NCBI GenBank assembly: GCA_964019415.1 | Contig: OZ025880.1 | Coordinates: 6,148,585 to 6,212,584 of the forward strand | Direction of reading: 5' to 3' | Source of the DNA: Ianthella basta | Taxonomy: Eukaryota; Porifera; Demospongiae; Verongiida; Ianthellidae | Length of the DNA stretch: 64,000 nucleotides | Shown here: positions 1 through 64,000 of the stretch, in pieces | Layout: every line of letters starts with the position of its first letter | Position numbering within the stretch: position 1 is the first letter of the stretch | Notes under the pieces: generated by a model | What the model was told of the DNA's origin: nothing | Databases searched by the model: none | The model's input: only the letters and a program-made list of their open reading frames with translations | Made by a program: the position numbers and the translations under genes

Positions 1-640
1 ACCCTTTCCTCCATTTCTGCTGTTGCATAATAGGGAGGAAAGGGTCTGGGAGTTTTCCTAAGCACAAGCTGTTCCACCCATGCACAGCCACTGTTTACTT
101 AACACCATTGTGGGATGATAATTCAGAGGTGTTGATTAGGTGTTACATCGGAGATGCGTGTGCACGTCTGTATAATTATATAGCGTCGAAGACTGAGATG
201 GCGAACTGCTACTTCGATCTGTAAGCTACTGCAAACGGCGGCAGATGTATTTTCGGGTCTCGCTCGATGACAAGGGCAGCAATCTGTAAATAAGAGATTT
301 ACCGTAGCCAGTAGGAAGCGACACGAAAATATCACGACAGTCGATGAATTCTAAGATTGCATCTGCTCTGGCTTTAGATCTTGGAACCCTGCTTCAGCTG
401 CTGCCACACGTACTATCGCGGTAATACGGTCTCGTTCCAGTTCGTCTTCGCTCGCACAAACACTCTCGCCGCCATTTTCGCTGACTCGCTTATGACGACT
501 TGTGGTACCACATCAAAGAGGTGTTAGATTCACACCTTGTCCGGGTTCCCATGGACATTGAACAGTTACACTTGGGAAAACTCCCAGACCCTTTCCACCC
601 GGTTATTGCGCAATAACCGGAAAGGAAAGGGTCTATGCGA
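1..640. mobile_element. Inverted-repeat (foldback) DNA element carrying a helicase fragment
   Basis: The segment 33-58 (ggaggaaagggtctgggag...) is the inverted complement of 574-600 (...ctcccagaccctttccacc). Each end also contains its own small hairpin: at 1-45 accctttcctcc pairs with ggaggaaagggt, and at 590-640 the two halves of ccggttattgcgcaataaccgg pair. This is the structure of a non-autonomous DNA transposon. The left end may start before the window, so the true boundary and target duplication are unknown. The interior holds a broken helicase fragment, annotated separately. Confidence 0.6.
230..485 (-). pseudogene. RecQ-like DEAD/DEAH helicase N-terminal fragment, frameshifted
   Basis: Read on the minus strand, two overlapping frames together give a RecQ-like start. 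The first frame (about 485-370) ends in GFQDLKPEQ, resembling the Q-motif region upstream of the Walker A motif, and then hits a stop. The second frame (about 365-240) gives RDIFVSLPTGYGKSLIYRLL, whose PTGYGKS is a Walker A (motif I) sequence. A small indel near 365-370 separates the frames, and no motif II or later helicase motif follows. RecQ-like helicase genes are often multicopy in sponges and cnidarians. Here only the first part remains, enclosed by the element's inverted repeats, so it is a captured dead fragment. Confidence 0.6.
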
Positions 641-889
641 GACTAACCCACTGGTTGCATGGGCTATTGTAAGGTTTTGTCGTAATGCACTGGACATCTC
701 TTCCAGTGCCATTTCTATGATATGTACTGACTGAGGTAGTCAAGTAGAAATTAATGATTTCAGATTGTGTGTCTGGTTGAAATGCAAGGTGGCAATGTTA
801 GCAAAGTTAGCAACACAAATAACATAGCCACGTACAGGTGAACAGTAGTTATCTTGTTTCTGCACACAACATTTTATACTGCATATACT

Positions 890-1145
890 ACACAAAACTG
901 TGTTCACAGAGAGGAACAGGATGTTAGCAGCTGTGAAGCTTGACAGGGTACATGCATAACACCTGGTCATGAGGCTATACCTTAGGCAGTAGTGAATGTA
1001 GCTATATTATACACATTGCTAATGGCACACTGGTACTCTACACCACTACTGTAACTGAGACACTACACAGAAACCTTGACAGGAAGCACACAAAACACAC
1101 TCTCCCTAGGCCAATCTACCTGTGCATGTCAGTGAATACAGTGAA
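890..1145 (+). repeat. Array segment also present near 7080-7290 and partly near 21520-21620
   Basis: The stretch with agaggaacaggatgttagca, the following ggtcatgaggctataccttagg, and the final actctccctaggccaatctacctg recurs with substitutions at 7080-7290, where it likewise leads into a CA microsatellite. Its first half recurs at 21520-21620. It marks the array-wide duplication and has no visible coding content. Confidence 0.7.
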
Positions 1146-1146
1146 G

Positions 1147-1381
<235 letters not shown>

Positions 1382-1471
1382 ACTAGTTTAACACTACTAA
1401 CCACACCAGGAGCCACAACTTAAACTAGCTTATTATACTTAGCATGACATTGTAATATGTACATGACATTT

Positions 1472-1515
1472 GTGGCCAAGTCACTTTCATACCTTAATGT
1501 GCTCCTATCTTCTAG
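1472..1515 (+). promoter_or_regulatory. Conserved 3' splice site in front of type I small gene
   Basis: The stretch tggccaagtcactttcat, then a pyrimidine-rich gtgctcctatcttctag, ends four bases before the ATG. Close relatives occur immediately before the ATG at 13359, 14687, 15552, 27104 and 29137. Conservation of an intron end next to the start codon argues that the ATG is real and that the transcript has a spliced 5'UTR. Confidence 0.65.
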
Positions 1516-1519
1516 TGCC

Positions 1520-1867
1520 ATGGCAAAGAACATCTTCTGTTTTTGCGGCTACAAAGGAGCAGTTGTGGAGTCTGAACCCGAGAGAAAGATCAAGGTAATT
1601 GACACAGGGTCTGCACCCGTTCCTAACACAGATATCAACGAAGTTGAAGGTGAAGACTTGCCGAACCCCATACCTAGGAGCATTTCCATGGCAACCATTA
1701 CCAATGTAGACGGTATGCCTTTTCCTACGGAAGTGACATCACGAACGCCCACTCCAATCAGCACTAATGGAAACAATGGGATAGTTTCCGCAGATAGAGT
1801 TTCTAACAGCTCAAGTCTAAAGACAGCTGTGGAAGAATCGGAGGAAAACACTGCGCAGAACCAGTAG
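1520..1867 (+). CDS. Type I small cysteine-start protein, 115 aa (array member 1)
   Basis: The 115-aa protein starts MAKNIFCFCGYKGAVVE and ends EESEENTAQNQ. I recognise no known family. The start is the ATG four bases after a conserved 3' splice site; an in-frame upstream ATG at 1457 lies in what should be intron. The Cys-x-Cys near the N-terminus could be palmitoylated, but residue 2 is Ala here, so this copy lacks the Gly needed for N-myristoylation that relatives at 13359 and 23853 have. The remainder is Ser/Thr/Pro/Glu-rich and probably disordered, with no signal peptide or membrane segment. The C-terminus matches the 23853 protein (EEESQENAVQNQ), and the middle matches the frameshifted copy at 13359. 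A polyadenylation signal AATAAA follows at 2067-2072. Function is unknown; a membrane-tethered adaptor role is a guess. Confidence 0.6.
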   Translation: MAKNIFCFCGYKGAVVESEPERKIKVIDTGSAPVPNTDINEVEGEDLPNPIPRSISMATITNVDGMPFPTEVTSRTPTPISTNGNNGIVSADRVSNSSSLKTAVEESEENTAQNQ

Positions 1868-3900
1868 CTGCTGGTGTAAAAGTTCGCGATAAGCCACACA
1901 TGCAGAATTCATTATTTAGACTATTGCACTGAGTAATCACACTCAATATTGTTATACTCCTACCCATCTCACTGTGTGTGATAATACGAACTATATAGAT
2001 ACGTATAATTATTGTGTTATGAAACTAATTTAAGGAATATGCATGTATAAACAGTTATCTTATTATAATAAACGTAACGCACATTTATGTACAGGAATAA
2101 CGTACTCCTTCAATTTTGGATTGAACATCACAAAATGTGGCAGTAATATGGAGAGGCATAGCTAGGAAGCCTAACATAGCAGAGCTGAAATTTGGGTTAA
2201 AGTCGTTTTGTCTGAGTTCTTGCGTCTTTATGGTGCTGACCATAAAGATTGTGATTCATTGCTCAGAAACTCCTCCTTCAATTTTCAATCAATCTTTAGC
2301 ATAATTGGAAGAGCACATCACAGCAATCCGGGGAATGCCTTAAGGTGCCTAGCGTCTTTGCCGCTGGACTCCTTTAGACTAACTAAATTACCATACTGTA
2401 AGAAATTTCAGTTCACAAGAATACAAACACAATGTTATGTGACTGCGTCTATGACCACACTGGTATGCATGGTATGTTTGCCATAGACACTTGACCCTCA
2501 GGGGGGGTTGGACAAGGTCCTGGGATTGCGCAATACCAGCACCTCAATAACTGCATTCCTGACATTCCAATCGCGTCTCCATATGTTAGCTGACTGTGCT
2601 CCAAGGCCGAATGTGCATACCCTGAGCCATGGCAGGGCCTTGTACTACACTCGCGCCCCTGGTATGACCCGTACGTACGTAGCCAAGGAGCCATACGGTG
2701 GATTGGGCTTAACTGTCTGACCGCTTTCACGATTTAGTTTTGCAAGTTATCGCAGCGTTTCCTAAGGATTGCCAACCCGCTTAAGCCATTTCTAGCATCT
2801 CTTCTATCGAATGTGACAAATGGTGTACAGAACCAAGACAATTGTAAGGACGTGGCTGCCGATTGCACTCCAAATGCAGAAGCAGTCAACCTATCAGTCT
2901 TGCAGTCCTGAAGTGATCAATGAGGACTCGCTACCAGCTTCTAAGGAGTCACTTCCACAGGAGCACTTGCTCAGTACTCCAGATTAGGCTTCATCTGCCT
3001 CGTAGCCAGCATCAGCGAACACTCGTACACCGGTGTTGGAAAATGCTCGTAAAACCTACCTAGAGTTGGGGAAGGGCGGGGAAGGGTCCATTTTCTGATA
3101 GCCCTTGTCCAACTGTGTGCTCAGAAGCAAAGAAACAAGCGATGCGACGTGTTTCTCGAAATATGTCTGCTCTTTGCTAGTATAGGTAAAATACACAGTA
3201 AAGAGCAGCCGCGTCGGCCATTTTGCGGACACACGTGACCTTGACCGACCCCCCCTGCTTGACCCTCATCATAACATTGTGTGGGATTTCCCCTCCGTTT
3301 GTCCCATGTGTGTCCCTATTTATATGTCACTCAACAATGATGTCACTAATGTGTGTATACACAGGAATGTACAGTACAATATACACTTTAGCTACAACAT
3401 TGCATAATACCCATACACAATATAGGGTACAGTTTGTGACAACATTACTGTATATAGTACATTCAGTACAAAGTCATAAGACAAACACACACACACATCT
3501 GTGAATGGTCCATTCTAAGGTACAGATCTGGATTAGGACTGTAGTGCAATGCCTAGCTGTACCGTGTACCTGCAGGCACATAACAGGTCAGTGGAGCCAG
3601 TGCCACTACATGCTTAGCTAAATTCAATCATACAGTCGTCATGTAAACTGAAAGAGGAAGGTTTGTCCTATAATACACAGAAGAGCAGCAAGTTCACTCA
3701 AGCTTTTGTGCCTTCACAAAGAGGGTCCCAGAGGGTGTTAGCATTAGTTCAGGTTGACCGATTATAATGAAGTGCTGTAGCAATTGAGGGTAGGCTTTTA
3801 AAGTCCATTGTATTAATAATTATGGACATACTGTATAAATGACATCCACTCCACATGTTAACTTATTAATTACAGCCACTCAAGCATCGGCACATCACAG
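1868..3900. other. Non-coding stretch with 3'UTR and array repeats
   Basis: After the AATAAA at 2067-2072 I see no recognisable gene. The open frame near 2208-2486 resembles nothing I know. The part around 3280-3500 (gggatttcccctccgtttgtccc and following) recurs near 8056-8300 and 25205-25440, so it is another piece of the array duplication. Confidence 0.6.
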
Positions 3901-3927
3901 TGCAGCAATGTACATGCACACACAGCC

Positions 3928-4252
<325 letters not shown>

Positions 4253-5015
4253 TGCCTCCCCTGTATGCATGAACAGGAATAGATACATATAAACAATGTA
4301 GAGCATAGATAGATGCAGCGCAGCCAAAGTCCCAAAACATTATAATATTAGACTACACACTAATCAAATTGTTACACTATTTATTCTAGGGCTTCACCCT
4401 AATTTTGCAGCTGGCATTGTATATATCATACAATCACATTGTGTATTACAATGTAGAGAACTCAGCCAACCTCACACACACATGCACATGCAAGATATGC
4501 AGAATTATGTCAGTAGCACATGTTGAACCACAACTATCAGGAGTAAAGACAGGGAGGCCACTCGATAGAGGTGAGTCATTAAACACACTGTTTCACAAGA
4601 AATTGTATATACACCTATAGACAGAGAGTGTCAGCGGTCAATTTGCCCATTCGCTAAGTGTTACACACGCGTATGTCACAACATGTAAATAAGCAGATGC
4701 TACAAAGGGCATTTGACTCACAATTTACATATTAATTTTGGTACACAATGTACAATTATTTTTGGTATAGGAATCAGTTATATTTACCTGAATGGTGCCA
4801 AAGTGATATCAGAGTTGTGACATGAGCCCATCAATAATAAGGAAGCAGGGGAATGATTTTCTGAGGAGAACGCTGATATAATGTACAGTATCTCATTCGA
4901 TTGGTGATCAGATGTGCATGTGGCCCAGTGTGTTAGGTTGGTACATATGTCTTTGATAACTGTGAAGCAGGTTATTGCCAACAGGAGAATGTGAGTTATT
5001 ACACAAACAACACAC

Positions 5016-6258
5016 TCCGTCAATATTCTTGATTCTAGGTAGTCAGTTATACCTAACTATAGGCACAAATACACCATACTCTTACAAACAAATGCATGAA
5101 CATAGGGTGCACTGCATGGAATAGGCAATGACAACTCCAGTCCACAGTGCACAGATTTCAGTAAATTGACAAGCTCATCCATAAACTATGGGCAGCTAAG
5201 CGCTGACCATCACAATGCAACAACTGGTAATGGTTACTGGCTAACAGTTTCACACCTACATACATATGTAGGTATTATATATCTGTACAAAACTGATACC
5301 AGCCAGGGAAGTTGCTACTTCTCCGAAGACCAACAAGTAATGTGCAAATCTTGTATATACAGCTATGATGTTACCTTTTCCATGCACCCTACAGCACAGA
5401 CACATATTTACATGTGTCCATGTGTGTGCACCTAAGACAGGAACATGTGCTCACATATATTGTTATCGAGCTATTGTGTAATAGATTATTGAGATAATTG
5501 ACACACAGCCAATGTGAATTGCACGTGTGTGTAGGCTAGGGCATGCAATATTACGTCAGCGGAAACACGCGCTGTGCTAATCCCAAAGAACCGTAACCAA
5601 GGTGGGAGTCCACAGTACAAGGGTATCAGTTCACGAAAGGTGAGGTCAGTCATCAGGAACAGAGTCGCTAGCACTATGTTTGCACAGCTGGTTACAACTC
5701 TTATGGCAGTCACGTACACCGAGAGAGATAGAGATTGTTATATTATACACACACTGTAAATGTGACAAGAAATCCTGTACGCACCTAGACAGAGCATGTT
5801 GCGGTGAGTTAGCCCGTTTACCTAAGCGCATGTTAGGCCCACGTGTGTAGTGTTTCAATAAAAGGCTGCCACACAGGTTGTTTCGCTCAACAAGACCACA
5901 CTCGGCATACGATGCAGACACAATGAATCATTAGCCAGTTAAAACATCAGCCATTTTACTCACATGAGTAGTACTAGTCTCTACTCACACGACTCACATT
6001 TTACACTGGATTGACACACGTACAATGGCTACGTATCTTTAACCACTACTATATACACACAACAACCATTGTACCACTACCCAATACAAACATAACAGTC
6101 TAATTTGCCCGTTCAGTTACAAATAAAGGTACATGTGTACTCATACCAGGCTACCACGCAATCTCATTGATAAGCTCACACAATAGGCTACATTGTAATA
6201 TATGTGGTGTGCATGAACAAGTGATTAGGATTTATTGATGTACTTATATCTTCTACAG
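5016..6258 (+). repeat. Type II upstream module: promoter, 5'UTR exon and intron (copy 1)
   Basis: The sequence from acaaacaacacactccgtca to just before the ATG at 6261 is repeated with high identity at 10213-11484. Parts recur at 13580-14160 and 26270-26800. It contains a CRE-like TTACGTCA at 5551-5558 and a potential 5' splice site at 5640 (gaaag/gtgagg). The intron would end at ctacag 6253-6258. Each type II gene in the array has this arrangement. Confidence 0.7.
5551..5558 (+). promoter_or_regulatory. CRE/ATF-like site TTACGTCA upstream of type II gene
   Basis: TTACGTCA lies about 90 bp upstream of the putative 5'UTR donor. The same core is at 10763-10770 and 13826-13833, and a variant TCACGTCA at 26488-26495, always in the same position relative to the donor and to a type II gene. 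It is a candidate bZIP binding site; binding is inferred from sequence only. Confidence 0.45.
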
Positions 6259-6260
6259 TC

Positions 6261-6458
6261 ATGGGCAACTGTTTGCCGTGTATTCAAAGCGGAGCAGCTG
6301 ATGAGGATAAAGACTATCCTGTACCAGTAGCAGCAGGTGACGGGAATGGACCTAAGACAATGGTTGTCGTTGACAAAAACTGTTTGGCTCCTGATCCAGG
6401 GCATAAACACTCCCGCCCAGTGAGGATGGCACAGGGGGAAGAGTGTTCAGATAACTAG
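6261..6458 (+). CDS. Type II small MGxC protein, 65 aa (predicted dual-acylated)
   Basis: The 65-aa protein begins MGNCLPCIQSGAADEDKDYP and ends in an acidic, cysteine-containing GEECSDN. Gly2 with Cys4 and Cys7 is the arrangement expected for N-myristoylation followed by palmitoylation at the plasma membrane. There is no signal peptide or transmembrane segment. The ATG lies two bases after a strong 3' splice site (ttctacag), so the whole CDS fits one exon behind a 619-bp intron starting at 5640. The copy at 11487 is nearly identical over the first 20 residues and then diverges. Known dual-acylated short N-termini occur on G-alpha subunits and Src kinases, but no catalytic domain follows here. 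The partner and role are unknown. Confidence 0.65.
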   Translation: MGNCLPCIQSGAADEDKDYPVPVAAGDGNGPKTMVVVDKNCLAPDPGHKHSRPVRMAQGEECSDN

Positions 6459-6509
6459 AAGAACTTATTAGCTAGGTGAAGAGTACTACTGCACAAAACT
6501 TAGGGTTAG

Positions 6510-6980
<471 letters not shown>

Positions 6981-7287
6981 CAGTGTGCCAGTCACAGTGC
7001 TTATCAACACAAATATCGTAGTCATGTACGAGGGAAGAGTCCTGAATACGCATACAACTACAAGAAACTGTGTACGTAGAGAGGACAGAATGTTAGCAGT
7101 CATGAAGCTTGACTGGTTACATGTATATTACAAAAGGTCACGAGGCTAGACCTTGGGCAGTGGTGAAACTATACACACACATTATTACTGGCAGACTGGC
7201 ACCCTATGCAACTATTGTAACTGATATACTAGACAGAAACTGTCACACAAAGCACACAAGACACTCTCCCTAGGCTAATCTACCTGT

Positions 7288-7545
<258 letters not shown>

Positions 7546-7547
<2 letters not shown>

Positions 7548-7625
7548 CCAGTAGACTCGGAAACAAACATGCCCTGGCCAGCCGATGAGGATGAGAATGG
7601 ATTCAATAAAATTGTGTTATGGTAA
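7546..7625 (+). pseudogene. 3' end remnant of a type I small gene
   Basis: The sequence agaaccagtagactcggaaa and about 80 bp after it matches the end of the 23853 gene and its 3'UTR (24172-24250), including the codons for NQ, the stop and an AATAAA signal at 7605-7610. The coding part upstream is gone, replaced by the CA tract. Confidence 0.75.
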
Positions 7626-8839
7626 CATTGTTCCTGTTTGTTACTACGTAAATAGATTAATGTGATTAGCAATAAATAGTATCATAGTTTTGTGTTCTTA
7701 CATCTATCTCTGCATACATACCATGCATGCATATTCAAATTAATTAGAACACTAATTAACCAAATGTAAATACATAAACATAGTAATTATCACTTGTATG
7801 ATAAATTATGCTGCAGCTATTAAAAGTCACAAAGCAGAATATCTACATACGTAGCTATCCTTACAAGCATAATGTTAATGGACTGGACGTCCAGTAACAT
7901 TTGGTATTCAGATTGGTACGCAGGTTTTGTATTATAGAACATTGTCACAGCACAGACACACATGTGCCTATACAGTCACACAATAGCAATGCGGCATGTT
8001 GAGCTATATGTAGACAAATACACAGAATAGCTTGGCTGTGAACAGGGCATACCATAACAATTGTGTGGGATTTCCCCTACATTTGTCCCTTCTGTTCCTA
8101 TTTATACTCAGGAATGATGTCACTACTATCTGCATGCATACACTGGATTGTAAGATAGTACACTGTAGCTACAACATTGCATCACACCACATTATACTAG
8201 AGAGCGCTAGAGGTTGGGTAGAGCTTGCAACACTAGTGTACCTTCAGTACATGCACACATTTGTGACTACTCCTTTCAAAGACATGGCCCTGGACTGAGG
8301 CTGAAATGCAATGCTCAGCTACGCCCTAATTATACATACAGGTACATACATTATACAGATTAAAAGGTCAGTGGAGCCAGAGCCACTATGTATAGTACTA
8401 GGCAGATGATAATCATCAGTGGGCGAGCCTGAGCAAGGAATAAACCAATAACATCGCACACACTCAGCAGACTGCAGAGATTGTAGCTGCAGGCCAGGTA
8501 ATGCCTCACATCAAGTGATACATTGCGCCACCTCCAGTTTAGATAGGTGTCTATATGGAAGGCACCCATTTTGTGACGAATCACAGGCTGTTCAAGCGTA
8601 CTCTGTATGTCTCAATAGTATGCGAGCCTAATGATATGCACTATAGCGCAACCACAATGTTTGTGGCATGTGAAATGGTCGGTATAAATCAGATTCAGAA
8701 ATAGAACTATACGGTGTGGACACCTTACATGCCTCTCTTCGACCGCATAAATAGAAATTTCTGGAACGACGTACGTTACAAACATACAAACAAACATACA
8801 TACAGAGCTAACGACCAACCGACTAGTGTGGGGCTCGCT

Positions 8840-9254
8840 CTAGTCTTGTTCCCAGCCCACCCGAAAAGTGGTCTGGCACATTTGCTCCATATTTTGATTA
8901 ATTGAAAACTTTCGGTATGTCCCATCACATGCATGCACAGATTGGGGCGCTTGCCAGAATCGCCTCAAGGGGCAGTAACGGACATTGAGAAACTGTACCA
9001 GGTTACCGTTCGAAATTGTGAAAGCGGTCAAATTGGGTGCAGATGGGTCTCATTTGATAGAATACCTAAATGCAACTCACGTAGGTGAGCGAATGAAGCT
9101 GTTACATTGTGTATCGCAAGACACGGAGGTGCTTGCCAAGATGTTGGCAAGCGCCCCAATTAAGGGCGGTATCAAAATATCGAGCAAATGTGCCAGACCA
9201 CCTTTCAGGCCATTGCAAAATGGCAGCCGGAAGTGGGCTGGGGACGAGGCTAGG
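8840..9254. mobile_element. Long-arm foldback element
   Basis: The left arm (about 8840-8957) and right arm (about 9143-9254) are inverted copies. ttgttcccagcccac pairs with gtgggctggggac, gtctggcacatttgctc with gagcaaatgtgccagac, and gattggggcgcttgcc with ggcaagcgccccaatt. About 185 bp of unrelated sequence lies between. The right arm also holds its own small hairpin (gcttgccaagatgttggcaagc, near 9131-9152). No transposase frame is present, so the element is non-autonomous. Confidence 0.7.
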
Positions 9255-9541
9255 CTCGCTCAGGCTCACCCCAATTATGATTGGCCAGTTATAATTCATA
9301 AAGTTGTCATTTAAGGGTTGTCTTGTAACAGAGAATATCATGTTAACTTTAGATGTTATGCATGCACAGAGAGAGGTTTAGAGGGTTAGTAACTTTGACT
9401 GTTTAAATATAAATGTGGCAGGAACATGTGCATTATACGAACTTGAGGTTAGGCCTATGGAGTGAATTGTATTGTGTACAAATGACACACTGGGCACTCC
9501 CCACACTAATGTATTGAAGAAAAAGTACCCTCAGTGGATGC

Positions 9542-9543
<2 letters not shown>

Positions 9544-9630
<87 letters not shown>
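9544..9630 (+). repeat. (TG)n microsatellite
   Basis: About 85 bp of TG with a single gcg interruption. The flanks resemble those of the larger TG tract at 25697-25995. Confidence 0.95.
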
Positions 9631-10212
9631 TCGCAAAACTGCACCCGCTCAATCATCCACACATCACTGTACAGCAAAGTGTATGCAGACACACAATACC
9701 TCCCTTCACACCAACCCCTGTATAATATGCTACAGAGTGAACAGAGACAGATCTACTGTACAGTACAATCCCCAGGGGTGTTCATCGATCCCCACTTCAT
9801 TTCGGGTTCAATATACATACGTGTATCAGTACAATAATGTGGAGTCTGACAAATACTGCACATCTGAAAGTAGTTGCCTCCGTAGAATCTTGAATATTGA
9901 CCATGCATGTGTATAGTAAGCATGCATACACAACAAGTGGTAAACACATGTATACTGCTAATATAGCCATATCTACTCTTCTCATTGCACACACACATGC
10001 TTGGGGAACAGACTGACAAAGAATAAAGCCACTGCATACAAAACTGTCTCCACCAGGGTTGCTCCCATACAAAATCAATCCACGTCGATTCAAAGTGATC
10101 TCTTTAGACCTACTGTGCTAAAACTGCTACTGTTATACATCATTGGAAAGAGCCTTTTGAGCACATTAAAATTGATACCACGCAATCTACAATAGCTTAA
10201 GAGAATGTGAAG

Positions 10213-11484
10213 TTATTACACAAACAACACACTCGATCAATATTCTTGATTCTAGGTAGTCAGTTATACCTAACTATAGGCACAAATACACCATACTCTT
10301 ACAAACAAATGCATGAACATAGGGTGCACTGCATGGAATAGGCAATGACAACTCCAGTCCACAGCGCACAGATTTCAGAAAATTGATAAGCTTATCCATA
10401 AACTATGGGCAGCTAAGCACTGACCATCACAATGCAACAACTGGTAATGGTTACCGGTTAATGATTTCACACCTACATACATATGTAGGTGTTATATATC
10501 TGTACAAAACTGATACCAGCCAGGGAAGTCGCTACTTCTCCGAAGACCAACAAGTAATGTGTGAATCTTGTATATACAGCTATGATGTTACCTTTTCCAT
10601 GCACCCTACAGCACAGACACATATTTACATGTGTCCATGTGTGTGCACCTAAGACAGGAACATGTGCTCACATATATTGTTATCGAGCTATTGTGTAATA
10701 GATTATTGAGATAATTGACACACAGCCAATGTGAATTGCACGTGTGTGTAGGGCATGCAATATTACGTCAACGAAAACACCTGCTGTGCTAATCCCAAAG
10801 AACCGCAACCAAGGTGGGAGTCCACAGTACAAGGGTATCAGTTCACGAAGGTACAAAGAAGTGAGGTCAGTCATCAGGAACAGAGTCGCTAGCACTATGC
10901 TTGCACAGCTGGTTACAACTCTTATGGCAGTCACGTACACCGAGAGGGATAGAGATTGTTTTATTATACACACACTGTACATGTGACAAGAAATCCTGTA
11001 CGCACCTAGACAGAGAATGTTGCGGTGAGTTAGTCCGTTTGCCTAAGTGCGTGTTAGGCCCACGTGTGTAGTGTTTCAATAAAAGGCTGCCACACGGGTC
11101 GTTTCGCTCAACAAGACTCGGCATACTATGTAAACACAGTGAATCATTAACCAGCTAACACGACAGCCATTTTACTCACATGAGTAGTACTAGTCTCCAC
11201 TCACACGACTCACATTTTACACTGGATTGACACACGTACAATGGCTACGTATCTTTAATCACTACTATATACACACAACAACCATTGTACCACTACCCAA
11301 TACAAACATAACAGTCTAATTTGCCCGGTCAGTTACAAATAAAGGTACATGTGTACTCATACCAGGCTACCATACAATCATATTGATAAACTCACATAAA
11401 TAGGCTTGTGAAACAACATTGCAGTGCATGTGATGTGCATGATCAAGTGATTTGTATTTATTAATGTACTTCTATCTTCTACAG
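10213..11484 (+). repeat. Type II upstream module (copy 2)
   Basis: A near-identical copy of 5016-6258, including a CRE-like TTACGTCA at 10763-10770, a donor-like aag/gtac at 10851 and an acceptor ctacag ending at 11484. It gives a 634-bp candidate 5'UTR intron for the gene at 11487. Confidence 0.7.
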
Positions 11485-11486
11485 TC

Positions 11487-11636
11487 ATGGGAAACTGTTT
11501 GCCGTGTATTCATAAGGGAGCAGCTGATGATGATAACTATCCTCAGCCAGTAGTAGCAGCAGTAGCAGCTGAGAGGTACGGAGATGAGACAGTGTTTGTG
11601 ATTGACCATCTAACTGTCAACGTGTCAATCCAGTGA
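11487..11636 (+). CDS. Type II small MGxC protein, 49 aa, C-terminus shortened by frameshift
   Basis: The 49-aa product starts MGNCLPCIHKGAADDDN and ends VNVSIQ. The N-terminal Gly2/Cys4/Cys7 pattern is retained, as is the start two bases after the acceptor. The first 20 codons match the 6261 gene, then indels accumulate. After the TGA the sequence still resembles the last codons of the 6261 gene (agagttcagataact), but in another frame. The shortened end is therefore a frame change and not a natural terminus. It may still give a lipidated peptide. Confidence 0.5.
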   Translation: MGNCLPCIHKGAADDDNYPQPVVAAVAAERYGDETVFVIDHLTVNVSIQ

Positions 11637-12029
11637 GGAAGAAGTGGAAGAGAGTTCAGATAACTGTAGAAGCATTGTTAGCTAGCTATAGGTGAAGCTA
11701 GAGTGCTGCATAGCTACTAAGCTTAGACATCTAAAATATACCAAACTGATAATGTGTTGTTAAATGCAAGTTATACTTCTCACTTGGAATTGCATAAATC
11801 AGTTAGCGAGCTTCAGTGCCTGGTCGCCAGTAATCGGTGAGGTGCGCAGAAAGGCACACGTTAGTGACAGCTCTGTTGGACAGTTCAGAAATCCAAAGTT
11901 CCAGCCAACCTGCACTGAATCAACACATACATCAGAATGACTAGTAAACGTGCAGTGAGTAGACATATACAAAGTGTTTCGTGGCAGCTTACGATATTAT
12001 TCTAGCGGTCTTCGTCTGAATATAATGCT

Positions 12030-12190
12030 GTACACCACTAGCAGTGAAAGAAGTGCTGATTTAACCTGCTCTGGCATGACAGCCAACTGACACTGAATGC
12101 ATGAGAGCTGGTGTTATTAGTAGCCAAGCTCAGCACAGGCATAAGCAGTGTTTCTGTTGTCATATTTTAATCAACTTGTGAATCAGTTAA
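12030..12190 (+). pseudogene. Remnant of the TRAF leader and first codons
   Basis: aatgctgtacaccactagca through cctgctctggcatgac corresponds to the leader of the intact TRAF gene (30250-30310) and its ATG, then diverges. The sequence after it (gccaactgacactgaatgca and on) recurs at 20400-20480 and marks another duplication join. Confidence 0.55.
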
Positions 12191-12360
12191 TTTAGCTTCA
12201 TGGCCGTTCACGCAATCGTTTAGTCAAAACAGCACTAATAAAGCACATGCATGTCATGCAGCATTACGCCAACATACGTATGCACGTGAGCAATTAATCT
12301 CAAAACAAACACTGCTGGCCGTTGAAACGAAGTGACAGTGTTCGCAACAGTTACTTTCAC

Positions 12361-12520
12361 TGAGTACATTGAAAGTCAACTATATAAGGTCAGTCAATGT
12401 AAAGCTGACTACAGTGCTTTGGCATACTGAGAGAGACAAGGACTGTTTTGTTACGCACATGCACTGATAAGAACTTGTATACACACTTTAGACAGAGAGT
12501 TTAGTGCCATATCAGTCCAT
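12361..12520 (+). repeat. Type I upstream leader module, also at 20921-21090 and 28637-28840
   Basis: attgaaagtcaactatataa then ggtcagtcaa, followed downstream by agactgttttgttacgcaca and gataagaacttgtatacaca, occurs three times in the array. It holds a TATATAA string that could be a TATA box or lie at a 5'UTR donor (aag/gtcagt). It resembles the type II leader weakly, which suggests that the two gene types share an ancestor. Confidence 0.5.
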
Positions 12521-12582
12521 TAGATTAAGTGATCAGCCTGCTTGCACAGTAATTTACTAAATGATTGTCACACACATGCGCA

Positions 12583-13257
<675 letters not shown>

Positions 13258-13358
13258 AATACTAAGCACACTACAAGCCACAATTTAAATTACCTTGTTA
13301 TATACATGATATTTGTGGCCAAGTCACTTTCATTAATGAGCTCCTATCGTTCAGTGCT

Positions 13359-13575
13359 ATGGGGAACTGTTATTGCTTTGTAAAGGAGCAGTTGTTAAGC
13401 GTGAGTCTAAAAGAAAGATGCTTACGACCATTTCCATGGAAACCATCACATCAGGAAACTGTATGCCTTTTCCTGAACAAGTAACATCACGAATGGCTAG
13501 TCCCACCAACGTTGAAGGAAACAGCGAAATAGAATCGGCAGATGGAGTTTCTAACACCTCAATCTTAATGACAGC
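13359..13575 (+). pseudogene. Type I small gene, frameshifted (MGNCYCF start)
   Basis: The ATG follows a conserved acceptor (gctcctatcgttcag) by four bases and starts MGNCYCF, so this copy keeps Gly2 and Cys4. A small deletion after codon 7 throws the frame into a 41-codon product ending at 13484. In the shifted frame the homology continues: KGAVVKRESKRK, then MPFPEQVTSR and ADGVSNTSILMTA, matching the 1520 protein. At about 13576 homology stops and a fragment of the type II upstream module follows, so the usual QNQ end is also missing. Calling it a short peptide gene is possible but less likely. Confidence 0.65.
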
Positions 13576-14683
13576 TCAGGGAAGTTGCTACTTCTCCAAA
13601 GACCAACAAGTAATGTGCAAGTCTTGTATATACAGCGATGATGTTATACTTTTATCATGCACCATACAGCACATGCACATATTTACATGTGTCCATGTGT
13701 GTGCACCTTAAGCAGGAACATGTGCTTGCGTATATAGTTATTGAGCTATTGTGTAATAGATTATTGAGATAATTGACACACAGCCAACGTGAATTGCACG
13801 TGTGTGTAGGCTAGGGCATGCAATATTACGTCAGTGGAAACACGTGCTGTGCTAATCCCAAAGAACTGCAACAGACGTGGGAGTTCACAGTTCAACATTA
13901 TCAGTTCACTGAGGTACAAAGACGTGAGATCAGCGAATAAAGTCGCAGAGTTTGCATAGTTGGTTACAACTCTTATAGTAGTCATGTACACTGAGAGAGA
14001 TAGAGATTGTTTTACTATACACACACAGTGACAAGAAATTTGTACACACCTAGACAGAGAATGTTGAGGCGTGTTTGCCTAAGTGCATGTTAGGCCCATG
14101 TGTGTAATGTTTCAATAAAAGTAATAGCTGTCACACAGGGTAGTTCACTCAAGATTTACATAAGAACTTTGGTATTTTACCCGTAATACTTGAACAGTGC
14201 CAATTGAAATCAACATTCGAAGTTTAGCTGTGTGCCGCCGAAGATAAGGAGACAAGGGGGTAGATATGATGTCGCTCTTACACTCAATGGTTGAATCGCT
14301 CTACAAAAGCACACTTGACATACAATTTACACAAGTTGAAACACTAACCAGTTAACATGTCGGCCATTTTACTCGCACGAGTAGTGCTTCCACTTGCACG
14401 AGTCACATTTATGCTCAATTGGCACACACATGCCATGGCTACATATGTACCTTTAATCACTACCGTACACACACAGCAACCATTCTGTGAAACTCTCTAC
14501 ATACCACTGACAAATACAAACATACATTTCAGTCTAATTTGCCAAGTCAGTTACTACACATGCACACATATGAGTACTCATGCCATGCTAGTGCATAATT
14601 ATATGCTCACCTACTTCAATGTAATGCACATGATCATTCATGGCTATATCACTTTCATTCAATAATTCGCTCCTGTCTTCTAG
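13576..14683 (+). repeat. Type II upstream module (copy 3, more diverged)
   Basis: Starts with cagggaagttgctacttctc, matching 5307 and 10523. It contains a CRE-like TTACGTCA at 13826-13833 and a donor-like gag/gtac at 13914, and ends with the acceptor ttctag at 14683. It joins abruptly to the broken type I gene on its left. Confidence 0.6.
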
Positions 14684-14686
14684 ATC

Positions 14687-14836
14687 ATGGGAAATATGAA
14701 CTGCTGGCCATTTTCTAAGAGAGCAGATGATGAGCAGAGTGAGATATCTGAGTCATCCACTAGTACAATCATTGCGGAGGCTGATGGAGGGTCAGTGACC
14801 AATGAACCAGTGGAAGAGACTTTGAATGAGACCTGA
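14687..14836 (+). CDS. Type II small protein with MGN start, 49 aa
   Basis: The 49-aa product starts MGNMNCWPFSKRADDEQSE and ends EPVEETLNET. Gly2 is kept and the nearest cysteine is Cys6. The basic pair KR and the ADDE element match the 27104 protein, and the EPVEE end matches its KPVEES. The ATG is three bases after a conserved acceptor (tcctgtcttctag). The body is Ser/Thr/Glu-rich and probably unstructured. No known family; predicted to be membrane-tethered by myristate, with or without palmitate. Confidence 0.6.
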   Translation: MGNMNCWPFSKRADDEQSEISESSTSTIIAEADGGSVTNEPVEETLNET

Positions 14837-14999
14837 TAACTAGCTACAAGCCCTTGGTTATGTAGCTAGCTAGGTGATGAGTACTCCATATTACTAAAAA
14901 ATAGGATATCCAAATATAATAAGACGTTAATGAAAGTACGTCATACTTCTCACTTATAATTGCTTTGACCCGTCAGCCAAATTCAATCCCGGGCTAGTG

Positions 15000-15400
15000 T
15001 GGTGAGGTGCCTTGAATGGCACCTGATGACAGCAGTGGTACTACAGTGGTAAATATATAGCAATTCCAACGTCGGCTGACCTGCATGTATTGAATCAGCA
15101 CACGCATCAGAACTACTAGTGAACATATAATACAGTGTGTAGATATACACAAACCAGCCGGCACTAGTACACACCAGACAGCATGCAGAATTAATCTGAA
15201 GATGACAGCACGGACAGGTACCATTTGTTGCACATGTCCATCAGATGAAATCATATGCACCTCTATACCTCCTCAATTGGAAGCATTTTTGAAAACAATG
15301 CTTCAATGTATTCTAGCAGTTTTCACACACCTCACTGTACACTACTGACAGAGAAAGCTGCCAATGCTGAGCTGATGTGCTCTCCTGTAATCTACCCATG
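15000..15400 (+). pseudogene. TRAF 5' flank and leader remnant
   Basis: gaggtgccttgaatggcacctgatgacagcag and the later tgtacactactgacagagaaagctgcc through ctgctctcctg match the flank and leader of the intact TRAF gene (29880-30300). No RING coding sequence follows. It lies directly after a type II gene, as in the other array units. Confidence 0.5.
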
Positions 15401-15551
15401 CATGTCAGTAATTACATTGAAGCTACACACACATAATACTAGCTCATGATCAATACTACAAATTCTTTATTTAGCTTGTAAAACATTTGCAATCAGTATA
15501 CATGCATTCATGGCCAAGCCACTTCCTTCTGTGCTCCTATCATTTAGTGCC

Positions 15552-15912
15552 ATGGCGACCTGTGTGTGTGTTTTAAAGGAGCTATTGTGAGCTTCAATGC
15601 ACAGGAAAGATTGTGGTAACTGAGTCAGAGAAGACTGTACCAGTGTCTAACACAGCTGTAAAAAAGAAGTGAAGCCTTGCTGCACCCATTATCTAAGAGA
15701 ATGTCCATGGACACCATTATATAAACATAACATACAAGAGGAATTATTAATACCTTTTTCTGAACAACTAGCATCACAAATGGCTACTCACACCAGCTAG
15801 TGCTAATGGAAACAGAGTGACAGCTTCTGCAGGTGGGGTTTCTAACCGCGCAAGCCTAATGACAGCCACGGAAGAATCTGAGGAAAACATTGTGCAGCAG
15901 CTGCTGGCTGAT
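15552..15912 (+). pseudogene. Type I small gene, decayed (MATC start)
   Basis: An ATG four bases after acceptor-like tcctatcatttag begins MATCVCVLKELL and stops. Homology to the 1520 gene continues past the stop through frameshifts: aaggagctattgtgagc, a stretch with ccagtgtctaacacagctgt, then tctgaacaactagcatcaca and gacagccacggaagaatctg. Gly2 is replaced by Ala. This is a dead copy. Confidence 0.65.
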
Positions 15913-16387
15913 GGATAGATTATTTTTTCATGATTCAAGGTCCGTAATAATCGACACAGCTACAGTGTTATTACTAATCATGCACTGAATCGCTCACTAT
16001 TCACTGTTAATACTTAACCGCTAGCTAGCTAGCTACGTGCCTGAATTTCAGGCCAACTCTGCAATAGCGCGGCTGCTTGCAGGCTCAACGTTCAAGTTCA
16101 CGGAGTGTAAATAATAACCACTCATGTAGCTAGCTATATTGGACACTAGAATGCCGTAGTAATACAATCAACTCACTTGCCTTTGGCAGCTAGGCGGCTA
16201 GGCCATAGATAATCTGGGGATAGCCCACACTATATAATAATGCCAATGTTTCCGTTCAACCGATCACGCCAGTAGTGTCACGTGATATATACGTGGGCGT
16301 CACGGCTTTCGCAATGGCAACTTAGTTTAAATGGCCGCAGATCTAGATCGATCTAGAGCTGTGCTGTGGGAGGTTTGTTTTTTAACC

Positions 16388-18200
16388 TTTTTCTCTGTGA
16401 AAGAGAATGCAATCCATAGGAATCTCCGTATCAAGGTGAGCAGAACAGTGGATAATGTGCTGTAAAGGATAAAAGCGTTGTTTATGCTGTTATGTTAGCG
16501 ATATTTCGGCAAACATTTGCTCGTATTAAACGGCTCGTTGTGCGTTTCTCTGGGTTTTCCTGCCAACATACTATGTATGACGTGATAGCCCAACCACTCA
16601 ACTACATAGAAAAGGAGAGCTTGTTCTTGAGCCATTTTCTTACTTAGCGTTTTAAACGAAAACATAATAGTCACAGGTAATGAATAGTGCAGCATGTGTA
16701 TAGGGTAGGTGACTACACAGTGCACTTCCCCATGACGCCAGCTGGTGTGACTAAGTCTCAGTTAATCGAGAAAGTCTCTGTATTGCAATTTCTGCTTTAC
16801 CTTTGCTATATTGAATGTGCAGTTTTGATTGTGTTACTGTTTCATGCATGCATGGTATAGCTGTTTGCTAGCTAGCTTTTTATCTGAAAGGACGTGAAAG
16901 GTTCATGATTGTTATCCCAGCCTGGAAACTGCAGTTGCATGACTGCTGACTAGGAGCTTCCAAAGAAGCATATGCTATGTGATGGCACTATTCAGCTTGC
17001 ATATTTATATGTAGCTACATAGACGTATAGTGCCATCACATAGTAATTCAGTGCACTGACAGTTCATATCTATAGGTATGAACTGGCAGTGCATTAAATT
17101 ATATTACTAGTCATGCATCCATGCCTGCAAAGGACCATACAGCAATAGTAGCTACATAAGTAACATATGTATCATTGAGTCTATTGATTAAACATAGTAT
17201 ATCAAATAGTGGTCCCTTCCAACATTGCATGCATGTGTCAGTGTGGAAACATTTTTACTGTTCTACCGAGTAACTTTCCTACATGCCAGCATTACACCAA
17301 AGTTGCACCTTCTCGAGGATCATGTTGTGTATGCTTAAATAACACAGTCATGATGCAGACTTCGCCATTGGCAGCTCAACTGCTGCCACCAATGAAAAAA
17401 GGGAGGAATGCCGGAACAATCTCTTAGCACCGACATAACATACTGAACTTATATATAGTTATCTGCAGATTATGTAATATACCTAGACTTATTTAAAGCT
17501 TATGCTTAGACTAGTAGTTACTGAGAAAAAGTAAACTATGCAATAAATCTTATTATGCATAACTTTGTAGTATAAGTAACCGAGTCACACAGCATGCAGG
17601 TGATCACCAGTCATATGTATATTCAATGTAAGCATTTGACTATTGTGAGGCTGTGATTACAGCTCTGAGCTGCTGATGCCCTGTGTCCTGGGAGATCAAA
17701 TGCTAACAATTGTCTATATAGCAAGCATGCAGCTAGCTAGCCAACTATACTTTGTAGTCAAAGCACTCCAGATCCAATTTAGCAAGGGTAAAGCGAAAAC
17801 TGCAATACGGAGACATTCTCAATTCACTGAGACTTAGTCACACTAGCTGGGGTTGTGGGGAAGTGCACTATGCAGTCACCTAGCTACCCTATACACATGC
17901 TGCACTGTGACTATTTTATTTTTGCTCAAAACATGAAGTAAGAAAATGGCTCAAGAACAAGCTCTCCTTTTCTAACAGTTGTAGAGTGGTTGGGTTATCA
18001 CAACATGCATAGCATGTTGGCAGGATAACCCAGAGAAACGCACAACGAGCTGTTTAATACGAGCAAATGTTTGCCGAAATATCACTAACATAGCAGCATA
18101 CACAACGCTTTTATCCTTTACAGCACATTATCCACTGTTCTGCTCGCCTTGGTACAGAGATTCCTATGGATTGCATCCTTTTTCACAGAGACTGAAAAGA
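16388..18200. mobile_element. Large palindromic foldback element with arms of about 430 bp
   Basis: 16388-16822 and 17768-18200 are inverted copies with scattered substitutions. Matching landmarks include tgcaatccataggaatctc with gagattcctatggattgca, aaatgtttgccgaaatatc with its inverse, cagagaaacgcacaacgag, and gagccattttcttac. The 945-bp centre contains two further hairpins: near 16970-17045 (gctatgtgatggcacta with tagtgccatcacatag) and near 17050-17095 (gcactgacagttcat with atgaactggcagtgc). I see no transposase. The arm divergence implies an old insertion or gene-conversion decay. Confidence 0.75.
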
Positions 18201-18745
18201 CTAACTGAATAGATTCACTCCATGATATGAGGTGAAAACTCACATACTATTGACAGGTTTCCAAACCAAACGCAGAATAACTACAGGCCTGGGCCTTGTT
18301 AGCAAAGTGATGAGTATAATAGATGAACAATAAGAATCTTAACTACTAACTTAGAGTTCAAATTTACTCGTGTAGTTGCATAGCTATGCATCTCTAGCTA
18401 ACCAAAAAAAAAACATGCGGCCCACAGTGGGGTGCGTAGATAGGCACTCGTTGCTGCTATGGTGGACAGACCTAGGAAATGTCCTGCTGTTGATCTTGAG
18501 CACATCGACATCAGAACGTTATTCAATGACTAGTATAATTATATGAAGGGATCAAGAAGCTGCGCAATGTCGACGTCATGCCTATGCACGTGTCCATACG
18601 TAATGTTGCATCATCATATAATGGCCAGTATGAGAGAGTAAACAATTTCTAACGATGCTTGTGGTTGTAGCGGGCTTCATCTGCCCAAGAATGCTGTACA
18701 CCACTGACGGTGAAAGCTTCTGGTGCTGAGTTAACCAGCTGTGAC

Positions 18746-18940
18746 ATGACGGAGTTGGACATGACACTGTTTCTTGAATGTTAGACAATTTCCTCCTCCA
18801 TGCGTGCCACCTGGACAGCAATTGCAAACCTTCATGTGTGTGTTTTGCTATGAGATCTTAGACAAGCCGTTGTAAGCTACTTGTGGAGACCGAACCTGTT
18901 CCAACTGTGTCGCTTTCATCAAGGAAAACTTCAAGCAGTT
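18746..18940 (+). pseudogene. TRAF first exon (RING start), dead copy
   Basis: Aligns along its length with exon 1 of the intact TRAF gene (30306-30499): the same ATGACGGAGTTGGACA start, the same ccacctggacagcaatt, and the same end before a gtaagg donor. The frame is broken early by a TAG (at about codon 13), and the first Zn-binding cysteine region has further stops. Downstream sequence to about 19335 matches TRAF intron 1, but no zinc-finger exon follows. Confidence 0.75.
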
Positions 18941-20247
18941 GTAAGGAATTGCATGGATGGTGCACTGCTTTAGTACTCACTGGTACAGTGATTGCACAGC
19001 AACTTTGCATCTTTAATAATGCTTATGCAAATTTGTATGTCTACCTGTGCGGATATTGATCATGAGCTGGTAACTTGTCATGCAGATTTCATTGCGGTGC
19101 ATGTGTGTATATGAATAGTGTACAAGTGATGAAAAGCACCTGAATCTGCTACTGTACAGTGACCAGCTCCACTTAGCCAGCCACAGCTGCACTTGCCCCA
19201 CAGTTTGTGCTAGTCGTCTAATTACGTAGGTTACCTGCCCTTGCCATGCTGTGCTGCAGCTGCTGCAACTTTGAGTTCGCTTCTCGTGGCTCAGAGTTGT
19301 CACTCATTGTAGCATAGGGCAGAGGACAGATAATATGTATAAGCCCATTAGGATGCTTACAGTGCAAACAAACAGCAGAAATATTGGCCCTGAATCCCCA
19401 CCCAGACTGTAGAGTCAGGGTATATACACCTCACAATTTATATAGGGTCTATTGAAGTGAGCCCCAATTTTATATAACACATAGGGAGTGCACCTGAGAG
19501 AGTCCCTCATATTGTCAAGTAGAAAGGTAACAGCTTGAATGCATGCAATGCAATGCAATATATTTCAATATATACTCCGTTGCCGGGTCAACCGCCGGGA
19601 TATAACTGCAATAAGAAGCCGTTTTTGGGGTATAACTGCAATAAGAAGCTATATACTGCACAGGATCGATTAAATCCTGATATCACTGCCCAAATATGGA
19701 AGTTGTTATTGATAACAACAAAGGTGTCAAATCACACCAAAGCACATACGTACAAATGCAGCAACCTGCAGTCAGCTTCAACTTTGCGTGGCTTTGGGAG
19801 GGCCCGCAAAGCATCGAAAAGGAGAATACTTCCCTCCATCATGCTGCAATCAATGCACGCAAGCCAACAACGTACAGCGCTCCGTAGCCGAGCTAGATAA
19901 ACCATGTACGCGACCCGCACAGTGCACAAGCGAGAAACAGCAAGCTCGTGCCCTAATTCGTAGGCAAGGGCACTCAAACTCACTGCAGCAGTGGGAACGC
20001 ACTGTTTCAAGGAGAACAGAAAGTCGAGTAGCGAGCGCAAAGAACCCTCGAAGGCCGAGAACGTCGCAGAAGCCTCAAACACTTAACTGGCCCCTTAGAG
20101 TGTTGCTCCAGTGGCTTAACGTAAGGCAAAAACTTCATAGCACTTGCGAATTCAACAAAACTTGGCAGCCGCTCTTCAGAGCTGTCGTCCTGGAAGAAGC
20201 CCGCCTTTCGAATAAGAGCCTAGACGCGCTTAGGCGGAGTATATATC

Positions 20248-20345
20248 ACTTATACCACGGCGCTTCGGTGTATATAAATTTTAGACGCACTCGCCCTCGG
20301 GTCTCGTCGTCTAAAATCCATATGCACCTCAGCGCCGTGGTATAA
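20248..20345. repeat. 98-bp near-perfect hairpin
   Basis: ttataccacggcgctt at the left pairs with cagcgccgtggtataa at the right. Inside, ggtgtatataaattttagac pairs imperfectly with gtctaaaatccatatgcacc. The loop is about 20 bp. No coding content. It is probably a MITE or a MITE end. Confidence 0.6.
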
Positions 20346-20499
20346 CTAATACGTATAGAAATAAATGGATATATATATACTGTGTGTTATGCAACTGACA
20401 GCCAACTGGCACAGAATGCATGAGAGCTGGCCAAGGCAGTGTTATTAGTAGCCAAGCTCAGCACAGGCATAAGCAGTGATTTTGCGGAGGCTGATCATC

Positions 20500-20650
20500 G
20501 CCCACACTAGTTTTGTTGTAGACCATGTATATCAATTCCAGCAGGCCTGGTATACTGCAATTGATGACATTATTGGTGACAGGAATGATAACAGCATACA
20601 GTTGTTTTACATCCTGAAGCTTGCTCTATCTTCTGATCATTCCATCAAGG
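20500..20650 (+). other. Possible orphan exon of unknown origin
   Basis: An open frame reads FVVDHVYQFQQAWYTAIDD and then NSIQLFYILKLALSSDHSIK, followed exactly by a donor-like aag/gtaaag at 20650. The composition looks protein-like (alternating hydrophobic residues, few low-complexity runs). No acceptor or partner exon is clear, and I recognise no domain. Confidence 0.25.
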
Positions 20651-21141
20651 TAAAGCATTTCCAGACATACCATAACTATATCCCTATATTATATCAACAA
20701 CTATAAGTATAGATACATTTCCCTATTGTCATAGTTTTATCAACTTGTGAATCAGTTAATTTAGCTTCATGGCTGTTCACGCAATCGTTTTAGTCATAAC
20801 AGCACTAATAAAGCACATGCATGTCACACAGCATTACGCCAACATACGTAACGCACGTGAGCAATTAATCCCAAAACTGCTGGCTATTGAAACGAAGAGA
20901 CAGTGTTCCTTTCACTTGAAGGACATTGAAAGTCAACTATATAAGGTCAGTCAAAGTAAATATACAGAGAGCCCTGACTACAGTGTTGGTAACGTTAACC
21001 ACGTAATACTGGGAGAGTCAAAGACTGTTTTGTTACGCACACACACTGATAAGAACTTGTATACACACTTTAGACAGAGAGTTTAGTGCTAAATTAGCTT
21101 AAGTGATCAGCATGCTCGCACAGCATTTCACTAAATGATTG

Positions 21142-21142
<1 letters not shown>

Positions 21143-21218
<76 letters not shown>

Positions 21219-21239
21219 CGCACACGCGCACGCACACGT

Positions 21240-21272
<33 letters not shown>

Positions 21273-21331
21273 CACACACACACGCACACACACACACGCA
21301 CGCACACACACACACACACACACACATGCAC

Positions 21332-21407
<76 letters not shown>

Positions 21408-21425
21408 GCGCACGCACGCACAGTC
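21143..21425 (+). repeat. (CA)n microsatellite with CG-rich interruptions
   Basis: CA repeats with cgcacacgcgcacgcac islands near 21210-21240 and 21290-21340, ending in cgcgcgcacgcacgcac at 21405-21420. It follows the leader module at 20921-21090. Confidence 0.95.
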
Positions 21426-22037
21426 AGTGTGCCAGTTGCAGTGCTTATCAACACAAATATCATAGTCATGTACAAGGGAAGAGTCCTTATCTTGTTCTTA
21501 CACACACATGCAACTACAAGAAACCGTGTATGCAGAGTGGAACAGAATGTTAGCGGCTGCAGCTTGACTGATTACATGTATTTTACAAAAGGTCACGAGG
21601 CTAGACCTTGGGCAGTGGTGAAACTAGCCTCGTCCCCAGGCCCTTCGCGTTAATTGTGGGGGAAGGAGAAAAGGGCCTGGTTCACACTGTTTTGATGATG
21701 TGACACTCCCGTAAGATGGCACGTTTGTATATCTCGGTGCCAAATGTCCGCGAGACTTCGTACGTGTTGCGTTTGCTTGTCGGAGGTTATCCCCAAGCAC
21801 CCCAATGCCTTGTTCAGCCCAGTGGGGTCGAAGGGAGACGTTCCAGGAAGCTGTAGTTAGCATCTGTTGATGCCATTCTAGGAAAGTGACGATCTGCCAT
21901 CAGAATTACTGAGCGAAACCCTAGTCCATCGCAAACACACTGCGCAAGGTCTGCCGACTAGCTACACTTCGCAGCTTACCACCACATTTAATGTCGAAAA
22001 TAGGCAGCACCTTGTAGCGAGTGGAAATCCCAAACAG

Positions 22038-22095
<58 letters not shown>

Positions 22096-22925
22096 AAATA
22101 CTTGCTCAACACTACTAAGCACACTGGAAGCCACACTTACTATTAGCACTTGTTGTTGTGAAAGAAGTGAATGCACTTATTCTTTTGTGCTTTTGTAAAG
22201 AGGGCTTTAAATATGCAATGAGCAAATAAACATGCAGATCTTAAGCTGGTATTAATTTTGCTCATGCCAACTTCTGAGGTGCATGTACGTGAATAGAGTG
22301 CAAACAACTAAGGTAATTTGACATATGCACACCTGCAGTGATCATGCCCCAATAAACACACCTTCATGTACCATGCACTCACAAACAACCACATACGTAT
22401 AGATTATACATACTGTGTACGGTGGCCCGGCAGTGACACACATGCACACTATATATATGACATGTAACAAGTAGAACTGAGGATGTTTGTTAGAACTGAG
22501 GAGTTTTGTACGCAGCTGACAAAGGACTTCGGGCCAAAACGTCCTGCATTCAGTTGCTGAATAATCTGCTACGTATTGCCCACAAACTACGTACTCGCCT
22601 ACATTGAACAATGTAGCAATGAGCCTCTTCTTCTTCTACAAGTAGAACTGAGCATCAATTATAGACCACACTAACATGCAGAAAGGATATAAGAAGGTCT
22701 AGCAGGGTTTGTGGCCCAGGTTGTACATAAGTACAGAAGGGGGACAGGCCTGGCGCTTAAAACACAGCGCTTTGTCCTCCACTCCCATCATAATTGATCA
22801 GACCAGCTATTTACTTATGATTACATGCATGAATGCAAAATTATCCTATACATAAACTATACGTGTACATTTGTACACCTGTGTATGTATGAATGCACTT
22901 ACAGTGAAAAACATATTAAGTCTTA

Positions 22926-23092
22926 GGACTGGGCAAATTCTTGAGCAATCACGTAGCATGCAGAGATAAATTGAAAGTAAAACATTTCGACAGTTACAAT
23001 ACAGTATTGTAACTGATGAAGACCTCCGTGGTCAAAACATTTCACATTCAATTTATCTCTGCTACGTGATTGCTCAAGAATTTGCCCGGTCC
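22926..23092. mobile_element. MITE with 48-bp inverted arms and TA target duplication
   Basis: The left arm ggactgggcaaattcttgag... and right arm ...ctcaagaatttgcccggtcc are inverted copies over about 48 bp. A TA dinucleotide flanks each side (22924-22925 and 23093-23094), as with Tc1/mariner-type insertions. The centre carries gatgaagacctccgtggtca, a motif shared with the element at 24430-24878. Confidence 0.8.
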
Positions 23093-23852
23093 TATGCCAT
23101 AGCAATGACCCTCTACCAAATTATATTAAGTCTTACAGTTTTTAGCCTCCTATAGTCACCAGTACATGTATACAGCATACAGTGTCACCCATGTGGTGTG
23201 TTGCAATGGGAATCTGCAGAGTTGTACATATGTCAACAGTACACTTCACACTACAAATGTGTGTAACATTATATTCCATATTATCTGATGGCATGCTGAG
23301 AATGACGGTAGTGTCTATAGATAGATACACGAGCTCGCGCCACATCTGCTGATGTGGTACTATGGTGTACAATAGTGTACAGAACCTACTCAGCCACCAT
23401 TTAGTGGTGAAGTCTCTGGATACACAACAGAGTTTCGGTAGCAAGCAGAACCACAGACAAGCAGGAGGGAGTGCAATTACACATATATGATTACTAAGGT
23501 TACGTGTGGACAGAATACGAGACCGTACAGTCAGTACAAGGTATGGACCTACTGAATGCCGTCAGGGTGTCGAGTCGTGGTGCTTATATACTAGCTAGTC
23601 ACAACATTGACAACAACTAGGAGCCAGTTCAGATCTAGTCTTGGTACACATACACCTCAACTCTACCCTATAACCCTCCAACTGACAGTAACACAAAAAC
23701 ATGCATTGTGTTATATAGGCCAAAGTCTGCCCTGTGAATCACAATGAAGACTCAATAGTACTAAGCACTTTAAAGCTTGTTGCAACTTTAATGACTGCAA
23801 TACAGAGGATGATCAAGTAATATGATCACTTCTCTCTCTCAATTCCAGCATC

Positions 23853-24182
23853 ATGGGGGCCTGTGTGTGTGTCTGTACAGGCAACGATTTCGATTCTAAA
23901 GGAAAAGCCGTGCATATTGAGTCACTGGATAGTAGAAACACAGCTGCATTGGCTTCTGGAGATAACGTATCCATTACTTCAGACACATTGTCACATATGA
24001 GCGACAAAGTGTCTCTTCCTCAGGAAGAAACGGCAAAGCGTGAAGATGAGTCAGGGACGATCACTACTACAGTTATTGCCCCAAGCTGCCTAGTTTTACA
24101 GCCACCTGATGACAGTTCTGCCCGCTCAGTTGTAATGACACCCGAGGAAGAGTCACAGGAAAATGCTGTGCAGAACCAGTAG
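23853..24182 (+). CDS. Type I small MGxC protein, 109 aa (best-preserved type I gene)
   Basis: The 109-aa protein starts MGACVCVCTGNDFDSKG and ends EEESQENAVQNQ. Gly2, Cys4, Cys6 and Cys8 give a strong candidate dual-acylation N-terminus. The rest is Ser/Thr/Asp/Glu-rich with no fold I recognise, no signal peptide and no membrane segment, so it is probably a disordered tail with many possible phosphosites. The ATG lies four bases after an acceptor (ctctctcaattccag, ending 23848). AATAAA at 24233-24238 supports a complete single-exon CDS. The C-terminus matches the 1520 protein, and its 3'UTR is duplicated at 7546-7625. The function is unknown. Confidence 0.7.
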   Translation: MGACVCVCTGNDFDSKGKAVHIESLDSRNTAALASGDNVSITSDTLSHMSDKVSLPQEETAKREDESGTITTTVIAPSCLVLQPPDDSSARSVVMTPEEESQENAVQNQ

Positions 24183-24429
24183 ACTCGGAAACAAACATGC
24201 CCCGGCCAGCTGATGAGGATGAGAATGGACTCAATAAATGTGTGTGTTATGGTAGCATTGTTCCTGTTTGTTACTACGAAAATAGATTAATGTGATTAGC
24301 AATAAACAGCATCATAGTTCTGTGTTCTTACATCTATCTCTGCATACATACCATACATGCATATTCAAATTAATTGTGACACTAATTCAGTAAATGTGCA
24401 TGTTGCATAAACTTAGTAATTATTGAATG

Positions 24430-24878
24430 GAAAGGCTTTTGAGCAAATTCACACAACATAAATGTGTCATACAACAATTCGGGATGTTTTGACCTTTGGG
24501 TCTTCATCAGCTTCAGCTGGCTTCAGCTGAGCAACTGAGTTGTTCAGCTGGCTTCAGCTGAGCAACTGAGTTGTTCAGCTGACGCAGACACACGGGTCGA
24601 AACATCCCGAATTGTTAGAAATGGTTGGTTCTCTAATACCAGCTTCACAACAGGGTTGAAAACCTTGCCGACGTTTCGACCAGATGCTCTGGTCTTCTTC
24701 GCCCTGAAGAAGACCAGAGCATCTGGTCGAAACGTCAGCAAGGTTTTCAACCCTGTTGTGAAGCTGGTATTCGAGAACCAACCATTTCTGATGCCTGAGC
24801 CAGCTGAGAAGCCCTCACTTCATCCCGAATTGTTGCATGACACATGTATGTTGCGTGAATTTGCTCAAAAGCCTTTTC
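24430..24878. mobile_element. Foldback element with a second palindromic element nested inside
   Basis: The outer arms are inverted copies: aaaggcttttgagcaaattc... with ...gaatttgctcaaaagccttt, and caattcgggatg with catcccgaattg. The outer interior carries a gggtcttcatcag motif and two copies of a roughly 32-bp tandem repeat (ggcttcagctgagcaactga...) at about 24518-24582. A second palindrome occupies 24617-24789, and it is absent from the symmetry of the outer element. Confidence 0.8.
24617..24789. mobile_element. Inner near-perfect palindrome, arms of about 84 bp
   Basis: agaaatggttggttctc... and ...gagaaccaaccatttct are inverted copies with only a few mismatches over about 84 bp. They are joined by a loop of about 5 bp at the gaagaagacc centre. 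The arms include ccagatgctctggtcttctt, itself partly palindromic. The high arm identity indicates a recent insertion into the older outer element. Confidence 0.8.
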
Positions 24879-25696
24879 GTTTACATATGATGCAACAATG
24901 CACCTTCACAATATCATAGTAATTTATTACTTGTACAGTGAAAATTAGATATTTAAAAGTCACAAAGCAGAATATTGCCATATTCTGACAAGCATAGCTA
25001 ATGTTATGTCCAATAATATTTGGCATTCAGTTAGTTGCAGGTTTGAACATTGAACTTTGTCACAGCATGGACACACGTGTGTCTATGGCACAATGGTGTC
25101 TGTGGCATGTTTGGCCATATTATGTACTACTAGACAGACACGTACACCCAACCCGTACCCGTACCCGTACACCCATGCTTGGCTGCGAACCAGGCATACC
25201 ATAACAATTGAGTCGGATTTCCCCTCCACGTGTCCCTTGCGTGTTCCTATTAATAGGCCACTCAATAATGATGTCACTATTATCAGCATGCATACATAGG
25301 AATGTACAACATATATACACTGTAGCTATAACACTGCATGGTCTTTGTGGCAACACTAGTCTACCTCCATTACATGTACACATGTGTGAATGGTTCATTT
25401 GGAGACACAGATCAGGACTGAGGCTGAAGTTCAACACTTAGCTATACCATATACCTACATACAGGTACACACAACATAAGTGGAGCTAGTGCCACTACAT
25501 GTATAAATATACTTGGCCAGTTACAATTCACAAAGTTGTCATTCAAGGGTTGTCTTGCAACAGAGAGCAGCATGTTTACTTTAGATGTCGTGCACGCATA
25601 GAGAAAGGTTCGCTTGCTTTGATTGCATAAATATACTGAATTGGCAGGGACAAGTGCATCATAATTGATGCTAGGCCTATATGTAGTGAATTGTAT

Positions 25697-25995
<299 letters not shown>

Positions 25996-26269
25996 GCCAT
26001 CTACATGTACATGCAAACATACCCAATGCCTCCCCTTCGCATAAACCCCTGTCTACAAGGCTACAGAGTGAGCAGGAATAGATATACAGTATATGGAATT
26101 GGTGCATGTACCCCTGTTCATCTTACATGAGTTTCTTACCAAGAATCACAAATATTCACCACACACACTAAGCATGCGCAATTATGTGTATGTGCGCACA
26201 CAATGAGCACGCCTTATTGTTGTTGACCTGGGCCTTGAACTTCCATATGTGAAGTCACTACTTCCCCAG

Positions 26270-27099
26270 GGGCCAACACTGTTGTGAGAATCATGTACAA
26301 TGGTGATGTTACCTTTTTCATGCACCGTATATATCATACAAATGCACACATTCACATGTGTGTATATGCCTAATACAGGAACATACAGTATGCTTGAGTA
26401 TTTAGTTATTGAGCTATTGAATAATAGACTATTGAGATAATTGACACAGCCAACATGACATGCACGTGTGTGTACAGGCATGCAATATCACGTCAGTGGA
26501 CACGTGAGCTGTTCTAATCCCAACTAACCAGAGCCACAGTGGTGTGGGATTTCACAGTACAATGGTAACAGTTCGCAGAGGTACACAGACGTGAGGTAAG
26601 TGGATGGAGTCACTAGTAATATGCTTGCATAGCTGATTAGAATTCCTATGGTAGCCAGGCATACTGAAAGAGGAGGAGATTGTTTCAATGTACACACAAT
26701 ATGATAAGAAATTGTGTACACATCAAGATTAGATTACTCCTGACATACAATTTACACACGTTGAAACATCAACCAGTTAGCACATTAGCCATTTTACTCA
26801 CAAAAATAGAGTTTCTACCCATGTGAGTCACATTTTAACACGCATGTGCCATGGCTATGTATCTTTAATCACTATTGAATGCACACAGTAACCATTTTGT
26901 AAAACTGTACCACTGACCAATACAAACATAAGTTGCGGTCTAACTCGCCTGGTAAGTTACTATGTATGAAGGTGCATGAGTACTCATTCCATGCTACTAT
27001 AGTACGTAATAGGCTTGTGACAAGTCATTGACAATTTGACATACACAGGATCATCATGGTCCAATCACTTTCATTCAATAATGTACTCCTACCTTCTAG
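26270..27099 (+). repeat. Type II upstream module (copy 4, most diverged)
   Basis: Corresponds to 5320-6258, with a CRE-like TCACGTCA at 26488-26495, a donor-like gag/gtac at 26581 and the acceptor ttctag ending at 27099. It gives a 519-bp candidate 5'UTR intron for the gene at 27104. Confidence 0.6.
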
Positions 27100-27103
27100 A
27101 ACT

Positions 27104-27271
27104 ATGGGGGACTGCTGGTCAAGTTGTAAGTCAGCAGATGATGAACTAGGTTTCTCTGAACAAGCAACATCTGATGAGCCGAGCTGGATATCCGAGGCAT
27201 CTATTCTTGCTGTGGATGCTAATGAAGTGTCAGTGACCAAGAAACCAGTGGAAGAGTCGGCTTCGAAATAA
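27104..27271 (+). CDS. Type II small MGxC protein, 55 aa
   Basis: The 55-aa product starts MGDCWSSCKSADDELGFSE and ends KKPVEESASK. Gly2 and Cys4 are followed by Ser6 and Cys8; a Ser at position 6 is favoured by N-myristoyltransferase. The ATG is four bases after a conserved acceptor (gtactcctaccttctag). An in-frame upstream ATG at 27056 falls in the intron and was rejected. The acidic Ser-rich body has no recognisable fold. It is probably membrane-anchored; the role is unknown. Confidence 0.65.
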   Translation: MGDCWSSCKSADDELGFSEQATSDEPSWISEASILAVDANEVSVTKKPVEESASK

Positions 27272-27889
27272 CACTGTATAACTAGCTACAATCCATTGTT
27301 AGCTAGCTAGGTAGCTAGGTGAAAGGTACTCCATAGCTACGTACATAACTTAGGACAAATAAATTATACAACAAAAAGCTAATGTGTTGTGAAATGTAGT
27401 CTAAGTGATACTTCTCACTTGCAAATGCTTCGACTAGTTAGCCGACTTCAGTAGTTGGCAGGCGAAGTGTATAGACAGGTACCTGATGACAGCAATGGTA
27501 GACAGCTAGGAATGCCATATATCCAGCTAATCTGGAAATCTCAATCAGCACATGCAACGGAAGGACAAGTAAACGTACAGTGAGAAAATATACACAAAGA
27601 AGGCGGCAGTGATATGTACCTGAGAGCTCAAGCATGCAGCTTCCCACAGCATGGATTGGAACCATAAATAGAGGAGAGGCTCCCTCTCCTCTATTATCAA
27701 TGCTGAACGATGTTGACCGCCATTCACATGTCCATCACGTGACACATAATGGTGGTCGCGTCGACTGGAAGCATCTTTCGAATAATAATGTTTCGCGGCA
27801 GCTTCGCGGTAGTATTCTAGCGGTCTTCTTATCAATGCTGTACACCACTGACAGTGAAAGCTTCTGGTGCTGAGCTAACTTGCTCTGAC

Positions 27890-28084
27890 ATGACGAAGTT
27901 GGACAAGAAGCTGTTTCTGGACGCCAGCCGACGGGTCCCTCCGAGTCCCTGCCTGCCACCTGGACAAAAATCGCAGAGCTTCGTGTGTGTTTTGATGTGA
28001 GATCTTGAACAATCCGTTGCAAACTTGAGGAGACCGAGCCTGTTCCAACTGCGTCACTTTCATCAAGGAAAATCTCGAGAAATT
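27890..28084 (+). pseudogene. TRAF first exon (RING start), second dead copy
   Basis: Starts MTKLDKKLFLDASRRVPPSP in frame with the intact exon, and retains PCLPPGQKSQSFVCV. A 2-bp loss in the first zinc-ligand region (tgttttgatgtgag versus tgttttgctctgag) then gives a TGA. The exon end and gtaaga donor at 28085 are kept. 28130-28500 matches TRAF intron 1, but no further TRAF exon follows before the next type II remnant. Confidence 0.75.
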
Positions 28085-29136
28085 GTAAGAATTTGGATGG
28101 TGCTGTAGTTAGTACTTGCTGTAACTTTAATACAGTGATTGCACGACACCTTTGAGTCTTTAATGCTTATGCACATTTGCATGTCTGCCTGTGCAGAAGT
28201 TGAGCTGGTAACTGCTTATGCAGATCTCATTGTGGCGCATGTATAATATGAATAGTGTACAAGTGATGAAAGACACTCAAATCTGCTATTGTACAGTGAC
28301 CAGCTCCACTGATGTAGAGGGGACTGTGTACAGTCTCATTGTCTTGTTTGTGTCACAGTTGTGGTGTATTGTGCACAGTTGGGGGAGGGGAGTCCTTGCA
28401 TGTATAACAGTCTAATGGTTAGGTTTAGTTTAGGCAATTAGGGTGTTTACAGTGCAAACAAACAGACAAACATTTAGGCCCTGAAGCCCCACCCAGACCA
28501 TAGAGTCAAAGACAGCACTAATAAGGCATGTGCATGTCACGCAGTACTATGCCAACATACACGATGCACATGCGCATAATCCCAAAACAAACACCGCTGG
28601 CCATTGAAGCGAAGTGACGGTATATACAACAATTACTTTCACTGAGTACATTGAAAGTCAACTATATAAGGTCAGTCAATGTAGCTGTGTTTGCTCAGCT
28701 GAATACAGTGCATATGGTAACTACGTACAGAGACAAAGACTGTTTTGTTATACACACACTCGGCCGCACACACTGATAAGAACTTGCATACACACTTTAG
28801 ACGGAAGTGTTAGTGATAAATTTGTCCATTTGCTTAAGTGATCAGCACACTTGTACAGTATTTCACAAAACAATTGTTACAAGTGAGGTGAAAGGTCAGA
28901 GGTGAGCTGTGAGAGGGATGGTGCCTTAAATTTGTACAACAACTATTAGTCAAAATGCTTTACCACTATAACTGATAGAAACATAGATGTCTTTCAATAG
29001 CTATGGTTTGCCTGGTCAGTTACTATGAAAGTACATACAAACTATATAATGCTTTACAGTCATTGCCTTGACAAACTTCATTGCCATGCATGGCCAGTCA
29101 CTTTCATTCATTGTTGTGCTTCTATCTTATAAAGTC

Positions 29137-29184
29137 ATGGAGAGCTGTTTGTCATGTGTTCGTAGAAGAGTAGCTGAGGAATAG
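29137..29184 (+). pseudogene. Type II small gene, dead copy (MESC start)
   Basis: MESCLSCVRRRVAEE followed by a stop. Compared with MGNCLPC of the intact copies, Gly2 has become Glu (GGG/GGA to GAG). The preceding splice acceptor ctacag has become ataaag, a weaker site. The upstream accessory sequence (ccagtcactttcattcattg) is kept. Loss of the lipidation residue and early stop indicate a pseudogene. Confidence 0.65.
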
Positions 29185-29696
29185 ACTTTCCTCAACAAGC
29201 TACATCTGATGGGAACAATGGATCTGGGATGGTTTCTATTGTTGCTAGCAGATACCGTCTGGTTTCTTGTCTAACCAGTGAGCACGACACCTGTGGAATA
29301 GTCACTGGATAACACAGGATAACTACAGGGCCTTGTTAGATAGGTGATGAACAATGAATGAACAACAAAATATTCCATAGCTACTAACGTAGGATTTAAA
29401 TTTACTCATGTGTTGTAGTTTCTTATGTACATATCTAAATAGTTGAAGACCATGGGCACTGATTACTGCTATGGTGAACAGGCCTAGCTCCTGCTGGTGA
29501 CCCTTGAGCACATTGACATCGATCAGAACGTTATTCAATAAGCTAGTATAATTTTTACATGAATGATCGAGGTGCGAGGGGTGCCAGTGGATATGCACGT
29601 GCCAATTATGTAGTATTGCATCATGCATATTGGCCTAGTAAACACAATTTTTTAAAAGATGCTTGTGGTATCCATGGCGGGTTTCAGCTATCCAAG

Positions 29697-29820
29697 AATG
29701 CTGTATGCCACTGACAAAGAAAGCTGCAAGGGCTAATAGGGCTGTCCCAGTTGTCAAAGCGTGCTAACACCGTCTGACGTGAGTATCAGTGCCTGATTAG
29801 CTGCTATTGCAAAATTGTGA
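29697..29820 (+). pseudogene. TRAF leader joined directly to TRAF exon 2
   Basis: aatgctgtatgccactgaca (TRAF leader) runs straight into tgtcccagttgtcaaagcgtgc and ctgacgtgagtatcagtgcc, which match TRAF exon 2 and its donor (31020-31095). Exon 1 and intron 1 have been deleted between them. It is an internally deleted duplicate. Confidence 0.7.
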
Positions 29821-30305
29821 CTTGCAATTGCTTTGACCAGTTAGCCAACTTGAGTGCTGGGCTAGTAAGATGTATAGACAGGCACCTGATGACAGAAATG
29901 GTGGACAGCTAGGAATGCCATATATCCAGCTAACCTGCACTGATTCAGCACATGCATATGATGCATATGATCAGAACGACTAGTGAATGTATAGTGAGTA
30001 GATAGCTATGCATAAAGTAGGCGGTAGTGGTACGTACCTGAGAGCACGCAGAACTTATCCAGGTCTTACGGCGTCGACTGGATGATCCGATGTGCATGCC
30101 CTGGCCATTTACACGGCTTGTTGAATGACGATGCGCATAGTCGTCACAGGATCACGTGCATTAAGTTACATCATTCAGATATGGTCGCATTTTTTTAAAC
30201 TTTGAATAATGCGTGTCGTGGTATGTATTCTAGCGGTGTTCTACCGAAGAATGCTGTATACCACTGACAGTGAACGCTGCCAGGGCTGAGCTAACCTGCT
30301 CTGTC

Positions 30306-33300
30306 ATGACGGAGTTGGACAAAACGCTGTTTCTGAACGCCAGACGATTGCCTCCCCCTTGTCTCCCACCTGGACAACAATCCCAGAGCTTTATGTGTGT
30401 GTTTTGCTCTGAGATCTTAGAGAATCCTTCGCAGGCTACCTGCGGAGACCGAGCCTGTTCTAACTGTGTCGCTTTCATCAAGAAAAATCTCGAGCAATTG
30501 TAAGTATTTTTCGAGTGCTTTATGACACAGCTGCAGTGATTGCATGGTACAGTCGATTTCAGAACGGTTGGCCAAAATGGCAAATGGCAGAACGATCAAA
30601 TGGCGTGACGTCACTATTAGTTCAACTGCTTGCCGTTACGTCACTCCTATTGTACAGTATTGCCTTTTGCCATTTACCTTTTGGACCACCATTCTGAAAT
30701 TGGCTGTAGCTTTGCAACGTGTGCTTATGCAAATTTGCCTGTGCAGAAGTTGAGCTGATAGCTAACTTCTCAAGCAGATCTCTATGGTGCATGTATATGA
30801 ATTGTGTACCAATGATGAAAGGCAACTGAATCTGCTGCTGTACAGTGGCCGGTTCCACTGATGTAGAGGGGACTGTGTACAGTCTTTGCTATCGTGGTGC
30901 ATTGTGCTCAGTTGGGGGAGGGGGTGCTTGCATGTGTAGCATTCTAATGGTTCTCTGCTATTGCTATCAACTCCCACAATTCTCTGCCTTCATGCTGTGA
31001 TCGACAGTGAAAAAGACACCTTGAAGTGTCCCGGTTGTCAAAGCGTGCTAACACCATCTGACGTGAGTATCAGTGCCTGATTAGCTGCTATTGCGAAATT
31101 GTGACCTATTCCTTCTGTCTATTATAGGTCTATTAGTACATTGTGCTACAAATGTCCTGCTAATGACTTACATGCATTCATGATATCAACTATCTTTTGT
31201 GTGTAGTTCTTCCCCGACAAGGCTGCTCAGAGGGAGCTAAGGACTGTACAAGTGATATGTCCGCACTCAGGATGTGGGTGGCAAGGAGCCTACCAGGACT
31301 ACCCCGGCCATCTCACCACTGACTGTGTCGCTGCCCCCGTGTCATGCCCACAATGCGGACAGACTGTGCCTCTAAACCAGTTGCAGGCCCACGAGGGACT
31401 CTGCCCCAACCGATCTCTCCACTGCCCACACTGCCAAATGCAAGTCCCTGCAGCACAAATGGAAGTAAGTGGACCTCACAAGGGATGAGAGGAGTAGAGT
31501 CTGAATTGTCTTTGGTGTGTGCTACTTATTTAATTTGGTTTAAAGCAATTATAGAGGTATCTGAGGTTGTGACCTGTGGTATGCACAGTGAGTATCCAAT
31601 ATGTGGGGGGTTCCCCTTAAGTTGTCCCTACTGCTAGCATAAGATTTTGCCGCTGGCTAGTTACACTAAAGAAACATACATCTACACCATAAGGAAACGT
31701 TCCATAGCATTTACAGTAGGCGGAGCATACTTCTAAATGTTTTTGTGCTTAGATGATAGACCTCACATTATTGATGGAGTGTGAAACCATAATAGTGCGT
31801 ATTATAAAGGTGCAGGTAGAGTGTGGAGTTTGGTGTAGAGTTTAGGGCATAGGTGACTGAAGAGGAGGAGAATGAGTTCATTGAAGGTGGTGGCATTGAT
31901 TGTTTCAATGCTGGGGATTCCACATTATAATTTCAATTCAAAGTAGTTTCACATTTTACAGTTTCAATTTGGTTCACATCATATACCTGAATTCCCCCCC
32001 CCCCCCCCCCCCCCCCCCCCTTCCTCCTTCTCAGGCCCACTTGGCTGGATGTGAGGAACATATCGTTCCCTGTCAGTCATGTGGGAAGAACATTAAAAGG
32101 AAGTTGGTGAGTGAAGGGGTCTTCACAGCTTAGTCCAAAAGATCAGCATGTGGTGGAATGGTCCTTAAGGTGGAACTCCCACTGTGTTTGTTCAACTCAA
32201 CTGCTTGAGAGGTGTCCTGGACATTGTTGCAACTCCCGACTAACAAACCGAAGGACTCGCAATCGATGCCGAGTACATACAGACTGGCAGATGGAGTTAA
32301 TAATATTCATCCATTACATCAGAATATCAAGTAGCGTTACCATGTCCACGTGTGACGTGTTGCTACGTCATTTTAGAAAAATGCTGTTACGGGTGGGTAT
32401 ACACGGTTGCATACTCTCATCTCTTATCTACTCTTGATTACATACATCCCATGGGTTGCTGAATCCAGGGAAATACCTCAAGCTATGGCCTCAATACTTC
32501 CTTAGCTACTCTTCAATACACAATGGGATGTTGTATTCCTTCCATGCAGAGACCTATCTGAGTTAGGCTATTTCGACGCAAGCAATGTTTGGCATGCATT
32601 CTTTCACACAGTCACATGGGTCCAGTTTCTGCCCTGAAGTTTACAAGTTCAAGCACAACCAGCAAGCCAGAGTTTAATAATGAATAGCTTTTATTAAAGA
32701 ATAGGGTGATAGATGCTAGTGACCCCCAGAGCTCCGTATTGCTTCTGTCAATTGCGCAAGCCAATCGTATTGTGAGTGGCCCTGGCAGTAGAGAGCCAAT
32801 TATGTACAAACTGAGTGAATGTAAAGGACAAATGCAAAGGAAGAATGCAACAGTGAAGCTTCGGATGTGACTTGTACCTTTGCTCTCTGTCTACCTGTTC
32901 GGACCATATAGCTGTTTGCATAGGGAATTATACATACTAGCAGAGAAGGGCGCCTTTGGCGCCCTCCTCTGCTCCGGCGCCCAACGCAGGTGCTTCCGAT
33001 GCCAGTGCTTCTGATGCAAAGCACTTCTAAACCTGGCTACTGAATGATAGCTGTAGACGCTGCAGTTGCAGTTAGCTATAGAGTTGCATGCAGCTGACTC
33101 CTCTTCCACCATGAATCACCTTCTGCAAGGTCAAACGTCTTGTATCGCCCTCCAAATTAACAGAACTGACTCATGATGGCCCCTTTGACCTGATTCCTGG
33201 TTGTCCTCTTGAGTTGACTCCTGGTTGGTCCTTTGAGCTGACTCCCCTCGAGCTGGCTCCTGCTTTTCCCTTGGTGCTGACTCCTGTGGGTGAAGGTTGA

Positions 33301-36300
33301 GTGATGGTCTTGGAGTTCTGACAGTTGTTGTCGGTTCCTAAGAGCTCTCATGCATCCCCGAATGTCTTGACCTCTTGGTTAGTCCAGTGATGCCCTTAAT
33401 GTTCGGCATATGCGCACTGCAACGGTTGCAAATGGCTTTGCGATGACGTCATGAGATCATTGCGCAAGCCTAAAACCCGCATAATTTGTGCCCATCCTTT
33501 CGCCATCGAGCCGCTTTCACTCGCGTAAGACGGCGCTTTCCGCTATATAGCTTATATCACCCACAGCCTTCTACATTGTGCTAAAACTATAGCAAAGAAG
33601 CCGTCGCACCATCTTCCCAGGAGGAGTTGTGTAACAAAGGAATTAGCTGCGAATTTCGTAATCTACTTCGCTTTCCTCCGTAAAACAAAAATGGCGTCCT
33701 ATAGTAACGTATGGCGAGTTGGCGCAAAACCTTCATTTCGCAAGCTTTCGCAGGGAAACCCAGCCGAGGACACCCTCTGGATAGCGCTTCGACGTTCGGA
33801 CTGCGTTTTCTGCAAACTCTCCGCACGGTTCCCGAGATTAGTGCGGACAAAAAATCGGCCTAGCTCCATTATAATAAGATAATAAGATGGCCAGTTACTT
33901 TCTAAAATGCTGCAATCTGATTGGTCTGTTAGGTATGGATTACAGGCATTTACACTTGATGCATCTTTTGTAACCTAGTTTGTGATTAGGATGGGAGATA
34001 TAATGTATGTATCTCATTCGATGGATAATTTATGAGCATTTTTTGCACAAACTGGCATCCCCATAGTATGCACCTTGTGGTACAAGCCTAGACAGGCTGT
34101 GGTTAAGGAGGTTGGCGCTGTGGTGGATGTGGTTGAGTAGTGCAACCACAGGAAGCACTTGTACATTCCTGTCACAACTGTATTTAGGAAATGACATGTG
34201 CAGTCATTGGTGAAGGTGGTTTGAGTCTTCCACTGTGAAGTTGTACATACATAATATGCATGTATAGAAGAATGGTATACTATGGATCTTCCTCCTGCTC
34301 TACACCCTCATTCTCCAACTCTGCATCCGCATTCTCCCACCCCACACTCTCATTCTCCCACCCCCACTCTAATCCTCCCATTCCACACCCTCATCCTCCC
34401 ACTCCACATCCTCCTCTCAGATGCCGAGGCACCTCTCAATGGAGTGTAAAGCTACCCAGTCCTGCCCATATGCACCATTGGGATGCCACTATCAGGTCAG
34501 TGCTCCACTGGGTTCCATTACACTACCTTCAAAGCAACTGTGTATGTATGCACATACGTAATATACTGTGTGTGCTCTCAACAACTACCAGCACTAACAT
34601 GTATACTCAGCATTCCAGAGGTGAGGGTCACATGACAGTTTTGTGATCCTATTCCGTAATTATTCCTATGCTGTAAGCAAACTACTGTATAGCGCAAAAT
34701 ATTCACAGGAGAATATTTTCGAGAATCTTCAAATTTTAGCTCAAACTGCAATTTTCACGGGAATGTTTTTGCGTTTTGTGAGATGTAGGTAAGCCACGCC
34801 CCCTATAGAATGGCGGTGTAAAGCAACGATCATGATGAAGCGTGCTTGGATCATACGTATGATCTCGAATTGACTAACACACTTCTCCAGCTCACTTCCC
34901 AAAAACACGGTTGCTGTTACACCTTGCTCTGCTTCCCTTTTCCCACTACACGAGCTTTTTCCTCCAGGGTAAAATCTTTGTACGCTCCGCATCATGAACT
35001 GCAAGCAATAGCTATCTTCTTCGCCCGCATCGGTGCTGATGACCTTCACCGCTTCATTGGCAGCTACAATGGTGTACGCCTGTTACTACTGTTCAAAGCG
35101 AACTGTCTGGCTTCGGTAGCACTGAACCAGGGCGCGTGAAGTAGTCATACCGTCACTACAGAGACATCGATCACAGCTTCACCCGTAACAGCTGAAAACT
35201 TGAGAGCGGCACCTGTAGCAGTAAACACTCGGTGATGAGCTCAGCGGCACGAGGCACTGTGCCTTCTTAGCATGCACAGCTAGGCTAGATTTGCTGCAGT
35301 GTATAGTTACAGGCAAGTAGCTGTGCCATCATCCATCTAAGTTCACCAATTAATGTATAAGCATAGGGTTAATACAAAATATCCGGGGGGGGGGGGGGGG
35401 GGGGGGAATATTTTCGCAAATCATGATCTATCCGCAAAATTCGCAAAAATTTTCTCCCGTGAAACTTTTGCGCTATACGATAGCTCACAAAGTAGTGCTA
35501 TGACTTTGTGATAGTAGTGACTTTGTGATTGTCACAACGGTGAAACTGCTCTGGACCTGTCATGATTGTGTCCTGTGCAGGCATCAAAACAACAGAATAT
35601 TCTTAATCCCAACCCTAATGGGTATGGAGCTTTAATGATGTGGTGTCTGGTTGGCTGTGTAATATGTACCAGTTCCCAAACAAGGTTAAAATGTTTAGGC
35701 TGGCAGAGAATGCTAGGTCATAATACCTATGGCCAATAGTATGTAGGTGCAAACACTGCAAATGGAGTGTACAGGAGGTACTGACATCACTTTGTGGTCA
35801 TTGTTCTCTCTAGGGACATGGGTGTCTTCTAGAGGAATCATTTTCTCTTTCGTTGTTTTTGGCTAGTGGCTGATCCATGATAGCCAGTTTAGGTATTCAT
35901 TAATTGCTTTTGTAAAGGAGCAATGCTTGCAGATGCTGCTGATGTTACACCAACATCAACTTCTTCAAACTGTAGTAATTTCATACAGACGTGCGTTCCT
36001 ACTACAAGTTACGTACAGGCGTATATACAACTACATACGGGTCAAGTTACAGGCATGCATATGCCCACAGCGGGTAACTTTTCTTCAGCACACCGTACAC
36101 AGGTGCATGGAAGCAAAATGGCAGGAAATAGTGTGTACAGTGCATAGCAAACTGTCATCTTCAGGGCTTCATATATGTACATTTTTGCAAACCACTTCAT
36201 CTTGCCCAGTCAGAGCTCCATAGCGCACAGACTATTGTGATGTACGCCATAGCTCGTTGATCGTTGAGTTTGCCTTTTTACAACCCCAGACAGATCCTGT

Positions 36301-37253
36301 TTTTCATAGTTTGTGAAAATGTTTATGAGTTTTGCCTGCTAGGTATTGTAGGTACTGTTTAGTGACCAACGACCACTACCATGACTAATTTTCATGCTCT
36401 ATTCTTGTGTATTACTCAGGGTACAGCACAAGAGATAGTTGATCATGAGAGAGAGTCTACATCTTCCCATTCCAGGATGGTTGTCAAGGCGGTTGTGGAT
36501 TTGGTAGACCAGGCCAATAGAATGGCCTCCGGGGGACCTGGAGTGGGACGTGACTTCATCAACCAGGTGGATGCAGCCATCACTCGATTAGAGACAAGGG
36601 CAACAGAGCTGACTCGGCAGGTGGGGGATGTGATGACAGACGTCCAGCGACTCAAGTCTGAAGCACAATCGCAAGCTACTGCAACAGAGGAGGCCATTTC
36701 TAGACTGCAGCAATCAATGAAAGAGCTCCAGGACTACTACAGTGACCTGGCACTGTCGGTGCAGACCCTGCAGGCTACCAGCTACAGTGGAGTGTACATT
36801 TGGAAGATACCCGAGCTGACCAGGAGGAGGAGGGATGCTGTCCTGGGAAAGACCATCTCCCTCTACAGTGCCCCATTCTTCACATCACGCCATGGCTACA
36901 AGCTGTGTCTGCGAGTCTACCTCAATGGAGATGGGTCAGGTCGAGGCACACACATCTCCTTCTTCATAACTCTCATGAAGGGAGAGTTTGACCCACTCCT
37001 CCCCTGGCCCTTCAAGCAGACCGTTTCCCTTTCACTGCTAGCACAGGATGGAGTGTCACGAGACATCACCCAGTCCTTCAAGCCAGATGAGGACAGTAGC
37101 AGCTTCCAAATGCCAAAGTCCGAGATGAATGTGGCATCAGGTTGTCCACAGTTCTGCTCTTTGGCTGTACTGGATAACCTATCCTACGCTCGTGGTGACA
37201 CCATTTACCTCAAGGGTGCCATCAATCTCCGAGGAATTGAACACATCCCGTAA
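30306..37253 (+). CDS. TRAF protein: RING, TRAF zinc fingers, coiled coil, MATH; 495 aa
   Basis: Six exons keep one frame: 30306-30499, 31008-31062, 31207-31464, 32035-32106, 34421-34495 and 36420-37253, all with GT-AG borders. TRAF family proteins are receptor-proximal adaptors and, with a RING, E3 ubiquitin ligases in NF-kB/JNK-type signalling. The RING lies at about residues 31-75 (Cys31, Cys34, Cys46, Cys51, Cys54, Cys72, Cys75), with Asp48 where His is usual (CGDRAC). TRAF-type zinc fingers run from about 95 to 225 with repeated CPxC/HxxxC patterns split over exons 3-5 (CPQCGQ, CPHCQM, CQSCGK, CPYAPLGC). A coiled coil lies at about 250-340, and a MATH domain at about 342-490 starts YSGVYIWKI. 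The ATG at 30306 was chosen because the duplicated exon copies at 18746 and 27890 start at the same place. It is the only complete copy in the window. Confidence 0.88.
31989..32020 (+). repeat. Poly-C tract in the polypyrimidine region of TRAF intron 3
   Basis: A run of about 34 C lies immediately before ttcctccttctcag, the acceptor of TRAF exon 4. It effectively forms part of the polypyrimidine tract. Its length is prone to assembly and slippage error. Confidence 0.9.
33160..33340 (+). repeat. Degenerate minisatellite in TRAF intron 4
   Basis: Imperfect units of about 24-27 bp built on gagttgactcctggttg and related versions (gagctgactcccctcgag, gagctggctcctgctttt). It lies inside the intron between TRAF exons 4 and 5 and has no coding support. 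The rest of this 2.3-kb intron shows nothing recognisable. Confidence 0.6.
34685..35480. mobile_element. DNA element with GTATAGCGCAAAA termini and TA target site, in TRAF intron 5
   Basis: The left end ctgtatagcgcaaaatattc and right end ...gaaacttttgcgctatacga are inverted copies, flanked by TA at 34683-34684 and 35481-35482. The interior of about 800 bp contains a G-run (about 35385-35406) and no intact transposase. The paralogous intron in block 2 lacks this element and has a different one at the same TA (50565-50741). Confidence 0.7.
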
Positions 37254-38077
37254 CTCTTTTCATGCCTTACTTTTAAACCCATGCTTCAACGTGCTCCTCA
37301 AGCACGTAAACTCTGAGCTCTAGTGTTGTATCAGTGATAGATACATGCGTGTACTGGCAGAGCTGCTGCAGTACATATGGGCTGCCCATCTGCAAAGAGC
37401 GCAGCTCATCAATGTTGTACTGCATGTTTGACAAACAGGCTCACAACTCTCTTTTTACTCCATTTGTCGTCATACACACTCATGGTTGACCATTTTACAC
37501 ATTCATGTACAACTGCAGCTTCACATGCAGATTATAATTAAATGACAGCTTTCAGTTTTGTATGTCACTATAGTGCATGTATGTGCTAATGAGCTGTGAC
37601 TAGTATAGAATGACTATAAACTGCATGCATGCATATGATTATGACGTCTTTATATATTGCAATATTGCATTCATAATTCTAATATTATAGGCGTATAATA
37701 GCTCTGTCACGGAATCTGCATGCACTTAATTGGCCATGGCAGCTGGCCCGCATGTGGACGCCATATAATCTGCGGTAGCAGTTAACAAGCTCAATTTAAA
37801 TGGTGCATGGAGCGTTAGCCGATCGCGCGATATGTCGACCATACATGCAGTGCAGGCGCGGCCCCATGAACAGCTGGGACTGACGTACCCGTACGCATGC
37901 TTGCACGCGCTGCTCACCGCATATTGCAGTTCTGTTCTGCATGCTGGACAGTTTCAACCCCCCTGTGCGCTTCTTCTATTGGTGGTTTGCGTCTCCGTGG
38001 AGACAGAGACAAAATTAACAGCTGGAGCGGCGTCGCTTTCATGTACCTGCTGGAGGACAGTGCGAGACGAGTACGCA

Positions 38078-40318
38078 ATGGAAGCTGTTACTCGAAAGAA
38101 GCACCAGGTGACCGCTCGACAGGCCAGCGGGCAGGACTGGACTTCACGTGCGGCGACAGGACCGAAACATCTAGGCACAGCTAGCGAAAGGTACTATATG
38201 TAGCTTCGCAGGATATACTGGAGTGGAGATGCCTTCCTTTGACCATCAGTAGCTAGCTATAGCTAGCTAGCTGTTGTAGCTATTGTGTTGTATGAACATG
38301 ACTTTCAGGTTAACTAGCTACCTCGAAAAGCAGCACTTTGGCTTATAGCCTCACTGTCATGCTTCTTTGCAGTTGTAGAAGACCAAGTTTTCGTCACTCT
38401 ACCTCCTTATCGCTGCCTCCCATTGGTAACGTGGGTGGTGAAGCCTCCTCAGGGCCTCCCACCACAGGCTGCCGACGTGGGACACCGCACCCAGCTGCAG
38501 GCTCTGCACATGGTGCTGCATTGAGCACTGAACACCCTAGCAAGTGGGCAGCCCCATCAACTCACACTACAGGTGAGCCATCCATACACTGCAACCATGT
38601 ATTTATGCATAATTTTGCAAGTTGAGTCATGAGACAAGCTTATTGCCCTACTTGGGTGGGTGGGCTGGGAAACACAATCATGCTCATATGCATGCTCTAT
38701 ATAGGTCAGCTGAGCTCATGGTGTGGAGTCATGTGACGAGCTTAAGCTTGCCCTACTTGGGTGGGCTGAGGAAACTGCAAGCATGCTCTTGCTCTATAAT
38801 TTATATAGTCAACTGAGCTTGTGCTAACACTCCCACAGCTCTTTTCAAATTCACACTTACAATATGCATGTGTTGCTATTTGATTGCTCAATCCCAAGGG
38901 GCAAGCTTGTGCCACTCTCTTGCTGTCCGTGTGTATGCATGCAATCTGCAGGCAATGAAAAGCTGTCCAGTGCAGAAGCAGTTGCACCTGCTGCCAAACC
39001 TACTCCAGCACTGGCTGCTGCCAAAGGCAAGACTGGACTGAAGCGGTTTCGCCGCATGGCTCGCATTATTGCCAGCCAACTCCACTGGACCAAGGACCTT
39101 GTGCGAGAAGCTGAAGAGCATTTGAAGGCCTTTGTGGTGCCCAATCACGGCGATGGAGGGGAGGACCTATCGTTTAATGTTCATGCATTCAAGCGGGACA
39201 TTCAACCAAAGACAGGGATTTCCAGCCGAGTGAAGGCAATGTTGATCAAAAATGGTTGGGAACGTACTGAAGAAGAGCTCACTGTAATTGCACGGGTCCT
39301 CAGCTATCTGAAGTGCTTCTCTAGGTACTCCAGCTATGTGAAGAAGGAACTAGCAAAAATTGTTACCTTTCAGTCTTTTGAGCAGGGAAGAGTGGTTGTG
39401 CGACAGGGAGATATAGGTTTCAGCTACTACTTCATCATTCAGGGTAGCGTTTTTGTAGAAGTGCAAGACAAGGATGCAAAAGTAGGTAGCAACCACATTA
39501 TTGGGGAACTGGGTCCAGGTGCTTCGTTTGGAGAACTGGCATTGATCAACCAAGATTCACGGAGGAGAGCCACGATTGTCTGCAAGGAAAACTGTGAGTT
39601 TCTTATAGTTGATAAACCCAACTTTGACATAATCCTTCGCATTGATCATGAGAATGAATGGGAAACCAGACAAAACTTCTTCAGCACTCATCCCATCTTC
39701 CAGAATTGGGAAGAGAGCCAACTCAGCTACCTGACAGAGACCAGCGTCAGTGAAGAATATAATCCTGGCTCTGTGATCATGACTGACTTGCACAAACCCA
39801 ATGATTTCGTTCATTTTATCATGAAAGGACGCTGCAAAATTGTACAGGCTGTCAAACTGCCAAAGAAATTGGAGCTTCCTGAAATCTCAGATAAAGCGAG
39901 CAAGGTTGCAACACATAGTAGAACTAGAGTGGAAGACAGGACAGCTCATGATCACTCCACAACAAAGTGGTGGATGCTCCGAACCCTCACTCCTGGTGAC
40001 TACTTTGGTGTGGGTGAAGGTGATCCCACAATATCGGTGGTTGCAGATGAGGTGAAGGTGGAGTGCCTTAAAGTGAGACGTCTTCTTCTAATGAAGCATG
40101 ACAGAGGCAAACTGCTTGCTACATTGCAGAGGGAGGCAGCAAAACACTACCCTCAATTCACTGAAAGCTACTCCAAATACGCCGATGGTGTTAAGTGGAG
40201 ACAGTACAAGACTACCCTGGTGAAAGAGATTGCCAAGACAAACAAGAAAGACCATCCGACTGCTCTCAAGGATGTGCCAAAGATTTTGGTGTTGGAATCT
40301 CCGAGACTCTACCGTTAA
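38078..40318 (+). CDS. CNBD2-like protein with two cyclic-nucleotide-binding domains, 559 aa
   Basis: Three exons in one frame: 38078-38190, 38373-38572 and 38952-40318, with matching phases 2 and 1 and GT-AG borders. The first 150 or so residues are Ser/Pro-rich and variable. CNB-A lies at about 220-335, with QGDIGFSYYFIIQGSVFV and a phosphate-binding-cassette-like FGELALINQDSRRRATI. CNB-B lies at about 350-500, with FIMKGRCKI and GDYFGVGEGDP, but its cassette lacks the Arg-Ala-Thr element. The layout resembles animal CNBD2-type proteins, whose known role is in sperm; ligand binding here is unproven. The cassette of CNB-A is one residue longer than in PKA. It stands directly downstream of TRAF and upstream of a paralogue at 41165. 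Truncated copies lie at 51162 and 63190. Confidence 0.78.
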
Positions 40319-41164
40319 GGGCATACTTCATGGTGTAGGCAATGTACATTAGTGTGCATACAACTTCCTGTGTGTGCATGAGACTTCACCTCTCAAGTAC
40401 ATTGTTTACGTACCTCACTAAATGTAGTTTTAACCTTCAGTTGGTCATGTTTAACCAAATGAAGAAGATGCTAAAGGGTCAAGGTGATGGGCTCATGCAT
40501 GCAGACCTATGCCTAGCATGACTGTGCATGCCTCTTCATTGGGTGCAAGGCTCTCACTGCCGCTGTGTTCGTACACATTCTGCTATCATTATGCATGGTA
40601 AACACACAATAGTGGCTGTATTATTAGCTATAGGTTAGCATCTCCATGCCTGCATGCAGATGCCCGGCCCATTCCTGAGGCCTAGAGAACTATGTGTTGT
40701 CTGCTTGCAACCTCAGTGGGTCTCCCATGCTCCCACTTGACCTTTCCAGAGTGGTGACTCATCACTTCCTAATATTGCTTTGTGCATCATTCCTGTGGTA
40801 GTGTTTAATGTGATATGCTTTAAATAGGTCCCACTACATCAGTGGTTCCCAGGCCACTTGTCTCCTACTGCAAAAGAGCAACAAATTGCATCTTGCTGCT
40901 GTTGAACTCAGCCTTTTCTCCAAGACAGCCTGAGGCCATTGTGGGGAGGGGCTGTAACTCCCAAATGGACTTGGGTATGCTAAGTGTGCAGCTGCATAGT
41001 TCCAAATTGTATACTCCTGTGTAAACACTTGGAACCACAAATAAGGGGCAGTTTTGGAGTCTTAAGTAGGTAGGCGGGGCAGCATTTAAGTGGTGTCGAA
41101 TTACTGACGCTGCAGAAATTGCAGAGCAGTAGCAAGTGCGAAGCAAGCGGCACACTGGTGAGCC
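40319..41164 (+). promoter_or_regulatory. Intergenic and 5' flank of the second CNBD2-like gene
   Basis: From about 40730 this flank is repeated at 51510-52005 and 63490-63973, down to gcagaaattgcagagcagta gcaagtgcgaagcaag just before the ATG. Conservation in all three blocks, with a ggcggggcagcatttaag stretch near 41075-41092, makes it the likely core promoter. No clear TATA box. Confidence 0.45.
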
Positions 41165-42451
41165 ATGGCTTATCGCCGTCGTAGCAGTCGCATGTCGATC
41201 ACTCCACTTCCAGAGCTTCCAGGAAAGTCCCTCGCAGCTCCATCTGGGCCTAAGGAACCCCTCTCATTTGATCCCAAAGCGTACAAGAGAGACGTCTTAC
41301 CAGAATCGGGGATATCCGACAGAGTGGTGGAAGCTCTGCAGAAAGAGAAAAGCAGCCGTACGAAGGAAGATTTATCGGCTATATACTGTCTGATCATCAA
41401 CCTGCCCGGTCTGTTTCCAAAGCAATTTTCTTCCTTCTCCCAGTACGTCAAGAAAGATCTTGCAAAGATTCTGTCGTTCGAACAGAGAGACAAAGGAGAT
41501 GTGGTAGTGCAGCAAGGCGAAAAGGGGTACACCTTTTACGTGATCGTCTTTGGCACCGCCTACGTGGCCGTGGAATCAGAGGAGGTTGATCCAGAGAGCG
41601 GGATGACTGCTCCGTGTAACCGAATTGTAGCGACACTCAAGGCGGGCAAAAGTTTCGGAGAAATCGCTCTCCTTAGCGAGGATTCGTTACGACGGGCAAC
41701 AGTAGTGTGTAAGGAGTACTGCGAGCTCGTGACAATAAGCAAGGCCGACTTTGACCGGGTGGTTCGAGGACATTATGACCAAGCGATCAAAACCAAGAAA
41801 GATTATTTTGCTCAGCACAGCCTCTTCCAGAGCTGGAAAGACGAGCAACTCGATCTCTTGGCTAAAACAAGTGACACTGAAGAGTTTGGCCCTGACGCTG
41901 TCATCCAGCAAGGCCTGAACCAAGGCAGTGATGGAGCCGGCTATGTCTACTTCATCCTAAAAGGCCGCTGCAAGGTTGTGCAACCAGTTCAAAGTGTCAG
42001 CCACACACAGCCTGGCCTCAACAAGCCCAGGAGGAGTGGAAGTTGGGGTGGATCCACTTACTCTTCAGCAGTATCTTCACCATCAAAACAAAGATGGTGG
42101 CATCTGCGCACACTGGAAGCCGGTGACTACTTTGGAGTAGGAGAGGGAGACTCTACAATGTCAGTGCTAGCAGACTTGAAGGTGGTGTGCATCAAGGTGC
42201 AGGCAGTTACTTTGCATAAACTTGAGAAGGGAAAAATTGAGAGATTGCGACAATTAGCATCTCGATACTACCCAACACTTGAGCAGCGCCGCATCCTGTA
42301 TACGGAGTACGTTCATTGGACCAATTACAAAATGGCTGAGGTTATCCGAGTTGCACAGATGAAGAGAAAACCTCACCCAACAAAACTGAGAGATGTGCCC
42401 ACGGTACTGGTTAAGCAATCCCCTGCTCATTACTACCCCATTAGCTGCTGA
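41165..42451 (+). CDS. Second CNBD2-like protein, 428 aa, single exon (block 1 copy)
   Basis: Starts MAYRRRSSRMSITPLPELPG. CNB-A lies at about 85-205, with VVQQGEKGYTFYVIVFG and cassette FGEIALLSEDSLRRATV at about 165. CNB-B lies at about 218-375, with FILKGRCKVV and GDYFGVGEGDSTMSV, and lacks the Arg of a functional cassette. The end (LVKQSPAHYYPISC) resembles the end of the neighbouring gene (LVLESPRLYR), suggesting that this is the ancestral terminus. The start is kept in three blocks. Adjacent and same-strand to the 38078 gene, it arose by local duplication and lacks the Ser/Pro-rich N-terminal exons. It could bind cyclic nucleotide through CNB-A only. Confidence 0.82.
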   Translation: MAYRRRSSRMSITPLPELPGKSLAAPSGPKEPLSFDPKAYKRDVLPESGISDRVVEALQKEKSSRTKEDLSAIYCLIINLPGLFPKQFSSFSQYVKKDLAKILSFEQRDKGDVVVQQGEKGYTFYVIVFGTAYVAVESEEVDPESGMTAPCNRIVATLKAGKSFGEIALLSEDSLRRATVVCKEYCELVTISKADFDRVVRGHYDQAIKTKKDYFAQHSLFQSWKDEQLDLLAKTSDTEEFGPDAVIQQGLNQGSDGAGYVYFILKGRCKVVQPVQSVSHTQPGLNKPRRSGSWGGSTYSSAVSSPSKQRWWHLRTLEAGDYFGVGEGDSTMSVLADLKVVCIKVQAVTLHKLEKGKIERLRQLASRYYPTLEQRRILYTEYVHWTNYKMAEVIRVAQMKRKPHPTKLRDVPTVLVKQSPAHYYPISC

Positions 42452-44545
42452 TCTTATTTCAGACTTGTGCCATGCACAGTGTAGCCACCATTGCTTGTTG
42501 CGTGATGTCCAACATGTATGATAACACTGCATTTACTTAATTATTTAATGTACAGAAATTGTAAATGTATTATTTATATGCATGGCTGAATTTTTATTGC
42601 GCATTATGGTCTTATATATATTATATGCTCAACCATTAATTTGTATGTGACTGCCATTTACAGTGGCATGCACCTAAGTGTGCATAGCATGAAGGAGCAT
42701 GCATGCACGCAATACATTAAATTAGGACAGCATTACGCAACTCTCACTGTCTGGTATCCCTGACATCATGGGGCCAATCAATTGCATCCAAATGCAGCCA
42801 AGGGCCCTTAGGTATAAATATACAGGCTTTGCATTCTATGGTACTCAATCGTGATCATATCTGCAGGTCTATAGAGGAATGAATCCATGTAATGCAGGTT
42901 CTGTATGCAGTATATAGAAGTGAATCAATTAATGCTGAACTGCGCACGCACATATATTGAACAGCTCTCTTTGTCCAGCATGCATTTGTGTCACATGCAT
43001 ATTTTGAGTAATGACGGGCATGGTGAATGTAGATTTCACTGATAATCACGTGCATGGTATCATGCATGACTGAAGCAGAATATGCATGTGCACTATGTAC
43101 ACTCTCACTCACATGATTATGCTTGCTCAGCTCATGTAGCAGCTGCAGATGTGCAATGATGATTGATGCTGCACGGTCAGCACATGTTTAAGCTAAAATA
43201 ATGTAGTGCAACCTGTAATTATATTATATGGAATTCAACCTATATTTAGTAACCTGAAAAGCACATCCAGTAAATAATGTTCATGATCTATAGATCTGTC
43301 GGGTAATAGTATTCACAATCATCTGTTTGCCAAGCATGCACACTTACAGAGACACTTACTCTTTTGCTATAATTTATACATGTCATGCACTTTTGGAAAA
43401 CTACGAATACCACATTATAACAGGGGAATAAATTTTCCATATGGAGTTTAGCTACATTTGTGATTTTGCATTTCAACCAAACAAGTATAAATTTCACAAT
43501 GTCACACAGAAAGCATGCATATGCACAGTACAATCATACATGCTGGGTGTGTCTGCATGGCCATGAGCTATCCATGTACGTATAATTGTATATATGTGCA
43601 TGCATGTCCGCACTGCACAGAATGAGTTGTGAGCATCATCATACACTGAAATGTGTGAGTACATATAACATGCTCCATAGTCAAAGACATAATTGAGTGA
43701 CAATACTACACTAGTACAACAATCGTCATGTGAATAAAAAACAAGCCACCAAATGCCAGCACAAATGGACACAGAATTATAATACTACGGCAGTACACAC
43801 TAACTACACAGACCATGACTGACTTGCGCTATATTGCACATGCCACCAACCTGCCTACATTCTTGCTACGTATACCCAGTTAGTCATTCTGTATCTGCAT
43901 CCCTTAGCAAGCCGGGACATGTACATGGAATGACACCTATAGCTGTGTCAACAGACCAGCTGCAAACATCAGCCAACGGATATAAAAGCACACACAAATA
44001 GCACTAAGTCTCGCTCTACTAATAGTCACAGTTTACAGATTTATCTGCGCAGGTATATATGCTGCTGACACTAACTATAGTGCGGGGCACATTAATCCTC
44101 AACTACAAATTCAAATTATACTTCAATTGTACTTTCAGGAGCCCTTGATCGAGATCTATCCCTGGCCTCATATCTTGACCCTGAATGAGGTGGCAATACA
44201 TATATATTCCATGCATGTACTTATAGCTTATGTTTATAATACAAAATATTATGAATAATAATACTGGTTATATATACAGTGCAGTTGCATGCACTGCAAT
44301 TTCATTCCCCTGCATCATTGGGTACGCCCCAGGGGATGTTACATGATGTAATACAAATATTCACCGCAGTGGCCATAAATATCATGCATATAATTAATAC
44401 AGGTATGCCAATCAGTCCCTGCTGTCCGCCCACAACTTAATTGATTGTTGCTGATGATAGCTATGGAATATGCATAGCATACGCAGACATGGACAGTTCT
44501 TACAATAACAATCTCAAGCAACCAGACAGGACTATAAACAATACA
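42452..44545. other. Intergenic region, nothing recognised
   Basis: AT-rich sequence with many tgcatgca steps and no coding signal. It lies between the end of the CNBD2-like gene and the converging NSUN6 gene. In block 2 this interval is replaced by the ZU5-Death exons and flanks (53255-57600); homology to block 2 resumes near 44405. Confidence 0.6.
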
Positions 44546-49023
<4,478 letters not shown>

Positions 49024-49258
49024 ATCTATTGCAGGAGTGTAGTGCATAAACAGTTTGAAGGTGCTCCAATATGATGTCACTACAGGGCAAAGAACAATCT
49101 GTAATGATACATACAACATACACCAATAATGACATGTCCTTCAGGTAGAAATATTAAATGCACCCACTGCAGCAGCAGAAAACAGCCCTTTGCACTTTAC
49201 ATTCCCCTATGTAGCATACTTGAAGTACTACACTCACACTATTTAAGGTAATTGCTTT

Positions 49259-49504
49259 CTACAGTTCCTTGCTTGAGTCCTCCTTTGTGTTGGTCTGAGG
49301 GTGAGGTCTGATCTTTGGCACAAAAGCTGGTCCAAACCTCTTCTCCCTCTCCTCTCTCCGCTTGTCCAGGTACGGTCGCGACAGGTTGAAGGCGATTGCA
49401 CCTAACAGTATCAGACCGAACCACACTCCCGATATGATGCCCACACGTCTTATCCTCAGCCTCAGTTCTGGCTCCAAATCATGATACCGCTTGTCGCCCG
49501 CCAT
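49259..49504 (-). CDS. 81-aa single-pass membrane protein of unknown family (copy 1)
   Basis: The single-exon product starts MAGDKRYHDLEPELRLRIRR. A hydrophobic segment VGIISGVWFGLILLGAIAF (about residues 21-39) is followed by a strongly basic KRREEREKRFGP stretch. It has no signal peptide cleavage site and looks like a small integral membrane protein, possibly of mitochondria or ER, but I cannot name a family. The ATG has a strong context (caagATGGcgg). It is on the same strand as NSUN6, with about 235 bp between its stop and the NSUN6 start, and no AATAAA is visible in that gap on this strand. The copy at 62386-62631 encodes a nearly identical protein, indicating purifying selection or recent duplication. 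Confidence 0.75.
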   Translation of the reverse strand: MAGDKRYHDLEPELRLRIRRVGIISGVWFGLILLGAIAFNLSRPYLDKRREEREKRFGPAFVPKIRPHPQTNTKEDSSKEL

Positions 49505-49584
49505 CTTGACATGGTCACGTGGTACGTACATCTATATTCAGGTTAAAGTACCGTTGGGGGATTCCAAACCGACCAACCAAGATA

Positions 49585-49739
49585 GGGGTTCCGAACACGG
49601 CGCCTCTTTTCACCTGTATGCAGTGGAAACCGCTTCCTTTTTGTACGCAGCAAGCGCAGGAATCAATGTGTTGGCTGACGCAGTGAGAAGCTGTTCCTTC
49701 GAGTACAGGCCGAAAGCGGCGCCGTGTTCGGAACCCCCC
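49585..49739. mobile_element. 155-bp MITE with perfect 20-bp termini and TA target duplication
   Basis: ggggttccgaacacggcgcc at the left end is the exact inverse of ggcgccgtgttcggaacccc at the right end, with two extra C at the right. TA flanks both sides (49583-49584 and 49740-49741). It lies less than 100 bp from the start of the 81-aa membrane protein gene, in its likely promoter region. It is absent from the equivalent position in block 2 (after 62631). Confidence 0.85.
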
Positions 49740-50293
49740 TACTTTACCTGAGTACCTGAGTACCAGTTCCGTTCTGTTTGATGCTTCGTCTCTCAGCGAT
49801 GTGGCTCTCCTTGTACGCAGTGTTAGACATGAAGTGTTGCTTTCTTTGACTTTCTTTGAATGCTGCAATGTAATTAGTCATAACGGTAACCTGGTGTGTA
49901 ATGAACACGGAGAACATCTCTTTTGATTGGTGATTAGACTTGCAGAAGGCAGGGCCCATTGTATTTGAGGTGGGTATACCTCTACACTGAGTCATTGCCA
50001 GTGGGATGTAGCACAAGTTTAGACAGGCTGTGGTCAATGGTGATAATCAGACTGGTGCTGTGGTGGATATCGTTGACTGGTGCAACCACAGACTTCAATT
50101 GTATACGTATACACCTTTGTCCCAGACAAACTATATACCCGTAGGATATGGCGTGTGCAGTCATTGGTGAAGGTGGTTTGAGTCTTCCACATATATCATG
50201 CATCTTGCTCTTGCTCTACACCTGCATTCTCAAAGTCTGCACCCTCATTCCCTCACCCCACACCCTCATCCCCCACTCCACATCCTCCTCCAG

Positions 50294-50368
50294 ATGCAGA
50301 GGTATCTGTCTGTGGAGTGTAAAACTACTCAATCCTGCCCTTACACATCACTGGGATGCCAAGCTCAG
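50294..50368 (+). pseudogene. Orphan TRAF zinc-finger exon (block 2)
   Basis: The 75-bp exon is bounded by ctccag and gtcagt, the same length and phase as TRAF exon 5 (34421-34495). It encodes MQRYLSVECKTTQSCPYTSL GCQAQ, with the CPYxxLGC zinc-finger motif. Flanking intron sequence (50010-50885) matches 34080-35640. No other TRAF exon occurs in block 2: the MATH exon and everything to 38825 of block 1 is missing. Confidence 0.8.
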
Positions 50369-50564
50369 GTCAGTGGTACACTGGGTTTCATCACACTGCC
50401 TTTAATACAACTGTGTTACAGCTACTGTGTTTAAACATACACACATATGCTATGTGCACTCACATCAACTAATAGCACTAATACGTATACACAGAATCCC
50501 AGAGGTGAGGGTCACATGGCAGTCATGTGACCATGTACTATATTCCTGTGCTGTAAACAAACTA

Positions 50565-50741
50565 CAGCGAAACCCGCTAAATGTCTGCATCTATAGAATT
50601 GACCACCTTAAAAATAAGACCGCTTTGGTTTAATCCCAAATCCATGTATACATGAATTATGGCTCTCAGAATTAAGACCACCTCAAAAATAAGACCATTT
50701 TTCATGGTCCAGATGGTGGTGTTATCTCTGAGGTTCCACTG
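50565..50741. mobile_element. 177-bp MITE with CAGNGNAACC termini
   Basis: cagcgaaacccgctaa at the left and ctctgaggttccactg at the right are inverted termini. Internally, ccaccttaaaaataagacc is repeated as ccacctcaaaaataagacc. It occupies the position in the duplicated TRAF intron where block 1 carries the unrelated 34685-35480 element. Confidence 0.7.
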
Positions 50742-51161
50742 TGTCTCATAAAGTAGTGCTATGCAATAATGGTGACTTTGTGATTATAATACTGCTGAAA
50801 CTGCACTGGACCTAGCTGTCATGCTTGCATCCAGTGCAAGCACTGGGAATGACAGAAGCATCCTAATCCCAACCCAAATGGTATGGGTAGTCAGCGAATC
50901 AGTAGCTATCTGAGAGTGTTTGACCCAAAACATTGCACAAGACTGCCACCCTGAGCAATTCTTCAGGGCTAGCTGTGCAGCACCATGCAAGTATGTTAGC
51001 CATTTTGGTGATAGTGAGAGAAGTATGTTAACACTCCCACAGCTCGAGCTTTTCAAATTCACACATGCAATATGCATGTGTTGTTACTAGACGGCCAAAT
51101 CCCAAAGTGCAAACTTGCATCCCTCTCTTGCCGTCCTTCTGTGTATGCATGCAATCTGCAG

Positions 51162-51500
51162 GCAATGATAAGCTGTTCAGTGCAGAAGCAGGTGCACCTG
51201 TTGCCAAACCTACTCTGGATGGCTGCTGCCAAAGGCAAGATTGGACTCAAGAGATTGGCTTGCATTTTTGCAAGCCAACTCCACTGGACCAAGGACCTTG
51301 TACGGGAAGCTGAAGAGCATTTGAAGACCTTTGTTGTGCCCAACCACGCCGGCGATGGAGGGAGGACCTATCATTTATTGTTCATGCATTCAAGCGGGAC
51401 ATTCAACCAAAGACAGGGAATTCCAGCCGAGTGAAGGCAATGGTGATTAAAAATGGTTGGGAACGTACTGAAGAAGAGCTCACTGTAATTGCACGGGTTC
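51162..51500 (+). pseudogene. CNBD2-like gene (38078 type), truncated and frameshifted (block 2)
   Basis: Begins at a retained acceptor (tctgcag) with GNDKLFSAEAGAPVAKPT, equivalent to exon 3 of the 38078 gene. It then suffers indels after aaacctactc and after HAGDGG. Homology ends at gcacgggt (39300 in block 1) and jumps to sequence matching about 40,740, deleting roughly 1.4 kb that held both CNB domains. The 5' exons are also absent. Confidence 0.85.
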
Positions 51501-52005
51501 ACATGCTCTTTCCAGTGAGGTGACTTATCACTTCCTAATTTTGCTTTTGTGCAGTGTATATATATAGTAGCACCATTCCTGTGGTATAGTGTGTAATGTG
51601 ATACACTTAATTAAACAGGTACCACGATATCAGATGGTTTCCTGCCTGGTTGTCTCCTATATACTGTGTAGGCGTGCAGGAGGAAACTAAAGGACCTCAG
51701 GGGAGCATCTTTGTTGCAGATGGATGACATTTTCTACAAGACAGCCTGAGGCAATATAGGAGGGGCTGCAATGGCACTAATGCAACTCCCAAATGGACTT
51801 GAGTATATTATTATGCTCGGCTTGCAACTGCGCAGTTCCAAATTGTATACACCTGTGTAAACACGTGGAACCTCAAATATGGAGCAGCTTATAATTAGAT
51901 AGCTGAGTAGGTGGGGCAGCATTTAAGTTAGTGGCGTCGGATTACTGGCGCTGCAGAAATTGCAGAGCAGTAGCAAGTGCGAAGCAAGCGACACACTGGT
52001 GAGCC

Positions 52006-55000
52006 ATGGCTTATCGCCGTAGTAGCAGTCGCACGTCGGTCACTCCACTTCCAGAGCTTCCAAGACAGTCCCTCGCAGCTCCATCTGGGCCTAAGGAACC
52101 CCTCTCATTTGATCCCAAAGCATACAAGAGAGACATCTTACCAGAATCGGGCATCTCCGACAGAGTGGTGGCCGCTCTGCAGAAAGAGAAAAGCAGCCGT
52201 ACGAAGGAAGATTTATCGGCTATATACAGTCTGATCATCAACCTGCCCGGTCTGTTTCCAAAGCAATTTTCTTCCTTCCCCCAGTACATCAAGAAAGACC
52301 TTGCAAAGATTCTGTCGTTCGAACAGAGAGACAAAGGAGATGTGGTAGTGCAGCAAGGCGAAAAGGGGTACACCTTTTACGTGATCGTCTTTGGCACCGC
52401 CTACGTGGCCGTGGAATCAGAGGAGGTTGATCCAGAGAGCGGGATGACCGCTCCGTGCAACCAAATTGTAGCGACACTCAAGGCGGGCAAAAGTTTCGGA
52501 GAAATCGCTCTCATTAGCGAGGATTCGTTACGACGGGCAACAGTAGTATGTAAGGAGCACTGCCAGCTCGTGACAATAAGCAAGGCCGACTTTGACCGGG
52601 TGGTTCGAGGACATTATGAGCAAGCGATCAAAACCAAGAAGAAGTATTTTGCTCAGCACAGCCTCTTCCAGAATTGGACAGACGAGCAACTCGATCACTT
52701 GGCGAAAACAAGTGACACTGAAGAGTTTGGCCCTGACGCTGTCATCCAGCAAGGCCTGAACCAACGCAGTGATAGAGCCGGCCATGTATCTTTCATCCGG
52801 AAAGGCCGCTGCAAGGTTGTGCAACCAGTTCAAAGTGTCAGCCACACACAGCCTGATCATGACAAGCCCAGGAGGAGTGGAAGTTGGGGTGGATCCACTT
52901 ACTCTTCAGCAGTATTTTCACCATCAAAACAAAGATGGTGGCATCTGCGCACACTGGAAGCCGGTGACTACTTTGGAGTAGGAGAGGGCGACTCTACAAT
53001 GTCAGTGCTAGCAGACCTGATGGCAGAGTGCATCAAAGTGCAGGCAGTTACTTTGCATAAACTTGAGAAGGGAAAAATTGAGAGATTGCGACAATTAGCA
53101 TCACGATACTACCCAACACTTGAGCAGCGCCGCATCCTGTATAGGGAGAATGTTCAGTGGACCCAGTACAAAATGGCTGAGGTTAGCCGAGTTGCACAGC
53201 TGAACAGAAAACCCCATTCAACGAAATTGAGAGATGTGCCCGGGGTGCTGGTAAGCAATTATACATACGTTCGCTTCCTATATGCCTACGATGATTCTGA
53301 TACGCTGCATCTATATATGGACACATATACCGAGCATGTACGAGCTGCAATAACAAATCAGCGTGGGACTGTTTACTATGTATCACTTGCAGCTTGTTTG
53401 CATCACATGCATGCTCAGACTATCCTGAATGAAGCTGAACAATGTCTATTCTCAATCCTTATAGACTGATGGAGGGAAAGATGCAGAGATGATGATGCAA
53501 AGAGAGATCAAGGCACATGTAGAGAGAGAAAATAGGTCCACAGCTCCATTACTTCAAACATCCAGCCCTTGTAGACAAAGAAGCAGCCCTTATACTGGCA
53601 CTGATTCAGGTTTGTGTGCTCTCTTACACATGCAGATAAACTCACATGCACACACACAATGTGTTAGTGTTCATTCTGTAGGATATATAAGTGTTCTGCC
53701 TGCTTCACTTTACATTTTACCCATGTATACATTTTTAAATACATAATAATACAGGATACCATTTAACCAGCTACAGCTTGGACTGTATATAGCTAGCATT
53801 ATAAGACTGCCATGTAAGATAGAGTATATATCTGTACAGGACCACTAGCTGTCTCACCATCTGATGACGTATGTATTGTGGTACCTATCGGGCATCTTTA
53901 CAATACCCAAACGATGCATCTTTACAAGTACCTATTATAGCTAGTTACCAACTTGTTGTATGCAGATGTATGTGGGAGTAGTGTTACAGTAGGGTATATA
54001 CATACACTATAGCACTTCATCATAATGATTATTATGATGTAATTGCACCGGCCTGCCCTGCACTGTGCAAAAGTGGAGCTAGGAAGATGTACAATTGGCC
54101 TATATGTTGGCCACTGTCTAACCTCTTACACATATTGGTGGATTGATAAGTGGTTCTGAAGCCTGTCTTCTCCAGAAGCTAAGAGGAGTGGGACCAATGA
54201 TGCTTGTTGCTATTCCCTGATATGCTTGAGGTATATAGTCATAACACATGAATTAATTATCAGACCTGGGAGACATAGCCTAGAAAATTCAGACAGACGT
54301 CAATAGACTGTTTGACTCTAACATGTGCACCCATTTCATGCTGTAGGCTTTATGCCCTGTCGTGTCTCCGCGGACAGTACAGGTCTGTCACCAGGTCAGC
54401 AGCTAAAGGTCAGTAGTATAATAATATGAGTCAAAGTGATTATATTGATATTATAGCAAACATCTGTTTTTGAATTATAATTATGACTTAATGCATCACT
54501 CTCATGAACACAGACCTCCATTCATCCAACCAGAATAAGGTCAGATTGCCCCAAAGAAGCAGACATAGCCGAAGTGAAGGGTGAGTGGAGAGTTGCTGTA
54601 TAGCGGAAAGTACGTGGTGGTGGATCTATTCTAACTTACAACATAATCCATCCCTCAGCTGCCGAAGTGGATCTGAATGACCTGTGTTGGCTCCCATTTG
54701 GTCTTCAGTCACACTCTGTTGGACCAGAAGGAGGAAAACTGTGTCTGCGGCCATTAGCTGGTGTTGTGGGAGGGAAGGAAACGGACACCATCATTCTAGA
54801 TGTGCCTCCAGGTGCTGTTGGCTCTTCAGACACAGTGGAGGTGCACACTGCTGTCATTCCGTATGGGCCTTTTACACTGCCACCGGGCTATCAATTTGGT
54901 AGCGCGGTGGTATACATCTCCTATGACGGCCAACATGTCACCCGCCCTTTTAAACTCCACCTCCCTCACTGGTACGGTGGGCAGGACCATGTCCAGGATG

Positions 55001-56972
55001 GCATTTCCTTTGCAATGGCTCCTCATACACTGAAGAAGAGGAAAAGTGTGTACCACTTCAAGCTACTGGAAAGTGGGAGGATTACTGATAACCACAGCGG
55101 AGAACTGGAGATTGATGGTCACTGTAGCCTGTTTGCTGAGGTATTCAAGAAAGGAGCCCAGTTACGTTACCAGGCCATACCTCTGCAGAAAGAAGAGGGA
55201 GATAAAACACAATGTGATGTTGTAGTGACGTATGCATCACCTCTGTGGAGTGAGGTAAGTATTTAAATTTAATACATGCACTGTATATAGTAGGTCTGCA
55301 CTGTGGCATATCATATATTGTACATGTAGCATGACATTTGATATGGTTAATGCAATTTTACAGATTTTAGTGAAGTACAGACAAGGAAAGAGTGGTTGGG
55401 CAGTGGGCAAGCCCTCCAGCCCATTCTCATTCAGTGACAGCCAAATCAAAGGACTACTGAAAAATGACCATGGAAATGGCTGGCATGCAAACATCAATGG
55501 GTCTCATGTGGTGAGTTCACTGGCACAAATTAAAGTAATTGTAACATAAGAATGTGGATCTGTTTTCATGCATTGTGCTTTTATCTTCTTTGACAATGAC
55601 ATGCTTAAGGTGCGGCCTCAAGACTTGAAATATGACTCCTACTGCATCACCAGCCCAAAGCAACTGGAAATGGCAGTGAACAACAGAGGTTATCCCCCAT
55701 CCGTTACATGTTTAGTCACTTACCGAGAAGAGCTGAGGAGGACAGGAAAACCTGTTTGGGTGGTACTGGAGTTGCTTGGCGCAGAGATAGAGCTAAACTT
55801 TTTATGTAAGGCATATGAGGACTTGAATGGAGCCAAAAATGGTGAGTGAAATCATTGACAGTTGACATCAAGAGATCGAGAAACTTAGAGCACTTTGATA
55901 CATTACATATGAAGTAAATTGTCACATAATAATTATACTATAATGTTCACATGTCTCTTTCCTCCATGTTGTGCTTTGCACCCTTCTCTACCATTAGCTG
56001 CAGCTGCCGTACAGCCCCAGCAAGCCCCTCCCACTGACATGCCGACTTGTAGGCACCCTTCTATACCATCTCCAAAGGAGATTGGTAAGTACACACTGCA
56101 TAGATGCACATGCTCAGGACTACATGCATCTGACCAATGAAGGGATGCAGTGCTGTATGGAGTTTGACACGGAAGCTCTTGAAAGTCACCTGTCGTAGAC
56201 TTGATATCTTACTCGGTGTTTCAATAGCCTATTGCTGTGTTTTTCGGTTGTAGAAGAATGAAAAAGAAGGCTTTAAATTATATAAGTAATCAAGAATAAA
56301 AAAGAAGACACTTTTAAGTAATCAATTGCCTATAGTGACTTCTGAGAGAACTACCAGCAACCTATAAAGCTGCCATGGCCAATCTTCTTCAATATGTACA
56401 ATTTCGACAGTATTATGATGACCACCCTGTGGAAATTAACACTTATATTCTCACTCATTGACAAATTCAAACAGCTGTGTGCTTTCTTTTCTTGGGTGGC
56501 ATGCGCACTGAATGTCTCCTCTCCAACTGATGATCACTTTCTCTTTCTTCATCTGTGAGCTGATTGATAGTATTTGATGCTGCATCAAGTGTTGTCTATG
56601 TAGTAAGCTGTATAACTGTTGCAGCATATAATTATAGCATGTATGTGTTTTAACACAGGCTCCAATCCATTGGATGCAACACCAACGTTGCAAGGCCTAC
56701 ATGAAGCTATTGTACGTGTTGCAGGCAAATGGGAGAGTGTTGGACTGCAGTTGAACATTGACGACTATGTCCTGCATGCAATCAGGACACCCAATGGAAG
56801 TAATGAAGATCACTGCCGTGAGATGTTTAGGCGATGGCTTGCTGGGGAGCCGGGCTGTGGGGCTCTCCCCAAGACCTGGTCTAGTGTGCTCCATGCAGTG
56901 CAGATTGGCTATGGCAGTGAAGTTGGTAAAAAGATTTTAGACCTTCTCTACAGCTATCACCAGAGTAAATAG
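52006..56972 (+). CDS. CNB-CNB-ZU5-Death fusion protein, 964 aa
   Basis: Nine exons keep one frame: 52006-53250, 53465-53609, 54347-54408, 54514-54580, 54659-55254, 55364-55510, 55610-55841, 55998-56084 and 56659-56972. Residues 1-415 equal the 41165 gene: CNB-A with FGEIALISEDSLRRATV, and a degenerate CNB-B. Residues 416-506 are a polar linker. ZU5 (about 524-620) contains VGPEGGKL and DVPPGAV. Residues about 640-830 could be a UPA-like domain. The Death domain (about 870-955) contains AGKWESVGLQL and a CREMFRRWLAGEPGC core, and ends near the C-terminus. ZU5-UPA-Death modules occur in UNC5, PIDD1 and ankyrins, where they mediate oligomerisation and death or NF-kB signalling. Fusion to CNB domains suggests cyclic-nucleotide input, by inference. 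If splicing at 53250 fails, the CNB part ends at 53469. A separate ZU5-Death gene is the main alternative; no good start codon is seen for one. Confidence 0.68.
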
Positions 56973-56999
56973 AAAGTAACCTCTGTGTGTCTTATTTAT

Positions 57000-57733
57000 T
57001 CTGTACTGCATTACAAGCTATGTACAGTGTTGGTATCACTAGTGTAACACATTGGCTTGACTGACATATCTCTAATCTGTCGTTATATAATTCTATGTTC
57101 AATTTAGTGGTCAAATACAATTTTTCCGTTCTAGACAGTAAGTCTCAAATCTGCCTTGGGATGCACTGTTTGGGTGCAGGTAGGGCATGAGCGGCAGGCA
57201 GGTTTACCCTTCCACAATTGTCCGTGACCCCGAGGCCACTTTGGGTGTATTATATTCTGCATTAGTTTACTTCCTGTAAGGACCTTAATTTTCGCGGTAC
57301 TAGACTTTCGCGGATTGAGGAATTTTGCATTTCTATTATCACGGATGCGTGTCGCCTAGCAAATAAATGTCCACATATGGCAATTACTAGTAGGAGTTTG
57401 TTAAAGTCCATGGGTTGGGACTTTTCTAATGCATTCCATCCAATGTAGGCCTGAAGTAAACAAAGCCAACTGTGTTGTAGCAATCTTTGGTTGTTTTGAC
57501 GATGTCTATACCTGTTCGTGCCAAACCCATTTATTAATCACCATATCAGGAGGTGAGTGAGTTACATACATTAAACTATAAAAACTACATGTATAAAAAT
57601 CAGTCCCTGCTGTCCACCCACAACTTAATTGATTGTTGCTGATGATAGCTATGGAATATGCATAGCATACGCAGACATGGACAGTTCTTACAATAACAAT
57701 CTCACGCAACCAGACAGGACTATAAACAATACA
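57000..57733. other. Intergenic region between converging fusion gene and NSUN6 copy 2
   Basis: No coding signal. Homology to block 1 resumes at about 57597 (tcagtccctgctgtccaccc, compare 44411). The stretch ttttcgcggtactagactttcgcgg near 57288-57312 could be a transposon end, but no partner was found. Confidence 0.5.
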
Positions 57734-62146
<4,413 letters not shown>

Positions 62147-62385
62147 GTAATACTATTGTAAGAGTGTAGTGCATAAACAGTTTGAAGGTGCTTCAATACA
62201 ATGTCACTATGGGGCAAAGAACAATCTGTAATGATACATACAACATACACCAATAATGACATGTCCTTCAGGTAGAAATATTAAATGCACCCACTACAGC
62301 AGCAGAAAACAGCCCTTTGCACTTTACATTCCCCTATGTAGCATACTTGAAGTACTACACTCACACTATTTAAGGTAATTGCTTT

Positions 62386-62631
62386 CTACAGTTCCTTGCT
62401 TGAGTCCTTCTTTGTGTTGGTATGAGGGCGAGGTTTGATCTTTGGCACAAAGGCTGGTCCAAACCTCTTCTCCCTCTCCTCTCTCCGCTTGTCCAGGTAC
62501 GGTCGCGACAGGTTGAAGGCGATTGCACCTAACAGTATCAGACCGAACCACACTCCCGATATGATGCCCACACGTCTTATCCTTAGCCTCAGTTCTGGCT
62601 CCAAATCATGATACCGCTTGTCGCCCGCCAT
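62386..62631 (-). CDS. 81-aa single-pass membrane protein of unknown family (copy 2)
   Basis: Same length, start and membrane segment as the 49259-49504 gene, with identical residues up to the basic tail. Differences are confined to the last 20 or so residues (KIKPRPHTNTKK versus KIRPHPQTNTKE). Its strong start context (caagATGGcgg) is kept. It is again about 240 bp upstream of NSUN6 on the same strand, so the pair was duplicated as a unit. The promoter side differs from copy 1, which carries a MITE there. Confidence 0.75.
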   Translation of the reverse strand: MAGDKRYHDLEPELRLRIRRVGIISGVWFGLILLGAIAFNLSRPYLDKRREEREKRFGPAFVPKIKPRPHTNTKKDSSKEL

Positions 62632-62639
62632 CTTGACAT

Positions 62640-63189
62640 GGTTAAGTGGCATTCAGGTCACGTGTCCCTTGCAGTGTGTACAGTAAGTTCAATTCTGTTT
62701 GGTGCTTCCTTATCCACCTACGGCACCAGATCGGATCCTGAATGGCTGCAGTCAAGACCCAAACCTGCAGGAGGAAGAACAGGACTGACCCTCAGATGAC
62801 TCTGCATTTTAAAAGTTATGTTCTGTTACTATGTCTTGCTGTAAGATACTCACTACCCTTTTATTACTTTCTTGCAACCTACACGCGTGAAGTGTGAAAC
62901 ACTTAGCTGAGCTATGAAAGAAATGGAAGCTATAGCTAGAAGCCGCAACTTAGCTGGGGAACGACGGTTCCGTCGCTCCTGCGCACCTCGGAACAACGGT
63001 ACCATCGACGTCGCTCCTGTCTACCTCCGTAATAACGGGAACGGTTTCGTTCGTGGTTTATGCCAACTGGGACGGCAGAAATACGGGCTGTCCCGTGTCC
63101 GTATATGCCACTACGGTGCCACACGGCGCGGGAAGCGTCGTACGGTCACGCCCGTATTTATAATAAAGCCATTTTTCCTGTGCTGCCGC
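62640..63189. other. Unique filler between block 2 and block 3
   Basis: About 550 bp with no counterpart in blocks 1-2. It is GC-richer than its surroundings from 62945 to 63150, with several inverted acgg/ccgt steps (cgacggttccgtcg, aacaacggtaccatcgac). This may be an inserted element, but clear termini were not found. Confidence 0.4.
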
Positions 63190-63490
63190 CAAACCAATAC
63201 GTACCCCAGCGATGACTGCTGCCAAAGGCAAGATTGGACTCAGGCGGTTTTGCCGTATGTCTCGCATCATTGCCAGCCAACTCCACTGGACCAAGGACCT
63301 TGCGCGGAAAGCTGAAGAGCATTTGAAGACCTTTACTGTGCCAAGCCACCGCGATAAAAGGGAGGACGTATCATTGAATGTCCATGCTTCAAGCGGGGTA
63401 TTCAGACAGGGATTTCCAGCCGAGTGAAGGCAATATTGATTAAAAATGGTTGGGAGCATACTGAAGAACTGTAATATTGCACGGATCCAC
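63190..63490 (+). pseudogene. CNBD2-like gene (38078 type), truncated (block 3)
   Basis: Starts inside the exon (ccaaaccaatacgtacccca gc) and continues through gactgctgccaaaggcaaga and ccaactccactggaccaagg with frameshifts. It ends at the same join seen in block 2 (attgcacggatccacatgcc). Sharing that exact deletion means blocks 2 and 3 descend from one already truncated copy. Confidence 0.85.
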
Positions 63491-63973
63491 ATGCCCTTTC
63501 CGGTGAGGCGACTTATCGCTTCTTAATTTTGCTTTTGTGCAGTATAGTAGCACCATTCCTGTGGCAGTGGGTAATGTAATACACTTAATTTTAAACAGGT
63601 ACCATGCATATGGTTCATTGTCTGGTTGTCTCCTATATACTGTGTAGGCGTGCAGGAGGAAACTGAAGGACCTCAGGGAGCATCTTTGTTGCAGATGGAT
63701 GACATTTTCTACAAGACAGCCTGAGGCAATTTGGGAGGGGCTGCAACAGCACTAGCTCAACTCCCAAATGGACTTGAGCATGCTAAGTGTGCAACTGGGC
63801 AGTTCCAAATTGTATGCACCTGTGTAAACACGTGGAACCACAAATATGGAGCATAGTTGGATAGCCAAGTAGGTAGGTGGGGGCAGCCATTTAAGTGGCA
63901 TCGATTTTCTGACACTGCAGAAATTGCAGAGCAGTAGCAAGTGCGAAGCAAGTGGCATGCACACTGGTGAGCC

Positions 63974-64000
63974 ATGGCTTATCACTGTCGTAGCAGTCAC
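63974..64000 (+). CDS. Second CNBD2-like gene, block 3 copy, cut by the window end
   Basis: The first nine codons, MAYHCRSSH, follow the conserved 5' flank (gaaattgcagagcagtagca and on). Arg4-Arg5 of the other copies are His-Cys here. Whether it is intact, and whether it ends like the 41165 gene or is fused like the 52006 gene, cannot be seen in this window. Confidence 0.6.

Follow-up and report, generated by a model that had tools for sequence, protein, structure and literature searches.

The question raised by this locus is whether a cyclic-nucleotide-binding (CNB) gene and the ZU5/Death-type exons lying directly behind it make one gene or two. The window, by which we mean the whole 64,000-nucleotide stretch of Ianthella basta DNA analysed, contains the candidate (copy C) at 52006-56972 on the plus strand, where nine exons splice to a single frame of 964 residues and a stop. 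Joining the exons bore out the single frame and the intron phases (0,1,0,1,0,0,1,1) proposed in the initial annotation; the introns are all GT-AG, and the coding sequence of 2,895 bases has zero frameshifts and zero early stops. Exon 1 (52006-53250) represents the CNB gene with 415 residues and is followed by intron 1 (53251-53464), which has its donor GTAAGC at 53251 and ends in the acceptor TTATAG. Linker sequence is encoded by exons 2 (53465-53609), 3 (54347-54408) and 4 (54514-54580), the ZU5-like domain by exon 5 (54659-55254), the region after ZU5, that is, the UPA position, by exons 6 (55364-55510) and 7 (55610-55841), a linker before Death by exon 8 (55998-56084), and the Death-like domain with the stop by exon 9 (56659-56972). 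Judged from sequence comparison, the locus is best understood as a young chimeric gene composed of a CNB gene and the 3' tail of a Death-ZU5-Death gene, and one fused gene is favoured, with moderate confidence, over two adjacent genes.

The CNB-type start is certain, with exon 1 matching Pfam PF00027 at E 5.5e-15 (55.5 bits; curated cut-off 27.5). CNB domains had been proposed in the plural; of the two CNB-like halves here, just one can be recognised (residues 109-201). The second half of exon 1 matched no Pfam family, and the second half of the related copy A gave a weak partial CNB match (E 0.016); the second half in copy C is apparently a degenerate CNB. The best PDB chain for the CNB part was 1o7f (E 5.9e-22), a cAMP-dependent Rap1 exchange factor (EPAC). 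At E up to 1, exon 1 contained no Pfam family besides PF00027 and exons 2-9, scanned together, contained none; these scans thus returned no dimerisation-docking, RasGEF or kinase domain beside the CNB. Scanning a further genome contig collection with the CNB exon yielded 34 pattern matches and zero relatives. The phosphate-binding cassette, FGEIALISEDSLRRAT, is intact, and its Glu166 and Arg177 are invariant across copies A, B and C; the role of the Glu and the Arg is described in PMC3080414, as is that of a Thr of PKG in the choice between cGMP and cAMP. That an Ala follows the cassette Arg (R177-A178) would suggest a preference for cAMP over cGMP, the residue equivalence being that of our own alignment.

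In the back part, the ZU5 and Death assignments appear to hold only via relatives, both being sub-threshold when taken alone. Exon 5 scored 13.8 bits under a Pfam ZU5 cut-off of 21, and its relative at C5:1605477-1605959, 54% identical, coincides in part with a ZU5 match that does exceed the Pfam cut-off. The profile of four ZU5 exons retrieved zero PDB chains at E up to 10, the ZU5-exon scan of viral contigs returned 3 pattern matches and zero relatives, and the AlphaFold model of exon 5 had a pLDDT of 34, too low for use. Exon 9 reached 15.5 bits (E 0.019), under the Pfam Death cut-off of 22.6. Two Death-ZU5-Death genes on another contig, L044 and L045, provide the comparison: exon 9 is 28% identical by BLASTP to L045's other Death exon, the L044 counterpart of which matches Pfam Death above the cut-off (32.5 bits), and for exon 9 itself the counterpart in L044 is without a Pfam Death hit up to E 0.1. 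The profile of four Death exons of the exon 9 type matches chains of FADD (E 5.3e-4), RIPK1, CRADD and PIDD. Single-sequence PDB searches gave 0 chains for the exon 9 Death core and two enzyme rows, at chance level only, for the protein of exons 2-9. For exon 9, AlphaFold returned a low-confidence five-helix model (pLDDT 52), for which the first Foldseek row is a Death-domain complex chain at an E of 3.8 only, unrelated helical bundles ranking level with or above this sole Death-domain row. An NCBIfam scan of the ZU5 and Death exons recovered 0 families. For UPA, Pfam gave no match in copy C (E up to 1), and a search of the entire genome (E up to 0.1) was likewise empty, with the UPA profile silent in control genomes too. 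The ZU5-Death tail described previously is retained as a tail of ZU5/Death type, but UPA was not detected in it and ZU5 and Death stay under their cut-offs on their own.

Exons 2-9 correspond to the 3' part of the Death-ZU5-Death genes on contig C6. Across exons 3-9, with the splice sites matched, L044 aligns over 1,499 exon bases with 176 substitutions and 2 indels, each a multiple of 3 (15 nt in exon 3, and 6 nt; none in exon 4 or in exon 8 with its 31% substitutions), and exons 6 and 7 have counterparts in L045 as well. Introns 3, 4, 6, 7 and 8, by comparison, total 887 bases, over which they differ from L044 by 204 substitutions and 29 indels. Exon 2 aligns with L045 over 145 bases, showing 30 substitutions and just two indels (3 and 18 nt); its counterpart there is an internal exon with no ATG where copy C has three. 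The C6 genes differ from copy C in other upstream exons, in carrying one additional Death exon where copy C passes from exon 2 to exon 3, and in having no CNB match in the C6 stretches read; L046, upstream of another C6 relative, gave no match either. Two joins in copy C are without counterpart in any relative: the fusion join itself, between exons 1 and 2, and the join of exon 2 with exon 3, whose counterparts are separated by other exons in the C6 genes. Just past the L045 end, the Death exon at C6:9096479-9096784 carries stops.

Comparison among the CNB copies places the candidate fusion in the family. Copy B (41165-42451, plus strand) is a stand-alone CNB gene 90% identical to exon 1, with its own stop just past the homologous end. 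Copy A (39059-40318, plus strand) is likewise stand-alone with its own stop, 42% identical, and may start further upstream. The stops of A, B and D all lie within about 15 residues of exon 1's homologous end. Copy E has the CNB-then-ZU5/Death order of copy C, but is decayed (17 indels in the 1,219 bases of its CNB part) and has an older junction, in which the end of the CNB frame is followed by 14 unassigned bases and then by the parental intron. The fusion, if made, would thus be peculiar to copy C, since A, B and D stand alone with stops of their own and E is decayed. Among 30 CNB matches, inspected by eye, only C and E lay within 10 kb of a listed ZU5/Death match, a weak test in that three of the searches behind the listings scored 150 candidates each. 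Between the CNB exons of C and B there are 0 indels in 1,245 bases, as compared to 11 in 429 bases of the 5' flank and 4 in 988 bases of the downstream stretch; coding exons kept their frame while introns and copy E decayed.

From these comparisons the origin of copy C can be traced in steps. A block with a one-exon CNB gene received a 3' Death-ZU5-Death piece of the C6 type immediately after the CNB frame, and this piece arrived without its own gene start. Later deletions in C removed the parental sequence between both parts, together with the first Death exon. Finally, the GTTAAGC of B and E is GTAAGC in C; the loss of one base where the CNB frame ends appears to have created the donor and, at the same time, shifted the frame off the stop which lies 14 codons on in the old register. 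The donor at 53251 is the best of 9 GTs examined, with 7/9 consensus letters. Homology of intron 1 to one of the introns in the C6 Death-ZU5 gene begins near 53330, or perhaps already at 53270, and runs on from there; the acceptor of exon 2 is retained. The join of 53250 to 53465 is among the 19 of 73 possible joins that keep the full frame; the competing acceptor, with an exon start at 53419, would result in an early stop. Transcription from the CNB promoter probably runs through, and splicing at this join would yield one protein, a reading that we hold somewhat likelier than its opposite. The predicted order in the fused protein is CNB, degenerate CNB, linker, ZU5-like and Death-like.

The strongest alternative, which we regard as possible yet rather unlikely, is that of two adjacent genes, with the CNB gene ending by read-through or by use of an alternative acceptor and the ZU5-Death exons expressed from a newly gained promoter and the ATGs of exon 2. 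It is consistent with the siblings A, B and D being CNB-only, and with the CNB frame of copy C, which stays open through intron 1 up to a stop at 53467-53469 and so could give a CNB-only protein of 488 residues. In-frame ATGs in exon 2, the first at 53489, could start a separate protein, and C and E alike carry ATGATGATG in exon 2. Against it, exon 2 is internal in L045, its acceptor is retained, and the exons are still in frame despite the loss of the original start. The CpG profile points the same way. On the probable promoter side of the CNB gene (51800-52005, plus strand), CpG climbs from about 51801 into exon 1, the observed/expected ratio being 0.71 at 51801-52200 and 1.0 at 52201-52600 relative to an average of 0.43 for the window; CNB genes B and D show the same rise at their start. 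Ratios are mildly raised at 53001-53400 (0.68) and at 57001-57600 (about 0.7), and they range from 0 to 0.44 in the intervals starting at 53401 to 56801. A clear CpG-rich, promoter-like stretch is present at the CNB start only, with nothing comparable at or just before exon 2. The independent promoter and start codon that the initial annotation had named as pointing to two genes accordingly find no support in the sequence. Poly(A) signals (AATAAA/ATTAAA) are absent between 53251 and 55528, which lends weak support to one gene: with 0.72 signals per kb in the window as a whole, chance alone would leave such a gap in roughly a fifth of cases, and the 846 bases following the stop of stand-alone gene A are equally devoid of a signal. 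The open frame through intron 1, the absent poly(A) signals and the ratios of nonsynonymous to synonymous change were weighed, and not taken as proof.

Less probable still is a chimera on its way to a pseudogene, its ZU5-Death tail untranslated or little used and the CNB part alone working, if anything. Decay of the sister copy E is compatible with this, as are the stops in the Death exon just beyond the L045 end and the dN/dS of 1.17 for exon 9 compared to L044. Substitutions on the C branch are indistinguishable from neutral: selection was not shown for the CNB (10 synonymous, 23 nonsynonymous; P 0.47) or for the ZU5 exons 5 and 6 (14 synonymous, 21 nonsynonymous; P 0.12). The CNB exon is a mosaic bearing traces of gene conversion, and its low divergence from B may therefore not reflect selection. 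What argues against a pseudogene is the intact coding sequence of copy C, free of frameshift and early stop throughout when set against the indels of the introns in the L044 comparison. A ZU5-Death part ancestral to the whole CNB group is the less likely history, with B and D having no ZU5-Death behind their CNB; these two have stretches of downstream sequence in common with each other, and that of B showed no match to L044 or L045. A chance string of open frames is ruled out by the alignments, in which each of exons 3-9 finds its counterpart in L044, splice sites included, and exon 2 finds its own in L045.

Returning to the fused gene, its mode of action can be proposed tentatively by analogy, taking PKA and EPAC as models of the front and UNC5B as that of the back. 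The front resembles PKA regulatory subunits and EPAC, the best PDB matches of the CNB part, in its cassette Glu and Arg, and differs from them in the degenerate second CNB and in having no other Pfam family in exon 1. The back resembles UNC5, PIDD1 and ankyrin in having a Death-like domain at the C-terminus, some way behind a ZU5-like part; these proteins, however, bear receptor, LRR or ankyrin parts where copy C has a CNB N-terminus, and in copy C UPA was not detected and ZU5 and Death are under the Pfam cut-offs. In UNC5B, ZU5 keeps UPA and Death in a closed supramodule (PMC8897508). A cyclic nucleotide, probably cAMP, bound to the first CNB might by analogy alter the hold of ZU5 on the Death domain and so permit assembly with partners; we infer cAMP control of Death-domain assembly in this sense, and consider it doubtful at present. 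One TRAF gene (zinc finger 31207-31485, MATH 36366-37250) was identified in the window about 15 kb from copy C; a locus with several TRAF genes, as initially suggested, did not emerge among the window ORFs scanned, which were part of all.

Lastly, domain shuffling around Death folds is already published for sponges. Amphimedon has large lineage-specific Death-fold families with many unique domain partners (PMC8195603), and copy C is in keeping with such Death-superfamily expansion with one-off architectures. The proteins treated in PMC8195603 are, however, TRADD-N proteins, and 'cyclic nucleotide' has 0 occurrences in its main text. In the literature searched, CNB, ZU5 and Death terms did not occur together in one paper, and the papers listed by a looser term search had 0 occurrences of the CNB term. 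If the fused protein is made, second-messenger sensing and Death-fold assembly would be combined in a single chain. Copy C might then present a new signalling link at its birth, the loss of one base having made the donor for a candidate cAMP-gated Death-fold assembly protein, although we rate this as a minority prospect. Regardless of function, the stages of such an origin can be followed at the locus: the siblings are unfused, the donor family lies on a different contig, the decayed sister preserves the older junction, and the gain of the donor site took a single base. How early-animal Death-fold families gain new sensors is thus made directly testable by copy C, for which unfused siblings, donor family and failed sister copy are all still found in the same genome for comparison.

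We favour, with moderate confidence, reading the locus at 52006-56972 (copy C) as one fused gene that joins a cyclic-nucleotide-binding (CNB) part to a ZU5-Death tail. The nine exons proposed in the initial annotation do form one frame of 964 residues plus stop, with GT-AG at every intron and phases 0,1,0,1,0,0,1,1. The CNB start is borne out by a Pfam cNMP_binding match in exon 1 (52006-53250; residues 109-201, E 5.5e-15), which among PDB entries most resembles cAMP-dependent Rap exchange factors and the chains of PKA and PKG. Its phosphate-binding cassette reads FGEIALISEDSLRRAT, with Glu and Arg invariant across copies A, B and C. The second half of exon 1 looks like a CNB domain whose cassette has been lost; in C this half matches no family, and in A it gives a weak partial CNB match (E 0.016). 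The domain calls of the tail hold in part. Exon 5 (54659-55254) scores 13.8 bits against ZU5, short of the Pfam cut-off of 21, but a relative at C5:1605477-1605959, 54% identical to it, overlaps a ZU5 match of 28.5 bits, above cut-off. Residues GHCSLF of exon 5 lie at what we take to be the H-F-S site position of autoproteolytic ZU5/FIIND proteins, H-x-S-L-F being kept in 4/4 aligned ZU5 exons. Exon 9 (56659-56972) likewise stays below the Death cut-off (15.5 against 22.6 bits), but aligns over 88 columns, with 28% identity, to the first of the Death exons in L045, a Death-ZU5-Death relative at C6:9088500-9095999. In L044, a second such relative (C6:9071000-9079999), the counterpart of that first Death exon reaches 32.5 bits, and for the counterpart of exon 9 no match to Death was obtained up to E 0.1. 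A profile of four Death exons retrieved 35 sequences from the PDB up to E 1, the first a chain of THO complex subunit 1 (2.6e-4), followed by FADD, RIPK1, CRADD and PIDD chains (5e-4 to 8e-3), among rows that also include unrelated PPR and triosephosphate-isomerase entries. UPA, a further candidate domain, was not detected in C by Pfam profile search.

Across the genome searched (209 Mb, 96 contigs; the window is C13:6148585-6212584), exon 1 gives six matches that represent five copies: C itself, B (window 41165, 90% identical), D (C13:6251435-6252652, opposite strand, 77%), A (window 39158, 43%) and E, with two matches bearing 7 and 9 internal stops. The stand-alone genes A, B and D each have their own stop, no more than about 15 residues from the position homologous to the exon 1 end. 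B and C each lie in one copy of a duplicated block; 38822-39297 corresponds to 51026-51498, 40734-42419 to 51500-53259, and 44389-46923 to 57577-60000 (93% identical). Between the halves, B has 2 kb with pieces matching the sequence behind D and C has the 4.3-kb ZU5-Death stretch instead, which is thus most simply understood as a gain in C. The segmental duplication (38822-46923 and 51026-60000) includes the CNB gene and a minus-strand, NSUN-like methyltransferase of the RsmB/F type (matches at 45374-45997 and 58552-60564, with two of the three matches in the latter stretch below cut-off). Identity along the block ranges from 87% to 98%, a variation that suggests gene conversion; the diagnostic sites in the CNB exon form a mosaic in which C groups with B at 25 and with E at 13 (the latter mostly in the 3' part), and B groups with E at 13, so that conversion among the CNB copies is probable. 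A 30-bp unit, repeated in tandem about ten times, occupies the same place in both blocks (46268-46559 and 59345-59637), and a 26/52-bp repeat lies at 45537-45742. Also duplicated is a small conserved minus-strand ORF with a possible transmembrane segment (49262-49531 and 62389-62652; MAGDKRYHDLEPELRLRIRRVGIISGVWFGLILLGAIAFNL...), for which no Pfam match was found at E up to 0.01. Near copy D, a minisatellite of great length, built of GGGGACAGGTGAG-type units, takes up positions 1-1750 of the stretch L025. Further CNB matches comprise a cluster of 15 partial ones at C20:1980456-2168294, several with identical scores and four with an internal stop, and a pair of identical score and frame length at C8:192574-195840 and C92:11395-14661, which is possibly an unmerged haplotig, C8 being a large contig and C92 one of 33 kb.

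For the tail, at least 150 genomic matches, own locus included, were obtained with the ZU5 exon and at least 150 with the Death exon, and the closest ZU5 exons among the matches listed are on contig C6 (87% and 84% identical). L044 there holds counterparts of exons 3-9 (54347-56972) whose splice sites agree with those of C. The exons differ by 176 substitutions and two indels (15 and 6 nt) in 1,499 aligned bases, compared to 204 substitutions and 29 indels in 887 intron bases. The L045 counterpart of exon 2 (53465-53609) comprises 166 bases, with indels of 3 and 18 nt. It has the equivalent acceptor and no ATG at the positions of C's three; exon 2 was thus originally internal. The C6 genes appear, in our reading, to carry additional exons upstream, and they have one more Death exon, placed between those that correspond to exons 2 and 3. 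C lacks all of these; its resemblance to L045 breaks off at 53658 and is picked up again at 53695, in L045 roughly 1 kb later. The exon 2-exon 3 join is thus likewise new, with phases matching. L045 additionally has a second, more divergent ZU5 exon (5782-6384, 45% identical) behind its exon 5-7 counterparts.

The E block (C13:6211795 to 6219106) is collinear with C from 51218 to 58486, and its CNB part, marked by stops and 17 indels, begins 12 kb after that of C. The block keeps, in this order, the CNB exon, the 3' part of intron 1 together with exon 2, some of exon 6, exons 7 and 8 and the downstream flank; exons 3-5 and 9 survive as scraps at most. The CNB end and intron 1 are separated in E by 1.6 kb that matches L045 positions 543 to 1787. 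The junction in E, comprising the CNB frame end, 14 unassigned bases with an in-register stop and the parental intron, is the older one, and C has lost the 1.6 kb. The frame ends as CTGGTTAAGCAAT in B, TTTGTTAAGCAAT in E and CTGGTAAGCAAT in C; in the B/E register, C would meet a stop 14 codons further on. The T missing in C shifts the frame past the stop and at once creates a GTAAGC donor in phase 0, as exon 2 requires.

The rival explanations are that C represents two separate genes, or that it is in decay. Intron 1 is open in the CNB frame until the stop at 53467-53469, an alternative acceptor giving an exon from 53419 would run into an early stop, and ATGs are available in exon 2. The donor at 53251 is nevertheless the best among nine GTs examined (7/9 consensus letters), and its splice to 53465 is one of the 19 joins out of 73 that keep the full frame; the exon 2 acceptor is common to C and E, and nearly so in L045. 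The independent promoter envisaged for the ZU5-Death exons finds no support in CpG content: in a CpG-depleted window (0.43), the starts of CNB genes B, C and D are CpG-rich (near 1.0), and C has 0.68 at 53001-53400, then values of 0-0.44 in windows with starts from 53401 to 56801, and about 0.7 at 57001-57600, past its last exon. Also in favour of one gene, AATAAA/ATTAAA is absent from 53251 to 55528, whereas B and D have such a signal no more than about 270 bases from their stops; at the window density of 0.72 per kb, however, such an absence is not rare, and A has none in the 846 bases behind its own stop. As regards decay, C-branch substitution ratios are no different from neutral and exon 9 has a dN/dS of 1.17 versus L044, the values being 0.53 for exons 5-7 and 0.47 for the CNB exon versus B. 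Both the CNB part and the tail have nonetheless kept their frame; C and B differ by no indel over 1,245 CNB bases, but by 11 over 429 bases in the 5' flank and by 4 over 988 in the downstream flank.

Considering C as a fused gene, the first CNB domain holds putative sugar-phosphate-binding residues, with Ala at the position of the PKG Thr described as favouring cGMP (PMC3080414); cAMP is thus the likelier predicted ligand, the equivalence of these positions resting on our own alignment. In UNC5B, ZU5 is described as restraining the Death domain until ligand opens the module (PMC8897508). If the putative ZU5-like tail of C behaved similarly, cAMP binding would move the CNB part and release the Death domain. 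Caution is in order, since C has lost the first Death exon, the better-scoring one, and exon 9 is under weak constraint. Where TRAF genes had been placed in the locus, one was identified among the ORFs scanned in the window (30234-37250, +), comprising a weak RING below cut-offs (30234-30500), a TRAF zinc finger (31207-31485, E 9.5e-11) and MATH (36366-37250, E 2.1e-42).

Within the open-access literature searched, no paper joins 'cyclic nucleotide-binding', 'ZU5' and 'death domain', 'CNBD2' with 'death domain', or 'cNMP_binding' with 'ZU5'. The sponge Amphimedon is described as having 357 TRADD-N proteins, as many as half of them with an architecture that is unique, and with Death-superfamily domains in most types (PMC8195603), and NACHT-Zu5 is placed among the architectures common to early animals (PMC12909245); domain shuffling around Death folds is thus an established theme. 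To this theme C adds an unusual sensor, the CNB part, and what sets it apart is how fully the steps of its making can be read.
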